Assembly: GCF_000737325.1 (NCBI RefSeq)
Contig: NZ_CP011125.1
Span: 1,612,001 to 1,676,000 of the forward strand
From: Sandaracinus amylolyticus
Lineage (GTDB): Bacteria > Myxococcota_A > Polyangia > Polyangiales > Sandaracinaceae
Direction of reading: 5' to 3'
Length of the DNA stretch: 64,000 bases
This document shows, piece after piece, positions 1-64,000 of this stretch; position 1 is the stretch's first letter; each line of letters begins with the position of its first letter. The translations under genes and the position numbers were made by a program. Under the pieces are notes generated by a model that worked only from the letters and a program-made list of their open reading frames with translations, was not told the DNA's origin and searched no databases.

Positions 1-518
1 GCGATCGCGACGGTGCGAGCGCGGGTCGGTCCGGCGCGGCGCTCGACCTCGCGCCGCACGTCGTCGCGCAGCCCGAGCGCGAACGCGATCTCGGCGACCA
101 GGAAGAGCGGCCCGACCGCGAGGCCGATCAGATCGTCGACGAACGCGGGCTTCTTGCCCTCGAAGCCGTGCCCGACGAACTGCACGGCCCAGCCGATCAC
201 GAAGAGCCCGAGCGACACGCCGAGCCACACCCCGAACGACTGCGCGGCGATCGCCGTGCCGCCCCACACCGCGAGCGACATCAGCACGCTCATCACGAGA
301 CCGAACCGGCGATCGAGCGCGACGTAGAACCCGCACGTCGCGATCGCGACCACCGTCGCCGCCGAGATCGAGACCGCGCCCACGTCGATCGCGGCGCGCG
401 CGAGCAGCGCCGCGACGCTGAGCACGATCACCGGGATGCCGACGAAGTGCGTCACGATGTTGCGGCGATCGCGGTGATAGCTCGCGTAGCTCGAGAGGTG
501 GTCACCCAACGTCCTCAT
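1..518 (-). CDS. Mpo1-like (DUF962/YGL010w) membrane protein, partial
   Basis: Reverse-strand reading from the ATG at 518 gives MRTLGDHLSSYASYHRD and continues open to the window edge, so the C-terminus is missing. Family landmarks are visible: an N-terminal HRDRRNIVTHFVGIP stretch, several hydrophobic segments, and a later QFVGHGFEGKKPAF motif. These His-rich motifs characterise the Mpo1/DUF962 family. Yeast Mpo1 is an iron-dependent dioxygenase acting on 2-hydroxy fatty acids in membranes; that activity is not shown for bacterial members. Four or so membrane helices are expected. It is divergent from a Crp/Fnr-type regulator across an 85-bp gap, which may control it. The family call is confident; the substrate is inference. 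Confidence 0.85.
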   Translation of the reverse strand, partial: MRTLGDHLSSYASYHRDRRNIVTHFVGIPVIVLSVAALLARAAIDVGAVSISAATVVAIATCGFYVALDRRFGLVMSVLMSLAVWGGTAIAAQSFGVWLGVSLGLFVIGWAVQFVGHGFEGKKPAFVDDLIGLAVGPLFLVAEIAFALGLRDDVRREVERRAGPTRARTVAI

Positions 519-603
519 GGTTTCCGTCCCTTTCGCCTCGCACCATGCGCCCCGCTCGCGAGGGAGATTGTCGGGCGGCCGACGAAACGCGGACAATGGG
601 CGG

Positions 604-1314
604 ATGGACGCACGCGGCGCAGCGAAGTACGAGGCGCTCCTCCGAGCGGGGCGATGGTTCGCGAGCCTGCCCGAGGGGTTCCGTCGCGCGCTGATCGACG
701 CGGCGGTGATCCGCAAGCTCGCGAAGGGCGAGTGGCTCTTCGCGCGCGGCGATCCGCCGAGCGGCCTCTTCGCGTGCGTCGAGGGCAGCGTGCGCATCAC
801 CGGGCACGTCGCGGGCGGCAAGGACGACGGCAAGGAAGTGCTGCTCGCCATGGTCGAGCCGCCGCTCTGGTTCGGCGAGCTCTCGGTGCTCGACGGACAG
901 GCGCGCACCCACGACGCGATCGCCGACGACGCGTCGGTGCTGGTGCACGTCCCGCAGCCCGCGCTCGACGCGATCCTCGAGCGCGAGCCGCGCTACTGGC
1001 GCCCGCTCGGCGTGCTCGTGAGCGCGAAGCTGCGCGTCTTCTTCACGGTGATGGAGGACGCCGCGCACCCGCTCGCGATCCGCCTCGCGCGGCGGCTCGT
1101 GCTCTCCGCCGAGCGCTACGGCGACTGGCACGATCGCAGCAGCCGCGTCGTCGAGCTGCGACAGGATCAGCTCGCGACGATGCTCGCGACCTCGCGCCAG
1201 ACCGTGAACCAGCTGCTCAAGGATCTCGAGGCGCGCGGCGTGGTGCGGCTCGCGTACGGCACGATCGAGATCGTCGATCTCGATGCGCTGCGGCGCGCCG
1301 CGACGCCCGGCTGA
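604..1314 (+). CDS. Crp/Fnr family transcriptional regulator
   Basis: A 236-residue protein starting MDARGAAKYEALL. The N-terminal half (about residues 20-150) has the jelly-roll pattern of a cyclic-nucleotide-binding domain (LAKGEWLFARGDPPSGLF, then WFGELSVLDG). The C-terminal part contains a winged helix-turn-helix with recognition helix around TSRQTVNQLLKDLEARG. Typical length for the family. There is no Fnr-type N-terminal cysteine cluster, so iron-sulphur sensing is unlikely. An upstream in-frame start would add about 29 Arg-rich residues that do not look like protein. Divergent from the Mpo1-like gene, a plausible target. The bound effector cannot be told from sequence. Confidence 0.9.
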   Translation: MDARGAAKYEALLRAGRWFASLPEGFRRALIDAAVIRKLAKGEWLFARGDPPSGLFACVEGSVRITGHVAGGKDDGKEVLLAMVEPPLWFGELSVLDGQARTHDAIADDASVLVHVPQPALDAILEREPRYWRPLGVLVSAKLRVFFTVMEDAAHPLAIRLARRLVLSAERYGDWHDRSSRVVELRQDQLATMLATSRQTVNQLLKDLEARGVVRLAYGTIEIVDLDALRRAATPG

Positions 1315-2175
1315 TCATCGACGTCGTCGTCGCAGCAGCGCGACCGCCCCCAGCAGCACGAGCACGAGCGCCGACGGATCACGGCGATCGTGGGTCACCG
1401 CGCAGCCGCCGTGGATCGTGCCGCTCGCGCCCGGCGCCGGCGGCGAGGGCGGCGGCGCAGTGGGCTCGGTGCCCGCGTCGAACGGGCGACCCGCATCGAC
1501 GGGATCGCTCGGCGCCGTGCCCGCGTCGTCCTCGGTGATCGTGCCTGCGTCTTCTTCGACCGGCGGCACGCCGGCGTCGGGCGTCACACCGGGCGTCGCC
1601 GGGATGACGCTCGGATCGTACGTCGCGCCCGCGGCGACCTGCACCATCGTGATGCGCATCGTCGTCGGGAAGAACTCCTCGGGGTCGGGGCGCAGGTGCG
1701 CGAAGCCGCCTCCGCTGTCCGAGTCCTTCATGACGAGGTGCATCTCGCGGATGCCCTGCGTCCAGTCGATCGAGCCGTTCTCCCACCAGTCGCGCATGCC
1801 GACGTCGACGTCGTAGACGCCTTCCTCGGTGTACGTGCCGGTGCCGGTGCAGCCGTAGCCCTGCCCGATCCCGCGGTTCGGGATGTAACAGAGCACCCAC
1901 TGCGTGATCTCGCCGCCTGCCGGCTTGTGGATCACCTCGGTGCGGATGTGGACGGTGCCGTTGCGGTAGTCGATCGGCGAGGTCCAGTCGCGCGGACGCT
2001 CGGGGTCGAGGTCGGTGACGTAGTAGTGCGAGCGGCTCGGCTCGGACGTGTCCGCGTCTTCCTTCGTGAACGTGAACATCACGTCGATCAGCACGAACTG
2101 CTGTGCACGAGCGACGTCGGGCGCGAGGGTGAGCGCGATGGCCAGCGGAAGGGCGCGGAGGAAGCGGGCTCGCAT
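1315..2175 (-). CDS. Secreted protein with MYXO-CTERM-type anchor
   Basis: A 286-residue protein with an N-terminal signal peptide (MRARFLRALPLAIALTLAPD, cleavage near ARAQQ). The mature body (about 25-190) is rich in beta-forming and aromatic residues, without a recognised domain. A Pro/Asp/Ala-rich linker (about 195-250, with repeated VEEDAGT-like runs) leads to a C-terminal GGC, a short hydrophobic helix and RRRRR. That tripartite tail matches the MYXO-CTERM/GlyGly-CTERM class of surface sorting signals in myxobacteria. The start after 2175 is chosen because upstream sequence is Arg-rich shadow. Its stop directly abuts that of the convergent Crp/Fnr gene. Function unknown; exported and cell-surface attached by inference. 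Confidence 0.8.
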   Translation of the reverse strand: MRARFLRALPLAIALTLAPDVARAQQFVLIDVMFTFTKEDADTSEPSRSHYYVTDLDPERPRDWTSPIDYRNGTVHIRTEVIHKPAGGEITQWVLCYIPNRGIGQGYGCTGTGTYTEEGVYDVDVGMRDWWENGSIDWTQGIREMHLVMKDSDSGGGFAHLRPDPEEFFPTTMRITMVQVAAGATYDPSVIPATPGVTPDAGVPPVEEDAGTITEDDAGTAPSDPVDAGRPFDAGTEPTAPPPSPPAPGASGTIHGGCAVTHDRRDPSALVLVLLGAVALLRRRRR

Positions 2176-2275
2176 CGAGCGCGCCCGCGTCGCAACAGGC
2201 ATACCGCGCGCGGATCGTCGGAGAACGCGAGGTGCGCGGAGCACGGAGCGCGCCGTGCTCCACGTCGCGCGCACC

Positions 2276-3334
2276 TCACGCGGCGGCGCGTGCGGCCGCC
2301 GGCAGCTCGGGCACGAGCACGATCTTGCCGACGAGATCGCCGCGCTCGTGCCGCTGGAGCGCGAGACCCGCGTCGCGCAGCGAGTATCGCGCCGCGACCT
2401 GCGCGCGCAGCGCGCCGGTCTCGAGCAGCGCGAGCACCTGCGCGAGATCCTCGCGGAGCTCGCGACGGAAGCGCGCCGGACGCAGCATCGCGTTCGCGCC
2501 GAGGCTGCTCCGGCCCCACACGTCGAACACCCGCGCGCGCCGGCGCGACGGCAGCACGCTCCACGCGAGCGCGCGCAGCATGTTGAGCACGATCGGCGTC
2601 CACGCCGAGCCCTGGGCATCACGCGTCGACGCACTGCCGTACGACACCAGCGTGCCGCGGGTCGCGAGCATCGCCCACGACGCGCGCAGGCTCGCGCCGC
2701 CGACGTGATCGAACACCGCATCGACTCCGTCCGGCGCGATCGCGCGCACCTGCTCGAGCACGCGTCCGGTCTCGTAGTCGATCGCGATCGCGCCCAGCGC
2801 CTCGATGCTCGCGCGCTGCGCGCCGCGGCACGTGCCGATCACACGGGCCCCGGCCAGACGCGCGAGCTGCACGAGGATCGTGCCCACGCCGCCGCCCGCG
2901 CCGTGCACGACGATCGTCTGCCCGGCGCGCACCCGCGCCACGCGGTGCAGCATCTTCCACGCGGTCGCGCCGTTCACGACGAGCGCGACCACCTCCGCGG
3001 CGTCGAGCCCCTCCGGGACCGGCACGAGCGCGTCGGCGTCGAGCACGACGTGCGCGGCCCAGCCGCCGACGTGCGTCATCGCCGCAGCGCGCGCGCCGAT
3101 CCACGAAGGCGCGACGCCCGCGCCGACCGCGATCACGCGCCCGACCACGTCGTAGCCCGGCACGAACGGGAAGGCCGGCTGCCCCGGATAGCGCCCGCGT
3201 CGCATCTGCACCTCGGCGAACGACACGCCGGTCGCCTCGACCCGCAGCAGCACCTGGCCGCCTGCGAGCGGCGCGAGCTCGCGCTCTCGGGCCTCGAGCG
3301 TTCCGCCGTTCATCACGATCTCGTTCGTCTTCAT
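2276..3334 (-). CDS. Medium-chain dehydrogenase/quinone oxidoreductase (zinc-independent)
   Basis: A 352-residue protein starting MKTNEIVMNGG. It has the MDR GroES-like N-terminal fold (VLLRVEATGVSFAEVQMRRG, then PFVPGYDVVGRV) and a Rossmann nucleotide-binding motif HGAGGGVGTILVQLA near residue 150. The structural and catalytic zinc ligands of alcohol dehydrogenases are absent, as in NADPH:quinone reductases. Expected reaction: NADPH-dependent reduction of a quinone or an enone in the cytoplasm. It is divergent from a LysR gene across a 71-bp gap with a T-N11-A inverted repeat, a classic regulator-target arrangement. A longer start at 3397 would overlap that operator and is less likely. Confidence 0.88.
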   Translation of the reverse strand: MKTNEIVMNGGTLEARERELAPLAGGQVLLRVEATGVSFAEVQMRRGRYPGQPAFPFVPGYDVVGRVIAVGAGVAPSWIGARAAAMTHVGGWAAHVVLDADALVPVPEGLDAAEVVALVVNGATAWKMLHRVARVRAGQTIVVHGAGGGVGTILVQLARLAGARVIGTCRGAQRASIEALGAIAIDYETGRVLEQVRAIAPDGVDAVFDHVGGASLRASWAMLATRGTLVSYGSASTRDAQGSAWTPIVLNMLRALAWSVLPSRRRARVFDVWGRSSLGANAMLRPARFRRELREDLAQVLALLETGALRAQVAARYSLRDAGLALQRHERGDLVGKIVLVPELPAAARAAA

Positions 3335-3382
3335 GGTGACCTCCACGGCGCTCACCCTGCGGCGGTGGCGGTCATTCGTGAA

Positions 3383-3397
3383 ATGGATAGTCTCCAT
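3383..3397. promoter_or_regulatory. Candidate LysR operator (ATGGA-N5-TCCAT)
   Basis: Perfect 5-bp arms ATGGA and TCCAT separated by 5 bp, matching the LysR T-N11-A rule. It sits in the 71-bp gap between the divergent dehydrogenase and LysR genes, 9 bp before the LysR start, where an autoregulatory site is expected. Short, so chance occurrence is possible. Confidence 0.45.
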
Positions 3398-3405
3398 GCA
3401 CGATC

Positions 3406-4344
3406 ATGGATTCCGTGAATCTCCGCTCGGTGGACCTGAACCTGCTCGTCGTGCTCGACGCGCTGCTCGAGGAGCGCCACGTGACGCGCGCGGGCAAGCG
3501 GCTCGGCCTCTCGCAGCCCGCGGCGAGCAACGCGCTCGAGCGGCTGCGCGCGATGTTCGGCGACCCCCTGCTCGAGCGTACCCGCGACGGACTGCGTCCC
3601 ACGCCGCGCGCCGAGTCGCTGCGGCCCGCGCTGCGCGATGCGCTCGAGAGCACGGCGCGCCTCGTCGCGCGCGCGCGGCCCGACCTCTCCACGATCGTGC
3701 AGACGGTGCGTTGGTCCGTCGTCGACTACGGGCTGCCGCTCTTCGTGCCGCCGCTCCTCGCGTCGCTCGCCGAGCACGCGCCCGGGATCGACCTCGTGGT
3801 CTCGCCGTGGTCGGGCGCCGAGGACGCGCTCGCCGCGGTGAGCGACGGAGCGCTCGACCTCGCGGTGTCGGTGCACGCGCCCGGCGCGTCCGAGCTGCGC
3901 TGGCAGCGGCTCTTCGAGGAGCGCTACGTCGTCGCGATGCGCGCGGACCATCCGGCGCGGCGACGCTTCACGCTCGAGCGCTGGCTCGCGCTCCCGCACG
4001 TCGTGGTGTCGGGGCGCGGTCAGGCCAGCGGCGCGCTCGACGCGGCGCTCGCGGCGCGCGGGCTCTCGCGGCGCGTCGGGCTCGTGGTGCCGAGCTTCCT
4101 CGCGGTGCCCGCGATCGTCGCGGGCAGCGATCTCGTCGCGCTGGTGCCGGAGCGCGTGCTCCGCGCGGTCGTGTGCCCCGGCATCGTCGCGCGCGAGCCA
4201 CCGCTCGCGGTGAGCGGCTTCGAGGTGGGGCTCGGCTGGCATCCGCGTCGCGACGGAGACCTCGCGACGATGCGCGTCGCGCAGGAGATCGTGCGCATCG
4301 CGCGCGCCGAGATCAGAGCCCCGGGCAGACGTCCTCGCGCGTGA
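3406..4344 (+). CDS. LysR family transcriptional regulator
   Basis: A 312-residue protein with the LysR winged HTH at the N-terminus (LRSVDLNLLVVLDALLEERHVTRAGKRLGLSQPAASNALERLR). It is followed by the type 2 periplasmic-binding-like effector domain (about 90-300; DLAVSVHAPG and FEERYVVAMRADHP are typical landmarks). Length is normal. The RSVDLNLL opening resembles the NodD/PcpR-like subgroup, so an aromatic effector is possible but not shown. It most likely controls the divergent quinone-oxidoreductase gene. The last 32 bp overlap the convergent MopE-like gene. Confidence 0.93.
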   Translation: MDSVNLRSVDLNLLVVLDALLEERHVTRAGKRLGLSQPAASNALERLRAMFGDPLLERTRDGLRPTPRAESLRPALRDALESTARLVARARPDLSTIVQTVRWSVVDYGLPLFVPPLLASLAEHAPGIDLVVSPWSGAEDALAAVSDGALDLAVSVHAPGASELRWQRLFEERYVVAMRADHPARRRFTLERWLALPHVVVSGRGQASGALDAALAARGLSRRVGLVVPSFLAVPAIVAGSDLVALVPERVLRAVVCPGIVAREPPLAVSGFEVGLGWHPRRDGDLATMRVAQEIVRIARAEIRAPGRRPRA

Positions 4345-6313
4345 CCGGGACGTAGTACGTCCAGGTGCCCGAGCCCGGTCCGCGCGGCGGCTCGAACGTC
4401 GCGAGGTGCACGCGCGCCTCGACCGGCGCGCCGAACGTCACGCCCTCGACGGTGCGCGAGAACGTCCCCGCGGTGAGCCCGATGCGCAGCGGCGAGCCGA
4501 CCGGCATGTCGTTCGCTGGATCGATCGTCGAGCTGCTCCCGTCGGCGCGATGGGTTTGCGTGCCGCCGTTCACGGTGAGCGTGACGATCTCCTCGTTCGC
4601 CGCGGTGCGCGGATCGTCGGGCTGGTAGTCGACGATCAGGCGCTGCGCGACCCAGCTCGATCCGCCGGCGTCGAGGTCCGCGTCGCCGTTCACGACGTCC
4701 TCGCCGTCCGAGCCGTTGCTGCTGCCGCGGATGCCGCCGCCCGCGCCGTGGCGGCGATAGCGGAACACGTCGTTCTGCGCGGGGTACGGCGAGAACACGC
4801 TGAAGCCGCTCCAGTGCCAGTCGAACGACACGCCCTGCAGCGTGGTGGGCACACCGCGGTCGGACGGCGCGCCGAGGTCGCCGCTGCCGCCGCGTGCGAG
4901 CACGAGCGACCAGCCGCCGAGCGGCATGCCGCTTCCGGTCGTGCGCGCCTCGACCGTGAGCTCGATGCGCACGCGGCCCCAGCCGACGTACCAGCTGCGG
5001 TCGAGCCAGAACGCGCCCGCGGTGTCGACCGCGCTTCCATCGAGCAGCGTGGCGTAGATCTGGAGCGGGTCGCTCCCGATGCCGTCGCAGCTCGCGACGC
5101 CGAACGTGTCGCCCGCGCCGCTGCACATCAGCGTGCCCGACGCATCGGTGGTCGCGAGCGGTCGCTCGTCGAGGAAGCCCTCGTTGCCGTCGTCGTCGCA
5201 GTAGTTGCAGGCCTCGCTCGCGGTGCATGCGCCGGCCCACGTGCAGTCGCTCGCGCACACGCGCGTGCCGGCGACACCGCACCGGTTGGTGCACGCCTCG
5301 CTCACGCCGCGCGCGCACTCGAAGCCGTCGTCGATCGCGCCGTTCGCGTCGTCGTCGCACCCGTTGCACGCCTCGCTCGCGACGCACGTCGCGTAGCCGA
5401 GACAGTCCGCGCGACACGTCGACGTGCCCGCCGCGCCGCACGCGTTCACGCATGCGACCGACTGACCGGACTGGCACACGACGACGCCGGGATTCACGTC
5501 GTCGACGAGGCCGTCGCAGTCGTCGTCGATCGCGTTGCACACCTCGCTCGCGCCGGTGTGTCGCGTGGGCTCGCCGTCGTCGCAGTCGCCGCGCAGGAGC
5601 ACCCAGCCCTCGCGCTCGGCGCAGCCGCTCATCGGCGCGGCCGCCGCGTCGTCGTCGCCGCGACCGTCGTCGTCGGCGTCGGGCCAGAGCGTGAGGCGGC
5701 GTCCCTCGTCGACGAGCATGTCGCAGTCGTCGTCGACGTCGTTGCAGACCTCGGTCGCGCCCGGGTACACGGCGGCCGCGTCGTCGTCGCAGTCGGTGGC
5801 GCAGACGCGCGCGCCCGCGCCGTCGACGTTGCAGCACGCGACGGAGTCGATCCCGTCGCCGTCGGCGTCGCGCGCGCCGAACGTGGCCGCGTCGCAGTCC
5901 TCGTCGTGCGCGGCGGCGTCGCAGACCTCGGTGTTGCCGGAGAAGCGATCGCGATCGTCGTCGTCGCAGTCGGGGCCGCCGCACGCCGTCGCGCGCTCGC
6001 CGTCGCCGTCGCGATCGGGCTCGGCGCAGTCGCCCTCGCAGCGATCGGCCGCTTCGTCGCACGCGTCGGCGGGGCAGGGCGCCGTCGCGGGCGCGCAGCC
6101 GTCGTCGGCCGCGGCGCTCGAGCTCGGATCGCAGCGCTCCGCGCCGTTGCAGAAGCGGCCGTCGTCGCAGTCGTCGTCGACCTCGCACTCGTTGCGCGCC
6201 GCCGCGTCGAGCATCCCCGCGTCGTCGCGCTCGTGGTCTTCGCCGCAGCCGGCGAGCAGGAGCGCCCCGAGCCACCACGACAGCGCGATCGCGCGCACCC
6301 GACGAGTCGACAT
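4313..6313 (-). CDS. MopE-like Cys/Asp-repeat lipoprotein
   Basis: A 666-residue lipoprotein (WWLGALLLAGC lipobox near residue 20). About residues 30-380 carry repeated putative metal-binding motifs of the MopE class, for example CNDVDDDCDMLVDEG, CNAIDDDCDGLVDDV and CNGCDDDANGAIDDG, with many Cys and Asp residues suggesting disulphide-stabilised calcium or metal loops. The C-terminal part (about 390-666) has no such repeats and is rich in Gly, Ser, Trp and beta-type sequence, ending VTREDVCPGL. MopE itself is a copper-binding surface protein of methanotrophs; in myxobacteria such repeats are common in surface proteins of unknown role. The start after 6313 puts the signal peptide at the N-terminus. 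Its 3' end overlaps the LysR gene by 32 bp. Confidence 0.85.
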   Translation of the reverse strand: MSTRRVRAIALSWWLGALLLAGCGEDHERDDAGMLDAAARNECEVDDDCDDGRFCNGAERCDPSSSAAADDGCAPATAPCPADACDEAADRCEGDCAEPDRDGDGERATACGGPDCDDDDRDRFSGNTEVCDAAAHDEDCDAATFGARDADGDGIDSVACCNVDGAGARVCATDCDDDAAAVYPGATEVCNDVDDDCDMLVDEGRRLTLWPDADDDGRGDDDAAAAPMSGCAEREGWVLLRGDCDDGEPTRHTGASEVCNAIDDDCDGLVDDVNPGVVVCQSGQSVACVNACGAAGTSTCRADCLGYATCVASEACNGCDDDANGAIDDGFECARGVSEACTNRCGVAGTRVCASDCTWAGACTASEACNYCDDDGNEGFLDERPLATTDASGTLMCSGAGDTFGVASCDGIGSDPLQIYATLLDGSAVDTAGAFWLDRSWYVGWGRVRIELTVEARTTGSGMPLGGWSLVLARGGSGDLGAPSDRGVPTTLQGVSFDWHWSGFSVFSPYPAQNDVFRYRRHGAGGGIRGSSNGSDGEDVVNGDADLDAGGSSWVAQRLIVDYQPDDPRTAANEEIVTLTVNGGTQTHRADGSSSTIDPANDMPVGSPLRIGLTAGTFSRTVEGVTFGAPVEARVHLATFEPPRGPGSGTWTYYVPVTREDVCPGL

Positions 6314-6359
6314 CCGGCGCGAGGGTACCAGGCGTCGGTCCGCGACGCGCGCGAGGCCA

Positions 6360-6851
6360 TCACGCATCGAGCGGCTTCGCGAGCTGCACCATCGCGGAGC
6401 CCATCGGCGAGCGCGTGTAGCCGTGCTTCTCGTAGAGGCGGATCAGCTTCACGTTGTGCTCGTCGGTGTAGGTGATCGCGCGCGGCATGCGCTGCTCGCG
6501 GATCCACGCTTCTCCACGGCGGAGCAGCTCGCTCGCGATCGACGAGCGCCGACACGCGGGCTCGACGAACGTCGTCGAGAAGAGCCCGACCGGGCGCTCC
6601 GCCTCGTCGACGTCGAGCCTGACGATCGTGTGCCCGGTGACGTGCCCGCTCGCGTCCTCGGCGAGGTAGACGACGGCGGTGCTGCGCGCCGGATCGAGAT
6701 GGAAGCGCACGCGATCGCGCAGCCACTCCATCGTGTACATCGCGGTCCCGCGCTCGGCGCCGAGCACCTCGACGAGCGTCTCGCGCATGCGCCGCGCGAC
6801 GATCTCGATCTCCTCGTCGGACGTGGGATCGATCTCGCGGATGTGGTGCAT
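6360..6851 (-). CDS. GNAT family N-acetyltransferase
   Basis: A 163-residue protein starting MHHIREIDPTSDEEIEIV. The GNAT core is visible: a beta4-like strand with VGLFSTTFVEPACRRSSIASELL (acetyl-CoA pyrophosphate loop, here R-R-S-S-I-A rather than the usual Q/R-x-x-G-x-G/A), then RAITYTDEHNVKLIRLYEKHGYTRS, which is the standard N-x-x-x-I-x-L-Y-E-K-x-G-F/Y acetyltransferase ending. The start codon overlaps the stop of the GH114 gene (TGATG), so the two are translationally coupled. The acetylated substrate is unknown. The coupling to a polygalactosaminidase-like gene hints at amino-sugar chemistry, but that is only inference. Confidence 0.85.
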   Translation of the reverse strand: MHHIREIDPTSDEEIEIVARRMRETLVEVLGAERGTAMYTMEWLRDRVRFHLDPARSTAVVYLAEDASGHVTGHTIVRLDVDEAERPVGLFSTTFVEPACRRSSIASELLRRGEAWIREQRMPRAITYTDEHNVKLIRLYEKHGYTRSPMGSAMVQLAKPLDA

Positions 6852-7756
6852 CAACAGTCGTCGCGCACGTAGCCCGCTTCGCCGAGCGGCACGAGATCGA
6901 GGTCGCGCAGCACGATCGAGAGGTCCGGGAAGTCCGCGCATCCCGCGGTGAAGTCGGCCTCGCGATACTCGATCACGAGCACTCCGTCGCCGTACGCGTC
7001 GACGTAGTCGCCGCACTCGTCGTAGCGATTGCACTCCTCGGCGACCGCGAAGTCGGTGCCCATCTCGTCGCGCCGCGCGAGCAGCTCGGTCGAGTTCTTC
7101 TGCGCGATCGCGAGCCCACGCCCGTGCGCGACGTCCGAGAGCAGACGCATGAACGCGACCGCCTGGTCCTGCGTGAGCAGCCCTTCCGAGCGCGCGTACG
7201 AGTCGAGGTTGTCGATCTCGATCGCGTCGAAGCCGTCGTCCGCGCACTGCTCGATCCAGCCGCCGACGATCTCCGCGAGCGCCGCGCGCTTCTCGGGCGT
7301 GCGCGTGTCGAGCAGCATCTCGTCCCAGTCGCGATCGATCACGGGATCGCCGCTCGCGTCGCGCAGCACGAGGTCGGGATGCTCGGCGAGCCACCACTCC
7401 GACGCGTCGGGCTGGGCCTGGAAGCCGTTCACGTAGCAGAGGTTGTAGAGCCCCTCGGCGAGCGCCTCGGTGCGATCACGCGAGACGATCTGCACGCCGC
7501 TCGGCGGGGCGTACGCGCCGCCGAGCTGGTAGTCGAAGCCGGCGTTCGCGGGAGGCAAGCGCGGCTCGTCGGCGCTGCCTCCGTCGCGCGCCGTCGCGGC
7601 GTCGTCGCCGGGCCGCGCGGCGTCTGGACCGCGCGTCGCGCCGTCCATCACCGCCGCGTCGGGGACGGCCGCGTCGATCGGCGTCGCGCCGTCGTCATCG
7701 TCGCCGCCGCACGCCGAGAGACCGAGCACCACGATCGCGATGCCGAGACGCTTCAT
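6851..7756 (-). CDS. GH114-like (endo-alpha-1,4-polygalactosaminidase family) lipoprotein
   Basis: A 301-residue lipoprotein (MKRLGIAIVVLGLSACGG, lipobox LSAC). An Asp/Ala-rich linker (about 20-65) leads into a TIM-barrel-type domain with the GH114/TM1410 pattern: YQLGGAYAPPSGVQIVSRD, an early LCYVNGFQ strand, WDEMLLDTRTPEKRAALAEI, GFDAIEIDNLDSY and GLAIAQKNSTEL. The conserved acidic residues of the barrel (the D-N-L-D motif) are present. Known family members cleave polygalactosamine, an exopolysaccharide component. It is coupled to a downstream GNAT gene by TGATG. Substrate is inference from family; the fold call is good. Confidence 0.82.
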   Translation of the reverse strand: MKRLGIAIVVLGLSACGGDDDDGATPIDAAVPDAAVMDGATRGPDAARPGDDAATARDGGSADEPRLPPANAGFDYQLGGAYAPPSGVQIVSRDRTEALAEGLYNLCYVNGFQAQPDASEWWLAEHPDLVLRDASGDPVIDRDWDEMLLDTRTPEKRAALAEIVGGWIEQCADDGFDAIEIDNLDSYARSEGLLTQDQAVAFMRLLSDVAHGRGLAIAQKNSTELLARRDEMGTDFAVAEECNRYDECGDYVDAYGDGVLVIEYREADFTAGCADFPDLSIVLRDLDLVPLGEAGYVRDDC

Positions 7757-7771
7757 GCGCTCCGTTGTACG

Positions 7772-8044
7772 TCATTCGCGGCCGAAGCGGATCCGGTTCC
7801 GCTCGCGCGCCTTCTCGGCCTCGACGTCGCGATCGCGCGGCGCGGCGTTCGTCGTGAGCGAGACGAGCAGCTCGCGCGCGACCTCCGCGACGTCGTCGAC
7901 GGCCTTCTGGAACGCGGCCTCGTTCGCCTTCGACGGTGCGTTGAACCCGCTCAGCTTCCGCACGAACTGCAGCGACGCAGCGCGGATCTCCTCTTCGGTC
8001 GCGGGCGGCTCGAAGTTGAAGAGCACCTTGATGTTGCGGCACAT
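7772..8044 (-). CDS. DUF2277 small protein
   Basis: A 90-residue soluble protein beginning MCRNIKVLFNFEPPATEEEI, the invariant opening of the DUF2277 family, with the expected length of about 90. The rest is helical (AASLQFVRKLSGFNAPSKANEAAF). Function is unknown throughout the family. It lies 9 bp downstream of nudC and 15 bp upstream of the GH114 gene in a same-strand run, so co-transcription is likely. Confidence 0.9.
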   Translation of the reverse strand: MCRNIKVLFNFEPPATEEEIRAASLQFVRKLSGFNAPSKANEAAFQKAVDDVAEVARELLVSLTTNAAPRDRDVEAEKARERNRIRFGRE

Positions 8045-8053
8045 GCCGAGAGG

Positions 8054-8821
8054 TTATCGCGCCTCGCGCGCCCATGCGTCGATCAGCTGTCGCGCGATGC
8101 TCATCGGCGCCGGCACCATCGGGAGCTCGTCCGCGCGGAACCACTGCGCGTCGGCGATCTCGACGCCGTCGACGCGCACCTCGCCGGACGTCCACTCCGC
8201 CATGAATCCGATCATGAGCTGGTGCGGGTACGGCCAGGGCTGGCTGCCGAAGTAGCGGATCGCGCCGATCTCGATCCCGACCTCCTCGCGCACCTCGCGC
8301 GCGAGCGCTTCCTCGAGCGTCTCGCCGATCTCCACGAAGCCCGCGAGGGTGCTGTAGAACGGCATCGGGAACCGCGGGCTGCGCGCGAGCAGCGCGCGAT
8401 CGCCTCGTCGCACGAGGCCGATCACGACGGGCGAGATGCGCGGGTACGACGTCAGCTCGCACGCTGGGCAGCGCAGCGCGCGCTCGCCCTCGACGGGCAC
8501 GGTCGGCGTCGCGCAGCGACCGCAGAAGCGATGGGTGTCGACGAAGCCCGCGAGCTGCACCGCGCGCATCGCGCAGCCGAACACCTCGGCGCCGACCATC
8601 GCGTGCAGGGCGCGCAGGCCGATCGCGGAGTAGGGCGGCGGGAGCGCGTCGCGCGCGAGCGAGCACACCCACGACGTCGCGCCGCCGAGCTCGCCGACGC
8701 GGCGCGCGCTCGCGGCGTCGAGGCCGAGCGCGAGCAGATCGCCTTCGTCGAGCAGCGGGCTCGCGTCGCGGAGAACCAGGCCCTTCGGGTGAGTGACGAG
8801 GAAGACGCGCGCGATGTCCAT
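8054..8821 (-). CDS. nudC: NAD(H) pyrophosphatase NudC
   Basis: A 255-residue Nudix enzyme starting MDIARVFLVTHPKG. A zinc ribbon is present (CGRCATPTVPV then CPAC, about residues 98-117). It is followed by the Nudix box GFVEIGETLEEALAREV-REEVGI with all catalytic Glu residues. Downstream is SQPWPYPHQLM, the NudC-specific NADH motif (usually SQPWPFPxS). Expected reaction: NADH to NMNH plus AMP, or removal of the NAD cap from RNA. Length is normal. It is 52 bp downstream of a TDP2-like gene in the same direction. Confidence 0.93.
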   Translation of the reverse strand: MDIARVFLVTHPKGLVLRDASPLLDEGDLLALGLDAASARRVGELGGATSWVCSLARDALPPPYSAIGLRALHAMVGAEVFGCAMRAVQLAGFVDTHRFCGRCATPTVPVEGERALRCPACELTSYPRISPVVIGLVRRGDRALLARSPRFPMPFYSTLAGFVEIGETLEEALAREVREEVGIEIGAIRYFGSQPWPYPHQLMIGFMAEWTSGEVRVDGVEIADAQWFRADELPMVPAPMSIARQLIDAWAREAR

Positions 8822-8873
8822 CGTGCGCGACCCTGCGACCGCTTCGCGCGCGCGGCAAGGCATGGCCCACGCG

Positions 8874-9638
8874 TCACACGGCGAGCGACACCTCGACCCC
8901 GGCGTGATCGCTCGCGCGCGGCACGCTCCGGAGGCGCATCGAGCGCGCCTCGATCGATCCCGAGGTCCACACGCGATCGAAGCGGAGCCCGCTCCGGCGG
9001 TCGTTCTCCGGGCGCCACGTCGCGCGGGCGCTCTTGGGCGCACCGAGCTCGAGGAACACGTCGTGCACGCCGAGCTCGGGCGCGAGCACGTCCCACTCGC
9101 TCTCGCGCAGGTTCGTGTCGCCCGCGAAGACCGCGCCCTCGCGCGCGTCGCGCATCCACGTCGCGATCTCGCGCGCCTGCGCGAGCCGTGACTCGCCGCC
9201 GCTGCGCAGGCTCTCCATGTGCGCGGTGATCACGACCAGGCGCCGATCGGAGGGCGCGTGCCGGAGCGTCGCGATCGTGCCCGCGCGCGCGAGCGGGCTG
9301 TCGGCGAAGGCGCGACGCTCGCAGTGCTCGATCGTCCACGGCGCGCGCGCGGCGATCACCTCGTAGTGCTCGCGATCGATCGGCGTGTCGGGCCACAGCG
9401 TGAACCCCGCGGCCGCGAGGTGCGGCGCGAAGTACGCGCGGTGCGCCACGCGCACGACCTCCTGCAGCGCGAGCACGTGCGGCATGGGCGCGGTCGGCGC
9501 GCCCGACGCGGCGCGCGCGAGATCGCCGCCGATCAGGATCTCGAGGCAGAGGCGCTCCATGCGGTCGCCGAGCTGCGACTCGTCGAGACCGTCGACGTTC
9601 CAGGTGAGCAGGCGGAGCTCGTCGTTCGCGGTGGGCAC
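8874..9638 (-). CDS. TDP2-like endonuclease/exonuclease/phosphatase-family protein
   Basis: A 254-residue protein of the Mg-dependent EEP fold. The motif order matches tyrosyl-DNA phosphodiesterase 2 rather than generic nucleases: RLLTWNVDGLDE (TWN), VLALQEV (LQE), ITAHMESLRSG, FAGDTNLRESEW (GDTN) and ASDHAGVEV (SDH). TDP2 hydrolyses 5'-phosphotyrosyl bonds between DNA and trapped topoisomerase II, or RNA-VPg links. Bacterial members are poorly characterised. There is no signal peptide, so it is cytoplasmic. It precedes nudC in a likely operon. The family is firm; the substrate is inference. Confidence 0.85.
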   Translation of the reverse strand: MPTANDELRLLTWNVDGLDESQLGDRMERLCLEILIGGDLARAASGAPTAPMPHVLALQEVVRVAHRAYFAPHLAAAGFTLWPDTPIDREHYEVIAARAPWTIEHCERRAFADSPLARAGTIATLRHAPSDRRLVVITAHMESLRSGGESRLAQAREIATWMRDAREGAVFAGDTNLRESEWDVLAPELGVHDVFLELGAPKSARATWRPENDRRSGLRFDRVWTSGSIEARSMRLRSVPRASDHAGVEVSLAV

Positions 9639-9662
9639 GCGCGCGAACGTAGCGCGTCCCGA

Positions 9663-10499
9663 TCAGAGCGCGACCACGCGCTCTCTCGCGTCGTCGATGC
9701 CGACCAGACGATCGAGCGCAGGCCGAAGCCGCGCGAAGTGCGCGCGCGTCTCCTCGCACGCGTTCCTCCCGTCCGGCAGCGTCCACGAGAGCCGATGCGC
9801 GTTGAGCCCGACGAAGTGCGCGCCGCACTCGCCGAGCGCCGGCCGATGCGGCGGGAACGGCGAGCAGATCGAGACCTCGTCCACCGTGACGACGTGCGTC
9901 TCCCGCGCGCTCGTGATCGCCGCGACCTGCAGGCCCTGCTCGTCGAGCTCGCTCGTGAGCAGCATCCCTCGCGAGTCGAGCACGCGGATCATCTCGGCCG
10001 TGAGATCGAGCCCCGGGGGGAGCCCCCGGATGCCGCTGTTGCGAGGGGCCGTCCCGCACTCTCGCGCGAACTGTCCGAACGCGGGCCTCACGTCCTCCGC
10101 GAGCACGCAGGACTCTCCGCGCGGGTCGTCGAGCCACGCGCGGATCGCCTCGGGCATCCGCCAGAGCACGCAGTCGTTGTCGAGCGCGAGCTCGTACGCG
10201 TCGGGCGCGACGCGCACCGGCGCGAACTTCCACGACGTGCCCTCCGTCAGCGCGCCGTCGAGGTGAGGGCGCAGCCGTGCGTCGAGCATGCCCGTCACGT
10301 CGAGCCACTCCACGTGCCCCGGCACCGCGCCCGCGCGAGCACGCGCGACCGAGAGCGGGACCGTGTTCACGCAGACGACGTAGCGCGCGCTCGGTCCGAA
10401 CACGCGCATCGCGCCGTGCAGCGATCGTCGCAGCACGTCGTAGCCGTGCGTGCTCACGTTGCCGATCGTCCAGCGCAGCACGAGCGCACGGTCCCTCAT
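9663..10499 (-). CDS. Glycosyltransferase-like protein of unknown function
   Basis: A 278-residue soluble protein starting MRDRALVLRWTIGNVSTHG. The N-terminal half reads like a nucleotide-sugar transferase fold: alternating strands and helices, then APDAYELALDNDCVLWRMPEAI, where LDNDC sits like a DxD metal motif. A later GLPPGLDLTAEMIRVLD and CSPFPPHRPALGECGAHFVGLNAHR have no assigned meaning. I do not recognise a named family. It lies 24 bp upstream of the TDP2-like gene on the same strand. Upstream is a 233-bp gap to the divergent histidine kinase, in which I see no clear operator. Confidence 0.6.
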   Translation of the reverse strand: MRDRALVLRWTIGNVSTHGYDVLRRSLHGAMRVFGPSARYVVCVNTVPLSVARARAGAVPGHVEWLDVTGMLDARLRPHLDGALTEGTSWKFAPVRVAPDAYELALDNDCVLWRMPEAIRAWLDDPRGESCVLAEDVRPAFGQFARECGTAPRNSGIRGLPPGLDLTAEMIRVLDSRGMLLTSELDEQGLQVAAITSARETHVVTVDEVSICSPFPPHRPALGECGAHFVGLNAHRLSWTLPDGRNACEETRAHFARLRPALDRLVGIDDARERVVAL

Positions 10500-10732
10500 T
10501 CGTCGCTCTCCTCGTTCCACGTCGGAGATCCCGGAGTGCAGCGGACGTGCCCCCGTGCGCGCGAGCACGTGCCGCAGCTTCTTCTCACGTCTGCTCGCGT
10601 CCACTCCGTGCCTCGGCGTCGCCATCCGTCGAGCGCGTGGCGCGCAGTGCCACGCCCGCGTCCTTCGCCCGGGATCCCGCGGCGCGGTGCGTTCCAGCAC
10701 GCGAGACCGCGGGACTAGATGGGCTCCGAGCC

Positions 10733-13339
10733 ATGCGCGCGATCGGGAAGCACGCCGAGGCGCTCGGGCGAGCCGTGCTGGCGATGTTGCCGCCCGCGCT
10801 CGTCCTCGTGCTCCAGCTCGCGGTGTGGCGCCTCTTCGAGCCCTACGCGTGGTTCATGTTCGTCCCGGCGCTGTTCCTCAGCGCGCGCGTCGCGCGGCCC
10901 CGCGTGGCGATCCTCGTCAGCGCGGCGACGACGCTCGCGATCTGGTGGTTCTTCGTCCCGCCGTACGGAGCGCTCGGAAAAGACGCGCGACACGCTCTGC
11001 CGGCGATCGTGTTCTTCTCGACCGCGATCGTGTTCAGCGCGTTCCACGAGCGCCTGCGCCGCGCGCGCAACGCGAAGAGCGCCGCGCGGGACGCCGAGTC
11101 GCGGCTCGCGTCGCTCGTCGAGCAGGCGCCCGACGGCGTCTTCGTCGCGGACCTCGAAGGCCGCTACGTCGACGTCAATCCGTCCGCCTGCCGCATGCTC
11201 GGCTACACGCGCGACGAGCTCCTCGGCATGAGCATCGTCGACCTGCTGCGGCCCGAGGACGTGCCGCGGCTGCGTGCGTCGCGCGAGCGTCTGCTCGACG
11301 GTCGCATCGAGGTCGGCGAGTGGCTCCTCCGCCGCAAGGACGGGGTGCTCGTGCCGGTCGAGGTCAGCGCGCGCATCCCGCCCCGCGGCCGATGGCAGGC
11401 CGTCGTGCGCGACGTGAGCGAGCGCCACCGCATCGAGCGCGAGCTCCGAGAGCGACAGGCCGACCTGCGGAGCGCGCAGGCGCTCGCGAAGATCGGCAGC
11501 TGGCGCGTCGACGTGACCCGCGGCGAGATCGTGTGGTCCGAGGAGACGCATCGCATCTTCGGCACGCCGCGCGGGACCGAGCTCTCGTACGAGACGTTCC
11601 TCGACGCGGTGCACCCCGACGATCGCGAGTACGTCGATCGCATGTGGCGCGCGGCGATGCAGGGCGCGCACTACGACATCGAGCATCGCTTGTTGATCGA
11701 CGGCGAGGTGAAGTGGGTGCGCGAGCGCGCCGAGCTCGTCGTCGACGAGCAAGGCCAGGTGCACGGCGGGATCGGGACCACGCAGGACGTCACGGACCGC
11801 AAGCGCATCGAGCTCGCGCTGCAGGACGCGGAGCGGCGCGCCGTCGAGAGCGCGAACCGCATCCGCGCGCTCTCCGACGCCGCGGCCGCGATCAACGACG
11901 CGGTGGCGCGACTGCCCGATGCGAGCGTCGAGAGCGTCATGGACGTGATCGGCGCGCAGGCGCGCCTCCTCGTCGGCACGCAGTACGTCGCGATCGGCGT
12001 GGGCACCGATCCCAGCGCGCCCTTCGAGCACTGGATCGAGCTCGGCACGATCCCCGAGCACGTGAGCGCCGCGGGCAGAGCCGTGCTCCGCGTCCCGATC
12101 CGCCACCGCGGCGGCATCGTCGGCGACCTCTTCCTCGCCCGCGAGCACGACGCGCCGCCGTTCACCGACGACGACGAGCGGCTCGTCGATCTGCTCGCAT
12201 CGCGCGCCGGCGCCGCGCTCGAGATCGCGCGCCTCTACCGCAAGGTCGCGCTCTCGCGCGCGTGGATGCACACCGTCGTCGATCAGATGCCCGAGGGCGT
12301 CCTGCTGCTCGACGCGAGCGGGCACGTCGTCGCCGACAACCGGAGCCTGCGCGCCTACGCGCCTGCCGGCGAGCGCGCGCGCGATCCCTTCGGCAACCCG
12401 GTGCCGCTCGATCTCCTGTGCGCGGACGGGCAGTCGCTCGCGCCCGACGAGATGCCCTACGTCGCCGCGATCGTGCGTGGAGAGCGCTTCGCAGGCCGTG
12501 AGCACCAGGTGCGCCGCCGCGACGGAAGCGTCGTCGCGGTGCTCGTCGGCGTGTCGCCGGTCCTCTCCGACGCGGGGGAGCTCACCGGCGCGGTGATGAT
12601 CGTGCAGGACGTCTCGACGCTGAAGGAGCTCGAGCGCCTGCGCGAGGAGTGGACCTCGGTGGTCGCGCACGATCTGCGTCAGCCGGTGAACGTGATCACG
12701 CTCGCGGCGGGCATGCTCGCCGAGACGCGCGTGCCGCTCCCCGAGGACAAGCGGAGGTGGGCGATCGCGTCGATCGGCCGCTCCGCGGGGACGCTCGATC
12801 GCATGATCGGCGATCTGCTCGACGCGTCGCGGATCGAGGCACGCAGGATCACCGTCGAGCGTCGTGAGGCGTCGCTCGCGACGCTCGTGCGCGACGTCGT
12901 CGATCGCGTGCCGGGCGCCGGTGCGTGCTGCGACGTCGACGTCGCGCCGGGCGCCGATCGCGCCGTGCTCGCCGACCCGGTGCGCATCGAGCAGGTGCTG
13001 ACGAACCTGCTGACGAACGCGCTCAAGTACGGCGAGCCGGGCGCGCGCATCGGCGTGCGGCTGGTGCCGCGCGAGCGCGAGGTCGAGGCGATCGTGACGA
13101 ACCGCGGCCCCGGCATTCCGCCCGACGAGCTGCCCAAGCTCTTCCGCCGGTTCGAGCGCACGCGCTCCGCGCGAGCGGGACGAGAGCGCGGCATCGGTCT
13201 CGGCCTCTACCTGAGCAAGGGCCTGATCGAGGCGCACGGCGGGCGCATCTGGGCGGAGAGCACGCCGGGCGCGGAGACCAGCTTCCACTTCACGGTGCCC
13301 TACGCTCCGCGCGCACAGGCCGAGCTCGCGCACGCGTGA
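10733..13339 (+). CDS. Membrane-anchored multi-PAS/GAF hybrid sensor histidine kinase
   Basis: An 868-residue kinase. Residues about 10-110 form several membrane helices resembling the DUF4118/KdpD-type module (LAVWRLFEPYAWFMFVPALF). Then come PAS (about 125-235, APDGVFVADLEGRYVDVN), a PAS_3-type domain (about 255-365, HPDDREYVDRMW), GAF (about 395-510) and another PAS (about 512-640, DQMPEGVLLLDASGHV). The HisKA phospho-acceptor His is in VVAHDLRQPVNVI near 645. The HATPase N box (NLLTNALKYGEPG) is near 759 and the G boxes follow (GIGLGLYLSKG). No receiver domain or cognate response regulator is adjacent, so the output partner is elsewhere. Its stop is back-to-back with that of the convergent dehydrogenase. 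Confidence 0.92.
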   Translation: MRAIGKHAEALGRAVLAMLPPALVLVLQLAVWRLFEPYAWFMFVPALFLSARVARPRVAILVSAATTLAIWWFFVPPYGALGKDARHALPAIVFFSTAIVFSAFHERLRRARNAKSAARDAESRLASLVEQAPDGVFVADLEGRYVDVNPSACRMLGYTRDELLGMSIVDLLRPEDVPRLRASRERLLDGRIEVGEWLLRRKDGVLVPVEVSARIPPRGRWQAVVRDVSERHRIERELRERQADLRSAQALAKIGSWRVDVTRGEIVWSEETHRIFGTPRGTELSYETFLDAVHPDDREYVDRMWRAAMQGAHYDIEHRLLIDGEVKWVRERAELVVDEQGQVHGGIGTTQDVTDRKRIELALQDAERRAVESANRIRALSDAAAAINDAVARLPDASVESVMDVIGAQARLLVGTQYVAIGVGTDPSAPFEHWIELGTIPEHVSAAGRAVLRVPIRHRGGIVGDLFLAREHDAPPFTDDDERLVDLLASRAGAALEIARLYRKVALSRAWMHTVVDQMPEGVLLLDASGHVVADNRSLRAYAPAGERARDPFGNPVPLDLLCADGQSLAPDEMPYVAAIVRGERFAGREHQVRRRDGSVVAVLVGVSPVLSDAGELTGAVMIVQDVSTLKELERLREEWTSVVAHDLRQPVNVITLAAGMLAETRVPLPEDKRRWAIASIGRSAGTLDRMIGDLLDASRIEARRITVERREASLATLVRDVVDRVPGAGACCDVDVAPGADRAVLADPVRIEQVLTNLLTNALKYGEPGARIGVRLVPREREVEAIVTNRGPGIPPDELPKLFRRFERTRSARAGRERGIGLGLYLSKGLIEAHGGRIWAESTPGAETSFHFTVPYAPRAQAELAHA

Positions 13340-14362
13340 TCACGGCACGCGGATCACGATCTTCCCGAAGTGCGTGCCCGCGGCGAGCTTCGCGAGCGCG
13401 CGCGGCGCGTCGTCGAGATCGAGCACCTCGTCGACGACCGGCTGGATGGCGAGCCGATCGACCGCGCGCGCGAGGCGCTCGTGCATCGACACCGAGCCGA
13501 CGTGCATGCCCTCGACGGTCACGCTGCGGAACAGGATCGGCAGCGGATCGATCGCCTGGCCCATCCCGCCGAGCAGCCCCAGCACCGCGACGTGACCGCC
13601 GACCCGCACCGCCTGCAGCGAGCGCGAGAGCGTCGCCGCGCCGCCGACGTCGAGCACGTGATCCACGCCCTCGCCGCCGGTGATGCGCAGCACCTCCTCG
13701 TGCCACTCGGGGCGCGCACCGGTGTGCACGCGATCCCGCACGCCCAGCGCGGCCAGCCGGTCCAGCTTCGCCTCGCTCGACGACGTCGCGATCACGTGCG
13801 CACCGCTCGCGAGCGCGAGCTGCGCCGCGAACAGCGACACGCCGCCGGTGCCCTGCACCAGCACGCGCTCGCCGGGCAGCAGGCGCGCCGCGCCCTCGAA
13901 CAGCGCCTGCCACGCGGTCACCGCGGCGCACGGAAGCGTCGCGGCCTGCTCGAACGAGAGCGACGCCGGCATCTTCACGACGCCGCTCGCGGGGAGCACC
14001 ACGTGCTGCGCGAGCACGCCGTCGCGGTGACCGATGCCGAGGCTGCTCGACTCGTGCTCGGCGCGATAGGGGCCGTCGCGCCACGTGGGGTAGTACGCGC
14101 TGGTCACACGCTCGCCGACGCGCAGCGTGGTCACGCCCTCGCCGACCGCGGCGATCTCGCCCGCGCCATCGGAGAGCACGACGAGCTGCTCCTTCACCGG
14201 ACCGCCGTAGAGCCCTCTCGCGATCATCAGGTCGCGGTAGTTCAGCGACGCCGCGCGCATCCGCACCAGCACCTGCCCCGGCCCGGGCTCCGGCCGCGCG
14301 CGCTCCACCCGCGTCCACGCGTCCACGCCCGAGCCCGGCTTCCCGATCACGACTGCCTGCAT
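13340..14362 (-). CDS. NAD(P)-dependent zinc-less alcohol dehydrogenase/quinone reductase
   Basis: A 340-residue MDR protein starting MQAVVIGKPGSG. Landmarks: MRAASLNYRDLMIARG and LVVLSDGAGEIAAVG in the catalytic domain, the LPCAAVTAWQALF segment, and VLVQGTGGVSLFAAQLALA as the Rossmann loop. Typical zinc ligands are missing, as in the quinone-oxidoreductase and AdhP-like COG0604 group. It is the second MDR gene in the window arranged divergently with a LysR regulator (114-bp gap). It is probably a redox detoxification enzyme; the substrate is unknown. A much longer upstream reading frame exists but is antisense shadow over the LysR gene. Confidence 0.88.
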   Translation of the reverse strand: MQAVVIGKPGSGVDAWTRVERARPEPGPGQVLVRMRAASLNYRDLMIARGLYGGPVKEQLVVLSDGAGEIAAVGEGVTTLRVGERVTSAYYPTWRDGPYRAEHESSSLGIGHRDGVLAQHVVLPASGVVKMPASLSFEQAATLPCAAVTAWQALFEGAARLLPGERVLVQGTGGVSLFAAQLALASGAHVIATSSSEAKLDRLAALGVRDRVHTGARPEWHEEVLRITGGEGVDHVLDVGGAATLSRSLQAVRVGGHVAVLGLLGGMGQAIDPLPILFRSVTVEGMHVGSVSMHERLARAVDRLAIQPVVDEVLDLDDAPRALAKLAAGTHFGKIVIRVP

Positions 14363-14476
14363 CACGAGCACCTCCGTTTTTCCGCGACGACCGATGCGCG
14401 AGACCATGCATTCGTGCGCAGGAGTGCGGTAGAACGCGCCAGCGCACGTGACTCGTGCGTGGAAGGAACGAATCGG

Positions 14477-15376
14477 ATGGTCGAAGGCATCGACGGCATC
14501 CGCTGCCTCGTCCTCAGCGTCGAGACGGGCAGCTTCGCGGCGGCGGCGAGGAAGCTCGGCGTCACTCCGTCGGCGGTGAGCCGTCGCGTCGCGCAGCTCG
14601 AGCGCGAGCTCGGCGTCGCGCTGCTCGCGCGCACGACGCGCTCGTTGCGGCTCACGCCCGACGGGCAGGCGTTCCACGATCGCTGCGTGCGCGCGCTCGC
14701 GGAGCTCGAGGAGGCGTGCGACGCGATCGCGCACGCGAAGAAGCGCCCGTCGGGCCTGTTGCGCGTCGAGATCGCGACGAACCTCGGGCGCGTGATCGTC
14801 GGGCCCTCGCTGCCGCGCTTCCTCGACCGGCATCCCGACGTGCGCGTCCACCTCACGCTGCGCGATCAGCTCGTCGATCCGGTGGTCGAGGGCGTCGACG
14901 TGCTCGTGCGCATCGGGCCGCTCGCGAGCTCGAGCTTGATCGCGCGCAAGCTCGGCGAGACGCGCCTCGTGCGCTGCGCGTCGCGCGGGTACCTGCGCAA
15001 GCACGGCAAGCCGCGCACGCCCGCGGACCTCGCGTCGCATCGCTGCCTCGGGTGGCTCGACGGGACGCGACCGCGTCCGTTCACGTTCGCCTCCGAGGAG
15101 GGCACGTACACCCAAGAGATCGCCGGTCCGTGCCACGTCAACGACGCCGACGTGCTCGCGCAGCTCGCGGCGTCGGGGAACGGGATCGTGACGCTCTTCG
15201 ACTTCCTCGCGCGCGGCTGGATCGAGCGCGGCGAGCTCGTCACGGTGCTCGACGAGCACGGCGGCGCGACGTGGCCGATCCACGCGCTCTATCCGCCGAG
15301 CCGCCACCTCCTGCCGAAGGTGCGCGTGTTCCTCGATCACCTCGCGCGAGTCTTCCGCGAGATCACTCCTCGGTGA
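14477..15376 (+). CDS. LysR family transcriptional regulator (CrgA/DmlR-like)
   Basis: A 299-residue protein with the opening MVEGIDGIRCLVLSVETGSF and the LysR HTH (AAARKLGVTPSAVSRRVAQLERELGVALLARTTRSLRLTPDG). The effector domain covers about 90-295 (VDVLVRIGPLASSSLIARKLGETRLV is characteristic of the CrgA/DmlR subgroup). A GGAAGGA ribosome-binding site lies at 14461-14467. It is divergent from the MDR dehydrogenase, which is the likely target. The last 14 bp overlap the convergent MarR-fusion gene. Confidence 0.92.
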   Translation: MVEGIDGIRCLVLSVETGSFAAAARKLGVTPSAVSRRVAQLERELGVALLARTTRSLRLTPDGQAFHDRCVRALAELEEACDAIAHAKKRPSGLLRVEIATNLGRVIVGPSLPRFLDRHPDVRVHLTLRDQLVDPVVEGVDVLVRIGPLASSSLIARKLGETRLVRCASRGYLRKHGKPRTPADLASHRCLGWLDGTRPRPFTFASEEGTYTQEIAGPCHVNDADVLAQLAASGNGIVTLFDFLARGWIERGELVTVLDEHGGATWPIHALYPPSRHLLPKVRVFLDHLARVFREITPR

Positions 15377-16463
15377 CGGAGAGATCGCTCGCGCCGCCGG
15401 TGAGCTCGATCGACCAGCGATCGGTCGCGCTCTCCCAGCCGCGCGTCGCGAAGCGCGCGGTCGCGCCGAACGAGCCCATGCGCTGATCGTCGAAGGCGAG
15501 GCTGTTCGCGCCGCCGCGCACCACGGCCTGGGCCGCCGCGCCGCGCGGGCGCCGCACCACGACGTGGTTCGCGCCGCCGGTCACGCGCAGCGTCGCGGTG
15601 CCGCGCGGCCTCGGCAGGTGCAGCTCGCACTCGCTCGCACCGCCGGTGATGTCGATCGCGCGCACGTCGACGTCGCGCAGATCCGCGTCGAGCTGGGCGA
15701 CGCCGCCCTTGATCTCGATCGTCCACGGCACCGCGCTGGTGAGCACGAGCTCGGCGCCGAGGTCGTGCCGGCCGAGCCACGAGAACCCCTTGTACTGGAA
15801 GGTCACGGTGCCGTCGGGCTCGACGCGCACCTGCGGGCGCTTGCCGTCGAACGTCGCGCGATAGAGGTCGCGGATGCGCGCCCCGCGCATCGTGAGCTTC
15901 GGCGCGCCGGACACGAAGCGCAGGCGCCCGCGCTCCGCGCTCCCGATCGACGCGCGCGTGCCGTCGTCGCTCGCGCGCTCGGTGGTGCTCTCGTCGGCGG
16001 CGGGCTGTGCGAACGTCGCGATGCCCGCGAGCAGACGCTCGGCGGCGGTCTCGAGCAGCGCGATGCTCGCGGAGAGCGTCGCGTCGTCGACGCCCGAGAG
16101 CGCCTCGACGAGCAGTCGCTCGCGCGAGGCGCGGTGCGCGTCGATCACGTCGCGCCGCGCCGGCGCGAGCTCGACGAGCACCTGACGGCGATCGGCCTCG
16201 CCGCGCGTGCGCTGCACCCAGCCCGCGCGCTCGAGCCGATCGACGAGCCCGGTGACCGCGCCCGTGGTGATCACGAGCGCCTCCGCGATGCGACCCGCGG
16301 CGAGCGGGCCCGACTCGTCGAGCAGGAGCAGCGCCTCGAGATCCGTGATGCCGAGGCCGAGGCGATCCGCGGCGGCCTGGCGGAGGCGGCGCTCTGCCTC
16401 GCCGACGCGATGGAGGGCGCGCTCGAGGGGCCGGACACGGTCGGACTTGCGCGGACGGGACAC
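15363..16463 (-). CDS. MarR regulator fused to a beta-rich GGxS-repeat domain
   Basis: A 366-residue protein from a GTG start. Residues about 10-150 are a MarR winged HTH (ITDLEALLLLDESGPLAAGRIAEALVITTGAVTGLVDRLERAGW, then the wing RGEADRRQVLVEL). Residues about 190-366 form a beta-solenoid or toastrack-like domain with repeated IEIKGGVAQL, IDITGGASECEL, VTGGANHVVV and LTGGASDLSV turns, similar in style to DUF4097-type domains. The same domain forms the stand-alone protein encoded divergently at 16590. MarR proteins are normally about 150 residues, so the fusion is unusual. It probably binds the perfect inverted repeat at 16490-16514. The role of the beta domain is unknown; ligand or envelope-stress sensing is conjecture. 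Confidence 0.85.
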   Translation of the reverse strand: MSRPRKSDRVRPLERALHRVGEAERRLRQAAADRLGLGITDLEALLLLDESGPLAAGRIAEALVITTGAVTGLVDRLERAGWVQRTRGEADRRQVLVELAPARRDVIDAHRASRERLLVEALSGVDDATLSASIALLETAAERLLAGIATFAQPAADESTTERASDDGTRASIGSAERGRLRFVSGAPKLTMRGARIRDLYRATFDGKRPQVRVEPDGTVTFQYKGFSWLGRHDLGAELVLTSAVPWTIEIKGGVAQLDADLRDVDVRAIDITGGASECELHLPRPRGTATLRVTGGANHVVVRRPRGAAAQAVVRGGANSLAFDDQRMGSFGATARFATRGWESATDRWSIELTGGASDLSVTEE

Positions 16464-16480
16464 GACGGACGCTCGCCTTC

Positions 16481-16514
16481 TTGACGAGGCGATATCTTAG
16501 CTACTAAGATATCG
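16481..16514. promoter_or_regulatory. MarR operator inside divergent promoters
   Basis: A perfect 11-bp inverted repeat, CGATATCTTAG-cta-CTAAGATATCG, spans 16490-16514 and has the TTAG-N3-CTAA core typical of MarR/SlyA/OhrR-type sites. On the plus strand a TTGACG box at 16481-16486 is followed after 18 bp by TAAGAT (16505-16510). The palindrome offers an equivalent -10 box on the minus strand. A regulator bound here would block both promoters. It is the only AT-rich stretch in the 126-bp gap. Confidence 0.8.
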
Positions 16515-16589
16515 ACGGTCAGAGAGTCTGGTTGGGTGCGCACCAACGCTACCGCGACGCTCGCCCGCCGCCAACCCGAGGAGATCGCC

Positions 16590-17267
16590 ATGAACGAGCC
16601 CGGCAGCGACCCGTACCGCACCCCCGCGCGTCCTCCGAGCGAGCGCGCCCACGCGCTCTCGAGTCCCTACGACGGCCAGACGCACATGCGCCTCGTGATC
16701 GCGTCCGGGCTCTGCCGCGCCCACGTGCGCGTCGATCCGAGCGCCGACGCGCTGATCACGATCGATCCCGGCGTCGGCCCCGCGCCGCGGCTCCGCGTGC
16801 ACGGCGGCGAGGCGCGTGTGTCGTGGCCGATGTCGCCCGCGGACTGGCTGCACGCGCTCGTCACCGGCGCGCGCGACGAGCTCGCGATCGTGCTGCACCC
16901 CGCGGTCGCCTGGTCGATCGCGGTGCGCGGCGGCGTGTCGTCGCTCACCGGCGACCTCTCGCGCGCGACGCTCGGCGGCGTCGAGGTCGGCGGGGGCTGC
17001 AGCGACGTGGAGCTCGAGCTGCCGAAGCCCGAGGGCGTCGTGCCGATCCGCATCTCGGGCGGCGCGAGCCGGCTGCGCGTGCGGCGCCCCGCCGACGTCG
17101 GCGTGTCGGTCTCGGTGCACGGCGGCGTGTCGTCGCTGCGGCTCGACGATCGTCGCTTCGAGGCGATCGGCGGTGCGGCGCGGCTCGAGTCCGCGGCGCC
17201 CGTGCGCGGCGCCGACGCGTACGAGATCGAGGTCAGCGGCGGCGCGTCCGACGTGGAGATCGCATGA
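16590..17267 (+). CDS. Stand-alone beta-rich GGxS-repeat protein
   Basis: A 225-residue protein starting MNEPGSDPYRTPARP after a good GAGGAG ribosome-binding site (16578-16584). Residues about 90-225 repeat the pattern of the divergent MarR protein's C-terminus: WSIAVRGGVSSL, VEVGGGCSDVELELPKPEG, RISGGASRLRVRRP, VHGGVSSLRLDDRRFEA and IEVSGGASDVEIA. The two align along this whole stretch, so they derive from a common ancestor. There is no signal peptide or membrane helix. The next gene, a monooxygenase, starts within its stop (ATGA), so the two are coupled. Function unknown; co-regulation by the MarR fusion is very likely. Confidence 0.8.
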   Translation: MNEPGSDPYRTPARPPSERAHALSSPYDGQTHMRLVIASGLCRAHVRVDPSADALITIDPGVGPAPRLRVHGGEARVSWPMSPADWLHALVTGARDELAIVLHPAVAWSIAVRGGVSSLTGDLSRATLGGVEVGGGCSDVELELPKPEGVVPIRISGGASRLRVRRPADVGVSVSVHGGVSSLRLDDRRFEAIGGAARLESAAPVRGADAYEIEVSGGASDVEIA

Positions 17268-18475
17268 AGCGCGCGATCGTCATCGGTGCGGGCATCGCGG
17301 GGCCGTGCGTCGCGCTCGCCCTCGCGCGCGCCGGGATCTCGGCGACGATCTACGAGACGTACGACGCGAGCGCGTCGCTCGCCGCCGGCGCGTGGCTCAC
17401 GGTCGCGGTGAACGGCCTCGACGCGATGCGCACCATCGGCGTGCACGAGCGCGTGAAGGCCGCGGGCTTTCCCTCGCGCACGATCGAGCTGTGCAGCGGC
17501 ACCGGTCGCGTCCTCGGCGCGGTGCCGATCGGCGGCTCGCTCGCGGACGGGACCGTCACCCACACGCTCAAGCGCGCGGACCTGTATCGCGTCGTGTCGG
17601 AGGAGGCGCGCCGCCGCGGGATCGAGATCGTGCACGGCAAGCGCTTCACGGGCGCGACGATCACACGCGGCGGGCGCGTCGTCGCGTCGTTCGACGACGG
17701 CGACGGCGTCGAGGGAGACGTGCTGATCGGCGCGGACGGAGTGCGCTCGCGGGTGCGCGAGGTGATCGACCCCGGCGCGCCGCGGCCGCGCTACACGGGG
17801 CTGTTGAACGTCGGTGGGGTCACGCGTTGCGCGTCGGTCGATCTCGCGCCGGGCACGTACCGGATGATCTTCGGGCACCGCTGCTTCTTCGGGATCACGG
17901 TGAGCACGTCGGGCGAGATCTGGTGGTTCGCGAACCCGGCGCGCCGCGAGGAGCCCACGCGCGACGAGCTCGCGAGCGACGACTGGCGGGCGCAGCTGAT
18001 CGAGCTCGCATCGGCCGATCGCAGCCCGCTCGCGGAGGTGATCGCGGCGACCGACGGCGCGCTCGTCGCGACGTGCCAGTACGACGTGCCGCGCGTGCCG
18101 ACGTGGTCGCGCGGGCCGATCGTCGTGATCGGCGACGCCGCGCACGCTGCGTCTCCGTCGTCGGGTCAAGGTGCGTCGATGGCGGCGGAGGACGCGGTGG
18201 AGCTCGCGCGGTGCCTGCGCGACGTGGACGACGTGGGCGCGGCGCTCGCGGCGTACGAGTCGATGCGGCGCGCGCGCGTGGAGCGCGTCGTCGCGCACGG
18301 CGCGCGCATGGGCAGCACGAAGACGCTCGGCCCGGTCGGGCGCTGGGCGCGTGATCTCGTGATGCCGTGGGTGCTGCGCATGCAGAGCGAGGAGGCGAAC
18401 GAGCGCTCGCTCGCGTGGCTGTTCCAGCACCGGATCGACTGGGACGCGCGCGTCACGAGCGCGGCGGTGGCGTGA
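17264..18475 (+). CDS. FAD-dependent monooxygenase (PHBH/TetX-like)
   Basis: A 403-residue group A flavin monooxygenase. The N-terminal dinucleotide motif is VIGAGIAGPCVALALARAG with the acidic E of IYE at the end of strand 2. The DG motif (IGADGVRSRVRE) is near residue 160. The GD motif (VVIGDAAHAASPSSGQGASMAAEDA) is near 285-310. Expected reaction: NAD(P)H- and O2-dependent hydroxylation of an aromatic or polycyclic compound. The start overlaps the stop of the GGxS-repeat gene. Under MarR control it fits a xenobiotic or antibiotic inactivation role, which is inference. The 3' end overlaps the convergent sigma factor gene by 23 bp. Confidence 0.9.
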   Translation: MKRAIVIGAGIAGPCVALALARAGISATIYETYDASASLAAGAWLTVAVNGLDAMRTIGVHERVKAAGFPSRTIELCSGTGRVLGAVPIGGSLADGTVTHTLKRADLYRVVSEEARRRGIEIVHGKRFTGATITRGGRVVASFDDGDGVEGDVLIGADGVRSRVREVIDPGAPRPRYTGLLNVGGVTRCASVDLAPGTYRMIFGHRCFFGITVSTSGEIWWFANPARREEPTRDELASDDWRAQLIELASADRSPLAEVIAATDGALVATCQYDVPRVPTWSRGPIVVIGDAAHAASPSSGQGASMAAEDAVELARCLRDVDDVGAALAAYESMRRARVERVVAHGARMGSTKTLGPVGRWARDLVMPWVLRMQSEEANERSLAWLFQHRIDWDARVTSAAVA

Positions 18476-19715
18476 TCGCGTCGAGCCGCCGCTCGAGGAA
18501 ACGCCGCTCGGCGTCGCTGCGCGCCAGGGCGATCGCCGCACGCAGGTGCGCACGCGCGCCATCGAGGTCGCCGCGGCGTCGCTCGAGCTCTCCGAGCGCG
18601 GCGGGAAGGAACGGATAACGCGCGAGCCGCGCGCGATCGGGGATCGCTTCGATCGCGCGGATGCCGTGCTCCGGACCGTCGCGCTGCGCGATCGCGATCG
18701 CGCGGTTGAGCGCGATCACGGGGGAGGGCGCGAGCTGCATCGCACGATCGTAGAGCGTCACGATCGTGCGCCAGTCCGTCTCGTCGACGCTGCGCGCGCT
18801 CGCGTGCAGCGCGGCGATCGCGGACTCGAGGTGGTACGTCGTGATCGCGTCGCCGGTCGCCGAGCGCTCGAGCAGCGCGAGCCCCTCGGCGACGAGCCGT
18901 GCGTCCCAGCGAGCGCGATCCTGATCGGCGAGCGCGATCGGGACGCCGGTCTCGTCGACGCGCGCCGGCAGTCGCGCTGCGTGCAGGCACATGAGCGCGC
19001 CGAGCGCGAACGTCGCGGGCTTCGCGGTGCGCGGGTGCTCGGCGAGCAGCGCCGCGAGCCGGATCGCTTCGGCGCACAGCTCGACGCGCACCGGTGTCTC
19101 CGATGCGCCGTGGTAGCCCTCGTTGAAGAGCACGTAGAGCGCGCGCTGCACCGTGGGCAGGCGCGCCTCGAGCTCGGCATCGTCGAGATCGAAGAGCGAG
19201 CGCGCGCTCGCGAGCACCTTCTTGCCGCGCGCGATGCGCTTCTCGATCGCGGCGTGTCCGGTGAGCAGCGCGCTCGCGATCTCGCTCGCGCCGAAGCCGC
19301 AGAGCAGGTTCAGGATCAGCGCGATGCGCGCCTCCTCGGGCAGGCGCGCGTGGCAGCACGAGAACATCATGCGGAGCTGCTCGTCGCGAATCGTGCGCGC
19401 GGCGAACGCGTCGTCGACGAGCGGCGCGAGCGCGTGCTTGTCGTCGAGGAAGCGCGCGAGCTCGGGCGCGAAGGTGCGCGCCGTGCGCTCGCGGCGCATC
19501 ACGTCGAGCGCGCGGTGCTTCGCAGTCGCGGTGAGCCACGCGGACGGATTCTCGGGCACACCGCGCGTACGCCACACCTCGAGCGCGCGGCAGAACGCGT
19601 CCTGCGCGACGTCCTCGGCGAGCGCGAGGTTGTGCACGCCGAAGATGCGCGTCAGCGCGGCGACCAGCCGCGCCGACTCGCGCCGGAAGAGGTGTGCCTC
19701 GAGCTCCACGCTCAC
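18453..19715 (-). CDS. ECF42-type RNA polymerase sigma factor with C-terminal TPR-like domain
   Basis: A 420-residue protein from a GTG start that overlaps the stop of the DGPF gene (GTGA). Region 2 of an ECF sigma factor is at about 10-80 (LTRIFGVHNLALAEDVAQDAFCRALEVWR), region 4 at about 115-175 (LPEEARIALILNLLCGFGASEIASALLTGHAAIEKRI). A long C-terminal helical domain follows (about 190-415, VLFNEGYHGASETPVRVELCAEAIRLAALL), as in ECF42. This group has no classical anti-sigma factor. The C-terminal domain and a DGPF partner are thought to control it. The neighbour here is exactly such a DGPF protein. Confidence 0.92.
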   Translation of the reverse strand: MSVELEAHLFRRESARLVAALTRIFGVHNLALAEDVAQDAFCRALEVWRTRGVPENPSAWLTATAKHRALDVMRRERTARTFAPELARFLDDKHALAPLVDDAFAARTIRDEQLRMMFSCCHARLPEEARIALILNLLCGFGASEIASALLTGHAAIEKRIARGKKVLASARSLFDLDDAELEARLPTVQRALYVLFNEGYHGASETPVRVELCAEAIRLAALLAEHPRTAKPATFALGALMCLHAARLPARVDETGVPIALADQDRARWDARLVAEGLALLERSATGDAITTYHLESAIAALHASARSVDETDWRTIVTLYDRAMQLAPSPVIALNRAIAIAQRDGPEHGIRAIEAIPDRARLARYPFLPAALGELERRRGDLDGARAHLRAAIALARSDAERRFLERRLDAITPPPRS

Positions 19716-20071
19716 GAGATCAGGTTCGGGATCACCGGGCGGATCTCGACCGAGCCTCCCCCGGCGAGCATCGGGCAGCCCTTCGAGAGCTCGACCGCCT
19801 GCGCGAGGTCGCGTGCCTCGATCACGATGAAGCCCGCGACGAGATCCTTCACCTCGACGTAGGGCCCGTCGGTGACGACCGCGTCCTTGCCGCGGACGAC
19901 GCGCCCGCTTCGCTCGAGCGGCAGACCGCCGCTCTTCAGGTGACCGCCTGCTTCGAGCTCGCGCGTCCACGCGAGCCACTTCTGCATGCTCTGCTGCGCG
20001 CGCTCGGGCGTGCCCATCGCGTCGCGCTGCGCGTCGTCGCTCGCTCGGAAGAAGAAGACGAACTCGCTCAT
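19712..20071 (-). CDS. DGPF/YCII-domain protein
   Basis: A 119-residue protein with the family hallmarks MSEFVFFFRAS at the N-terminus, KDAVVTDGPYVEVKDLVAGFIVIEARDLAQAVELSKGCP (the DGPF-like motif is DGPY here) and a C-terminal VEIRPVIP. DGPF proteins are the conserved partners of ECF42 sigma factors; their biochemical activity is not settled. Start overlaps the stop of the upstream DHFR-like gene (ATGA) and its stop overlaps the sigma gene start, so all three are one coupled operon. Confidence 0.92.
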   Translation of the reverse strand: MSEFVFFFRASDDAQRDAMGTPERAQQSMQKWLAWTRELEAGGHLKSGGLPLERSGRVVRGKDAVVTDGPYVEVKDLVAGFIVIEARDLAQAVELSKGCPMLAGGGSVEIRPVIPNLIS

Positions 20072-20676
20072 CGCGGATCTCCTCGGCGCGTGTAGCGCAG
20101 CATCACGTTGCCCGATCGGTACGCCTTCGCCTCTTGCAGTGCGAGCTCGGACGAGAGCGACCCACCGTCGAGCCAGGGTCGACCGCGCCCGAGCAGCAGC
20201 GGGCACACGACGAGCTGGTACTCGTCGATCAGCCCGTGCGCGGTGAGCGCCGACACGATCGAGCCGCTCCCGAACACGATCACGTCCTTGCCCGGGCTGC
20301 GCTTGAGCGCTTCGATCTCGCGCGGCTCGAACGCGCGCACGAGCTTCGAATTGCGCCACGTCGGTGTCGCGAGAGTCCGCGAGAACACCCACTTCGTCGC
20401 TTCGTCGATCATGCGGCCCATCGCGCGCATCTCGTCGGAGCGACGCCCCGGCGCGTGAGGATCTTCGTCGGTGGGTGCCGCGCCCTCGGCCGGGCGCCAC
20501 GCCACCTCGAACATCTCGAACGTGCGGCGGCCGAGCAGGATCGTGTCGAACCGCGGGATGGTGGACGCCGCGTCGCGGTCGAGCTCGGGATCGGGCACCG
20601 CCCAGTCCAGGCTCCCGTCGGGGCGCGCGAAGAATCCGTCGCTGCTCACTCGCTCGAACATCACGATGCGTCGCAT
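20068..20676 (-). CDS. Dihydrofolate reductase-like (RibD C-terminal domain) protein
   Basis: A 202-residue protein starting MRRIVMFERVSSDGFFARPDG. RibD_C/DHFR-fold landmarks are TILLGRRTFEMFEVAW, ATKWVFSRTLATPTWRNSK, SPGKDVIVFGSGSIVSALTAHGLIDEY and VVCPLLLGRGRPWLDG. Such YyaP/YwjB-like proteins bind NADPH but usually lack a proven substrate. It is the first gene of the operon with the DGPF protein and ECF42 sigma factor, a frequent association. The promoter must lie in the 115-bp gap 20677-20791; I see no confident ECF motif there. Confidence 0.9.
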   Translation of the reverse strand: MRRIVMFERVSSDGFFARPDGSLDWAVPDPELDRDAASTIPRFDTILLGRRTFEMFEVAWRPAEGAAPTDEDPHAPGRRSDEMRAMGRMIDEATKWVFSRTLATPTWRNSKLVRAFEPREIEALKRSPGKDVIVFGSGSIVSALTAHGLIDEYQLVVCPLLLGRGRPWLDGGSLSSELALQEAKAYRSGNVMLRYTRRGDPR

Positions 20677-20791
20677 GGCGCTCCTGGCCCGGCGTGGCGC
20701 GCGAGGACGTCCCTCGCTCGCCCGCCGGTCGAGACATCGACGTTCGAGCCGGCGCGCGCCGGACACTTTTTTCGCGACGGTCGGTCGGTGC

Positions 20792-21334
20792 TCAGGGGTC
20801 GCGACGCGAGCGCCTCGCCGCGGCCTTGGGGCGCTGCGTGCGGCGCTCGGCCGGGAGATCGGCGAGGCACGCGAGATCTTCGAGCCACGCGATGTAGCTG
20901 CCGACGTACCCCGGCGCGATCGCGACGAGCTCGTCGAGCGCGCGCGCCGCGACCGCGGCGCCGTTGTACGGGCCGGCCGCCTCGGGAACCTGCTCGGCCG
21001 CACGCGCGGTCGCCGCGCTGGCGCGGATCTCGGACACGATCGCGCTCGAGCGCTCCTCGGCGCACACGCGCTTCGGCCGCGCGTGCGCGCGTGCGGCGAG
21101 CGCGTCGCGCCACGCGCTCTCGTCCGGCGCGCTCGCGGGCCGCGGGACGCTCGACGGCGGGCGCTCACGATAGGCGTCGAGCAGCGCCTCGGCGCGTGCG
21201 AGCAGCCGCGCGCGGCCGCTCGCCGGCAGCGACTCGGCGCGCTCGATCAGAGTCCGGACGAGCGCGAGCCCTTCGACGTCTCCGGTCTGCTCGCTCTCGG
21301 CGAGACGCAGCCGCGCCGCGAGCTCGTCGCTCAC
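20792..21334 (-). CDS. DUF2894 protein, fourth gene of MotAB-like cluster
   Basis: A 180-residue protein from a GTG start overlapping the MotB-like stop (GTGA). It has ELAARLRLAESEQTGDVEGLALVRTLIERAESLP, a middle Pro-rich linker, then LDELVAIAPGYVGSYIAWLEDLACLADLP and a basic tail. The N-terminal helical repeat and the conserved YNGAAVAARALDEL/YVGSYIAWLEDLA region match DUF2894. The family is found almost only downstream of DUF802 and OmpA genes. Soluble and cytoplasmic; role unknown, perhaps a cytosolic partner of the membrane motor. Confidence 0.75.
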   Translation of the reverse strand: MSDELAARLRLAESEQTGDVEGLALVRTLIERAESLPASGRARLLARAEALLDAYRERPPSSVPRPASAPDESAWRDALAARAHARPKRVCAEERSSAIVSEIRASAATARAAEQVPEAAGPYNGAAVAARALDELVAIAPGYVGSYIAWLEDLACLADLPAERRTQRPKAAARRSRRDP

Positions 21335-22032
21335 CAAGCGCCTCCGACCATGCGCGGCACGGGCGCGATCTCGACGCGCCGATTGCGCGCGCGGTTCTCG
21401 TCGGTGTCGTTGGGCGCGACGGGATGCGTCTCGCCGAACCCGGCGCCGAACACGCGATCGCGCGACACGCCCGCGGCGATCAGCGCGCGCACCACGGTGA
21501 GCGCGCGCTCCGCCGAGAGCTGCCAGTTGTCGCCGTCGGCCGCACGGCGCGGCAGATCGTCGGTGAAGCCGCTCACCATGATCATCGCGTCGTGCGCGTC
21601 GAGGTACGCCGCGAGCGGCGCCGCGACGTCGGTCAGCACCGAGCGCCCTTCGGCCTTCAGCTCCGACGAGTTGAGATCGAACAGCACGCTGCCGCGGATC
21701 CCGATGCGACCGCCCTCGAGGCTGATTCTCCCGGCCGCGAGCGGCCCCGCGAGCGCGCGCTCGAGCGCGGCGAGCCGCTCGCGCTCGGCCTCGGCGCGGG
21801 CGCGATCCGCTTCCGCTCGCGCACGCTCCTCCGCGGCGCGCGCGCGCTCCTCGCGGAGCTCTTCGGCGGTGCCGACCTCGAGCACGACCGCCCACGTGAA
21901 GAAGAGGGCGAACATGCCGAAGAGGCACGCCATCATGTCGCCGAACGCCGGCCACACCGGCGCGCGCTCGCCGTCTTCTTCCTCGTCACGCGCGAACACG
22001 CGTGGTCTCCGCCGCGCCCTGGGCGCGTCCAC
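21331..22032 (-). CDS. MotB/OmpA-type stator-like protein
   Basis: A 233-residue protein. One membrane helix (about 27-50) reads PAFGDMMACLFGMFALFFTW, with the Asp placed where MotB and ZorB carry the proton-binding Asp. A charged coiled coil follows (about 55-95), then an OmpA-like peptidoglycan-binding domain (VLFDLNSSELKAEG, GFTDDLPRRAADGDNWQLSAERA, GAGFGETHPVAPNDTDENRARNRRVEI). The ATG at 22032 overlaps the DUF802 gene by 47 bp. A GTG at 21999 is an alternative start. With DUF802 it should form an inner-membrane ion-driven complex anchored to the cell wall. Confidence 0.88.
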   Translation of the reverse strand: MDAPRARRRPRVFARDEEEDGERAPVWPAFGDMMACLFGMFALFFTWAVVLEVGTAEELREERARAAEERARAEADRARAEAERERLAALERALAGPLAAGRISLEGGRIGIRGSVLFDLNSSELKAEGRSVLTDVAAPLAAYLDAHDAMIMVSGFTDDLPRRAADGDNWQLSAERALTVVRALIAAGVSRDRVFGAGFGETHPVAPNDTDENRARNRRVEIAPVPRMVGGAW

Positions 22033-24265
22033 GCAGCGCGCGCAGCTCCGCGAAGAGCTCGCGCTGCACCTCGAGGGAGTGCTCGAACACCTCGCGCGTC
22101 TGGTCGAGGTAGTCGGTGAGCAGATCGATCGCGGCCTTCTTGCCCGCGTGATCGACGGCGTCGTCGAGCCCGGCGAGCGCGCTCAGGCACGCGGCGCTCG
22201 CCTCGCGATAACGATCGACTGCGCTCGTGAACACCTCCGCGACGGCGCCCATCTCGACGCCGCTCGCGCGCAGCAGCCCCGCCGTGTCGTCGACGAGCGA
22301 GCGCGTCGCCGCGAGCCCCTGCGCGAGGCCCTCCGCGTGCTGCTCGAGGAGCGCGACGAGGCGCGCCGCCGACGCGTCGTGCGCCGCGAGCCAGCGCGCC
22401 TCGAGCGCGGTCTGGCGCTCCGCCTGATCGTCGAGCACGCGATCCGCGCGCTGCGCGACCTGCTCGGCCGCCGCCGCGAGCCCGGAGAGAACCGCCTCGG
22501 TGCGCGCGGCCTGGGCGCGCTCGGCGGCCTCGTGCGCGGCGATCCAGCGCGCTTCGAGCTCGCCCTGACGCTCCGCGTGCGCGGCGAGCACCTCGCCGGC
22601 TCGCGCGGAGACCTGCTCGGCCGTTCGCGCGAGCCCGGAGAGGACCGCCTCGGCGCGCGCGGCCTGGGCCCGCTCCGCAGCGTCCCGCGTCGTGATCTCG
22701 TCGCGCGTCGCGCTCACCACGCGCTCCGCCGCTGCGCCCGCCTCTTCCGCGCGTCGCGCCGCCTCCGCGAGCATCGTGCTCGTCGTCTCGGTCAACGCGG
22801 CCGCGTGCTCGCGCAGCACCGCATCGAGCGCCACCGCACGATCGGCGGACTCGCGTGCTGCGTCGCGCTGCATCGCGCTCATGCGCTCGAGGTGCGTCGC
22901 GAGCGCCGCGTCCACCGCTTCGACGTGGCGCTCGAGGCGCGTGAGCGCGTGCGCCTCGGCGCGCGCGAGCGCCGACGTCCGCGCCTCGATCGCCTCTTCT
23001 CGCGCTCGCTCGCGCGCCAGGCTCCGCTCCACGTGCGCCTCGAGCGCCGCGCTCGTGCCCTCGAGCGTGCGATCGAGCCGCGCGCGCGTGGTCTCGAGCT
23101 CTCCTGCGAGCGCCTCGATCATCGCGCCGACGGTCGTCGTCGTCGCGGCGAGGCGCGCCTCGAGATCGTCGCTCGTCCGCTGGGTGCGTGCGCCGAGCTG
23201 CGCGGCGAGCGCCTCGATGCTCGCGCCGAGGCGCGCGTCGAGCGACACCAGGCTCTCGCCGAGCGCGCCGCGCAGCTCACCGAGCACCCGCGCTCCTTCG
23301 CGCGCCACGCGATCGGCGCTCTGCCCCGCGGCCTCCGACCACGCGTCGGCGAGCGCGGCGTCGCGCGCACGACGGGCCTCGGCCTCGCGCTCCACGATGC
23401 GCGTCCAGTCGTCGAGGCGCTCGCGCGTGACGTCCGACGCGCGCGTCACCGCGCGCTCGAGCGCGGGCGTGAGCGAGCGCTCCACCGCGCGCGCCACGTC
23501 GGCCACCCCGCTCGCCACGTCGCTGCGCAGCGCCGCCGCCGTCTTCTCGATCGCCGCGCTCGCGCGCGCCGCGGCCGCCGCCGACTCCGCGTTCTGTCGC
23601 ACCAGCGCCTCGAGCACCGCGATCTGGCGCTCCGCGATCGTCAGCGGTCCCAGCGCGTCGTCGGCGTAGACGTGCACCGCGCTCGCGAGCGACGTCTCGA
23701 CGCGTCGCGCGAGCACCGACGCGAGGCCGAGCATCGCCGACGCGCACAGGCCCGCCGCCGACGTGCCGAACGCGCGGCTCAGGCCGAGCATCGGCGTCGC
23801 CAGCGCGTCGCGCAGCGCGTCGATGTCGCTGCTCGCGCCGAGCGCCTCGCGCGCACCGCGCAGTGCGTCGACCAGGCCGAGGAAGGTCCCGAGCAGACCG
23901 ACCATCACCAGCAGCCCGACGAGGTACGACGCGAACCCCGCGCTCGGGATCGTCGCGCGCACGCCGCCGAGACGTGCGCGCAGCACGGTGCGCAGCGACG
24001 CGCTCGTCGCGTCGATCGCCTCGAGCGTCGCGGGCCGCGGCAGCTTCGCGAGCTCGCCCTCGACGCGCTCGACGCGCGCCACGCGCCCGAGCAGCTCGAC
24101 GATGCCGAGCGCGAGCCCCGCCGCGATCAGCAGCGCGAGCCCGAACGCCACGCGATCGACGTCCAGATAGAACGCCGCGGTGCGCGCCGCGATCAGCACG
24201 CCGATCGCGCCGGCGCCGACGATGCCGAGGCGCGTGCCCCGGTGACCACCCCGCTTCGCGCTCAT
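21986..24265 (-). CDS. DUF802 MotA/ZorA-like channel protein with long coiled-coil tail
   Basis: A 759-residue protein. Four membrane helices lie near 12-33, 38-60, 112-136 and 157-187. The third contains GLLGTFLGL, the motif shared by MotA, TolQ/ExbB and ZorA channels. The remaining 550 or so residues are an Ala/Glu/Arg-rich coiled-coil tail facing the cytoplasm. Within it, about residues 528-578 and 579-629 are near-identical tandem repeats (AERAQAARxEAVLSGLA). A conserved YLDQTREVFEHSLEVQRELF segment closes the protein. The start overlaps the DUF3348 stop (ATGA). Such a long tail resembles ZorA of the Zorya defence system, although the DUF802 family is distinct. Confidence 0.85.
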   Translation of the reverse strand: MSAKRGGHRGTRLGIVGAGAIGVLIAARTAAFYLDVDRVAFGLALLIAAGLALGIVELLGRVARVERVEGELAKLPRPATLEAIDATSASLRTVLRARLGGVRATIPSAGFASYLVGLLVMVGLLGTFLGLVDALRGAREALGASSDIDALRDALATPMLGLSRAFGTSAAGLCASAMLGLASVLARRVETSLASAVHVYADDALGPLTIAERQIAVLEALVRQNAESAAAAARASAAIEKTAAALRSDVASGVADVARAVERSLTPALERAVTRASDVTRERLDDWTRIVEREAEARRARDAALADAWSEAAGQSADRVAREGARVLGELRGALGESLVSLDARLGASIEALAAQLGARTQRTSDDLEARLAATTTTVGAMIEALAGELETTRARLDRTLEGTSAALEAHVERSLARERAREEAIEARTSALARAEAHALTRLERHVEAVDAALATHLERMSAMQRDAARESADRAVALDAVLREHAAALTETTSTMLAEAARRAEEAGAAAERVVSATRDEITTRDAAERAQAARAEAVLSGLARTAEQVSARAGEVLAAHAERQGELEARWIAAHEAAERAQAARTEAVLSGLAAAAEQVAQRADRVLDDQAERQTALEARWLAAHDASAARLVALLEQHAEGLAQGLAATRSLVDDTAGLLRASGVEMGAVAEVFTSAVDRYREASAACLSALAGLDDAVDHAGKKAAIDLLTDYLDQTREVFEHSLEVQRELFAELRALRGRAQGAAETTRVRA

Positions 24266-25107
24266 GCGAGCCGCTCACCCAACGTGTTGCGCACCAGCAT
24301 GTCCAGGCGCGCGCGCTCGTGCAGGAACGACGCGACGACGAACGCCTCGCAGCGCGCGACGTGCTCGCCGACCGGCCCGCTCGGGCTCGCCCACGTCGCG
24401 AGCGGCACCTCGTCGCACGGCTTCGGCAGCGCGAGCACCGCGACCTCGAGGTCTGCCGCGAACGCATCGCGCATCGCGACGATCGCACGGGAGAAGAGCG
24501 CGTCGGATCGCGCCGAGGTCGCCTGCCCGAGCGCCGCGTCGATCTGCTCGAGACGCGCGGCGTTCGGCGCGCTCGCGGCGATCGTCGGTGCGATCTCGCG
24601 ACGCACTTCGGCGACGAGCTGCCGCACCGCCGTGATCCTGCGCAGCATCTGGGTCTCGAGCGGCGCGAAGAGATCGTGCGCCGCGCTCGCGATCGCCTTG
24701 CGCTGCCGCGTCGCGGGCACGCCGGCGCGCTCCAGGGCGTGCGCGATCCGATCCGGCGCCGCGAACGACGCGCCGGTCCGCGGATCGGAGAGAGGCCGTC
24801 GCACGTCGCGCTCTGCGCTCGCGAGCCGCTGCCGTGCGATCGCGATCGCCTCGCTCGCGCCCCAGCTCGCGCTCGCCGCGGATGGTGTCGTCTCGAGCGC
24901 CTGCGCCAGCTGCACTGCGCCCTCGAAGTCGAGCAGCTCGGGGAGCAGCTCCGCGCCGTGCCGCGAGCGCGCGGGTGACGAGCGACCCTGCGACGACGAA
25001 GAGCCCTGCGACGACGCGCGAAGCGCGGCAGTCGCGCTCGCCAGCGGACGGCGGGGGGACACGGGGCGGTGGAACAGCGGGCCCAAGCGCCGCTGCTTAG
25101 CGGACAT
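24262..25107 (-). CDS. DUF3348 protein, first gene of MotAB-like cluster
   Basis: A 281-residue protein starting MSAKQRRLGPLFHRPVSP. A Ser/Gln-rich N-terminal stretch is followed by LLPELLDFEGAVQLAQALE, a helical middle part (AAHDLFAPLETQMLRRITAVRQLVAEVR) and a C-terminal VGEHVARCEAFVVASFLHERARLDMLVRNTLGERLA. This pattern and its place directly before DUF802 match DUF3348. No membrane helix or enzyme motif is seen. Arg-rich sequence upstream of 25107 is not coding. Role unknown; probably a cytoplasmic component of the same complex. Confidence 0.75.
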   Translation of the reverse strand: MSAKQRRLGPLFHRPVSPRRPLASATAALRASSQGSSSSQGRSSPARSRHGAELLPELLDFEGAVQLAQALETTPSAASASWGASEAIAIARQRLASAERDVRRPLSDPRTGASFAAPDRIAHALERAGVPATRQRKAIASAAHDLFAPLETQMLRRITAVRQLVAEVRREIAPTIAASAPNAARLEQIDAALGQATSARSDALFSRAIVAMRDAFAADLEVAVLALPKPCDEVPLATWASPSGPVGEHVARCEAFVVASFLHERARLDMLVRNTLGERLA

Positions 25108-25238
25108 CGCCACCCGCGCGCAACGTGGACGCCCCCGGATCGTCGCGGTCCAGCGCGCATTCCGGGCCTCCCACGCGCGATCGCAGATGCGGCAGCGAGC
25201 CCCAGCCCACGACGGGGCGATCGCCCCAGCGCACATTC

Positions 25239-25266
25239 TTGTCGCCGCGGAGCAGGCTTCTATCTG
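25239..25266 (+). promoter_or_regulatory. Candidate sigma70-type promoter of the pqq operon
   Basis: TTGTCG (25239-25244) and TATCTG (25261-25266) are separated by 16 bp in the 167-bp gap between the DUF3348 operon and pqqA. If correct, transcription would begin within a few bases of the pqqA ATG at 25275, giving a leaderless message. This agrees with the lack of a ribosome-binding site there. Weak matches; low certainty. Confidence 0.3.
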
Positions 25267-25274
25267 AGCGTCGG

Positions 25275-25406
25275 ATGGAGCCGATCGATGCCGACCTCGC
25301 ACCGGAGCCCGACGAGGACGACGACGAGTGGGCGCCGCCGACGTTCGTCGAGATCAAGATGGACGCCGAGATCGGCGCCTATCAGAGCGACGACGCGACG
25401 AGCTGA
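25275..25406 (+). CDS. pqqA: PqqA precursor peptide of pyrroloquinoline quinone
   Basis: A 43-residue peptide with an acidic leader (EPIDADLAPEPDEDDD) and a C-terminal core WAPPTFVEIKMDAEIGAYQSDD. The Glu and Tyr that PqqE cross-links are present with the required spacing (E-I-G-A-Y), as is the conserved W-x-x-P-x-F entry. PqqA peptides are usually 22-30 residues, so the acidic extension is long; a shorter start is not obvious. It stands 9 bp before pqqB at the head of the complete operon. It is small and easily missed, but the context makes it secure. Confidence 0.9.
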   Translation: MEPIDADLAPEPDEDDDEWAPPTFVEIKMDAEIGAYQSDDATS

Positions 25407-25415
25407 GGGGCGCGC

Positions 25416-26300
25416 TTGTTCGTCCGAGTCCTCGGCGCGGCCGCGGGAGGTGGCTTCCCGCAATGGAACTGCGGCTGCGCGCAGTGTGCCGGCGTGCGCG
25501 CCGGGACGATCCGGGCGACCCCGCGAACGCAGGAGTCCGTCGCGGTGAGCGCCGACGGCGAGCGCTGGATCCTGCTCAACGCGTCGCCCGACGTGCGCGC
25601 CCAGATCGAGGCGTTCGCGCCGCTCCATCCACGTCCACCGCGGCGCACACCGATCGCCGCGGTCGTGCTCACCAACGCCGATCTCGATCACTGTCTCGGA
25701 CTGCTCGGCATGCGCGAGGGGACGCGCCTGTCGGTGCTGTCCACCGACACCACCCGTCGCGCGTTCGTCGAGGACAACGTGCTGTGCGGCGCGCTCGATC
25801 GAATCGAGTGGGTGACGCTCGCGCCGGGCTCGACGCGAGAGATCGCGGAGCTCTCCATCGAGGCGTTCCGCGTCCCCGGGAAGCCGCCCCGCTATCGCGA
25901 AGCCGACGCGCATCCCTCCGACGACGACAACGTCGGTCTCCTCGTCCGCGACCGCCGCGGGCGAACGCTCGCCCATGCGCCGTCGGTGCGCGCCTGGACT
26001 GGCGCGCTCTCTGCCGCGCTCGGGAGCGCCGACTGCGCGCTCGTGGACGGCACGTTCTGGTCGGACGACGAGCTGATCCGGCTCGGGCTCTCGACGCGCG
26101 GAGCGCGCCAGATGGGCCATCAGCCGATCGGAGGCGAGGACGGAATCCTCCGAGCCGCGCGAGGAATCGGCACGCCGCGCAAGATCTTCATCCACATCAA
26201 CAACACGAATCCGATCCTCGTCGAGGACTCGGCCGAGCGCGCCGAGGTGTCCGCCGCCGGCTGGGAGGTCGCATGGGACGGAATGGATATCGCGCTGTGA
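25416..26300 (+). CDS. pqqB: PqqB, metallo-beta-lactamase-fold PQQ biosynthesis protein
   Basis: A 294-residue protein from a TTG start. The diagnostic N-terminus VLGAAAGGGFPQWNCGCAQC is present. Downstream are LTNADLDHCLGLLGMREG (the metal-binding T-N-A-D-x-D-H variant of the metallo-beta-lactamase motif) and IFIHINNTNPIL near the C-terminus. PqqB is thought to hydroxylate the tyrosine-derived intermediate before PqqC acts. The length is normal (about 300). The stop overlaps the PqqC start. Confidence 0.95.
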   Translation: MFVRVLGAAAGGGFPQWNCGCAQCAGVRAGTIRATPRTQESVAVSADGERWILLNASPDVRAQIEAFAPLHPRPPRRTPIAAVVLTNADLDHCLGLLGMREGTRLSVLSTDTTRRAFVEDNVLCGALDRIEWVTLAPGSTREIAELSIEAFRVPGKPPRYREADAHPSDDDNVGLLVRDRRGRTLAHAPSVRAWTGALSAALGSADCALVDGTFWSDDELIRLGLSTRGARQMGHQPIGGEDGILRAARGIGTPRKIFIHINNTNPILVEDSAERAEVSAAGWEVAWDGMDIAL

Positions 26301-26983
26301 CCTCCTCCGATGCATTCGTCGCGCGGCTGCGCGAGGTGGGCGAGAGTCGATATCACCATCGCCATCCGTTCCACGTCGCGATGCACGAGGGGACGCTCGG
26401 CCCGGCCCAGCTGCGTCATTGGGTGGCGAATCGATTCTATTATCAGACGCGCATTCCGCTGAAGGACGCGCTGATCCTCGCGAAATCGGAGAGCGCCGAA
26501 TTCCGACGAACGTGGCTGCGCCGCATTCGCGAGCAGGACGGAGACGGAGCGAGCGACGGTGGCCTCGAGCTCTGGTTGCGGCTCGCCGAGGCCGTCGGGC
26601 TCGATCGCGGCGAGGTGATCGCGCATCGGCGCGTCGTGCCCGGCGTGCGCTTCGCGTGCGACGACTACGTCTCGTCGGTCGCGCGGTGGAGCCTGCTCGA
26701 AGCGGTCGCATCGTCGCTCACCGAGTGCTTCGCGCCGGACCTCATGCGCGCGCGAGCGGCCGCGTGGGAGAGGCACTATCCGTGGATCGGCCCGGGCGGG
26801 ACCGCGTACTTCCGTGCGCGCATCGGAGCGGCTCGGCGCGACGCCGACGAGGCCCTCTCCTTCGTCGCTGCGCGCGCGATCACACCCGAGCTCCAGGAGC
26901 AGTGCGTCGCGGCGCTCGAGCGAAAGACCGACATCCTCTGGCACGTCGTCGAGAGCATCGCGACCACGTGCGAGGAGACCTGA
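26297..26983 (+). CDS. pqqC: PqqC, pyrroloquinoline quinone synthase
   Basis: A 228-residue all-helical oxidase. It begins MTSSDAFVARLREVGESRYHHRHPFHVAMHEGTLGP, a very conserved PqqC stretch. Other landmarks are WVANRFYYQTRIPLKDA, FAPDLMRARAAAWERHYPWI and YFRARI. PqqC performs the final ring closure and eight-electron oxidation without cofactor. The GTG start at 26297 overlaps the pqqB stop (GTGA). An in-frame ATG at 26273 would add eight residues and overlap pqqB by 28 bp. Confidence 0.95.
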   Translation: MTSSDAFVARLREVGESRYHHRHPFHVAMHEGTLGPAQLRHWVANRFYYQTRIPLKDALILAKSESAEFRRTWLRRIREQDGDGASDGGLELWLRLAEAVGLDRGEVIAHRRVVPGVRFACDDYVSSVARWSLLEAVASSLTECFAPDLMRARAAAWERHYPWIGPGGTAYFRARIGAARRDADEALSFVAARAITPELQEQCVAALERKTDILWHVVESIATTCEET

Positions 26984-26984
26984 C

Positions 26985-27254
26985 GTGCGCGACGCGCGCC
27001 CGCGGCTCGCGCGCAAGGCGCGGCTGCGTCGCGATCCGATCACCGACGAGCCCTTGCTCGTCGCGCCGGAGCGCGGGCTCGCGCTGAACGCGACGGCCGC
27101 GCGGATCGTCGCGCTGTGCGACGGCGACCGCACCTTCGCGTCGATCGTCGGCGAGCTCGCGCGCGGGCACGATCGCGAGCGCGTCGCGCGAGACGTCGAG
27201 CGCTTCCTCCACGAGCTCGCGGAGCGCGGTCTCGTGTCGTGGGACGGTCGATGA
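26985..27254 (+). CDS. pqqD: PqqD, PqqA-binding chaperone (RRE domain)
   Basis: An 89-residue protein from a GTG start. It has RLARKARLRRDPITDEPLLVAPERGLALNATAARIVALCDGDRTF, the RiPP recognition element fold, then a winged-helix C-terminus (RDVERFLHELAERGLVSW). PqqD binds the PqqA peptide and presents it to PqqE. Length matches the family. It is one base after the pqqC stop and its own stop overlaps the pqqE start. Confidence 0.93.
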   Translation: MRDARPRLARKARLRRDPITDEPLLVAPERGLALNATAARIVALCDGDRTFASIVGELARGHDRERVARDVERFLHELAERGLVSWDGR

Positions 27255-28333
27255 CCGAGCGCGATCCCCACCGGCCGTACACGCTGATCGCGGAGCTCAC
27301 GTACCGCTGCCCGCTGCGATGCGGTCACTGCTCGAACCCGCTCGACTGGGCGCAACACCGCGATGCGCTCGACACCTCGGCGTGGTCGCGCGTGCTCGCC
27401 GAGGCGGCGGAGCTCGGCGTCGTGCAGGTGCACCTCACGGGCGGCGAGCCACTGCTGCGACGCGATCTCGAGCCGCTGATCGCCGCAGCGAGGCGCGCCG
27501 ATCTCTACACGCACCTCGTCACGTCCGGCGTCCCGCTCGCGCGCGAGCGTCTGCGCGCGCTGCGCGACGCGGGTCTCGACGCGATGCAGCTCTCGCTGCA
27601 CGACGCCGACGACGTGAACGCCGACAGCATCGCGGGCGTCCCGGTCGCCGCGCACAAGCGCGAGGTCGCGAGCTGGGCGCAGAGCCTCGAGATCCCGCTC
27701 ACGATCAACGTCGTGCTGCGCGGCGACAACATCGACGGAGTGGACGCGATCATCGCGCTCGCCGAGACGCTCGGCGCCGATCGCCTCGAGCTCGCGAGCA
27801 CGCAGTACCTCGGGTGGGCGCTCGCGAATCGATCCGCGCTGCTGCCCACCCACGCGCAGATCGAACGAGCGCGGTCGGTCGCCTCCGCCGCGCGCGCGCG
27901 GCTCCGCGGACGGATGGAGATCGTGCTCGTCCTGCCCGACTATCACGCGGGCGCGCCGCGAGCGTGCATGGAGGGATGGGCGCGCCGGTTCGTCGTCGTG
28001 AGCCCGGATGGGCGGGTGCTGCCGTGTCATGCCGCGGGCTCGATTCCCACGCTCGAATTCGAGCGTGTCGGCGGCGTGCGATCGCTGGCGGAGATCTGGC
28101 GCAGCTCCCCCGCGCTCGCCGCGTTCCGCGGCGATGCTTGGATGTCCGAGCCGTGCCGCAGCTGCGAGCGCCGCGCGATCGATCACGGTGGATGCCGCTG
28201 TCAGGCCCACCATCTCGCGGGAGACGCCGGCGCGACGGATCCCGCGTGCGATCGCTCCCCGATGCACCACGTCGTGGTGAGCGCATTCCACGACTCGGCG
28301 CCCTCACTGGTTCAGCTCCGCGCGCGCCGCTGA
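27251..28333 (+). CDS. pqqE: PqqE, radical SAM PqqA peptide cyclase
   Basis: A 360-residue radical SAM enzyme. The AdoMet cluster motif is CPLRCGHC in ELTYRCPLRCGHCSNPLDW. GGEPLLRRDLEPLI follows. The C-terminal SPASM domain has its cysteines in ACMEGWARRF, VLPCHAA, CRSCERRAIDHGGCRCQA. It forms the Glu-Tyr carbon-carbon bond in PqqA. Start overlaps the pqqD stop (ATGA). No pqqF-type protease is present in the window. Downstream, 44 bp separate it from nadM. Confidence 0.96.
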   Translation: MTERDPHRPYTLIAELTYRCPLRCGHCSNPLDWAQHRDALDTSAWSRVLAEAAELGVVQVHLTGGEPLLRRDLEPLIAAARRADLYTHLVTSGVPLARERLRALRDAGLDAMQLSLHDADDVNADSIAGVPVAAHKREVASWAQSLEIPLTINVVLRGDNIDGVDAIIALAETLGADRLELASTQYLGWALANRSALLPTHAQIERARSVASAARARLRGRMEIVLVLPDYHAGAPRACMEGWARRFVVVSPDGRVLPCHAAGSIPTLEFERVGGVRSLAEIWRSSPALAAFRGDAWMSEPCRSCERRAIDHGGCRCQAHHLAGDAGATDPACDRSPMHHVVVSAFHDSAPSLVQLRARR

Positions 28334-28335
28334 CG

Positions 28336-28365
28336 CGAAGTCTAGACTTCGATGCGATGTGCATC
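28336..28365. promoter_or_regulatory. Paired inverted repeats upstream of nadM
   Basis: A perfect 16-bp palindrome CGAAGTCTAGACTTCG lies at 28336-28351. It is joined directly to GATGC-N5-GCATC (28351-28365), all within the 44-bp gap between pqqE and nadM. NAD genes of this type are often repressed by NrtR, which binds palindromes near the promoter, but I cannot match a known consensus. It could also limit read-through from pqqE. Confidence 0.5.
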
Positions 28366-28377
28366 TAAGTTTCGCGC

Positions 28378-29292
28378 ATGGGACGCGAGACGCTCGGCGT
28401 GGTGGTCGCGAGGTTCCAGTCGCCGGAGCTCCACGACGGCCATCGTCACCTCCTCGACGTCGTCGAGTCGCGCCATCCGCGGCTGCTCGTCGTGCTCGGC
28501 ACGGCACGCACGTACGTGCCCACCTCGAAGAACCCGCTCGACTTCGCGACCCGGCGAGAGATGGTGCGCGGTCGGTACCCGCTCGCGCTCGTCGCCGAGC
28601 TGCCCGACTGCCGCGGCGACGCGATGTGGTCGCGCGCGCTCGACGCCATCGTCGCCGAGCACGCGCCGGCGGGCGACGCGGTGCTCTACGGCTCGCGAGA
28701 CAGCTTCTTGCGCTCCTATTCGGGCGAGCACCGGTGCGAGGAGATCGATCCCATCGAGGATCACACCGCGACCGCATTGCGCCTCGAGGCGGTCACGCGT
28801 CCCGCGACGACCGACGACTTCCGCCGAGGCGTGATCTACGCCGCGACGACGCGCCCACCGGTCGTCTACCAGACCGTCGACGTCGCGATCACCGACGACC
28901 GCCGGCGCCGCGTCCTCTTCGCGAAGAAGCGCGAGGACGCGGGCGCGCTGCGGTTCCTCGGCGGCTTCGTGCTGCCCGGAGACGACTCGCTCGAGGCCGC
29001 CGCGCGGCGCGAGGCGATCGCCGAGTCGGGCGGACTGGAGATCGGCGACGCGACGTATCTCGGCTCGACGCGAGTCGACGACTGGCGCTATCGCGGCGGC
29101 GCCGACCGCATCACGACGGCGCTCTTCGTGGCGCCCTATCTGCTCGGGCGCGCGACGGGCGCCGACGACGTCGACGAGAACGAGTGGGTGTCGGAGCTCG
29201 ACGTGACGAGCGGCGCGATCGCGGCGCGTCTCGTCCCCGAGCACCGGCGCCTCGGCGAGATGCTCGCAGCGCATCTGCGAGCGCGGAGGTGA
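28378..29292 (+). CDS. Bifunctional NMN adenylyltransferase/Nudix hydrolase (NadM-type)
   Basis: A 304-residue two-domain protein. The N-terminal nucleotidyltransferase (1-175) has VVVARFQSPELHDGHRHLL with the HxGH-type motif HDGH, and SGEHRCEEID. The C-terminal Nudix domain (about 180-304) has GGFVLPGDDSLEAAARREAIAESGGLEIG in place of the standard box. The second Glu of the REUxEE core is replaced by Ser, so pyrophosphatase activity may be weakened. Expected role: joining NMN and ATP to NAD. It is coupled with the downstream nicotinamide phosphoribosyltransferase, giving a two-step salvage route from nicotinamide. Confidence 0.92.
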   Translation: MGRETLGVVVARFQSPELHDGHRHLLDVVESRHPRLLVVLGTARTYVPTSKNPLDFATRREMVRGRYPLALVAELPDCRGDAMWSRALDAIVAEHAPAGDAVLYGSRDSFLRSYSGEHRCEEIDPIEDHTATALRLEAVTRPATTDDFRRGVIYAATTRPPVVYQTVDVAITDDRRRRVLFAKKREDAGALRFLGGFVLPGDDSLEAAARREAIAESGGLEIGDATYLGSTRVDDWRYRGGADRITTALFVAPYLLGRATGADDVDENEWVSELDVTSGAIAARLVPEHRRLGEMLAAHLRARR

Positions 29293-29297
29293 TCACG

Positions 29298-30680
29298 ATG
29301 GAGGGCTCGAATCTCCTGCTGGGCACCGACAGCTACAAGGTGACGCACTGGCGGCAGTATCCGCCGGGGACGACGCGCGTGAGCTCGTTCCTCGAGAGCC
29401 GCGGCGGCGTGTATCCGTCGGTCGTGTTCTTCGGCCTGCAGTACCTCCTCGATCGTCACTTCGCCGGTGTCGTGGTGACCGAGGATCGGATCGCGGAAGC
29501 GCGAGAGATCTTCGCGGCGCACTTCGGCGATCCGACGTTGTTCCACGAGGCGGGCTGGAGACACGTCCTCGACGCGCACGGCGGGCGATTGCCCGTCGAG
29601 ATCCGCGCCGTCCCCGAAGGCACGGTGGTGCCGGTGTCGAACGTGCTGATGACGATCGAGAATACCGATCCACGCGTGCCGTGGCTCACGAATTACCTCG
29701 AGTCGTTGCTCTTGCAGGTCTGGTATCCGTGCACCGTCGCGACGCAGAGCCGCGAGATGCGCCGGACGATCACCGCCCATCTCGAGAAGACCGGGACTCC
29801 CTCGCTCGTCGGCTTCGAGCTGCACGACTTCGGTCTCCGCGGGAGCACGTCGCACGAGTCCGCCGCGATCGGCGGCGCCGCGCACCTGGTGAGCTTCGAG
29901 GGCACCGATACGATTCCCGCGCTCCTGCTCGCGCGTCGTCACTACGGCGAGCCGATGGCCGGATTCTCGATCCCGGCGGCCGAGCACAGCACGATCACGA
30001 GCTGGGGCCGTGATCGCGAGTCGAGCGCATATCGAAACATGTTGGAGTCGTACCCGCGCGGCCTGGTCGCGGTCGTCTCCGACAGCTACGACGTCTACCG
30101 CGCATGCGAGCAGCTCTGGGGACGGGAGCTGCGCGAGCTCGTGCTCTCGCGCGACGGCACGCTGGTGGTGCGCCCCGATAGCGGTCATCCGCCCGAGGTG
30201 GTCTGTCGCGTGCTCGAGATCCTCGGCCGCGCATTCGGCACCGCGATCAACGCGAAAGGATATCGAGTGCTCGATCCGCACGTCCGCGTGATCCAGGGCG
30301 ACGGAATCGACCCGGTGATGATCGCCGAGATCCTCGCCGCGATGTCGGAGCGCGGTTGGTCCGCGGACAACGTCGCATTCGGATCGGGCGGCGCGCTCCT
30401 GCAGAAGGTCCATCGCGACACGCAGAACCTCGCGATCAAGTGCTCGGCCGTCGAGATCGACGGTGCGTGGCGCCCGGTCATGAAGGACCCGGTGACCGAC
30501 CCCGGCAAGCGCTCGAAGTCGGGGCGCCTCGCGTTGGTGCGCGAAGCGGGCGCGTTCCGCACGGTCGCACGCGGCGACTCGGGGCATCCCGGCGACCTGC
30601 TCGAGCCGGTGTTCCGCGACGGCGAGATCCTGCGGCGACAGACGCTCTCGGACATCCGTCGTCGCGCGCTGGAAGGGTGA
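29298..30680 (+). CDS. nadV: Nicotinamide phosphoribosyltransferase (NadV/NAMPT)
   Basis: A 460-residue enzyme starting MEGSNLLLGTDSYKVTHWRQYPPGTT, the classic NAMPT N-terminus. Further landmarks are FFGLQYLLDRHF, GFELHDFGLRGSTSHESAAIGG, SIPAAEHSTITSWG and VVRPDSGHPPEVV (active-site D-S-G). It makes NMN from nicotinamide and PRPP. A near-perfect ribosome-binding site GGAGGTGA (29285-29292) overlaps the nadM stop and fixes the ATG; a GTG at 29289 is less likely. Normal length for the family. Confidence 0.95.
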   Translation: MEGSNLLLGTDSYKVTHWRQYPPGTTRVSSFLESRGGVYPSVVFFGLQYLLDRHFAGVVVTEDRIAEAREIFAAHFGDPTLFHEAGWRHVLDAHGGRLPVEIRAVPEGTVVPVSNVLMTIENTDPRVPWLTNYLESLLLQVWYPCTVATQSREMRRTITAHLEKTGTPSLVGFELHDFGLRGSTSHESAAIGGAAHLVSFEGTDTIPALLLARRHYGEPMAGFSIPAAEHSTITSWGRDRESSAYRNMLESYPRGLVAVVSDSYDVYRACEQLWGRELRELVLSRDGTLVVRPDSGHPPEVVCRVLEILGRAFGTAINAKGYRVLDPHVRVIQGDGIDPVMIAEILAAMSERGWSADNVAFGSGGALLQKVHRDTQNLAIKCSAVEIDGAWRPVMKDPVTDPGKRSKSGRLALVREAGAFRTVARGDSGHPGDLLEPVFRDGEILRRQTLSDIRRRALEG

Positions 30681-30870
30681 CTGTCGTCGTGCTCGTCGCT
30701 CGCGAAGGACCGCGTCGCCGATCGCGCTGACACAGCGTGCGCCACGCGGCGTTGCCGCCGAGCAACTCGCTGCACACGAGTGTTGCGCACGCTGCACGTT
30801 CCTCCGCGCGCGTTCGCGGAGATTGGTGCTCCGCGCGAGCGGCCCGGCGCTTGCGATGGCCGTCGCCGAC

Positions 30871-31848
30871 ATGGAACGACGAGGCTTTCTCACCACGGTC
30901 GCGCTCGGCGCGACGGGGATCGGCACCGGTGCGGTCTGGCTCCCGGGCTGCGGCGGCGCACCGACGCGGCCCACCGATCTCGCGACGGCGCACGCGGAGA
31001 CCCTCGCGGAGCGGCTCGATCGCGGCGTCGCGAGCGTGCGCAACGCGCCGTTCGCGCGTCTGCTCGGCCCTCAGCCATGGTCGCTCCGGCCCGACGCGCA
31101 CGCGCGCATGATCCGGCTCGGGCTGGAGGCGTTGGTGGTCGCCGACGTCGCGCGCTCGATCCCTGCGGGCTCGCACCTCCCCGAGCCGCTCGCGCAGCGG
31201 CTCGACCAGGCGCTGCCGGTGCTCGACCAGTGCGTGGTCGGCTATCACGCGCTGCTCGAGCGCACACCGGCCGCGGTGCGGCGGAACCTCGATCGCCGGT
31301 TCCGCGACGAGCCCGATCTCGCGATGCACGTCACCGAGGTGCTCGACGAGCGCGCCCGCGCGATCGACATCTCGAGCGAGAGCCGGCTGCGCCTGCGCGG
31401 CGTCGCACGGAACGTCGGCGCGCGTGTGAGGAGGCAGTCGACGAGCGCGCTGATCGACGACTGCGTCGGGAAGATCGAGAACGTCGTGGGCCAGGGCGGC
31501 GCCGACGTGCGCCTCGCGCGCTCGCTCGAGACGCACGCGCTGATCGACGCGATCTGGCAGCAGGTCGACGCAGCCCCGCGCAGCGGCGGCGCATCCCCGC
31601 TGGGCGGGTATGAGCCCGTCGAGCAGCCGCCCGAAGCGCCGGAGCTGACCGTGTCGAGCGCGGGCGATCCGGAGCTCGCTGTGGGCGGCGTGATGGCGGG
31701 CGCGGGGCTCGCGGTGTTCGGCATCGGCGGCATCGTGAGCCTCGCGATGCAGAGCGCGTTTCCGATGGTCGTCGTCGCGACGCCGGCAGGCGTCGCGGTG
31801 ATCATCGGGCTCATCCTCCTCACCGTCGGCGCCGTGCAGAACGCGTGA
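30871..31848 (+). CDS. Tat/lipoprotein-like membrane protein leading the lipid operon
   Basis: A 325-residue protein starting MERRGFLTTVALGATGIGTGAVWLPGCGG. The RRGFLTT motif suggests Tat export, and Cys near residue 27 could be lipidated, although the lipobox LPGC is not canonical. The middle part (about 40-255) is helical and soluble. Two hydrophobic segments close the C-terminus (VGGVMAGAGLAVFGIGGIV and MVVVATPAGVAVIIGLILL). No family recognised. Its stop overlaps the ketosynthase start (TGATG), tying it to the fatty-acid-like operon. It may be an envelope component of that pathway, which is inference. Confidence 0.65.
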   Translation: MERRGFLTTVALGATGIGTGAVWLPGCGGAPTRPTDLATAHAETLAERLDRGVASVRNAPFARLLGPQPWSLRPDAHARMIRLGLEALVVADVARSIPAGSHLPEPLAQRLDQALPVLDQCVVGYHALLERTPAAVRRNLDRRFRDEPDLAMHVTEVLDERARAIDISSESRLRLRGVARNVGARVRRQSTSALIDDCVGKIENVVGQGGADVRLARSLETHALIDAIWQQVDAAPRSGGASPLGGYEPVEQPPEAPELTVSSAGDPELAVGGVMAGAGLAVFGIGGIVSLAMQSAFPMVVVATPAGVAVIIGLILLTVGAVQNA

Positions 31849-33782
31849 TGCGCGACGCCGTGGTGATCACCGGGATGGGCGCGATCTCCGCGCTCGGAAC
31901 GGGCGTGAGCGCGATCGTCGACGCGATGCGCGAGGGCCGCGACGGCCTCTCGGAGATGGAGCGCTTCGACGTGCGCGCGCTCCATCCGATCCGACTCGCG
32001 GGCTGGCTGCGCGAGCCGTGGTCGCGGGGCGAGCGCGCGAGCCTCGACGCGTGGTCGCGCATCGCCGCGCGTGAAGCGTGGCTCGATGCGCGCGCATCCG
32101 AGGCCGGCGTGAGCGCGTCGCGCATCGCCGTCGTCGTGGGCACCACGCTCGGCGACGATGCCGCGATCACCGGCGTCGCAGATGCGGTCGCGCTCGAGGT
32201 GGGCGCGCGGGGCCCGCGATGGACGATCTCCACCGCCTGCGCATCGAGCGCGAACGCACTGGGGCTCGCGCGCGATCTGATCCTCGCGGGTGATGCGGAC
32301 CTCGTGATCGCAGGCGGCGCGGAGATCCTGGTGCCCGAGATCTTCGCGGGTTTCGCGGCGCTGGGCGTGCTCGGCGAAGGCAAGTGCGCGCCGTTCGGCG
32401 AGGACGTCGGGACCACGCTCGGCGAAGGCGCGGGGTTCGTCGTGCTCGAGCGCGCGGGTGCGCGCGAGGTGCGTCATCACGGGGTGCTGCTCGGGTACGG
32501 CCTCTCGAGCGACGCGTGGCACGAGACGTCTCCCGACCCGCGCGGCGAAGGGCTCGCGCGCGCGACGCGTGCGTGCCTGCGCGACGCGGGCCTCGAGCCG
32601 GACGACGTCGAGTACGTGAACGCGCACGCGACGGGCACCGCGGCGAACGACGACGCGGAGTGGCGCGGCATCCAGCGCGCGCTCGGAGGACGCGCCGCGA
32701 CGATCCCGGTGAGCGCGAGCAAGGGGTATCTCGGTCACGCGCAGGGCGCGGCCGGTGTGCTCGAGACGATCACGACGCTCGCGTGCATGCGCGCGGGCCT
32801 GGTGCCTCCGAGCGCGCGCGTCGGGCGTGGCCGTCCACGCGGCCCGAGCGACACGGTGAGCGAGACGGGCGCGGCGCGCGCGGGCGCGATTGCGATCGCG
32901 CTCTCGAACAGCGCGGCGTTCGGAGGTGCGAACGCGGTCGTCGCGATCTCGAGCGAGGCACGCGCGTCGCGGCCGCGGGGATCACGACGGGTGTCGGTCG
33001 CGGGCGTCGGCGCGTTCGTCGTCGAGGCGGGCGCGGCGCGCGACGACGACGCGCTCGTGCGAGCGTGCGGTGACGTCGATCTGCGCGGCGCCGATCCTTC
33101 GTGTCGCCTCGCGATCGCGGCGAGCCAACGCGCGCTCGCGGACGCGCGGGTGCGCGCGAACGCGTCGTCGCGCGACCGGATCGGTATGTTCGCGGGCGTG
33201 AGCGCACCTTCGCGCGCGAGCGTCGCCGAGCTGCGCAGGAGCCTCGAGCGCGGGCTCGATCGCGCGAGCGCGCCCGCGTTCGCGCGCTCCGTCTGCCATG
33301 CGCCGATCGGCGCGGCGTCTCGTGCGCTCGGGGCGCGCGGCGCGGCGACGACGGTCGCCGGGGACGGCGTCGCGGGAATGCTCGCGATCGCCTACGCCGC
33401 GCGCTGGCTGCGCGATCGCGACGACGCGGATCGACTGGTCGCGGGCGGCATCGACGAGCGTGCACCGGACGGCTCGTACGACGCGGAAGGCGCGTGTCTC
33501 GTGGTGCTCGCGGCGGAGACGGGCGGGGTCGAGATCGCAGGCGTCGCGACCGCCGGGGACGTCGACGCGGCCATCGCGAGCGCGCTCGCGGAGGCGGGCC
33601 TCGATCGCGCGTCGGTGCCCGAGCTCGCGGCGCGCGGCGTCGACGGCGCCCCGTCGCTCGGCACGGCGCTCGCGTTCGTCGATGCGGTGTCGAGGGTGCG
33701 CGAAGGCGCGCACGCGGTGATCGCGACTGCGTCCGGCGCGCAAGGCGCCGTCGCGATCGTGCTGGTGAGGGGACACGTATGA
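31848..33782 (+). CDS. Beta-ketoacyl synthase with degenerate second KS domain
   Basis: A 644-residue protein. Residues 1 to about 385 form a complete KAS II-like domain: VITGMGAISALGTG, STACASSANALG (nucleophile Cys), NAHATGTAANDDAEWRG (first His) and KGYLGHAQGAAGVLET (Lys and second His). Residues about 390-644 resemble a second, shortened KS: SVAGVGAFVVEAG, SCRLAIAASQRALADARV, FAGVSAP and AATTVAGDGVAGMLAIA. There the active-site Cys position reads GDG and no catalytic His pair is visible. This recalls ketosynthase/chain-length-factor pairs, but fused. Expected role: chain elongation on the adjacent ACP. Confidence 0.85.
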   Translation: MRDAVVITGMGAISALGTGVSAIVDAMREGRDGLSEMERFDVRALHPIRLAGWLREPWSRGERASLDAWSRIAAREAWLDARASEAGVSASRIAVVVGTTLGDDAAITGVADAVALEVGARGPRWTISTACASSANALGLARDLILAGDADLVIAGGAEILVPEIFAGFAALGVLGEGKCAPFGEDVGTTLGEGAGFVVLERAGAREVRHHGVLLGYGLSSDAWHETSPDPRGEGLARATRACLRDAGLEPDDVEYVNAHATGTAANDDAEWRGIQRALGGRAATIPVSASKGYLGHAQGAAGVLETITTLACMRAGLVPPSARVGRGRPRGPSDTVSETGAARAGAIAIALSNSAAFGGANAVVAISSEARASRPRGSRRVSVAGVGAFVVEAGAARDDDALVRACGDVDLRGADPSCRLAIAASQRALADARVRANASSRDRIGMFAGVSAPSRASVAELRRSLERGLDRASAPAFARSVCHAPIGAASRALGARGAATTVAGDGVAGMLAIAYAARWLRDRDDADRLVAGGIDERAPDGSYDAEGACLVVLAAETGGVEIAGVATAGDVDAAIASALAEAGLDRASVPELAARGVDGAPSLGTALAFVDAVSRVREGAHAVIATASGAQGAVAIVLVRGHV

Positions 33783-34105
33783 GTGCTGACGAGACGTCTC
33801 TGGAGCCCGCGCTCGCGGCGCACCTCGCGCGGCGCGAGGAAGCGCTGGCGCGCGTGCGGCGTGTGCTGATCGAAGCGCTGAAGGTCGCGCTTCCGCCCGA
33901 GCGCATCGAGCTCGACGCGCCGCTCTTCGGAACGGGGCTCGGACTCGACTCGATCGACGCCGTCGAGCTCGTCGTCGCGATCGAGACCGAGCTCGGCCTC
34001 ACGCTGGCCGAGGGCGCCGCGGGCCCGCACGCGTTCCGTACCGTGCACTCGCTCGTCGAGCTCGTGCTCGATCCGCCGCGCCCGCGCGGCCCGGAGGCGA
34101 CGTGA
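33779..34105 (+). CDS. Acyl carrier protein
   Basis: A 108-residue protein, longer than housekeeping AcpP (about 78) through an N-terminal helix (about 1-25). The phosphopantetheine site is the Ser in GTGLGLDSIDAVELVVAIE, the typical D-S motif. Start overlaps the ketosynthase stop (ATGA) and its stop overlaps the GcvT-like gene. It should carry the intermediates of this operon rather than those of primary fatty acid synthesis. Confidence 0.9.
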   Translation: MSADETSLEPALAAHLARREEALARVRRVLIEALKVALPPERIELDAPLFGTGLGLDSIDAVELVVAIETELGLTLAEGAAGPHAFRTVHSLVELVLDPPRPRGPEAT

Positions 34106-35157
34106 TCCTGCCGCCCGAGATCGTCGCGATCCGCGCTGCGTGCGGGCTCGTCAGGGCGAGCTCGACGCGCGTGGTGCGCCTGCGCGGTGACGGCGCGCGC
34201 GACACCGCGCTCTGGACGCTGCCGTCGCGGTTGCATCTACGCGACGCGCAGGCACGGCAGTCGCTGTTGCTCGACGAGCACGGCCGCCCGATCGCCGACG
34301 TCGTCGTGTGCGCCGACGACGAGGAGTACCTCCTCCTGATCGACGGCCCGTGCGATGCCGTCGCGCACCTCCGCGCCCACGCGCGAGGCGACGTCGACGT
34401 GGTCGACGTCAGCACCGATCACGACGTGCTCGAGGTGCACGGGCCGTGGGCGTGGGAGCTCGTCGCCGAGGTGCTCGGCGAAGACCTGCTCGCGCTCCCG
34501 TACCTCAACTTCTTCCGCGTCGACGAAGGGCTCTGCGTACGCGCCGGACGCACCGGCGAGTACGGCTATCACGTCATCGTCGCGAAGGGCGCGGCGGACG
34601 CGCTGTGGGCGCGCCTGCTCGCGCGCGGCGCGGACTTCGACGCCGCGGTGGTGTCGCAGGAGACGCTCGCGCTCTGCGCGTTCGAGAGCTGGTTCTTCGA
34701 CGCGGCGCACGTGCCCGAGGGCGCGACCCCGATCGAGCTGCAGCTGCAGTGGCGGCTCGCGACCGATCGTGACTTCCTCGGTCGCGACGCGATCGAGCGT
34801 CACCGCGCGACGAGCTCGCGTGCACAGGTGTGCATCGTGTCACCGCGTCCGCTCGAGGTCGGCGATCGCGTCACGCTCGGCGCGCGCGAGCTCGGGACGA
34901 TCACGCGCGCCGCGTTCTCGTCCGTGCGCGACGAGTGGGTCGCCGCCGCGATGATCCCGCGCGAGCTCGCGCACGGCGGGATCGATCGCTTCGAGGTCGG
35001 CGGCGTGCGCGTGCGGACGGTCGCGCCTCCGTTGATCGACAACCGCAGCCTGTACGTCGATCCACGGCGTCACGCGTACCGGGCGCGCGACGAGATCTCG
35101 TTCGGCCCGCTGACACGCCCAGCGCGTGCAGCGATGCGCACCGCGGAGGCGCGATGA
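34102..35157 (+). CDS. GcvT/YgfZ-like aminomethyltransferase-family protein
   Basis: A 351-residue protein from a GTG start. GcvT-fold landmarks: LSSRTRVVRL-type N-terminal strand (here SSTRVVRLRG), LLLDEHGRPIADVVV (the Gly-rich folate-domain strand), VLEVHGPWAWELVAEVLG, RTGEYGYHVIV (the R-T-G-x-x-G-Y/F motif of the family), ATPIELQLQWRLATDRDFLGRDAI, and a C-terminal barrel domain. Family members bind tetrahydrofolate to move one-carbon units or repair iron-sulphur proteins (YgfZ). No glycine-cleavage partners are nearby. Its place between ACP and FabG is unusual and suggests a one-carbon step on the acyl chain, which is inference. Confidence 0.85.
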   Translation: MILPPEIVAIRAACGLVRASSTRVVRLRGDGARDTALWTLPSRLHLRDAQARQSLLLDEHGRPIADVVVCADDEEYLLLIDGPCDAVAHLRAHARGDVDVVDVSTDHDVLEVHGPWAWELVAEVLGEDLLALPYLNFFRVDEGLCVRAGRTGEYGYHVIVAKGAADALWARLLARGADFDAAVVSQETLALCAFESWFFDAAHVPEGATPIELQLQWRLATDRDFLGRDAIERHRATSSRAQVCIVSPRPLEVGDRVTLGARELGTITRAAFSSVRDEWVAAAMIPRELAHGGIDRFEVGGVRVRTVAPPLIDNRSLYVDPRRHAYRARDEISFGPLTRPARAAMRTAEAR

Positions 35158-35891
35158 AGCGCCTCGAGGACCGTGTCGTGATCGTCACCGGTGGATCGCG
35201 CGGGCTCGGCCGTGCCATCGCGATCGAGGCGGCGGCCGAGGGCGCGCGCGTCGTCGTCGCGTACCGCCGTCGCGAGCGCGAGGCGCGAGAGGTCGTCGAC
35301 GCGATCGGTCCCTCCTCGTGTGCGATCGCGGTCGACGTGCGCGACGTGGCGAGCGTCGATCGGCTCTTCGCGCAGGTGCTCGAGACGCACGGGCGCGTCG
35401 ACGGGCTCGTCACCTCGGCGGGCATCGTCTCGGACGGCTGGCTCGCCACGCTCCCGATCGAGCAGTGGGACGACGTCGTCACGACGAACCTGCGCGGCAC
35501 GATGGCGACGGTGCGCGCCGCGCTCCGCCCGATGATCGCGCGGAAATCCGGCGCGATCGTCGCGCTCTCGTCGATCGCCGCGAGCCGCGCGAGCCCCGGA
35601 CAAGCGAGCTATGCCGCCACGAAGGGCGCGATCGAGTCGATGGCCCGCACGCTCGCCGCGGAGGTCGCGCGACACGGCGTGCGCGTGAACGCGCTCGCAC
35701 CGGGCCTGATCGACGCGGGCATGGTCAAGGCGACGCCGCTCGATCGCGTCACGGCGGCGATGACTCGCATCCCTCTCGGTCGTCTCGGCCGCGCGCGAGA
35801 GATCGCGCGTGCCGCGGTCTTCCTGCTCAGCGACGACGCGAGCTACGTCACCGGCCACACGCTCGTCGTCGACGGAGGGCTCTCGGCATGA
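35154..35891 (+). CDS. 3-oxoacyl-ACP reductase (FabG-like SDR)
   Basis: A 245-residue short-chain dehydrogenase. It has VIVTGGSRGLGRAIA (NADPH loop), TSAGIVSDGWLA (NAG-type strand, here S-A-G), IVALSSIAASRASPGQASYAATKGA (Ser, Tyr and Lys catalytic triad) and the FabG-style ending FLLSDDASYVTGHTLVVDGGLSA. Expected reaction: NADPH reduction of the 3-oxoacyl-ACP made by the upstream ketosynthase. Overlaps both neighbours by 4 bp (ATGA). Confidence 0.92.
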   Translation: MKRLEDRVVIVTGGSRGLGRAIAIEAAAEGARVVVAYRRREREAREVVDAIGPSSCAIAVDVRDVASVDRLFAQVLETHGRVDGLVTSAGIVSDGWLATLPIEQWDDVVTTNLRGTMATVRAALRPMIARKSGAIVALSSIAASRASPGQASYAATKGAIESMARTLAAEVARHGVRVNALAPGLIDAGMVKATPLDRVTAAMTRIPLGRLGRAREIARAAVFLLSDDASYVTGHTLVVDGGLSA

Positions 35892-36469
35892 TCGAGCTCG
35901 AGCCGCTGAAGCTCGGCGCCGACGTCGTGCAGATGCTCCTGCCGCACCGCCGCCCGTTCCTCTTCGTCGACGCGACGATCGCGATCACGCTGCGCCCGCG
36001 CCCTGCGTTGCGCGCGGTGAAGCTCGTGTCCGCGAACGAGCCGGTGTTCGAGGGACATTTCCCCGGCGTCTCGTTGTGGCCCGGCGTCTACACGATCGAA
36101 GGCCTCGGGCAGACCATCAACCTGCTCGACGTGATCGACTTCGCGGCGCGCGAGCTCGATGCGGGCGGCACCTCGCCGGCCGCGCTCCTCGACGCGCTCC
36201 GTGCGATCGACGCCCGCGCGCGCCTGGGCGGGCGGCCGCCGAGCGCGATCGAGACGCAGCTCCTCGATGGCCTCGGAGCACCTCGCGCGCGGATCGGCTT
36301 CGCGGGCGCGATCGACGTGAAGCTGATCGAGCCGGTGTTCGCGGGCTCGATGATCGAGTACCGCGTCACGCGCACCCACGAGCTCGCGAACGCGCGCCGC
36401 TATGACGTCGAGGCGCGCGTCGCGGATCGACCGGTCGCGCGCGGCACCATGACGAGCGCGACTCCGTGA
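35888..36469 (+). CDS. 3-hydroxyacyl-ACP dehydratase (FabZ-like)
   Basis: A 193-residue hot-dog-fold protein. It has MLLPHRRPFLFVDATIAI, then FEGHFPGVSLWPGVYTIEGLGQT with the catalytic His (GHFPG) and Glu (IEGLGQ). It carries an insertion of about 40 residues (AARELDAGGTSPAALLDALRAI) compared with FabZ (about 150), before FAGAIDVKLIEPVFAGSMIEYRV. Expected reaction: dehydration of 3-hydroxyacyl-ACP. Coupled to FabG upstream and to the beta-propeller gene downstream. Confidence 0.9.
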   Translation: MIELEPLKLGADVVQMLLPHRRPFLFVDATIAITLRPRPALRAVKLVSANEPVFEGHFPGVSLWPGVYTIEGLGQTINLLDVIDFAARELDAGGTSPAALLDALRAIDARARLGGRPPSAIETQLLDGLGAPRARIGFAGAIDVKLIEPVFAGSMIEYRVTRTHELANARRYDVEARVADRPVARGTMTSATP

Positions 36470-37857
36470 GGGCCGGTCTGGCGATCGTCGCGCTCGCGCT
36501 CGCAGCGTGCGGAGGCCCGTCGATCGTGTGGCACGGCACGAGCCGCGACCTCGCGCACGAAGCGCACGTCGTGCGCGACGGCTCGGGCGCGCGCGTGATC
36601 GTCGACGGCGCCGAGCGCGGCGCGTGGAGCGAGGTCGCGTACGACGCGCTGCGCTGGACGTCGCGCGGCGTGGTCGTGCCGGTGCGCGACGGCGAGCGCT
36701 GGCGCGTGCTCGGTCCTGACGGCGCGGGCGACGTGTTCGACGCGATCGCGGATCTGCGGGTCGCGGGCGACCACGTCGTGTACCAGGGCGCGCGCGGAAG
36801 CGTGTGGCAGCTCGTCGTCGACGGCGCGGCGGTCGCGAGCTCGAGCGCGCCCATCCGCGACATCGTCGTCGACGAACGTGGCGCGTTCGCCGCGATCGTG
36901 CGCGCCGGTGCTCACGAGCGCGTCGTGCGGGACGGCAGCGCGAGCGCCGAGCTCCCGCTCGGCGTGCGCGACGTGACGCTCGGCGCGAAGGGCCGTGTGC
37001 TCGCGTACGTCGTGACCACGTCGGATCGACGCGAGCAGCTCGCGGTCGATCACACGCTGTCCGAGCCGTTCGACGAGATCCTCGAGCTCGCGATCGCCGC
37101 CGACGCACCGCACTGGGCCGCGCTCGTCGCGGAGGGGGATCACACCGTGCTGCTGCTCGACGGCCGGCGCGTCACGCAGGCCCCGCTGCTCACGCACCTC
37201 CGCATCGGCGACGATGGTGCCCACGTCGCGTGTCTCTCGCCCGCGCCCGACGGCGGATCGATCGACGTGCTCCTCGACGGCACCGCGATCGCGCACCACC
37301 GGCGCGTCGACGGCGAGCGCCTCGCGTTCGTGCCCGGCACCGGCACGCTCGTGTTCCTCGCCGAGGATTCGCAAGGCATCCGCGTCGTGCTCGGCGATCG
37401 CGCGAGCGAGCGCTACGAGTCGATCGACGGGCCGGTGCTCGCGCCGGGACGCGCCGGCTGGATCGGTCGTCGCGGAGGTCGTCACGAGATCACGATCGAC
37501 GGCGTGATCGTCGGGGACGCCGAGTGGGCGGGCTCGCTGCGGCTCGGACGGAGAGGGCACGAGCACGCATACGTCGTGCGCGAGCGCGGGCGGCGCTTCG
37601 TCGTGACGCGCCGCGGTCGTTGGCCGGTGCCGCGGCTGTTCGTCGACACGTTGGTGCTCGACGACGCGGGCCGACACTGGACGGCGCTCGTGCCCGACGC
37701 GGCGGCGCGTCGGCTCGAGGTGTGGATCGACGGCGTGCCGCGCGCGGAGCTCGATCGTCGCGCGCTCGAGGCGGCCGCGAGCGGTGGCGCATCGAGCCCC
37801 GCGGACGCGGTCCGAGCCGTCGTGGCCGCGGTGCTGGACGCGCGAGGCGCGCGGTGA
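36466..37857 (+). CDS. Beta-propeller-like lipoprotein within the lipid operon
   Basis: A 463-residue protein from a GTG start with a lipoprotein signal (MRAGLAIVALALAACGG). The mature part repeats blades of the kind VVDGAAVASSSAPIRDIVVDERGAFAAIV, LLLDGRRVTQAPLLTHLRIGDDGAHVACL and ITIDGVIVGDAEWAGSLRLGRRGHEHAYV, with recurring DG turns as in Tricorn/WD40-like propellers. No enzyme motif is seen. Exported to the periplasm or outer membrane. Its position between FabZ and FabD, with 4-bp overlaps on both sides, suggests the product of this operon ends in the envelope; that is inference. Confidence 0.7.
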   Translation: MRAGLAIVALALAACGGPSIVWHGTSRDLAHEAHVVRDGSGARVIVDGAERGAWSEVAYDALRWTSRGVVVPVRDGERWRVLGPDGAGDVFDAIADLRVAGDHVVYQGARGSVWQLVVDGAAVASSSAPIRDIVVDERGAFAAIVRAGAHERVVRDGSASAELPLGVRDVTLGAKGRVLAYVVTTSDRREQLAVDHTLSEPFDEILELAIAADAPHWAALVAEGDHTVLLLDGRRVTQAPLLTHLRIGDDGAHVACLSPAPDGGSIDVLLDGTAIAHHRRVDGERLAFVPGTGTLVFLAEDSQGIRVVLGDRASERYESIDGPVLAPGRAGWIGRRGGRHEITIDGVIVGDAEWAGSLRLGRRGHEHAYVVRERGRRFVVTRRGRWPVPRLFVDTLVLDDAGRHWTALVPDAAARRLEVWIDGVPRAELDRRALEAAASGGASSPADAVRAVVAAVLDARGAR

Positions 37858-38723
37858 CGATCGCGCTGCTGTTCCCGGGGCAGGGCTCGGAAGAGCCGGA
37901 GATGGGGCTCGCGCTCGCGTCGGCGGATGCGCGCGCGGCACGGCTGCTCGCGCTCGCGTCGGACGCGTGCGCCGTCGACGTGCGACGTGCGATCGAGCGC
38001 GGCGGGCGCGCGATGACGCGCACCGAGGTGATCCAGCCCGCGATCGTCGCGGTCTCGCTGGCGGTGGCGCGTGCGCTCGAGGATCGCGGTCTCGTGATCG
38101 ACTGCGTGCTCGGCCACTCGCTGGGCGAGCTGACCGCTGCGTGCTTCGCGCTCGACGTGCCCGACGAGGACGCGATCGCGATCGCGGCATCACGCGGTCG
38201 CGCGATGGCCGAAGCAGCAGCGACGAGCCCCGGAGGGATGCTCGCGTGCGCGACGACGCCGAGCACGCCGGGTCTCGTGCTCGCTGCGCACAACGCGCCG
38301 GACGAGCACGTGCTCTCCGGACGGCACGACGCGCTCGTCGCGGCAGAGCGAGCCCTCGCGCCCCACGCGCGAAGGCTCGCGGTCGCGGGTGCGTGGCACT
38401 CGCGCGCGATGGAGCCCGCGACGGCGCCGCTCCGCGCGGCGCTCGGAGCGATGAACGGGCGCGCGCCACGCACGACGCTGATCTCGGCGCTCGACGCGCG
38501 AGAGGTCGTCGACGGAGCGCGCGCCGCGGACGTGCTCGTACGCGGGATCGTGTCGCCGGTGCGCTGGGTCGACGCGCTGCGAGCGGCGCGTCATCGAGGC
38601 GTGAGCGAGATGATCGTGGTCGCGCCCGCGCGCGTCGTGCGAAGCCTCGCGCGCCGCACGCTCGGGCCGTCGTTCCCGGTGCGCGCCGTCGCGACGCCAG
38701 AGGACATCGAGAGCGCGAAATAG
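37854..38723 (+). CDS. Malonyl-CoA:ACP acyltransferase (FabD-like)
   Basis: A 289-residue acyltransferase from a GTG start. Landmarks: LLFPGQGSEEPEMG, IQPAIVAVSLAVARAL, CVLGHSLGELTAAC (nucleophile Ser in GHSLG) and AGAWHSRAMEPA (catalytic His). The conserved Arg of malonate-specific enzymes would be near SRGRAMAEAA. It is the last gene of the eight-gene operon, 42 bp before tRNA-Asn. Loads malonyl units on the operon's ACP by inference. Confidence 0.9.
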   Translation: MTIALLFPGQGSEEPEMGLALASADARAARLLALASDACAVDVRRAIERGGRAMTRTEVIQPAIVAVSLAVARALEDRGLVIDCVLGHSLGELTAACFALDVPDEDAIAIAASRGRAMAEAAATSPGGMLACATTPSTPGLVLAAHNAPDEHVLSGRHDALVAAERALAPHARRLAVAGAWHSRAMEPATAPLRAALGAMNGRAPRTTLISALDAREVVDGARAADVLVRGIVSPVRWVDALRAARHRGVSEMIVVAPARVVRSLARRTLGPSFPVRAVATPEDIESAK

Positions 38724-38765
38724 TCCTTGACCGGGACGGACTTCCGGGTAGAGTGCGCGACCCAT

Positions 38766-38838
38766 TCCGGGATAGCTCAGTCGGTAGAGCGATCGGCTGT
38801 TAACCGATTGGTCCCTGGTTCGAGTCCAGGTCCCGGAG
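38766..38838 (+). tRNA. tRNA-Asn (GTT)
   Basis: A 73-nt cloverleaf. The acceptor stem TCCGGGA pairs with TCCCGGA, with discriminator G at 38838. The D arm is TAGCTCAGTCGGTAGAGC. The anticodon loop CTGTTAACC carries GTT, and the T arm is CTGGTTCGAGTCCAG. CCA is not encoded. A strong terminator follows 35 bp later. tRNA genes are frequent integration sites, and this one borders the accessory region. Confidence 0.97.
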
Positions 38839-38860
38839 CTGAGTTGGCCGCTGACCAACG

Positions 38861-39440
38861 GCCGGTAAACAGAAAGCCCCGCGAGAAATCGCGGGGCTTT
38901 CGCCTTTGTGGGCTCCGGCAGAGAGCGCCGGAGGGGTGTCCGAGAGGGCCGGTTCTGGGCCCCAGCGGGGCAGACAGAGCCCAGACGGGTTAACAGGGAT
39001 TCGGCGTGGAGATTCTCCGTCCAGAGGCTGTTAACCCCAGAACGCGCGGAGCGCGCGGCGGTCTCCCCGCCCTAGAAATTCAAGGCGGCGCCCCGCCTAC
39101 GAAGAACTTGAGTTGTTCGCGCGAGAATCGCTGGTACGCGCGATAGTCGACTCAAGGTCAGATAATAGCCGACCGAGGGTCATGTTCTCCGTCGCCACGG
39201 AGAATGCCTGACGGAGATCGTGTCTGCCTTCAGCGCGCGGCCACGGCGCTCGTCAGGCAGGGCGCTTGCCGCCATCGCGCTCCCAGGGACACTGCCGCGT
39301 GACAACGCAGGAACCGTTTGAGGCGCGAGTGCGGCGCATCCGGGAGTCGCGAGATCCGACCGCGCTCGTACGCGAGGCTCTTGCTGACTCACGGGTGATC
39401 AAGTTCGTCGTCGCCTCGCTCGACGAATGCGAGCCCAATG
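38861..39440 (+). repeat. Long degenerate direct repeat, copy 1
   Basis: Copy 1 of a repeat shared with 45594-46125. The order of elements is the same in both: exact 48-bp terminator segment; GGGTTAACAG...CTGTTAACCC inverted repeat (38987-38996 and 39028-39037); a CTTGAGTTGTTCGCGCGAGA segment; GGTCAGATAATAGCCGACCG; a TTCTCCGT-N4-ACGGAGAA hairpin (39184-39203); GACGGAGATCGTGTCTGCCT; then the 5' part of a HEAT-like gene. Identity looks high but declines toward the right. In this copy the HEAT-like gene is intact. No open frame is seen from 38861 to 39298. Confidence 0.85.
38873..38900 (+). terminator. Perfect 12-bp stem with GAAA tetraloop
   Basis: AAAGCCCCGCGA and TCGCGGGGCTTT pair without mismatch around a GAAA loop, ending in a short T-rich run (CTTTCGCCTTT). 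It lies 34 bp after tRNA-Asn and very probably ends its transcript; the symmetric A and T ends allow use in both directions. The same hairpin recurs at 45606-45633. Confidence 0.8.
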
Positions 39441-40060
39441 AGCAGGCGGCTCGCCTCGCGATCGAGGCGCACGATCGCCGTGAGGCGCCATCCTGGCTCG
39501 CAGCAGCGTTGCTGGGCCACGTCCGCCACCGCGTCGGGTACGCGAAGGTGATGGAGATCTTGCGACGCGGGGATGCCTTGCTGAGCGAGAGCTACGCCGC
39601 GGGCAGCGCAGTGCTCATCGCCGGGGCCGCTGCCGAGCGCGATCTCATGGAGGTCGTCGACGCCGTCGAAGACGGCTACGCGCGCAGGGCAGCCGCGCAT
39701 GCGCTGGGCACCATCGGAACCGCGAGCGCGATCGCGTTTCTCGCTGGCGCACCGGCGCGTGGCAGGTTGAGTTGCGCGAGCGTCGCTCACGCGCTCGTCA
39801 CGGCGCCGGTGGAGGCGCGCACGATACTCGAGGCCATGCGCTCGCCGGATCTCGAGACGCGTCGCTGGCCCCCGATGCTCATCGCGGAGCGGCTCCGGTC
39901 CGCAACGCGCGGGGACGCCGCGCGTCCGGCAGTGCCTGACGATCCGGAGCTCCGGAATGCGCTGGCGGCAATGCTCAAAGAGGGGGTCGGCGCGGAAGGC
40001 GTCGTGTGGCGCGCCGACGCTCTCGTCATACGCGACTGGCTCGCGAACGCGGGCCCGTAA
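39299..40060 (+). CDS. HEAT-repeat-like protein in the island
   Basis: A 253-residue soluble protein from a GTG start (MTTQEPFEARVRRIRESRDPTALV). It is helical, with a HEAT/PBS-lyase-like repeat VEDGYARRAAAHALGTIGTASAIAFLAGA near residues 120-150, and ends in LRNALAAMLKEGVGAEGVVW. HEAT repeats mediate protein binding; no catalytic motif is seen. A TTG at 39266 is an alternative start. Pieces of the same gene recur at 41919-42045 and 46021-46125, so this family has been copied and broken within the island. Function unknown. Confidence 0.65.
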   Translation: MTTQEPFEARVRRIRESRDPTALVREALADSRVIKFVVASLDECEPNEQAARLAIEAHDRREAPSWLAAALLGHVRHRVGYAKVMEILRRGDALLSESYAAGSAVLIAGAAAERDLMEVVDAVEDGYARRAAAHALGTIGTASAIAFLAGAPARGRLSCASVAHALVTAPVEARTILEAMRSPDLETRRWPPMLIAERLRSATRGDAARPAVPDDPELRNALAAMLKEGVGAEGVVWRADALVIRDWLANAGP

Positions 40061-40430
40061 CCGAGTTCCTGCTGCGCCGCAATGCGATGCGCGGCGCCAG
40101 CTACACGATGCGATGCGCGATGCCGGGTCCGTCGAGGGGACGCGGAAAGCGTGCGCTTCCGGATTACTGCGAGATCGCGGCCCTCGACAACCACATCGCG
40201 AATGCGATGGTCCTAGCGGCGACGCGGCCGGGACGATCGCTGCTTCGGAAGCCGCCAACGTGCCGCCGCCGCGGGCAAGTGCACGGCTTCGGCGCCGGCA
40301 AGCTCGTGCATAGCTGCCATGTCGTTGCCGCTCGAGAACCGCGCGCCCCGGACCGCCTTCATGAGGCGCAGCAACCCAGCGCGACCTGTTCGTTGCGCTT
40401 CGCGGGGGCGCCGACAATCCTTGCGCGGCG
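40061..40430. other. Gap without convincing gene
   Basis: 370 bp between the HEAT-like gene and the Cys-rich lipoprotein. Short open frames exist on both strands but lack natural composition, and the base composition is less GC-biased than the core genome. I see no repeat, RNA or terminator. It may be decayed coding sequence. Confidence 0.5.
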
Positions 40431-41729
40431 ATGTCTCACCTCCACGCAAGGCTCCTGGTCCTCACCGCCGCGGCGATCTGCGCCTCCTGCTCGGCCGGTT
40501 CCCCATCGCCCGGAGCCCCGGGGACCGACGCCGGCCTCCCTCCGCGCGGGGGACGACCCGTGGGCGATTTCTGCGCGGAACCAAGCGATTGTGCATCCGG
40601 CGTTTGCCTGAACACTGGAGGCGAGTTCTCGTACGAGCTCTGCTCGGCGCCGTGCGAAACCGAGGCCGACTGCGGGTCCGAGATGACCTGCGGGATCGGG
40701 CCGACCGGCGCGCGGATGTGCGTACCGCGGGTCTGCGACACGACGTCTCGCTTCTACAGTTACGTCTGCGTCGACGGCGAGAGCGTCTCCTGCGAGCAGA
40801 CTGACCGAGAAGAGCATTGTGACGTGTGCGGCTGCGGAGACTCGTCGCTCCGCTGCAGTAACGGCGAGTGCTTGCCGCTGAGTAACGTCGGTGGCGATTG
40901 CGCGCGCGACTCCGACTGCCTCACTAACAACTGCAGTCGGAGCGAGTTCGTGTGCCGGGTTCCGGTCGGCAGCCGGTGCGACGACACCAACTGTGACCGC
41001 TGTGTAGTGCACGAAGAGTCCGACTGGCGCTTTTGCACCCGAGCTTGCCGAAACGACGGCGAGTGCAACGGGACGCGCTGCATCGGAAGCGAGTCTCGCG
41101 GATGGGCGTGTCGCCCAGACTGCACCGGCTGTCCGACCCGGTGCTCCCCGCTGAGCGGCGGCGGACTCTACTGTGAATGCCTCGGGTGCGACGATCAGTA
41201 TCCGACCAACCGAGCGCTCTACACGCTCTGCGGCGACGACAGCAGCTGTGCGAGTGGTGCGTGCCTCGCGAACGAAATCTGCACCTCGAGTTGCAGTGCG
41301 GACGCCGACTGCGGTGACCTCGGTCGATGCGTGTCGATCGCGTGCGCGGAGGGCGAGACTGCCGCCTGCGGGAACGTCTGCGTTCAACGGTGCGGGAGCG
41401 AGCTCGACTGCCGCGCCGGCAGCTGCGTTGAGCTTCCCTCGGCCTCGGGCACGGGGGCGGTGTCGGTGTGCGATCCCAGGAAGCCCGACGGTCGGATGTG
41501 CTTCCGCGACCGCGAGTGCCTCTCGGGGCGGTGCCGTGTCGCCCAGGCATGCATCCCCGCCGACGGGCTGGCGAACGGGGAACGGTGTGCGGATCCAAGC
41601 GAGTGTCGCTCGGGCAGCTGTCTCAGCGGAACGTGCCGCGGCACGAGCCTTATCGGTCAGCCCTGCGAGGGCACTGCGGATTGTGCTGCGGGGATGTGCT
41701 GCGACGGAGCGTGCCGTGCCTCGTGTTGA
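40431..41729 (+). CDS. Cys-rich lipoprotein
   Basis: A 432-residue lipoprotein (LTAAAICASC lipobox near residue 20) followed by a Pro/Gly linker. About 60 Cys residues follow in repeats of the kind DCASGVCLN, DCLTNNCSR, SCASGACLANEICTSSCSADADCG, ECRSGSCLSGTC and DCAAGMCCDGACRASC. This is the disulphide-rich style common in secreted myxobacterial proteins (dickkopf-like Cys modules). No enzyme domain is seen. Codon usage is less extreme in GC than the flanking core genes, consistent with the accessory setting. Surface-exposed by inference; function unknown. Confidence 0.8.
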   Translation: MSHLHARLLVLTAAAICASCSAGSPSPGAPGTDAGLPPRGGRPVGDFCAEPSDCASGVCLNTGGEFSYELCSAPCETEADCGSEMTCGIGPTGARMCVPRVCDTTSRFYSYVCVDGESVSCEQTDREEHCDVCGCGDSSLRCSNGECLPLSNVGGDCARDSDCLTNNCSRSEFVCRVPVGSRCDDTNCDRCVVHEESDWRFCTRACRNDGECNGTRCIGSESRGWACRPDCTGCPTRCSPLSGGGLYCECLGCDDQYPTNRALYTLCGDDSSCASGACLANEICTSSCSADADCGDLGRCVSIACAEGETAACGNVCVQRCGSELDCRAGSCVELPSASGTGAVSVCDPRKPDGRMCFRDRECLSGRCRVAQACIPADGLANGERCADPSECRSGSCLSGTCRGTSLIGQPCEGTADCAAGMCCDGACRASC

Positions 41730-41918
41730 GGTCGCGGGCGCCACGCGCCAAGCGCCGCGCTTCGGCTGAGGACCTACCCGTCGTTCAGCGTTGCACTTGC
41801 GCGCGCGAGCCCGGAATGCTGGCGAAACGGGCTGGGCCGTCGACAGCGCCGCGCCCGGCTCGAGCGACCGCGCGATGCGGCAGCCGAGGTCCGACGTGCG
41901 CGCGGCCTTGCCCATGAG

Positions 41919-42045
41919 CGCGGCGTCCCCGCGCGTTGCGCACCGGAGCCGCTCCGCGAGCAGAGGGCCCGCGACGCGTCTCGAGATCGGAGTGCGTTCC
42001 GCGTGGCGCGCGCGTCCGGCGGTGCCCGACGATCCAGCGGTCTCA
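41919..42045. pseudogene. Scrambled fragments of the HEAT-like gene
   Basis: Positions 41920-41990 read on the minus strand match the gene segment near 39848-39925 (shared CTCGAGACGCGTCG and GAGCGGCTCCGGT, CAACGCGCGGGGACGCCGC). Positions 42008-42040 on the plus strand match the next segment near 39925-39957 (GCGCGTCCGGCxGTGCCxGACGATCC). So a piece has been inverted within a remnant. No intact frame remains. The rest of 41730-42235 shows no other gene. Confidence 0.65.
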
Positions 42046-42235
42046 CGCGTGGCCGACACCCGGATCGCGGAGAACGGCACGCTGCGCGTGCAAACGAATC
42101 GCGAGAGCTTTCGAAGCTGGAGCAGGCGCTCGCACCCGTGCTTCCGAACAAACGAGCATGGGATCGCGGCATGAAGCGCCTGTACCGTCACTGACGCGGT
42201 CCCCGAGCGCGCGAACCAGCGGAGCCTGCGGCGAA

Positions 42236-43474
42236 CTATTCGGAGCCGTTCTGCGGATCATCGGAGGCGATCTCTGTTCTCAGGATTGCGACGATCGATC
42301 GCCGCCTCGAGTTCCACGTCACGCTCTCGAACGTTGCGAGCAGCAGCCTGCGACGGTTTTGCGGCAATAGGACCTCCCAGATCCTGCCCACGCGCGAGAG
42401 TCGCTCGTGCTCGACGGTGGGTAGCGAGCTCGAAGGGCTGACGAGCAGCTGAATCACCGCCGTCTCGATCCACCCCGCTTCAAGTTGTGTGCCTCGACAG
42501 CCGTGACCGCGGCAGCGGTAGTACCTGCGCTGCGGTTTCGTTCTGCGGCGATCATCGATCGGGTCGGCCTTCGTACTGGTCGATGTCGTCGTCATGCGCG
42601 AGCCGCATCGCTCGCACACGAGTAGGCCTCTCAGCAGGAAGGAATCATCATGCTCGAGCGGCGTCCTCTTGCTCGGCGCGCGCGTACGGCGCTCCTCGAT
42701 TGTCGCCACGACGCGGTCGAACAGCTCGGGCGCGACGATTGGCGCGTGGATGCCAGGCTCGCCGGTCTTCAACCGACCGGCGTAGCGTGGGTTCCTCAAG
42801 ACGCGCAGGACGGCGCGAGCGTGCCACTCACGACCTGAGAATCGCTCGTTCGCTTCTCGCGCGATGTCCGCGGCGCATGCGCCCTCGTCGGCGCGTTCGA
42901 ACATCCACGTGACAACCTCGGCCTCATCGCGGACGGGCACGAGCTGCTTCGTGTATCGGTCGGCGAGATAGCCGAATGGCACTCCGCCGGACGTCCGCGC
43001 GCCGTGAGCGCGACGGGCAGCGTGCGCATCGCGCAGACGAGCGACGATCATCGAGTGCTCGAGCTCGGCGAAGATCGCGAGCGTGTTCAGCTGGAACGAG
43101 CTCAGCGCGTTGCTGTCGAGGTCGCGATCGACATCGGCGACCGACACGCCGACTCCGAACTGGCGGAAGATCTGACCAAGCCAGATCCAGTCCTCGAAAC
43201 TCCGCGTGAGCCGGTCGACACGATCGATGATCACCTGATCGAAAGCGCCATCTCTTGCGCGCTCGATCATGCGGATGAGCGCCGGGCGGTCACTATCGGC
43301 GCCGCTCCAACCGTCGTCGTCGAAACCCTCGGGGATCGGGATCCACCCGCGTCGCTCGATGAGCCGCAGACAGCGCTGGTACTGGAGGAGGCACGAGCGC
43401 ACGCGCGGGTCACCGCGATGGACCGCCGATCGTCGCGTGTAGATCGCGCAGCGCTTGACGTGATGCCGCGGCAC
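42236..43474 (-). CDS. Large serine recombinase
   Basis: A 412-residue site-specific recombinase. The resolvase catalytic domain opens with RCAIYTRRSAVHRGD (nucleophile Ser) and continues to FDQVIIDRVDRLTRS and AIFAELEHSMIVARLRDAHAARR. The recombinase domain (about 170-270) has GGVPFGYLADRYTKQLVP and RNPRYAGRLKTG. A zinc ribbon follows (LLVCERCGSRM and YRCRGHGCRGTQLEAGWIE), then a short tail. Typical phage-type members are 450-550 residues, so the coiled-coil region is short. All expected motifs are present, so it may be active. It likely mobilises the island between the 48-bp repeats. Confidence 0.92.
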   Translation of the reverse strand: MPRHHVKRCAIYTRRSAVHRGDPRVRSCLLQYQRCLRLIERRGWIPIPEGFDDDGWSGADSDRPALIRMIERARDGAFDQVIIDRVDRLTRSFEDWIWLGQIFRQFGVGVSVADVDRDLDSNALSSFQLNTLAIFAELEHSMIVARLRDAHAARRAHGARTSGGVPFGYLADRYTKQLVPVRDEAEVVTWMFERADEGACAADIAREANERFSGREWHARAVLRVLRNPRYAGRLKTGEPGIHAPIVAPELFDRVVATIEERRTRAPSKRTPLEHDDSFLLRGLLVCERCGSRMTTTSTSTKADPIDDRRRTKPQRRYYRCRGHGCRGTQLEAGWIETAVIQLLVSPSSSLPTVEHERLSRVGRIWEVLLPQNRRRLLLATFESVTWNSRRRSIVAILRTEIASDDPQNGSE

Positions 43475-43528
43475 GCGCCGTCATCGGCGCGAGCGGTGCG
43501 GGCGTTGTGTCCCAGTGCGCGGTGGACG

Positions 43529-43870
43529 TCAGCTCGCGGGACATCGAGAGACGATCCTACCGACCGCGTCTCGAACCTGGTCCGCGGTGACCTGGAGTGC
43601 GCGTGCATCAGGGGCAAGCTCCTCGCGCATCGCGTCGAGCGACGCCTGGATCGTCGAGCGGAGCCTCTCGATCTCCGTCGAGGTCAGTGATGCGAACCGC
43701 TCGGGCGAAAGGGGACGACCGAGCGCCTTGATCGTCATCTCGTAGCCCCACTGCGGCGAGAGCTCCGACAGGACGTCCTCGGGTACATTCGTGCCGACAT
43801 CGACGGCGTCGGCAATCGACTCCCCGATCGCCGTAGTCAGATCCAGCTCGTGCGGAGAACTGTTCGCCAC
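43529..43870 (-). CDS. Hypothetical protein upstream of the recombinase
   Basis: A 113-residue acidic, helical protein starting MANSSPHELDLTTAIGESIADAVD, with LSPERFASLTSTEIERLRSTIQASLDAMREELAPDARAL. It lies 54 bp upstream of the serine recombinase on the same strand and may be co-transcribed. It could be a recombination directionality factor or a small regulator, but no helix-turn-helix is evident. Not recognised. Confidence 0.55.
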   Translation of the reverse strand: MANSSPHELDLTTAIGESIADAVDVGTNVPEDVLSELSPQWGYEMTIKALGRPLSPERFASLTSTEIERLRSTIQASLDAMREELAPDARALQVTADQVRDAVGRIVSRCPAS

Positions 43871-43945
43871 CTTGCGTGACCTACCGCGGCCAGCGCGACC
43901 GCTTTTCGTATCCCACGTCGTGCGCTCGGCATGGAGCGGCCAGCG

Positions 43946-45004
43946 TCAGCGCTCGCTGCCAGCGTCTTGGCACGCGCGCTCCAGCTCTTCGAGGTAGTAG
44001 TCGCACGCCACGATCGTGAAGTCGTTGGTGACGTTCAGCTCACTCCAGTCATTGGCGCGCAGGCGTGCGGCGGCACGGCGGGCGACGTCGACGCCGATCG
44101 CGAACGCGTCGGGCCCGGCGAGCGCGGACAAACGCAACGCCGCGTCCTGGACGTCGAGGTCCTCGTCAGCCGGCAGGATGCGAGCCCAGTCCGCGAACGC
44201 CCAACGCAGCGCTGGGTCGGCACGTTCGGGCGGGGTGGCGCTCGTCACGAACGGCGGCAGCGGCGGATGCCCCGACCAGACGAGCGCGATCGCTGCGATC
44301 GGCGGCTCTCGGGGTAGCGCCCTCGCGACGCGATCCACTGCTGTCTTGAGCGCCGTGAGGAACGCGTCGGCGACCGACTCCACAGTGTCGTGCGGGTTGC
44401 GCCGGCGGTACACCGCGCGCCTGCGTCCTCCGTCGGTCGTCTCGTCCACCGCCGTGATCCCCTGCGTGTCGGACGACACGTGCATCGTCGATCGCAGCTC
44501 CCGCCCGCGCGGGTCGGCGCTCGGGAGGCGGGCGACCTCGACCTGCACCAGCCGCGTCGCGTGATGAATGTACCGCTCGGTCCGCCGCTCGTTCCGGTTG
44601 ACGATGGTCGCCTCGACCGGCTGGCCGTCATCGAGTGTGAGCGTGCCGGCGACGATCGTGCGGCGCGCAGCGCTCGAGTCGTGTTGGCTCCATGTAACGC
44701 GCGCGGTCCCGTACGTGTAGACGGTCAACGTGTGGACGACATCGTGCTTGCCGAGCTCGTACTCGCGCACGATCCGCAGGCGTCCATCCGCGTCCTCCCC
44801 ATACTCGACGATGTCTTGGTGTGGCGTGGCCGGTGTCGCGATGGGCTCGCCCCCGAGCCGTAGCGGGAGCATCTGCTCGGCCGGGCGGCGTCCCCAGCGC
44901 CAGCGCAGAACCGCGGCGGAAGCGGCGGCCTCGCGCTCGTCGAGAGTGGCGCGCGCTTCGTCGAGCACGAGACGGTTCGCTTCCTCGCGTCGTCGCCTGG
45001 ACAT
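43946..45004 (-). CDS. Uncharacterised 352-residue protein coupled to DUF4259
   Basis: Starts MSRRRREEANRLVLDEARATLDEREAAASAAVLRWRWGRRPAEQM. The middle section alternates beta-type strands (DGRLRIVREYELGKHDVVHTLTVYTYGTARVTW, TIVAGTLTLDDGQPVEATIVNRNER). The C-terminus is helical (FADWARILPADEDLDVQDAALRLSALAGPDAFAIGVDVARRAA, YYLEELERACQDA). No signal peptide or known domain. The start overlaps the DUF4259 stop (TGATG), so the two act together. Unknown function; a polymorphic-toxin-related or immunity-type role is possible but not supported by a motif. Confidence 0.6.
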   Translation of the reverse strand: MSRRRREEANRLVLDEARATLDEREAAASAAVLRWRWGRRPAEQMLPLRLGGEPIATPATPHQDIVEYGEDADGRLRIVREYELGKHDVVHTLTVYTYGTARVTWSQHDSSAARRTIVAGTLTLDDGQPVEATIVNRNERRTERYIHHATRLVQVEVARLPSADPRGRELRSTMHVSSDTQGITAVDETTDGGRRRAVYRRRNPHDTVESVADAFLTALKTAVDRVARALPREPPIAAIALVWSGHPPLPPFVTSATPPERADPALRWAFADWARILPADEDLDVQDAALRLSALAGPDAFAIGVDVARRAAARLRANDWSELNVTNDFTIVACDYYLEELERACQDAGSER

Positions 45005-45411
45005 CACCCGGTTCCCGCCGCGCTCAAGCGTCCGAGCAGGAGGCCGACATCCGCCCGCCACGCGTCGCTGTCGCCTTCGTCCCAGAGCTGTGCGAGCTCC
45101 GAGCGCTGCGCGTCCAGGACCACCGGGATCGCGCGCGCGGCGAGCGTCACGTCGCTGGCGTCGAGCGCACGCGGATTCGCCTCGAGCCATTCGCGTGCCG
45201 CGTCGGGCAACCGACGAAGATCGCGGTCGCGCCACGCGGCAACGACCTCGGCGGCAGCCAAGGCGCCGCTGCTGACGTCGCTATCGACGACGTCCGCGTC
45301 GTCGGTGACCGCTTCGAGCGTGGTGCGGATGCTCGCGCTGCCCTCGACGAGATCGGCGAGCCACTCAAGCGCCTGATCGTTCTCGAATGTGCCGTGTCCC
45401 CATGCGCCCAT
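45004..45411 (-). CDS. DUF4259 protein
   Basis: A 135-residue soluble protein starting MGAWGHGTFENDQALEWLADLVEG, the characteristic opening of DUF4259, with a helical remainder (SSGALAAAEVVAAWRDRDLRRLPDAAREWLEANP). DUF4259 proteins are often found among orphan and immunity-like genes; their function is unknown. Upstream in-frame sequence to 45531 lacks the family pattern. Coupled to the downstream 352-residue protein. Confidence 0.88.
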   Translation of the reverse strand: MGAWGHGTFENDQALEWLADLVEGSASIRTTLEAVTDDADVVDSDVSSGALAAAEVVAAWRDRDLRRLPDAAREWLEANPRALDASDVTLAARAIPVVLDAQRSELAQLWDEGDSDAWRADVGLLLGRLSAAGTG

Positions 45412-45605
45412 GCCGCGCGATCGTACGGACGGAGGTTCGCCCCGCAAGCGACCGATGCATGCGTGCTGGTGTCGCTCACCAGCGACCTGCTGGTTAACGG
45501 GCCCATCTACCTGAAATGACGCAGCAAACATCGATTGCGTCAGCCTGACGCAAGGCAGACAAGGAAAGAGCTAAGCTGGCCGGCGGCGAACATGCCGGTA
45601 AACAG

Positions 45606-45633
45606 AAAGCCCCGCGAGAAATCGCGGGGCTTT
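45606..45633. terminator. Second copy of the GAAA-capped terminator hairpin
   Basis: Base-for-base the same 12-bp stem and GAAA loop as at 38873-38900. Here it has no tRNA upstream and would insulate the minus-strand DUF4259 operon from the region to its right. Confidence 0.7.
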
Positions 45634-46020
45634 CGCCTTTGGGGGCTCGGCAGAGAGCGCGGACGGGCCTCCGAGGGGCCCGGTTCTGGGCGCCAGCGGG
45701 GCGGACAGAGCCAGACGGGTTAACAGCGATTCTCCGGTCGCGATTCTCCGTCCAGACGCTGTTAACTCCAGAGCGCGCGGCGCGCGCGGCGGTCTCCCCG
45801 CCCTACAAATTCAAGGCGGCGCGCCGCCAAAGAAGAACTTGAGTTGTTCGCGCGAGAATCGCTGGCTCGCACGATAGGCGACTTGCGGTCAGATAATAGC
45901 CGACCGTGGGTCGTATTCTCCGTCGCGACGGAGAATGTCCGACGGAGATCGTGTCTGCCTTCAGGAGCAGCCACCACGTTCTCGTCAGAACGCTTGCGGG
46001 ATCGTGCTCGCGGGACTGGC

Positions 46021-46125
46021 GGAGCCGGAGACCCCGGGATCCGATCGCGCTCGTGCACGGGCCTTCGCGATCAACGCGCGTTCAAACTCGTGGTCGCCTC
46101 GCTCGACGAATGCGAGCCTGATGGC
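46021..46125 (+). pseudogene. Decayed 5' fragment of the HEAT-like gene
   Basis: ATCCGATCGCGCTCGT, then TCAAACTCGTGGTCGCCTCG and CTCGACGAATGCGAGCC align with 39355-39436 of the intact gene (encoding DPTALV and FVVASLDECEP). Indels break the frame and similarity ends near 46120, 25 bp before the radical SAM gene. It marks an old second copy of the gene attached to the repeat. Confidence 0.7.
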
Positions 46126-46148
46126 CGGCCTACTCTAAAACACCCTCG

Positions 46149-47168
46149 ATGCACCACGACATCCCAATCCCCTCCTGGCTCCGCCACCTGCGGCGCTGCG
46201 AGCTCGACGGCGCACTCCTCCTCTTCGATCGCGAGACGGGGCTGAACGCGCTGATCGACGGAGAGGAGACGGCGCACCTGCGCCGGCAGGCTCCGCGCGT
46301 GCTGCAGTTCGCGCTCACGAACCACTGCAACCTCGCGTGCACGTTCTGCTCGCGCGACCTCGACGCGAGGAGCGCGTGGACGGCCGATAGCGCATTCCGG
46401 TTCCTATCCGACATGGCGGTCTTGGGGACGCTCGAGGTGGCGTTCGGGGGCGGCGAGCCTCTCGTGCTCAAGGGGTTCGCCGATCTCGTGGCGCGCCTTC
46501 ACGACGAGACGCCGCTCGCCGTGAGCTTCACGACCAACGGCACCCGACTCGACAGCGCGCTCGTGCGCGGGATCGCCGGCAAGGTCGGGCAGATCCGACT
46601 CTCGATCTACGACGACTCCGATTGGCGCGCTCAGGTGCGACTGCTCGCCGAGAACGACGCGCGCTTCGGCATCAACTACCTGGTCACGCGGGCGCGCGCG
46701 CCGCACGTCGTCGATCGGGTGCTCGAGCTCGTCGAGCTCGGAGCGCGCGACGTCCTGCTCCTCTCGTACAACGGGCACGACGCGTCGCTCCACCTCGATC
46801 CATTGTCGCTCGCGGCGCTCGATGCCGACGTGCGCACGCTGATGCGCGCCCTCGCCGGACGGGCCGAGCTGAAGCTCGACGTGTGCTGGGGCGATCGCCT
46901 CCCGAGCGTGCCGCGCGCGCTCGACCGCGATCTCCGCGCCTGTGCCGCCGGTGTCGATCACCTGGTGATCACCAGCGATCGCCAGGTCGCCGCGTGCTCG
47001 TTCCACCACCTCGCGTGGCGGTTCGAGACCGCCGACGACGTGATGCGGATCTGGCGCGAGCGGCGTGACGCGATGTCGATCGCGACGGCGGCGCCGGGCT
47101 GCGCCCGCGATCCCGACTACGGGCTCGAGACCCGTCGTTCGCTCCCCGTCGCGATGGAGGTCCGTTGA
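46149..47168 (+). CDS. Radical SAM protein of unknown target
   Basis: A 339-residue protein. The AdoMet iron-sulphur motif is CNLACTFC in ALTNHCNLACTFCSRDLDA (near residue 60). It is followed by LEVAFGGGEPLVLKG (GGE motif) and FTTNGTRLDSALV. An N-terminal stretch (about 15-50, GALLLFDRETGLNALIDGEETAHLRR) resembles a PqqD-like recognition fold but is not certain. A C-terminal CAAGVDHLVITSDRQVAACSFHHLAW carries a few Cys, less than a full SPASM domain. It is coupled to the next gene by TGATG. This type often modifies peptides; no precursor peptide is evident nearby. Confidence 0.82.
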   Translation: MHHDIPIPSWLRHLRRCELDGALLLFDRETGLNALIDGEETAHLRRQAPRVLQFALTNHCNLACTFCSRDLDARSAWTADSAFRFLSDMAVLGTLEVAFGGGEPLVLKGFADLVARLHDETPLAVSFTTNGTRLDSALVRGIAGKVGQIRLSIYDDSDWRAQVRLLAENDARFGINYLVTRARAPHVVDRVLELVELGARDVLLLSYNGHDASLHLDPLSLAALDADVRTLMRALAGRAELKLDVCWGDRLPSVPRALDRDLRACAAGVDHLVITSDRQVAACSFHHLAWRFETADDVMRIWRERRDAMSIATAAPGCARDPDYGLETRRSLPVAMEVR

Positions 47169-47310
47169 TGCGCATCCGCTTGTTCCGCGCGTGGGCCAGC
47201 AACAACAGCGGCGCGTACGTACTGCTCGGCTCCTTCCACGACGCCGAAGTCGCCGAGCTCGCGGCTGCCGAGCTGAACGAGGCGCTCGCCGCGCACGACG
47301 CATGGGCGGA
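47168..47310 (+). pseudogene. N-terminal part of a frameshifted gene
   Basis: The frame opens MRIRLFRAWASNNSGAYVLL with an ideal GGAGG site at 47156-47160 and continues GSFHDAEVAELAAAELNEALAAHDAWAE. After about 47310 this frame turns into Arg/Ser-rich shadow, while a frame one base back (from 47302) carries natural sequence to 48129. A one-base deletion, or a -1 ribosomal shift, would join them into one protein of about 320 residues. No slippery heptamer is evident, so mutation or an assembly error is more likely. Confidence 0.6.
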
Positions 47311-48129
47311 GAGCAGGAGCCGCCGGCGAAGGATCCTTCGCCGTTCATGGCGTTCGCCCAGAAGCACGGCCTGCCGATGCAGACCGGCTGGGTCCCGTGG
47401 CAGGAAGGAATGCGCTGCGAGATCCTGGGCGCGCAGGTGCTCCTCGAGAGCTACGCGGCGGAGATGCCCTCGGCGTTCATCGCGTGGATCGCCAAACACG
47501 GCGGGCATGTGCAGACCGAGCTGATCCACGCCCACGGCCCGCTCGTGCTGCGGGCCCACGTGTGGATGAAAGACGGCTGGAGCCCCGAGAACCACGTTCG
47601 TGCGCACCATGCGCTCGCGCGCTTCGAGGCGAAGGTGAGCGTGGACCCCGAGGTGAAGGCGTCGCTCCAGCATCGCTGGGCCACGGTCTCGCGCGGCATC
47701 CACTTCGTCCCGAACGAGCACGGCGGTCGCGAAGCGTTGGTCGCGCCCTACGATGTCACGCGCGCCAGCCGCGCCTTGCGCGCGGCGGCGATCTCCGAAG
47801 GGCTCGGCATCTCGTTCGAGCTCTTCGAGTGGATCGACCACGAGAGCGATCCCGCCGAGGTGATCGCGCTCTCGGCCCGCGGGGAATCGCTCCGGCTGGA
47901 GATCGACGATCCCGGTCCGCGCCCCGAGGAGCTCGCCCGCGCGCTCACCGATTTGCTCGGGATCCCGCCCGAGCGCGCGACCTGGATGGTCCTGCCGCGG
48001 AAGTCCCCCGCTCGTAGCGTCGTCCTCGACCACGTGTCGCGCCGGCACGGCGAGCTCGCGCTCCGCGTCGTCCGCCACCACGGCGCGACCGCGCACCTGC
48101 GAGCGCGTGACGGGGCGGTCGTGGAGTGA
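47302..48129 (+). CDS. Main part of the radical SAM-coupled protein (frameshifted)
   Basis: Residues run from MGGEQEPPAKDPSPFMAFAQKHGLPMQ through HGGHVQTELIHAHGPLVLRAHVWMKDG to a C-terminal LRARDGAVVE (275 residues). The first third continues the N-terminal fragment encoded at 47168-47310 in another frame. The middle has a conserved-looking FHxVPNEHGG segment, and the C-terminus resembles a small alpha/beta domain (LTDLLGIPPERATWMVLPRKSPARSVVLD). Unrecognised. Co-located with the radical SAM gene, so it may be its substrate or partner. Confidence 0.55.
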   Translation: MGGEQEPPAKDPSPFMAFAQKHGLPMQTGWVPWQEGMRCEILGAQVLLESYAAEMPSAFIAWIAKHGGHVQTELIHAHGPLVLRAHVWMKDGWSPENHVRAHHALARFEAKVSVDPEVKASLQHRWATVSRGIHFVPNEHGGREALVAPYDVTRASRALRAAAISEGLGISFELFEWIDHESDPAEVIALSARGESLRLEIDDPGPRPEELARALTDLLGIPPERATWMVLPRKSPARSVVLDHVSRRHGELALRVVRHHGATAHLRARDGAVVE

Positions 48130-48306
48130 CACGCGCGGCTTGCGCACGCGCCGTGATCCACACTCGGACACGGTCTCGAGTGGGCTCCGCTGTCATGCGG
48201 TCATGCCGGCACGAGTCGCAGGGCCACCAGCATTGGCGACCGGACGAATGTCGGGCTCCCTGGGCTCGTAGCGGCGCGCGCTGAAGTGACCGCGAAAGGA
48301 GCGATT

Positions 48307-49872
48307 GTGGGCACGAAAGTTCATTCTCTGTTCGTACGGTGCGCCGAGCCACGTCGCGTCGCAGAGGCGATTGCGCCGCTCGCACGGGACGCTGAGCTGT
48401 TCGAGGTGGTGCTCGTGCCGGCGGGCGTGTGGACCGTCGTGCTCGGCGACGAGCTCGACGACCTGGACACCGTCGCATCTCCGCTATCGTCAGCCCTCGC
48501 TAGTCCAGTCGTGCACACGCGCGTCGTCGATGGCGACGCAGCGCAGATGCGATTGATGATCGCAGGCGAAGAGGTGGGCTGGATCGCAACGCCGCCGCGC
48601 ATGTTCAGGCGCAGTAGCATCGGCGACGTCGTCGCATGGCGGGCGTTGTTCGAGGACGACTCCGCGGTCGACGAGATTGAGAACGCCTGGCGAGACGCCG
48701 ACGTCTCGATGGAGCAGCGAGTCGCCATCACTGCGCACCACTTGGGAATCGACCGTCAACTCGCGCTCGAGAACATGCATGCCTTGGTCGAGGATCATCC
48801 GAGTCGGATCGACCTCGCGTTCGAGATCGAAGAGCCACCGCACATCACGGGGGAACCGCGACTGCGATTCAGCGGAGGTTCTCTCGATCGCGAAGAGCTC
48901 GCCGTTGGCGAACGCGCGGAGATCTTCGCGACGATCGAAAACGATGGCGGGGCCGGGCGAGGTGCGCGACTGACGATCGCTGGTGCGGCGATCGCAAAAG
49001 GTTTGGTTGAAATCGAGGCGCTCTCGATCCTCCGCGAGGGCGACTGGCGACGGGTTCATGGCGCCGCACGACGCGACGTGACCGCCGACCTGGACCTGCC
49101 GCTGGGCGCTGGTCGCTGGGTGATGAGCGTGCGGGTGAACGTTCGGGCGGCCGCGCAGGGCGACGGAGCGCTCACGCTCACGATCGCACCGACCAGTGGC
49201 GCCGAGGCGCGGCGTTCGATCGACGTGACCTCGTATACCCAGGGCCGCAGGCCGTTGCACGCGGTCGACGATCCAGCGGCCCTCCGCGGACTCTGGCGTC
49301 CTGACGCGGTGCACGCCTGGATCGTGCTCGACGAGCCGCGCGACCGTGCGCTCGACGTGGCCATCGAAGCTCTCTTGCGTTTCCACCGCCTGCTCGATCT
49401 TCCTCCGGACACGAGCTATCGGCGTTTCAGCGCGGCCCCTGGGTCGCGGTATCGACAGTGCAGCGTCAGCGCCGCGAAGCTCACCGAGCGCGCGATCCGC
49501 ACGTGGATGAGAGACGCGTCCAGCCTCGATTTGTCGCTCGCGGACGATTCAAAGAGCGCGGGTGCTGCGCTTGAGCTGATCTCGATTCCGGCCGAGCGCT
49601 CTCCTGAGCGTGCAGCGCCGCACATCGGGTTCCGGTTGACGATGACGGACCGCTCGGAAGACGAGAGCGCCGCGCTGGAGCGCGCACTCGTGTCGCTCGT
49701 CGATGGAATCGTCTCACAGGCCCAAGTGCGGCAGGCTTTCGTCGATCGCTGGAGCGGCGTGGGTCCGTTCGACACGACCGCATACGAGCAGGCATGCGGC
49801 GTGACCGGGCCCGCGCTCCCCGCGATCACGATCCCGCGGATCTCGAGGATCGCTTCCAGATCCAGGAACTGA
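48307..49872 (+). CDS. Uncharacterised 521-residue protein
   Basis: GTG start with AAAGGAG at 48294-48300 (MGTKVHSLFVRCAEPRRVAEAI). Residues about 1-160 look like a compact alpha/beta domain (EVVLVPAGVWTVVLGDELDDLD, AGEEVGWIATPPRMFRRSS). About 170-320 is beta-rich, possibly immunoglobulin-like (GERAEIFATIENDGGAGRGARLTIAG, WVMSVRVNVRAAAQGDGALTLTIAP). The C-terminal part is mixed. No signal peptide or membrane segment. Codon bias is milder than in core genes, in keeping with horizontal transfer. I do not recognise a family. Confidence 0.6.
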   Translation: MGTKVHSLFVRCAEPRRVAEAIAPLARDAELFEVVLVPAGVWTVVLGDELDDLDTVASPLSSALASPVVHTRVVDGDAAQMRLMIAGEEVGWIATPPRMFRRSSIGDVVAWRALFEDDSAVDEIENAWRDADVSMEQRVAITAHHLGIDRQLALENMHALVEDHPSRIDLAFEIEEPPHITGEPRLRFSGGSLDREELAVGERAEIFATIENDGGAGRGARLTIAGAAIAKGLVEIEALSILREGDWRRVHGAARRDVTADLDLPLGAGRWVMSVRVNVRAAAQGDGALTLTIAPTSGAEARRSIDVTSYTQGRRPLHAVDDPAALRGLWRPDAVHAWIVLDEPRDRALDVAIEALLRFHRLLDLPPDTSYRRFSAAPGSRYRQCSVSAAKLTERAIRTWMRDASSLDLSLADDSKSAGAALELISIPAERSPERAAPHIGFRLTMTDRSEDESAALERALVSLVDGIVSQAQVRQAFVDRWSGVGPFDTTAYEQACGVTGPALPAITIPRISRIASRSRN

Positions 49873-49965
49873 CTCAGCGTCGCGCTGACGCTCCGGGTCT
49901 TCGTGAAGTTCTCGTTGTCCGTGACGGTCGTGTGCGTCGCGTCTATCCGTGAAGAGATTGAGGCT

Positions 49966-50388
49966 ATGGCGATTGAGTATCGTATGGTCGGAATCTTCCC
50001 GTTGGATGACACTCTCAGTCGCCGGCTGCGTGCCGTACTCGGTGCCGACGCGCGGGAGCGCAGCGCGTCGGATCCGGCGGTGAAGTTTGAGCTCACTTCG
50101 GCACTTCTGCTTGTTCGCGCCATTCGCAGGGCCGCATTCAAGAACCGATCGACGCTCTATTTTCGCGTCCTCGACCTGAATCAGGCGGTGGAGGCGACGA
50201 ACATGATGCTCGCCTGCGTGGCGGCCGCGTTGGAGCAGTTGCCGCCTCACGTGGACGTTGAACTGCGGACAGACGAAACTCTCCTCATGGAACGCAAGTG
50301 GAATCGCACTAAAGTGATCGAGCCTGTAAGGAAGGGAATTCCTTTCTGGGACGACGACCGCCGACGCATTCTCGGGGTCGCGAAGTAA
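49966..50388 (+). CDS. Hypothetical protein in the accessory region
   Basis: A 140-residue protein starting MAIEYRMVGIFPLDDTLSRR, with TGAGG just upstream. A GTG at 49903 would add 21 residues. A hydrophobic helix-rich middle (FELTSALLLVRAIRRAAFKNRSTLYFRVLDLNQAVEATNMMLACVAAALE) is followed by a charged C-terminus. The codons are notably AT-tolerant for this genome. It ends 82 bp before the IS element. Function unknown. Confidence 0.55.
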   Translation: MAIEYRMVGIFPLDDTLSRRLRAVLGADARERSASDPAVKFELTSALLLVRAIRRAAFKNRSTLYFRVLDLNQAVEATNMMLACVAAALEQLPPHVDVELRTDETLLMERKWNRTKVIEPVRKGIPFWDDDRRRILGVAK

Positions 50389-50470
50389 CGCTGCTCCGCG
50401 GAGAGCTTGCCGATGCTCCAACTCCATGTGGAATACCGACGAGAGGGGCGACTCCGGAACGCCGACGCTA

Positions 50471-51483
50471 ACCCGAAGATCAGTTGAGCTGAGCCTGACT
50501 GAGGCAGTGACGAAACCAAGCGGCGATGTGCGCGACAGGCACGCTGCAGCGGAGTCGGCGAAGCACGCTGCGCAGCTCCTCTTCGGTGTTGGTTCGGAGT
50601 GCGCGCACGCCGCGCTTCAGGTGCGGCCACAGGAGCTCGATCGGGTTCAGCTCCGGGCTGTAGGTGGGCAGGTAAACCGGCGTCGCGCCGACGGCTTCGA
50701 TCGCGGCGCGCACGGCGACCATCTTGTGGCTGTTGAGGTTGTCCATGACGACGACGTCGCCGGGGCGCAGCCAAGGCACGAGGCGTTGACGAACGAAACG
50801 CAGGAAGACTCGTCCGTTGATCGCTCCACGGTGCGTCATGAGGAGCGGACGAGAGCCGATCCGGATCGCGCCGACGATCGACACGGTCTTCCAGTGACCC
50901 ATCGCTCGCTTGCCAACCGCTCGCGCGCCGCGCGGAGCCCAGCTGTGCTCGCGGCGCATTCCCGTCCGGCAGAAGGATTCGTCGATGAAGACGAGGCGGT
51001 TCGCGCTCAGCGCCGTGATGAGCGCGCAGAACTCGCGACGCCTCTGCCGGTGCTCGGGCGTGTCTGCTCCACGGCCCGGACCGGGTCTTTTTTTGAATAC
51101 CCGAGTCGCTGAATCGCGCGCTGCACGGACGAGCGGCTCGTAGAGATCGACGCCTCTTTCTCGAGCGCCTCCGTGAGCTCCGCGACCGTCGCATCGGGCA
51201 TCTTGCTCACGATCGCGACAAGCAGCGTCGCGATGCGACCTCGAATCGGCGAGCGGTTCCCTCCGCTGCGCGGCCGCGGCGCTACCGACCCCGACTCACG
51301 GTGTAGCCGGAGCACGCGACTGACCGTCGCTCGGCCAACGTCGAGCAGCGCCGCGATCTCCTCGTACGTGCGATAGCCGTGCTCGCGCAGCTCGACGATC
51401 GCCTTCCGCACTGCTTCTGGCGTGGCCGTTTCCACGGGCCGACGAGATCACATTTCCCGGATCACATCAACCGGGGTCCGGGT
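50471..51483 (-). mobile_element. IS630-type insertion sequence
   Basis: A 1013-bp element flanked by TA on both sides (50469-50470 and 51484-51485), the target duplicated by the IS630/Tc1-mariner group. Imperfect terminal inverted repeats begin ACCCGAAGATCAGTTGAGCT on the left and ACCCGGACCCCGGTTGATGT on the right. One two-frame transposase fills the element. Insertion has removed the end of the gene at 51467-51940. Confidence 0.85.
50480..51435 (-). CDS. IS630 family transposase, made by -1 frameshifting
   Basis: Frame 1 (51007-51435) encodes the HTH part: METATPEAVRKAIVELREHG, EEIAALLDVGRATVSRVL and AIQRLGYSKK. A run of seven A on the coding strand (51088-51094), followed by G, is a typical -1 slippery site. 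In the -1 frame the protein continues to LSANRLVFIDESFCRTG (first catalytic Asp), VVVMDNLNSHK (second Asp) and LPTYSPELNPIELLWP (catalytic Glu), ending at 50480. Total about 317 residues, normal for IS630. All DDE residues are present, so the element may still be active. Confidence 0.88.
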
Positions 51484-51940
51484 TAGAACCGTCTTGGACG
51501 AGTTGGAGCCGCTCATCGAGGATCGCGACCGGAACCGCGCGCACAGGTATCAGCACGAGTCGGTTGGGGACACCCGGCTGCTCGGCACGCGCGACCTCAG
51601 GTGGGCCGTCGAGGTGGTTCAGGAGCTGCCGAAGGATTTGCGATACCTCGCCGAGGGCAGCACGTTCGAGTACCCCGACAATATCTTCGATGCGCAGGTC
51701 GGAAGTACCGCCGAGGAACTCGTCGATCAGGTTCTGTTGGGCACGCGAGTCCAACGAGATCTTCTCCAGGAAAGGCTGTTGCAGGGCACCGGCGGGATTG
51801 TCTACGAGTGGCAGCGTCGCGATCGCGTGTACGAAGTCATTCATGAGCAACATGACGCGCTCCCTGACGCGTCGACCGAGTGCTTCAACTCGGATGAGGC
51901 GATCATTCGCCGGGATCGATAGCGGGCTTCGATCCGACAT
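51467..51940 (-). pseudogene. Gene truncated at its 3' end by the IS630 element
   Basis: A 157-residue reading starting MSDRSPLSIPANDRLIRVEALG, with a natural helical core (MLLMNDFVHAIATLPLVDNPAGALQQPFLEKISLDSRAQQNLIDEFLGG, ALGEVSQILRQLLNHLDG). The last codons (NPDPG) and the stop lie inside the IS right end, so the native C-terminus has been lost. If the IS is removed the frame continues open beyond 50469. Not recognised as a known family. Confidence 0.55.
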
Positions 51941-52305
51941 CGCCCCTCGACTACACGCTGGCGGGCAGCAGCCGGTGTGATCCGCCGACCATCAACTCGA
52001 GTCCCGCGTGCGCGGCTGCCAGTTCCGAGACTCGCCGACGCTCTCCGAGCGAGGTCGCTGAAGAGCACGCGATTCCGTCACGCATGCGAATCCATCACGA
52101 GCTTCCGCTCACGGGTGAGCGAGACCGCGGCGCGATATAGTCGTGCTCTCATGAGGACGATGGTCCCGGCCGGCGCGCTCCGTGTCCTCGGCCTCCACGA
52201 GCTGCCTCGCATCGAACCACCTCGCCGAGCGTATTTCCGGGCTTTGAGTGAGCATCCGAGCAGAAGCCGAGGAGCTCGGCCGCCGCGCGTCGCAAGGGTG
52301 CGGGT
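51941..52305. other. Gap without convincing gene
   Basis: 365 bp between the truncated gene and a lipoprotein gene. Open frames on both strands are Arg-rich and look like shadow. I see no RNA gene or strong hairpin. It probably contains the promoter for the lipoprotein gene. Confidence 0.5.
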
Positions 52306-53211
52306 ATGCTCGCGCTGATGCGAGCTGCTCGTCGGTCGGTCGCTGCCGCGGTCGCCGCGCTCGTCATCGGCTGCGGCGGCGGGCTCGCTTCGCACGCGGA
52401 CGCAGTGCGCGATCCCCAAGTTCGGGCCGAGCTGCGCGAAGCGCTCGCCGAGCTCGAGCGGCTGCGCCGTGAGGGCTGGGTTGAGCGCGTCGCGCGCGGC
52501 GAGTGTAGGCGCACGTTCGCGGCGCCCGATGGCATGCCGCCGGACGTGATCGGAACGCTCGCAAGCGAGCGCGAGACCACGCCGGCGCCGTGTCGCGAGG
52601 CCCTCGACGCGCTCGAGATGTTGCGCGCGCTCCGTACGCGGCTCGAGCGCGAAGAGGACGAGCCCGGCGTGCTCGACGCGTTCACGCGAGCGGTCCGCGG
52701 CGGCGCTCCGCTCGAGCACGAGTGTCCTCGGGACGGAGACGATCCGGTCGCGATCGTCGCCGCCGTCGCCCGACACGTCTCCGAGCTCTCGGTCGAGTGG
52801 GCCCTCGATGTCGGGATCGATGGCAGCGCCTCGCAGTGCCGGTTCGCGACGCTCGACGGGGTGCGGCGAGTCGCCCCCCAAGCCGGTGGATCGCCCAGGC
52901 AATGGGTCGAACGCATGCTCGTGCTGCGAGGTGACGTCCTCGCCCCGAGGGACCGTGCGACCAGGCGCGCCGACGTCGAGGCACGTGGCACAGACCCGCC
53001 GGCGCGGGCCTCGCTCGCCTTCTCGAGCGCGCTCGACGAGGGATGGTTCGTCCCGCCGGGGTCGGGACCGCACGCCAGCGCACCGGTGGTGGAGGTCGAC
53101 GTGGTCACCGCAGGTATCGGGGGCGGCTCGATCCAGGCATACCTCGTCGTGCGTGCGAGCGACGGCTGGCGCGTGATCGAGTCGAGGCTCGTGGGCCAGC
53201 TCTGCCAGTGA
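52306..53211 (+). CDS. Putative lipoprotein of unknown function
   Basis: A 301-residue protein with a lipoprotein signal (AVAALVIGCGG, Cys near 23). The mature part begins with a helical segment (DPQVRAELREALAELERLRREGW). Four further Cys (GECRRTF, TPAPCREAL, HECPRDG, SQCRFAT) could form disulphides. The C-terminus ends in a beta-rich domain (VVEVDVVTAGIGGGSIQAYLVVRASDGWRVIESRLVGQLCQ). No recognised family. It is followed 133 bp later by a membrane protein on the same strand. Confidence 0.65.
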   Translation: MLALMRAARRSVAAAVAALVIGCGGGLASHADAVRDPQVRAELREALAELERLRREGWVERVARGECRRTFAAPDGMPPDVIGTLASERETTPAPCREALDALEMLRALRTRLEREEDEPGVLDAFTRAVRGGAPLEHECPRDGDDPVAIVAAVARHVSELSVEWALDVGIDGSASQCRFATLDGVRRVAPQAGGSPRQWVERMLVLRGDVLAPRDRATRRADVEARGTDPPARASLAFSSALDEGWFVPPGSGPHASAPVVEVDVVTAGIGGGSIQAYLVVRASDGWRVIESRLVGQLCQ

Positions 53212-53344
53212 GGGCATTGTCGCGCTTCTTCTGTCTTGTTCTCGGTTGCGCTCGCGCCCCGCGCCGGCCGGACGAAGAGCGTCCGCTCGCTCGAGCATGC
53301 GGATTCGCATGGCGTGCACCGCGTCAGGCGCCAAGCTCGCCGGC

Positions 53345-54247
53345 ATGTTCGACCGCCCGCCTGCTCCCGCCGCCGAGACACCACCCGTCCCTCCGCACCT
53401 CGTCCTCGGCGGAGCCCTCTTGGTCCTGCGCGCTGTCGTCGAGCTCGTGCTCGCGTCGAGCCTGGGCGTCGCTCCGCTCGGCGCGGTGCTCTGGACCGGG
53501 CTCGTCGTCGATGTCGCGCTCGGCGCCCTGATCCTCGTCGGCTCGGCCCGCGCGATTGCGATCGCGCTCCTGCGCGTCGGCTTCGGCATGCTCGTCGTGC
53601 TCCTCGTGGCGATTGGCGCACGTGTGATCAGCCTGGCGCTCGTCGATGCGCTCGGCAGCGCGGCGGTGCTCGCAGCGCTCGGAGGGGTGCCTGGGCCTGC
53701 ACGACGGCGCGCAGCGGTCGCGCTCTTCGTCGCGCACGTCCTCGGTGTCGTCGTCTTCCTCGCCGCCTGGCGAGCGCCGGCGGACGGGCTGGGCGCCGAG
53801 GTGACGGTGCTCGAAGGCTCGGGGCTGCCGTATCGCATCTCGTTCCCTTCGAACGGATGGCGCATGCGCGACGCGGAGCTCGTGCGCGTCGAAGCGCCGG
53901 ACGCGCTTGCGTGGCTCGTTCGGCCCGACGTCGGCGGGAACGTCATGGTCGCCGCGCGGCTCGGCGCCGACCCGAGCACCACCGATCTGGACGAGGTCGA
54001 GCAGCGTGTCCTCTCGGAGCTCGGCGAGACGAACGTGGAGGTCTTGAGCCGAGAGCCGCTCGGAAGCGGACGTCTCGTGCGCATGCGTGCGCAGTTCGGT
54101 GGCATCGACGGCTATGCCGTCGTCGCGCTCCATCTCGTGCCAGGCGTCGAGTACCGCGTCCTCGGGAGCGTCGACATGCGGAACACGTCGTCCGAGCTCG
54201 AATCGGAGCTCGAGGCGATCGTTCGATCGTTCGAGCCCGGGCAGTGA
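53345..54247 (+). CDS. Membrane protein with C-terminal extracytoplasmic domain
   Basis: A 300-residue protein starting MFDRPPAPAAETPPVPPH. Four hydrophobic segments occupy about 15-150 (LVLGGALLVLRAVVELVLASSLGVA, LWTGLVVDVALGALILVG, GFGMLVVLLVAIGARVISLAL, ALFVAHVLGVVVFLAAW). The following soluble domain (about 160-300) contains YRISFPSNGWRMRDAELVRV and a C-terminal YRVLGSVDMRNTSSELESELEAIVRSF, a pattern seen in proteins that test for sudden load at the membrane. Function unknown. Downstream, a SUKH-like gene follows closely. Confidence 0.65.
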   Translation: MFDRPPAPAAETPPVPPHLVLGGALLVLRAVVELVLASSLGVAPLGAVLWTGLVVDVALGALILVGSARAIAIALLRVGFGMLVVLLVAIGARVISLALVDALGSAAVLAALGGVPGPARRRAAVALFVAHVLGVVVFLAAWRAPADGLGAEVTVLEGSGLPYRISFPSNGWRMRDAELVRVEAPDALAWLVRPDVGGNVMVAARLGADPSTTDLDEVEQRVLSELGETNVEVLSREPLGSGRLVRMRAQFGGIDGYAVVALHLVPGVEYRVLGSVDMRNTSSELESELEAIVRSFEPGQ

Positions 54248-54264
54248 CACACGAGCGCGAGCTC

Positions 54265-54627
54265 ATGGATGATCGCCACTCCGCGAGCGTCACGTCACCG
54301 TGCCGAACTATCGATGAGAAAGTTCGTAACTTCTGGTCTTCATCCGACGATTGGCATCGCTCCGTGGAAGGTGCCACGGAGGACGACCTCCTCAACGCCG
54401 AGCGCGTGATCGGACATCGGATTCCCGAAGATCTGCGCGCGATTCTGATGAACCAGGATGGCGGGATCTGCAGATACTCTTGGTTCGACGGCCCCGGCGG
54501 GACTCACTACGTGGGCCTGTTTCGATGCGATTCAATTGGCAGGTTCGTTTCGCGAGTTCCTCGAGGGCCTTCGAAGCGAGGATTGAGGACGCTTGCGGAA
54601 GCGGCGGAATCGGAAGAGTCGAGTTGA
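54265..54627 (+). CDS. SUKH (SMI1/KNR4) family protein
   Basis: A 120-residue protein starting MDDRHSASVTSPCRT. The SUKH signature is VEGATEDDLLNAERVIGHRIPEDLRAILMNQDGG, with a conserved W (SWFDG) following. Usual length is 140-190, so the C-terminus (after RFVSRVPRG) is short. SUKH proteins are commonly immunity proteins of polymorphic toxin systems; no cognate toxin gene is adjacent. A GTG at 54244, overlapping the previous stop, is an alternative start that would couple it to the membrane protein. Confidence 0.72.
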   Translation: MDDRHSASVTSPCRTIDEKVRNFWSSSDDWHRSVEGATEDDLLNAERVIGHRIPEDLRAILMNQDGGICRYSWFDGPGGTHYVGLFRCDSIGRFVSRVPRGPSKRGLRTLAEAAESEESS

Positions 54628-54908
54628 GGCGATCGGTACGTCTCAGCCGCTGACCAGCACGACCGCACTCGAGCGCATCGCGATCGCGCATGCCTGGTCG
54701 AGGTGGTCGGCGCTCCGGGCGGCGGGAGCGCGGTCGCGTAGCGCGTAGAAGATGGGCCGAGACCCTCGAGCGCACGGCGACGAGCGTGCGGCTCGCCGGT
54801 CCCGCACACGAGAATGCGAACGGGTGGGCGGCTCGTCATCGAGTAGCAGGCCGCGAGCGGAAGGTGTGCGAGCAAGCGCCGGAGCGCCTCCAGGACTGGA
54901 TCCCGAGG
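54628..54908 (-). other. Gap with possible frameshifted gene remnant
   Basis: On the minus strand, RPPVRILVCGTGEPHARRRALEGLG is in one frame (near 54840-54760) and PIFYALRDRAPAARSADHLD, then QACAIAMRSSAVVLVSG are in another (near 54755-54650). A single shift would give an 85-90 residue protein ending at 54643, directly downstream of the FHA-sigma54 activator. I cannot name it. It may be a decayed gene or a sequencing artefact. Confidence 0.35.
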
Positions 54909-56252
54909 TCATCGGAGGCCGTGCTTGCGCAGCAGCGTCAGGAGGTGCGGGCGATCCACCCGCGCCCGGCGCGCGGCCTCCGAGGCGTTGTGCTCGCACG
55001 ATTCGATCAGCTCGGACAGGTACGCACGCTCGAAGCGCGCGAGCACCGCGGCGCGCGCGTCGCGGTACGTGATCGGCGCTCCGTCGGCGCGCCTGGTCAG
55101 CGTGCCGTCGTCGTGCGCGATCTCGCGACCCTCGACCTGCACGCGGCCGATCGCGAGCGCGGCCTCGACGACGTTCCGCAGCTCTCGGACGTTGCCCGTC
55201 CATCGGTGCGCGCGCAGCGCTTCGAGCGTCGCGAAGCCGAACGGGAACGCGCCCGGAGCATCGGTCAGCTCGTCGACGAAGTGGCGCACCAGCGGCTCGA
55301 TGTCCTCGGGGCGCTCGCGCAGCGGCGGGATCGTCGCGCGCGCGACGGCGAGCCGGTAGTAGAGGTCGGCGCGGAAGCTTCCGTCGTTCACCGCGGCACG
55401 GAGATCGCGGTGCGTGGCGGAGATGACGCGGACGTCGACCGCGATCTCCTTCTGCCCGCCGAGCCGACGAAACCGCCGGCGCTCGAGCGCCCCGAGGAGG
55501 ACCGGCTGGAGCTCGAGCGGCAGCTCACCGACCTCGTCGAGGAAGATCGTGCCGCCCTGCGCTCGCTCGAAGGCCCCTGCGCGCGTCTTGTCCGCGCCGG
55601 TGAACGCGCCGCGCTCGTGCCCGAAGAGCTCGGAAGCGATCAACGTCGCGGGCATCGAGCCGCAGTCGACGACCTCGAAGGGCCCCGCGGCGCGCTTGCC
55701 GAGATCGTGGAGCGCGCGCGCGACCACCTCCTTGCCGCAGCCGGTCTCGCCCGACACGAGGACGGACACCTCGGTCGGGGCGAGCTGTTGCAGGAGCCGG
55801 ACGAGCGCCTTCATCGCAGGGCTCGCCGCGACGAGGCCGCGGATCTCCGGAACGGCATCGCTCTCGTCGGTCGATCGTCCGTCGGCGAGAGCGTCGGGCG
55901 GGAGCGTCGCGTCGTCCAGCTGGAGGATGGTGTCTCCAGCGCGGATGCGCGTCCCCGCGCGCACGGTCGCGCGCTGCACGCGCGCATCGCCGATCCACGT
56001 GCCGTTCAGGCTTCCGAGATCCTCGACGTCGATCCCGTCGCGCGTGAGCCGAAGCTCGACGTGGTACCGGCTCACCGTGCGGTCGGAGAGCACGAGCACG
56101 TTGTCGGGCGCGACGCCGATCGACGCTCCTCCCGACGTGCTCGGCTCGACCGTCGCGCCAGCGTCCGGTCCGTCCGTCACCGTGATCCGCAGGCGCCCCG
56201 GGCCCGCGAGCCGCGCGCGATCGCTCCGCTCCGTGCGCTGCGAGCTGCTCAT
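54909..56252 (-). CDS. FHA-domain sigma54-dependent transcriptional activator
   Basis: A 447-residue protein. Residues about 20-110 are an FHA domain (VLVLSDRTVSRYHVELRL, VEDLGSLNGTWIGDARV), which binds phosphothreonine. The AAA+ domain (about 135-360) has VSGETGCGKEVVARAL (Walker A), FGHERGAFTGADK (sigma54-contact GAFTGA loop), GGTIFLDEVGELP (Walker B) and the arginine-finger region YYRLAVARATIPPLRERPEDIEPL. A Fis-type HTH closes the protein (NASEAARRARVDRPHLLTLLRKHGL). It is downstream of a Ser/Thr kinase on the same strand (31-bp gap), which probably phosphorylates a partner or the protein itself. A common myxobacterial arrangement. Confidence 0.94.
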   Translation of the reverse strand: MSSSQRTERSDRARLAGPGRLRITVTDGPDAGATVEPSTSGGASIGVAPDNVLVLSDRTVSRYHVELRLTRDGIDVEDLGSLNGTWIGDARVQRATVRAGTRIRAGDTILQLDDATLPPDALADGRSTDESDAVPEIRGLVAASPAMKALVRLLQQLAPTEVSVLVSGETGCGKEVVARALHDLGKRAAGPFEVVDCGSMPATLIASELFGHERGAFTGADKTRAGAFERAQGGTIFLDEVGELPLELQPVLLGALERRRFRRLGGQKEIAVDVRVISATHRDLRAAVNDGSFRADLYYRLAVARATIPPLRERPEDIEPLVRHFVDELTDAPGAFPFGFATLEALRAHRWTGNVRELRNVVEAALAIGRVQVEGREIAHDDGTLTRRADGAPITYRDARAAVLARFERAYLSELIESCEHNASEAARRARVDRPHLLTLLRKHGLR

Positions 56253-56283
56253 GCGAGGGCGGCAGTATAACGAGCGAGCGCGC

Positions 56284-57276
56284 TCACGAGCGCTCCTCCG
56301 GCTCGAGCTCCGACTCGAGCGTCAGCGTGGTGCGCTCGTCGACCACCCCCGCGAGGAGATCGTCGAGTGGCCCGCGCCGCTCGACCGCCTGGCGGATGCT
56401 CTCGAACGCGTGCGTGAGAAGGTCCGCACCATCGCCGCCGCGACGGAGCGCTCGGGACGCGCGTGCCACCTCGGCGGCGCTCGGACGGCGCGCCGCGTCG
56501 ACGTCGCAGCAGCTCGCGATCAGCTCGGCGACGTCGCTCGCGATCGACGACGCGATCGGGAGCGCGCCGCCGCCGACGTATGCGCTCGTCGCGCGCCACG
56601 ACGTCAGCGGAGGCTCGCCCGCGAGCAGCGCGTGCAGCGTCGCGCCGAGCGCGTAGACGTCGACGGCCTGCGTGGTCGCGTCGCCGAGGATCTGCTCGGG
56701 CGCGATGTACCCGCTCGTTCCCTTGACGTGACCGGTGATGGTCCTGTCGGTGCGATGCGCGCCGCGGGCGATCCCGAAGTCCGCGAGGAGCACGCGCCCC
56801 TCCCACGACACGAGGATGTTCGCGGGGCACACGTCGCGGTGCACGATGCCGAGCGATCGCCCGTCGGGGCCCGAGCGCGAGTGCGCGTGATCGAGCGCGT
56901 GCGCGACCTGCTCCACGACGAAGAGCCCCACGTCTTCGGCGAAGCGACCGCGCCCACCGCGCGCGCCGGCGGCGACGCTCGCTGCGCGCGCCGCGTCGAT
57001 GCCGCGGACGAGCTCGTAGGCGACGTGCTCGACGCCGTCGATGGTGCCGAAGTCGAGCGCGCGAACGATGCTCGGATGCTCGAGCGTGACGAGGAGCCTC
57101 GCCTCGTCGCGCAGCATGCGCCGGACCGCGGGGTCGTCGCGGAGCGCCGCGATCGCGCGCTTGAGCGCGACGTCCCGGCCGGCATGCGGTCCGTCGAGGG
57201 CGCGCGCCTCCCACACCTCGCCCGTGCCGCCCGCTGCCAGGCGGCGCGCGAGCTCGTACCGCCGTCGAGAGCTCAT
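56284..57276 (-). CDS. Ser/Thr protein kinase (cytoplasmic)
   Basis: A 330-residue kinase starting MSSRRRYELARRLAAGGTGEVWEA (Gly-rich loop AAGGTGEV). Catalytic landmarks: VALKRAIAAL (ATP-binding Lys), IVHRDVCPANILV (catalytic loop HRD and Asn), LLADFGIARG (DFG) and GTSGYIAPEQI (activation segment). No membrane helix or accessory domain; a helical tail of about 40 residues follows. It sits directly before the FHA-sigma54 activator and is likely to signal to it. Confidence 0.93.
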   Translation of the reverse strand: MSSRRRYELARRLAAGGTGEVWEARALDGPHAGRDVALKRAIAALRDDPAVRRMLRDEARLLVTLEHPSIVRALDFGTIDGVEHVAYELVRGIDAARAASVAAGARGGRGRFAEDVGLFVVEQVAHALDHAHSRSGPDGRSLGIVHRDVCPANILVSWEGRVLLADFGIARGAHRTDRTITGHVKGTSGYIAPEQILGDATTQAVDVYALGATLHALLAGEPPLTSWRATSAYVGGGALPIASSIASDVAELIASCCDVDAARRPSAAEVARASRALRRGGDGADLLTHAFESIRQAVERRGPLDDLLAGVVDERTTLTLESELEPEERS

Positions 57277-57333
57277 CCGCGTCGAGCGTAGTCGATGCGA
57301 GCGCGTGGCGCGGCGTGCTAGGGTCGCGCCTCG

Positions 57334-58230
57334 ATGCGTCGTCTCGCGCACGCAGCGCTGCTCGCGACGATCCTGCTCGGCCCGCGGCCCGCCGCGGCGC
57401 AGGACACCGCGCAGCAAGACGGCGCGGCGCAGCAAGACGGCGCGGCGCAGCAAGACGGCGCGGCGCAGCAAGGCGACGCGGCGCAGCGACATGCCGCGCA
57501 GGAGGGTCCGGGCGCGTCGGCGCGCCGCGACGAGGGGCGCGCCGAGTTCGAGGCGGGCCTCCGCGCGGCGCGCGCCGGAGACTGGGCGAGCGCGCACGAT
57601 CGATTCGCCCGTGCACACGAGCTCGCGCCGCAGCCGAGCGTGTTGATGAACCTCGCAGGAGCGCAGCGACAGACCGGGCGCTTGATCGCGGCGGCCGCGT
57701 CGTACCGCCAGTGGCTCGCCACCGCCACGAGCGAGCGCGACCGCCAGCGCCGACCGGAAGTGGAAGAGGTCCTCGCGCGCCTCGAAGACGCGATCCCGCG
57801 GCTGACGGTCGTGTGCGACCTCGGTCCGGGGGACGCGCTCGACATCGACGGCGCGAGCGCCGCGCCGGACCACGAGGTCCTGCTCGACCCAGGTCCGCAC
57901 ACCGTCGCCGTCCTCCGTGGCGGCGTCGTGATCGAGCGGAGCTCGGTGCACCTGCGCGAGGGCGAGCGCGAGCGGATCGTGCTCGAGCTGGCGGGCGACG
58001 GCGCCGCGCCCGAGAGCGCCGGCGAGCAGCGCGAGCGAAGCATCGAGGATGCGATCGCCGCTCCACCGCCGAGCGAGGGCGAGGATCCCACGGGCTGGAT
58101 CGTCCTCGGCACGACCGCGGGCGCCGTCGTGCTCGCCGCGGTGATCGTCGGAGTCGTGCTCGGCGTCTCGGGCAGCGCGCCGCAGCCCTACAGCGGCAAC
58201 GTCCCGCCCGGCACGTGGGAGATTCGTTGA
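57334..58230 (+). CDS. Secreted TPR/PEGA-like protein with C-terminal membrane helix
   Basis: A 298-residue protein. A signal peptide (MRRLAHAALLATILLGPRPAAAQ) is followed by an AQQDGA tandem repeat (about 28-50). A TPR-like pair follows (about 65-150, EFEAGLRAARAGDWASAHDRFARAHELAPQPSVLMNLAG), then a PEGA-like beta domain (about 155-230, LDIDGASAAPDHEVLLDPGPHTVAVLRGG). A hydrophobic helix (WIVLGTTAGAVVLAAVIVGVVLGV) closes it. Such proteins are common beside Ser/Thr kinases in myxobacteria. Divergent from the kinase at 57276. Confidence 0.8.
   Translation: MRRLAHAALLATILLGPRPAAAQDTAQQDGAAQQDGAAQQDGAAQQGDAAQRHAAQEGPGASARRDEGRAEFEAGLRAARAGDWASAHDRFARAHELAPQPSVLMNLAGAQRQTGRLIAAAASYRQWLATATSERDRQRRPEVEEVLARLEDAIPRLTVVCDLGPGDALDIDGASAAPDHEVLLDPGPHTVAVLRGGVVIERSSVHLREGERERIVLELAGDGAAPESAGEQRERSIEDAIAAPPPSEGEDPTGWIVLGTTAGAVVLAAVIVGVVLGVSGSAPQPYSGNVPPGTWEIR
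57408..57485 (+). repeat. 18-bp tandem repeat encoding AQQDGA units
   Basis: GCGCAGCAAGACGGCGCG is repeated about three times exactly and then twice in degenerate form inside the secreted TPR-protein gene. The unit is a multiple of three, so copy changes would lengthen or shorten the linker without breaking the frame. Confidence 0.85.
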
Positions 58231-58246
58231 GCCGCCGCGACGCGCG

Positions 58247-59146
58247 CTAGAGACACGTCGCGTCGCCGTCGCACTCGGGATCCGCGCAGTCGATCGCTCC
58301 GTCGCGATCCTCGTCGACTCCGCCCGCGCAGCGCTCCGCCGGCAGCGGCGCCGCGCTGAACGTCAGGTCGAACGGAGCGTCATCGAAGTAGCCGTACACG
58401 TACACGAGGATCGTCTCTCCAGCGTCGAGATCGACCTCGACGTGCGACCAGAGGCGGTCCGGGCCGACGTCGTCCTGACACACGATCGACGGTCCTCCGC
58501 AGTCGCGGCGCACGTCGATCACGGAGTCGACGTTCGACCCCGGCAGCGTGTCGATCACGAAGCGGCCGGTGCTCGGCGCGCGCCATCGGAACACCCGATC
58601 GTGCCCGGCGCCGGGCTCGCAGCTCGCGGGCCGCGACGTGTCGCGATCGAGCGCGCGAGCGAACGTCCCGAGCGCGCTCCCGAGGTCCTCGGCGGCGCAG
58701 CTCGGGTCGAAGGGCGGGATCTCGCCGTCGAAAGGAGGGAGATCCTCGGGATCGATCTCACCGACGCACGGCGTCTCGCACGCGGCGTCGAGGTGGATCT
58801 CGAGGAGCCGGCGCTCCCCCGGCACGAAGCCGGTCACGACCCTGCGCCGGAGCTGCACCGCGTCGGATCCGATCGTCGCATCGCCGCGGACGTCGATCGT
58901 GATCGGGTGATGGGGCGCGCCCGACCTCGTGAGCCCGAGCGTGAGCGGCCACTCGAGCGGGGCGTCCTCCTGCGGCACGTGCGTGTCGAGGAGCTCGCCG
59001 TCCGGTCCGGTCACCTCGATCGACACCGACGAGATCGAGCCCGTGACATCGGACGTGATCACGACCACGAGCTCCGTCAGCGGGCTGCCGCACGAGACGA
59101 GCGTCGCGATCGCGAGCAGCAGGAGGATCGCTCGCGGGGCTCTCAT
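58247..59146 (-). CDS. Lipoprotein with Asp/Cys-rich C-terminus
   Basis: A 299-residue lipoprotein (ILLLLAIATLVSCGSPL, lipobox VSC). The N-terminal domain (about 25-125) is beta-rich (LVVVITSDVTGSISSVSIEVTGP). Then CETPCVGEIDPEDLPPFDG, a pre-peptidase-like domain (FRWRAPSTGRFVIDTLPGSNVDSVIDVRRDCGG, LVYVYGYFDDAPFDLTFSA) and a terminal CAGGVDEDRDGAIDCADPECDGDATC, a MopE-style metal-binding motif. Start overlaps the kinase stop (ATGA). The product is exported and could be the output or sensor of the coupled kinase. Confidence 0.78.
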   Translation of the reverse strand: MRAPRAILLLLAIATLVSCGSPLTELVVVITSDVTGSISSVSIEVTGPDGELLDTHVPQEDAPLEWPLTLGLTRSGAPHHPITIDVRGDATIGSDAVQLRRRVVTGFVPGERRLLEIHLDAACETPCVGEIDPEDLPPFDGEIPPFDPSCAAEDLGSALGTFARALDRDTSRPASCEPGAGHDRVFRWRAPSTGRFVIDTLPGSNVDSVIDVRRDCGGPSIVCQDDVGPDRLWSHVEVDLDAGETILVYVYGYFDDAPFDLTFSAAPLPAERCAGGVDEDRDGAIDCADPECDGDATCL

Positions 59147-60723
59147 TCGAACTCGGTGTCGAGCGGGACGTCGTCGATCGTCGTGGCCGACGCGCGCGAG
59201 CCGGCGCGGCCGGATCGATCGGGCCTCCGCGTCCGGCGCGTCGAGCGGGACGTCGTCGACGCCGCGCGCGGCTCGGGCGCATCCATCGCCGTGGGCGCGG
59301 GCGGAGCCGTGCTGGCCGGCGGCACGGGCATTGTCGCTGCCGGCTCGACCTCGGTGTGATCGAACGGCGGCGCGTCGCGGGGCGGCACTGTGTCGCGCGG
59401 CGGCACCTCGTCGCGCGGCGACGCCGCGGCCGCGCGCTCGCCGCGCCCCGAGTACCAGGCCGCCGCCGACGCTGCGATCACGACCGCACCGAGCATCGCG
59501 AGCGCGACGCGCAAGGGGCCCGCGCCGCGGACGACCGGCGTGGGCACGCTCGGCTCCGCGCTCGACAGCGATGCATCCGCCGTCGCGGCGAGCGCCGGCA
59601 GCGTGAGCTGCTCGACGCGCTCGCGCGCTGCATCGCTCCACGGCGCGACGCCGGGCGTCGAGTCGGGGCGATCCGCTGCGTCGCCGCGCGCGACGTCGGC
59701 GAGCACGCCGACGATCTCGGCGATCCGCGGCGCATCGATCACGAGCGAGGCGGGGAGCGCCCGCGCGAGCATCTCGCCGAACGCCTGCGCGGTCGCCGGT
59801 CGCCGCGCCGGGTCCTTCGCGAGCGCCGCGAGGACCGCCTCGTCGAGCGCCGGCGGGATGCCGCTCGCGAGCGCGCTCGGCGCGCGCGGCTTCGGGTCGA
59901 GCACCATCTTGAGCGCGAGCAGATCGGTCGGCGCGTCGAAGAGCCGTCGCCCCGTGAGCATCTCCCACAGCAAGACGCCGAGCGCGTACACGTCCGCGCG
60001 CCGATCGATCTCGCTGCCCGACGCCTGCTCGGGCGCCATGTAGCGCACCTTGCCCTTGAGCACTCCGCCCTGCGTGCTCTGGGTGCGCTCGGCCGCCTTC
60101 GCGATCCCGAAGTCGATCAGCTTCACGTGCCCCTTCCGCGCGAGGAGCACGTTCTGCGGCGACACGTCGCGATGGACGACGCAGAGGTTGTTCCCGTGCT
60201 CGTCGGCGAGCTCGTGCGCCGCGTGCAGCCCTGCAGCGACGCGCATCGCGATCGCGACCGCGACCTCGGGCGCGAGGCGGCGCTGCTCCGCGGCGAGGAC
60301 GCGCTGGAGCTCGCTGAGCGCGCACCCCTCGACGTACTCCATCACCATGAAGTAGCTGCCGTCGTGCTCGCCGAGGTCGTGCACCTGGACGACGTTCGGG
60401 TGCTCGATGCGCGCGGACAGACGCGCCTCGGCGAGGAACATCTTCACGAACGCGCGATCGAGCGCGAGGTGCGCGTGCACGACCTTGATCGCGACGTGCT
60501 TGGCGAAGCCCGCCGCGCCCACGCGCCGCGCGAGGTACACGGTCGCCATCCCGCCCGCAGAGACCGGCGCGAGGATCTCGTGGCCGGAGATGTGATCGCC
60601 GGCTCTCACGGCGCCCCGCGGTGATGGCAGCGCATCGCGATCGGCACGGCGCCGCCCAGATTCCTCGGCGACCGCGGGAGTGTCAACCGAAGAGCTCACC
60701 TCGCGCCGGTGCTCGTGCCCCAT
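59143..60723 (-). CDS. Transmembrane Ser/Thr protein kinase
   Basis: A 526-residue kinase. The N-terminal region is 45 residues of linker. The kinase domain (about 45-315) has ILAPVSAGGMATVYLARR, HVAIKVVHAHLA, VVHRDVSPQNVLLAR, KLIDFGIAKAAE and GKVRYMAPEQASGSEIDRRADVYALGVLLWEMLTG. After a linker a single membrane helix (VALAMLGAVVIAASAAAWYSG, near 415-435) leads to a Pro-rich periplasmic tail ending DDVPLDTEFE. Typical of PknB-type kinases of myxobacteria. Coupled with the lipoprotein gene downstream. Confidence 0.93.
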   Translation of the reverse strand: MGHEHRREVSSSVDTPAVAEESGRRRADRDALPSPRGAVRAGDHISGHEILAPVSAGGMATVYLARRVGAAGFAKHVAIKVVHAHLALDRAFVKMFLAEARLSARIEHPNVVQVHDLGEHDGSYFMVMEYVEGCALSELQRVLAAEQRRLAPEVAVAIAMRVAAGLHAAHELADEHGNNLCVVHRDVSPQNVLLARKGHVKLIDFGIAKAAERTQSTQGGVLKGKVRYMAPEQASGSEIDRRADVYALGVLLWEMLTGRRLFDAPTDLLALKMVLDPKPRAPSALASGIPPALDEAVLAALAKDPARRPATAQAFGEMLARALPASLVIDAPRIAEIVGVLADVARGDAADRPDSTPGVAPWSDAARERVEQLTLPALAATADASLSSAEPSVPTPVVRGAGPLRVALAMLGAVVIAASAAAWYSGRGERAAAASPRDEVPPRDTVPPRDAPPFDHTEVEPAATMPVPPASTAPPAPTAMDAPEPRAASTTSRSTRRTRRPDRSGRAGSRASATTIDDVPLDTEFE

Positions 60724-60749
60724 CGCTCGCACGCGCGCGGACGAGCTCG

Positions 60750-62294
60750 TCAGCGCGCGAGGAACGGCAGGACGTCGCCCGCCGTGCGCCACACCGCGTC
60801 GGACCAGTCGCTCGCCGGTCGCACCGGGAAGTCGGCGTTGATCACGTGCGTGAAGCGCGCGCTGTAGCCGGGGTGATCGGGCTCGGCCCACTCGTCGTGC
60901 GGCACGCCCATCGCCTGGAGGCAGTTCGCCCAGAATTGCTGGTATGTGAGGCCCGGCGCGCTGCGCTCGGTCGTGTCTTCCCACGGCGAGAACAGGCGCG
61001 CGCGGTTGCGGTAGTCGCAGTAGTTGCCGGTCGAGAAGAACCCGTCCGCCGAGCCGAGCGTGACCGCGGGGATCGAGAAGTTGTCGTGGGTCACGTTGCT
61101 GTGCTCCTGCATCCACACGATCAGCGAGCGGTCGAGCGCCGTCGCGCCGTCGTCCTCGACGACCGACTCGAGCCGCGAGGCGAGATCGAGCACGACGTCG
61201 GCGAAGAAGCGGCGCTGCGCGCCGACCATCACGTCCTGCATCGCGACCACGCGGTGTGCGATCTCGTCGTGCCAGCTCGCGCTCGGATGGGACGAGAACG
61301 TGTTGACGTACGCGTCGCCGCAGAGGACCGCGATCCGCGTCGCGCCGCACGCGAGCGCGGCCGCGAGCACCTCGTTGTAGAGCTGGAAATAGCGCACGTG
61401 CTGATCGGGACGGCCGTCGTACGCCCCGCGGAGCAGCGGTCCGTTGTCCTCGGGTCGCTCGGGCGAGCTCGTGCACGAGATCGGCGCCGCGCCGAGGCGG
61501 CGCTCGAGCTCCGCGATGCGCGCCATGTGCGCCTCGAGCCGCTCGCGATCGGCGCTCGACAGGCGGCGATGTCCGTCGCGCAGGCGCCGGTAGCGCTCGT
61601 ACACGAGATCGACGAGCCGCCGTCGCGGAGACGAGGGCGGCGTCGTCGGCGTCGGGAACAGCCGGTCGAAGAGCGTGGCGGACGTCCACGAGTCGCCGAC
61701 GGCCTGGATGGGCCCGGACCCCGCCGCGGGGTTCTGATAGCCCCAGGACACAGCCTGGTTCTGCGCGACCGTGAACGAGCGCAGCTGCACGGCGCGCGGG
61801 TCGGGATAGACCGCGCTCGACCACGCCATCACCTGATCGATCGAGCGCCGTGGGCCGCGATCGTACGGATCGTCCGACGAGCTGTTGATCGCGAGGTTCC
61901 CGAGCGATGCGCCGCAGTAGTGGTGGGCGATGTCGTAGGTGATGTCGAGACCGCGCAGCACGTTCATCTTGCTCGCGATCGCGGGGGTGAGCACCGAGCT
62001 CGATGCCGAGAGCACGGGGCTCAGCGACGCGATCCCGCCCGACGTCGAGAGCGAGAGCGCGCCGCGCCGCACCTCGTGGTGGCCCTCGGCGGCCATCGCG
62101 ACGTCGGTGAGCGTCGCGTCGGCCGGGTACATGTTCGCGGCGGACACGCCTCCGTGCTGCGAGAGGAACGCGACGAAGCTCGTGCGCCCGCGATCCTGCG
62201 CGTGCGCGGTGCCTCCCTCGAGCAGCGACGGGAGGAACGGGATCGCGAGCGCAGCACCGCCGGCGCCGCGGAGGAACATCCTGCGGGAGATCAT
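60750..62294 (-). CDS. DUF1552 protein (Tat-exported)
   Basis: A 514-residue protein starting MISRRMFLRGAGGAALAIPFLPSLLE, a Tat signal (SRRMFLRG). The body follows the DUF1552 layout: FLSQHGGVSAANMYP, VLRGLDITYDIAHHYCG, NNPYDRGPRRSIDQVMA-type segment (here DDPYDRGPRRSIDQVM), and FSSHPSASWHDEIAHR near the C-terminus. Found in planctomycetes and myxobacteria, always next to a DUF1592-type protein, as here. Function not known; probably an alkaline-phosphatase-like hydrolase fold. Start overlaps the stop of the upstream gene (TGATG). Confidence 0.9.
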   Translation of the reverse strand: MISRRMFLRGAGGAALAIPFLPSLLEGGTAHAQDRGRTSFVAFLSQHGGVSAANMYPADATLTDVAMAAEGHHEVRRGALSLSTSGGIASLSPVLSASSSVLTPAIASKMNVLRGLDITYDIAHHYCGASLGNLAINSSSDDPYDRGPRRSIDQVMAWSSAVYPDPRAVQLRSFTVAQNQAVSWGYQNPAAGSGPIQAVGDSWTSATLFDRLFPTPTTPPSSPRRRLVDLVYERYRRLRDGHRRLSSADRERLEAHMARIAELERRLGAAPISCTSSPERPEDNGPLLRGAYDGRPDQHVRYFQLYNEVLAAALACGATRIAVLCGDAYVNTFSSHPSASWHDEIAHRVVAMQDVMVGAQRRFFADVVLDLASRLESVVEDDGATALDRSLIVWMQEHSNVTHDNFSIPAVTLGSADGFFSTGNYCDYRNRARLFSPWEDTTERSAPGLTYQQFWANCLQAMGVPHDEWAEPDHPGYSARFTHVINADFPVRPASDWSDAVWRTAGDVLPFLAR

Positions 62295-64000
62295 TCGAAG
62301 CTCCTCTCTCGGAACGTGCGCAGGCGCGCGCTGCTCGCGAAGATCTCGGTGAGCGAGGCGCCGCCGAGCACCGCCTCCTCGATCGCTGCGAGCGAGCAGC
62401 CGTCGTCGCGCGCGTCCTCGGTCCTCTGGAACGTGAAGCGGAAGTACTCGCGCGCCATGCACGAGTGCACGCGACCGCTCTCGTCGAGGAGACGCGTGAG
62501 ATCCTCGGCGCCCTCGGCCTCCATCGGGTCGCCGAAGATCACGCTCGGCACGACGTGCGTGTCGATCGGGAGCTCCGCGAGGAGCGCGCCGTCCTCTCCG
62601 AAGATGCGCTCGACGGTGCGCTCGCGGCCGAGCGCGTCGAAGCCCTCGGTCGCGAAGCCGAGCGGGTTGATCGCGGTGGCGTGACAGCCGGCGCACGACG
62701 TGCCGGGCGCTTCGGTGAGCGCCTCGGTCGCCTCGCGCGTCGTCGCGAGCGCGCTCGCCTCGGGCCGTACCGCGTCGGCGTTGGCCGGGGGCGACGGCAC
62801 GGCCTCGCACATCAAGGCCATGCGCACGAGCACGCCCTTCATGATCGGCCGTGTCGTGGGCGTGCCGGTCGCGAGGAACGCGGGGCGCGTCAGCAGGCCG
62901 GCGCGGGCGCCCGGCGGCGTCGGAGGCTCGCCGGATCCGTCCCACGGGCTCGTGCCGTAGATGCGCGCGAGCAGCGGGTCGCGCGTGTAGGAGCGTCGAT
63001 CGAACAGGAGATCGGAGAGGCTCGATCCGGCGCGCAGGTTGGCGCGCGCGGCGTCGAGCACGTCGTCGATCATCGCCGTGCGGAGCTCGGGTGTCGGAAC
63101 GTCGGCGCCCGCGAACGCGTCGAAGCGCGGCCGTCCGACCTGGACGTCGAGCTCGGCGACCTCGCCGAGCCGGAGCCAATCGGAGAAGAACTCGGCGAAC
63201 GCCTCGTCGGCGCGCGCATCGGCGACGAGGCGATCGAGCTGGCGCTCGTACTCGTCGCTTCGGAGCAGCGCGCCGGTGCGCGCCGCCTCGAGCAGCTCGT
63301 CGTCGGGAGGCGCGCCCCAGAAGTGATAGGAGAGCCGCGCCGCGAGCTCGAACGCGTCGAGCGGAACGGTGGCACCGACGGCGCCGTCCGCGCCGTGCTC
63401 GGGCAGGTAGAACAGCTCGGGCGAGTTCACGATCAGCGCGACGACGTTCGCGAGCGCGTCCGCGGAGAGCGGCAGCGGATCGGCCGCGCTCGCGAGGAGC
63501 TCGACGTCCTCGTCGGTCAAAGGGCGCCGGAACGCGCGCTCGCCGAAGACGCGGACGAACGACCGCACGCACACGCCGTCGTTCGAATCGTCGTCGTCGG
63601 ACGCGCACGCGCCGAAGATCTCGCCGACGCGCGACGGATCCGCGGTGAACGCGGCGCCGAGCGCGACCCCGACGTCGTAGAGCACCTCGACGTGCTGCTG
63701 CTGCACGGCCTGATCGAGCCTGCGAAACCCGGCGTGCCGCGATCCCTCGGCGCTCGCGCCGGAGTCGGCGGGCAGCCGCTCCATCGCGGGCGCGATCGAG
63801 GCGAGGATCGCGGCGCTGCTCGACGGCGCGCTCGACTCGACGAGCTGCACCAGCGTGTTGCGGAGCTGAGTGCTCGTCAGCCGGCGCAGCGGGAGCTCGG
63901 GCGCGACCGCGCTGGGATCGTCGCAGGCGTAGAGCGGTGCGCGCGGCGGGCGGGTCGTCCCTGGCGGTCGGGGAACGGGATCGCCGCCCCGCGGGCCCGC
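62291..64000 (-). CDS. DUF1587/DUF1592/DUF1588 c-type-haem-like protein, partial
   Basis: At least 569 residues; the frame is still open at the window edge, so the N-terminus with its signal peptide is missing. Landmarks in order: LRRLTSTQLRNTLVQLV (DUF1587), CVRSFVRVFGERAFRRPLTDEDV (DUF1595), FELAARLSYHFWGAPPDDELLEAA (DUF1592), RIYGTSPWDGSG, LTRPAFLATGTPTTRPIMKGV (DUF1588), SCAGCHATAINPLGFATEGFD with a CxxCH haem motif, and ARDDGCSLAAIEEAVLGG (DUF1585). These are planctomycete-type cytochrome-associated proteins. Paired with the DUF1552 gene, likely a periplasmic complex. Confidence 0.9.
   Translation of the reverse strand, partial: AGPRGGDPVPRPPGTTRPPRAPLYACDDPSAVAPELPLRRLTSTQLRNTLVQLVESSAPSSSAAILASIAPAMERLPADSGASAEGSRHAGFRRLDQAVQQQHVEVLYDVGVALGAAFTADPSRVGEIFGACASDDDDSNDGVCVRSFVRVFGERAFRRPLTDEDVELLASAADPLPLSADALANVVALIVNSPELFYLPEHGADGAVGATVPLDAFELAARLSYHFWGAPPDDELLEAARTGALLRSDEYERQLDRLVADARADEAFAEFFSDWLRLGEVAELDVQVGRPRFDAFAGADVPTPELRTAMIDDVLDAARANLRAGSSLSDLLFDRRSYTRDPLLARIYGTSPWDGSGEPPTPPGARAGLLTRPAFLATGTPTTRPIMKGVLVRMALMCEAVPSPPANADAVRPEASALATTREATEALTEAPGTSCAGCHATAINPLGFATEGFDALGRERTVERIFGEDGALLAELPIDTHVVPSVIFGDPMEAEGAEDLTRLLDESGRVHSCMAREYFRFTFQRTEDARDDGCSLAAIEEAVLGGASLTEIFASSARLRTFRERSFE

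What the first reader, a model, noticed from the sequence alone, without database searches (positions are those of the whole stretch)
20792..25107. Four-gene MotAB/ZorAB-like machine (DUF3348-DUF802-OmpA/MotB-DUF2894)
DUF802 has the GLLGTFLGL channel motif and a 550-residue cytoplasmic coiled coil. The MotB-like partner has an Asp in its only membrane helix and an OmpA-type wall-binding domain. This is the architecture of ion-driven 5:2 rotary complexes such as ZorAB, but the effector genes of Zorya (ZorC, D or E) are absent and two small DUF proteins take their place. The cluster type is known from proteobacterial genomes as a conserved set of unknown function; I know of no experimental role.
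Basis: partly seen in the sequence, partly recalled or inferred. Interest (0 to 1): 0.6.

Follow-up and report, generated by a model that had tools for sequence, protein, structure and literature searches.

The report
Type III Zorya anti-phage operon
These four genes are a complete copy of a known bacterial anti-virus machine (Zorya type III: a membrane ion-driven motor plus two helper proteins) in a large-genome myxobacterium; it is a known kind of system, but relatives that kept the helpers while losing the motor give a new handle on how it works.

Summary
In detail: four tightly overlapping minus-strand genes at 20792-25107 encode DUF3348, a MotA-type channel protein with a long coiled-coil tail, a MotB/OmpA protein with one Asp-bearing membrane helix, and DUF2894. 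This is not an uncharacterised cluster. It matches PADLOC's ZorG3-ZorA3-ZorB3-ZorF3 models (E 1e-7 to 4e-75), i.e. Zorya type III, named in 2021, when a Stenotrophomonas copy protected E. coli from phages (PMC8565338). New here: ZorA, ZorF and ZorG co-occur almost perfectly in 282 genomes of the phylum, even where zorG has moved to another contig. ZorA's tail ends in an ~85-residue cap found only with ZorF. Neither small protein has a recognisable nuclease fold; ZorF usually ends in a basic tail. Two lineages (one clean, one possibly decaying) carry zorG, a pore-less zorA keeping membrane hairpin, coiled coil and cap, and zorF, with no zorB: at least two separate motor losses (AU p 0.0035). 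Verdict: new member of a known kind, with a possible motor-less variant in relatives.

The parts
24262..25107 (-). zorG (PADLOC naming), DUF3348, 281 aa; predicted all-helical, no catalytic fold recognised
   Evidence: Pfam PF11828 8e-7; PADLOC ZorG3 1e-7; AlphaFold2 pLDDT 82, pTM 0.76
21986..24265 (-). zorA, MotA-type channel protein ('DUF802'), 759 aa: four membrane helices then ~570-residue cytoplasmic tail
   Evidence: PADLOC ZorA3 6.6e-59; N-terminal profile finds only Shewanella ZorA (8vvn_C, 4e-5) among all solved structures
23873..23899 (-). GLLGTFLGL pore motif of ZorA (residues 123-131), with invariant T127
   Evidence: 37 of 37 sequences
23759..23761 (-). codon of ZorA S169, second invariant pore hydroxyl residue
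   Evidence: 37 of 37 sequences
22028..22300 (-). C-terminal cap of the ZorA tail, specific to type III (GGxELxAVAxMF...YLDQTREVFxxSLxFQRELFxELRAL)
   Evidence: alignment A6; in the phylum found only in genomes that also have ZorF
21331..22032 (-). zorB, MotB/OmpA family, 233 aa (or 222 aa from GTG 21999); one membrane helix
   Evidence: PADLOC ZorB3 4e-75; NCBIfam PRK09040 2.5e-76
21937..21939 (-). codon of ZorB D32, the membrane-helix Asp
   Evidence: 29 of 29 sequences
20792..21334 (-). zorF (PADLOC naming), DUF2894, 180 aa; helical, conserved GPYN motif, shorter middle than most relatives
   Evidence: Pfam PF11445 3e-10; PADLOC ZorF3 8e-15
20795..20848 (-). basic C-terminal tail of ZorF (RRTQRPKAAARRSRRDP)
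   Evidence: net charge of the last 25 residues at least +5 in 71% of 28 ZorF against 6% of 279 neighbouring proteins

Best explanation
This is a complete, host-adapted Zorya type III anti-phage operon (zorG-zorA-zorB-zorF). Five ZorA and two ZorB form a membrane ion channel/rotary motor; ZorB's OmpA domain grips the cell wall, phage attack on the envelope activates it, ions pass the ZorB Asp / ZorA Thr-Ser ring and the motor moves ZorA's long cytoplasmic tail (inferred from types I and II). Type III step, inferred here: the tail's C-terminal cap docks the helical adaptors ZorG and ZorF, and ZorF's basic tail contacts DNA (or the membrane) at the entry site, so the incoming genome is held or blocked without a nuclease encoded in the operon, or a host nuclease is recruited. 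Estimates by step: Zorya III identity 0.97; ion-driven ZorA5B2 motor 0.9; cap-ZorG/ZorF complex 0.6; ZorF as DNA-contacting element 0.35.
For: Shown: PADLOC hits for all four components in the type III order; same order annotated in Betaproteobacteria as DUF3348-DUF802-OmpA-DUF2894. Phage protection by a type III system in E. coli. D32 29/29, T127 37/37, S169 37/37, peptidoglycan-site residues D158, R176, R218, R219 29/29. ZorA and ZorB match the solved type I complex 8VVN. Co-occurrence in 282 genomes: ZorA and ZorG 12 of 13, ZorA and ZorF 12 of 13, ZorG and ZorF 16 of 17, cap and ZorF 15 of 15. Linkage survives loss of the operon: zorG lies on a different contig from zorA in G057, G212, G264 and G227 but is still there. 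ZorG and ZorF models are all-helical with no significant match to any solved structure. Basic ZorF tail.
Against: No assay of this copy. ZorF and ZorG structures were predicted as monomers only; no complex was modelled. ZorF model pTM is only 0.42. The basic tail is absent in a few ZorF (L042, L043, L052). The type I wall-binding His (H186) is Phe in all 29 type III ZorB, so wall binding could differ. Pore-less relatives show that part of the module can persist without a motor.
Confidence: 0.72

Rival explanations
1. Zorya III is mainly a housekeeping envelope machine (a MotAB/ExbBD-like wall- or stress-related motor) and phage protection is a side effect or a secondary use.
For: Five of six genomes of the genus Sorangium carry it with conserved neighbours in four strains; it is core or quasi-core in Ralstonia solanacearum (PMC13064858). 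Neighbours are metabolic genes and no dedicated defence family recurs among 122 flanking proteins, only generic kinases. GC and codon use equal the host's.
Against: Patchy in the phylum: 13 of 282 genomes, absent from the one other genome sampled of its family. A type III system does cut phage plaquing in E. coli. First one or two genes respond in phage-infected B. cenocepacia (PMC12584637).
Confidence: 0.15
2. Abortive ion leak: ZorF and ZorG gate the ZorAB channel, and infection opens it so that the membrane depolarises and the cell stops; no DNA step.
For: Channel residues invariant; no nuclease fold in ZorF/ZorG; Payne et al. proposed ZorF and ZorG as regulators of ZorAB.
Against: Two lineages keep zorG, the ZorA tail and zorF without any pore or ZorB, which a pure gate would not explain. 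In types I and II the current model is ZorAB-triggered recruitment of DNA-acting effectors.
Confidence: 0.15
3. A flagellar-type stator or a TolQR/ExbBD transporter energiser rather than Zorya.
For: Shared MotA/MotB domains.
Against: The ZorA profile finds only ZorA of type I among all solved structures at E below 1, no MotA, TolQ or ExbB; the two DUF genes and the cap are specific to type III.
Confidence: 0.02

Closest known systems
Zorya type III (PADLOC; Payne et al. 2021, PMC8565338)
   Same: All four components, gene order, membrane Asp, OmpA domain, DUF3348 and DUF2894 proteins
   Different: Divergent sequence (ZorG and ZorF only 15-37% identical to relatives); shortened ZorF; host is a myxobacterium, not the Burkholderia/Xanthomonas groups named as usual hosts
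Zorya type I, ZorABCD (8VVN, PMC11890865)
   Same: ZorA and ZorB homologous over the pore and the membrane helix/OmpA domain
   Different: No ZorC or ZorD beside it; wall-site His is Phe; the ZorA tail ends in a cap with no counterpart found in solved chains
Zorya type II, ZorABE
   Same: ZorAB motor plan
   Different: No ZorE nickase
MotAB / PomAB flagellar stators
   Same: Asp in the single MotB helix, OmpA-type wall domain, MotA-type pore
   Different: No long cytoplasmic tail in stators; no DUF3348/DUF2894 partners

Membership tests
Zorya type III | ZorA: MotA/TolQ/ExbB-type channel with long cytoplasmic tail | tested here: met
   PADLOC ZorA3 6.6e-59; four membrane helices plus ~570-residue tail
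Zorya type III | ZorB: MotB-type, one membrane helix with Asp, OmpA wall domain | tested here: met
   PADLOC ZorB3 4e-75; D32 invariant 29/29; OmpA 8e-20
Zorya type III | DUF3348 protein adjacent | tested here: met
   PF11828 8e-7, above cut-off; ZorG3 1e-7
Zorya type III | DUF2894 protein adjacent | tested here: met
   PF11445 3e-10, above cut-off; ZorF3 8e-15
Zorya type III | Confers protection against phages | not testable with these tools
   Shown for the Stenotrophomonas nitritireducens system only
Zorya type III | 5:2 ZorA:ZorB assembly | not testable with these tools
   Solved for types I and II; no multimer prediction on hand
Zorya type I | ZorC (EH signature) and ZorD (helicase) in the operon | tested here: not met
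   Neighbouring genes are RibD-like, YCII, sigma factor and PQQ genes; PF15611 not found in the genome, though that search had no positive control
Zorya type II | ZorE HNH nickase in the operon | tested here: not met
   No such gene adjacent
MotAB stator | MotA without long tail, next to flagellar genes | tested here: not met
   ~570-residue tail; no flagellar genes among the ten neighbours scanned with Pfam

The most novel reading that the evidence does not exclude
The defence-specific part of Zorya III is a separable module: ZorG, the ZorA tail with its cap, and ZorF work together and can persist without the motor. In G254 (L066) an intact three-gene operon encodes ZorG, a 425-aa ZorA that keeps the first two membrane helices, coiled coil and cap but has lost the pore helices, and a full ZorF, with no type III ZorB in the genome; a similar, possibly decaying arrangement in another lineage (G243, L067) arose separately. 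These would be motor-less Zorya-derived systems, and they would place the effector function in ZorG/cap/ZorF.
Probability: 0.45. Interest if true: 0.6.

Novelty: new member of a known kind. Interest (0 to 1): 0.38.

Why it matters
What ZorF and ZorG do is the open question of Zorya III, the subtype without a known nuclease. The type III-specific cap at the end of ZorA, the near-perfect co-occurrence of cap, ZorF and ZorG, and the natural pore-less variants give direct tests: which protein binds the cap, whether the module acts without ion flow, and whether DNA is the target. The window copy itself is an ordinary, intact example in a host group from which few examples have been described.

Tried and rejected
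Nuclease or other catalytic fold in ZorG/ZorF: Foldseek gave nothing below E 0.17 (ZorG) or 1.7 (ZorF); the VIA-align rows (4uos Z 9.8, rmsd 5.0, 184 aligned; MxB stalk Z 7.6) are within what unrelated helical bundles score, so no relation is claimed. Profile searches of solved chains with ZorG, ZorF and the cap found nothing significant. Phage or viral carriage: no ZorA relative in IMG/VR or INPHARED. Defence island: 51 other window genes and 122 flanking genes of relatives hit, among the families displayed, only generic protein kinases (the tool lists just the 25 most frequent of 64 families, so single defence genes could be missed). Recent transfer: GC and codon use match the host. Rfam: nothing in 20000-26000. 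Prevalence in Burkholderia/Xanthomonas could not be counted (no genome handle). Hypergeometric p-values ignore relatedness of genomes and are only indicative.

Full report
Observation. Pfam confirms DUF3348, OmpA and DUF2894 above cut-off. The genes overlap by 4 bp at zorG/zorA and zorB/zorF and by 11-47 bp at zorA/zorB, so they form one translationally coupled operon. An iterated codon-usage gene caller selects all four strongly. GC (0.73-0.77) equals that of the surroundings. The 64-kb window is part of a single 10.33-Mb contig, and ZorB3 is single copy there (245 against 97 bits for the next OmpA protein).

What it is. PADLOC-DB assigns every gene to the same system: ZorA3 6.6e-59, ZorB3 4e-75, ZorF3 8e-15, ZorG3 1e-7. 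Zorya type III was defined in 2021 as the ZorAB pair flanked by DUF3348 and DUF2894 genes, 6,401 instances, and the system from Stenotrophomonas nitritireducens reduced phage plaquing and protected cultures at low MOI in E. coli (PMC8565338). Betaproteobacterial copies carry NCBI's names DUF3348, DUF802, OmpA and DUF2894 in exactly this order. Naming differs between sources: the PADLOC models call DUF2894 ZorF and DUF3348 ZorG, while both papers' text has it the other way round. PADLOC's model names are used here.

Motor anatomy. ZorA has four predicted membrane helices and ~570 residues of tail; ZorB has one helix. In relatives from Myxococcota and Betaproteobacteria, ZorB D32 is invariant in 29 of 29, ZorA T127 and S169 in 37 of 37. 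These match the Asp and the Ser/Thr ring described for the solved type I and II complexes (the S169 correspondence is read from the profile alignment). A ZorA N-terminal profile picks one sequence out of all solved chains at E below 1: Shewanella type I ZorA, 8VVN. ZorB also matches 8VVN over helix and OmpA domain. Wall-binding residues D158, N169, R176, R218 and R219 are invariant, but the His whose mutation abolishes wall binding in type I (H186) is Phe156 in all 29 type III proteins (correspondence inferred from the SGFTDD motif).

Helper proteins. AlphaFold2 with family alignments gives an all-helical ZorG (pLDDT 82, pTM 0.76) and a helical ZorF (pLDDT 80, pTM 0.42). No solved structure matches significantly and none of the weak matches is a nuclease. 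ZorF carries a conserved GPYN...LAARAL...YLRA motif and usually a basic C-terminus: net charge +5 or more in 71% of 28 against 6% of 279 neighbouring proteins. So unlike types I and II, type III shows no nuclease in its operon.

Functional linkage. In 282 genomes sampled across the phylum, ZorA3 is in 13, ZorG in 17, ZorF in 20. ZorA and ZorG overlap in 12 of 13, ZorA and ZorF in 12 of 13, ZorG and ZorF in 16 of 17; the few absences include incomplete genomes and contig ends. In one family (f31) zorG has left the operon yet is retained on another contig in four of five genomes examined, the fifth being 77% complete. The ZorA tail ends in an ~85-residue conserved cap. Its profile finds 15 of the 282 genomes, all of which have ZorF and 13 of which have ZorG; it has no counterpart in solved chains, and betaproteobacterial ZorA ends in a recognisably similar motif. 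The cap is therefore the most likely docking site for ZorF and/or ZorG; this step is inference.

Motor-less relatives. In G254 (L066) zorG is followed by a 425-aa ZorA that keeps the first membrane hairpin, the coiled coil and the cap but lacks the pore helices, then by a complete zorF; starts and stops overlap cleanly. No type III ZorB is found in that genome: its best match is 93 bits starting at profile position 48, the background level, while the control genomes G107 and G267 give 297 and 266 bits. G243 (L067) shows the same arrangement, but its ZorF is shortened and the zorA/zorF junction looks frame-disturbed, so it may be decaying. A ZorG tree places L066 with full systems of its own family (99/94), apart from L067; holding the two together is rejected (p-AU 0.0035), and the state changes at least three times if the ZorA-less genomes G155 and G268 are counted. 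These losses suggest that ZorG, the tail and ZorF form a module separable from the motor. Whether it is functional alone is unknown.

Distribution and context. The system is patchy in the phylum but near-universal and syntenic in Sorangium (5 of 6 genomes; neighbours shared by four strains), and is core or quasi-core in Ralstonia solanacearum (PMC13064858). Flanks are metabolic and show no recurrent dedicated defence genes. It has no relative in the phage or viral collections. This leaves room for a housekeeping role, held here as the main rival.

Mechanism and verdict. By homology, ZorA5B2 couples wall engagement and ion flow to movement of the tail (types I and II). For type III the proposed additional step is that the cap carries ZorG/ZorF and that ZorF's basic tail contacts DNA or membrane at the entry site; only the anatomy and linkage behind this are shown here. 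The window copy is a new member of a known kind; the pore-less relatives are the part worth a specialist's attention.

Noticed in passing
L049 (JAUHYW010000047.1) 7171-8154 +: A eukaryotic-type actin gene (Pfam Actin 6e-88; 415 bits to Dictyostelium actin) lies between intact zorA and zorB of a Zorya III operon; GC3 is 0.97, so it looks adapted to the bacterial host, and the sister locus L054 lacks it. One metagenome contig only; chimera not excluded.
   Followed up: partly
L036, L038, L049, L053, directly after zorF: A DUF2400 gene follows zorF in four loci, overlapping or abutting it in L038 and L053.
   Followed up: partly
G155 (L068, L069) and G268 (L072, L073): Same-genus genomes with zorG and a short zorF on different contigs and no ZorA, cap or ZorB detected; genomes are 81-89% complete.
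   Followed up: partly
window 25275-28330 +: A PQQ biosynthesis cluster begins divergently from zorG: a 43-aa PqqA-like peptide (25275-25403; no Pfam match), a metallo-beta-lactamase fold PqqB-like gene, PqqC-like, a small PqqD-like frame and a radical SAM PqqE-like gene.
   Followed up: partly
window about 38700-53200: Lower GC (0.64-0.72) and weak codon scores with sparse genes, unlike the rest of the window: a possible island.
   Followed up: no
L059, L060 (Clostridia) and L056, L058 (KSB3 group): ZorA-like genes with (Clostridia) or without (KSB3) a ZorB-like partner and no ZorF or ZorG detected; type not determined.
   Followed up: no
L038 7678-8121 +: An EVE-domain gene (3.7e-54) ends where zorG starts in this relative.
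   Followed up: no
PADLOC model names against paper text: ZorF and ZorG are swapped between PADLOC-DB models (ZorF = DUF2894) and the text of PMC8565338 and PMC11890865 (ZorF = DUF3348).
   Followed up: yes
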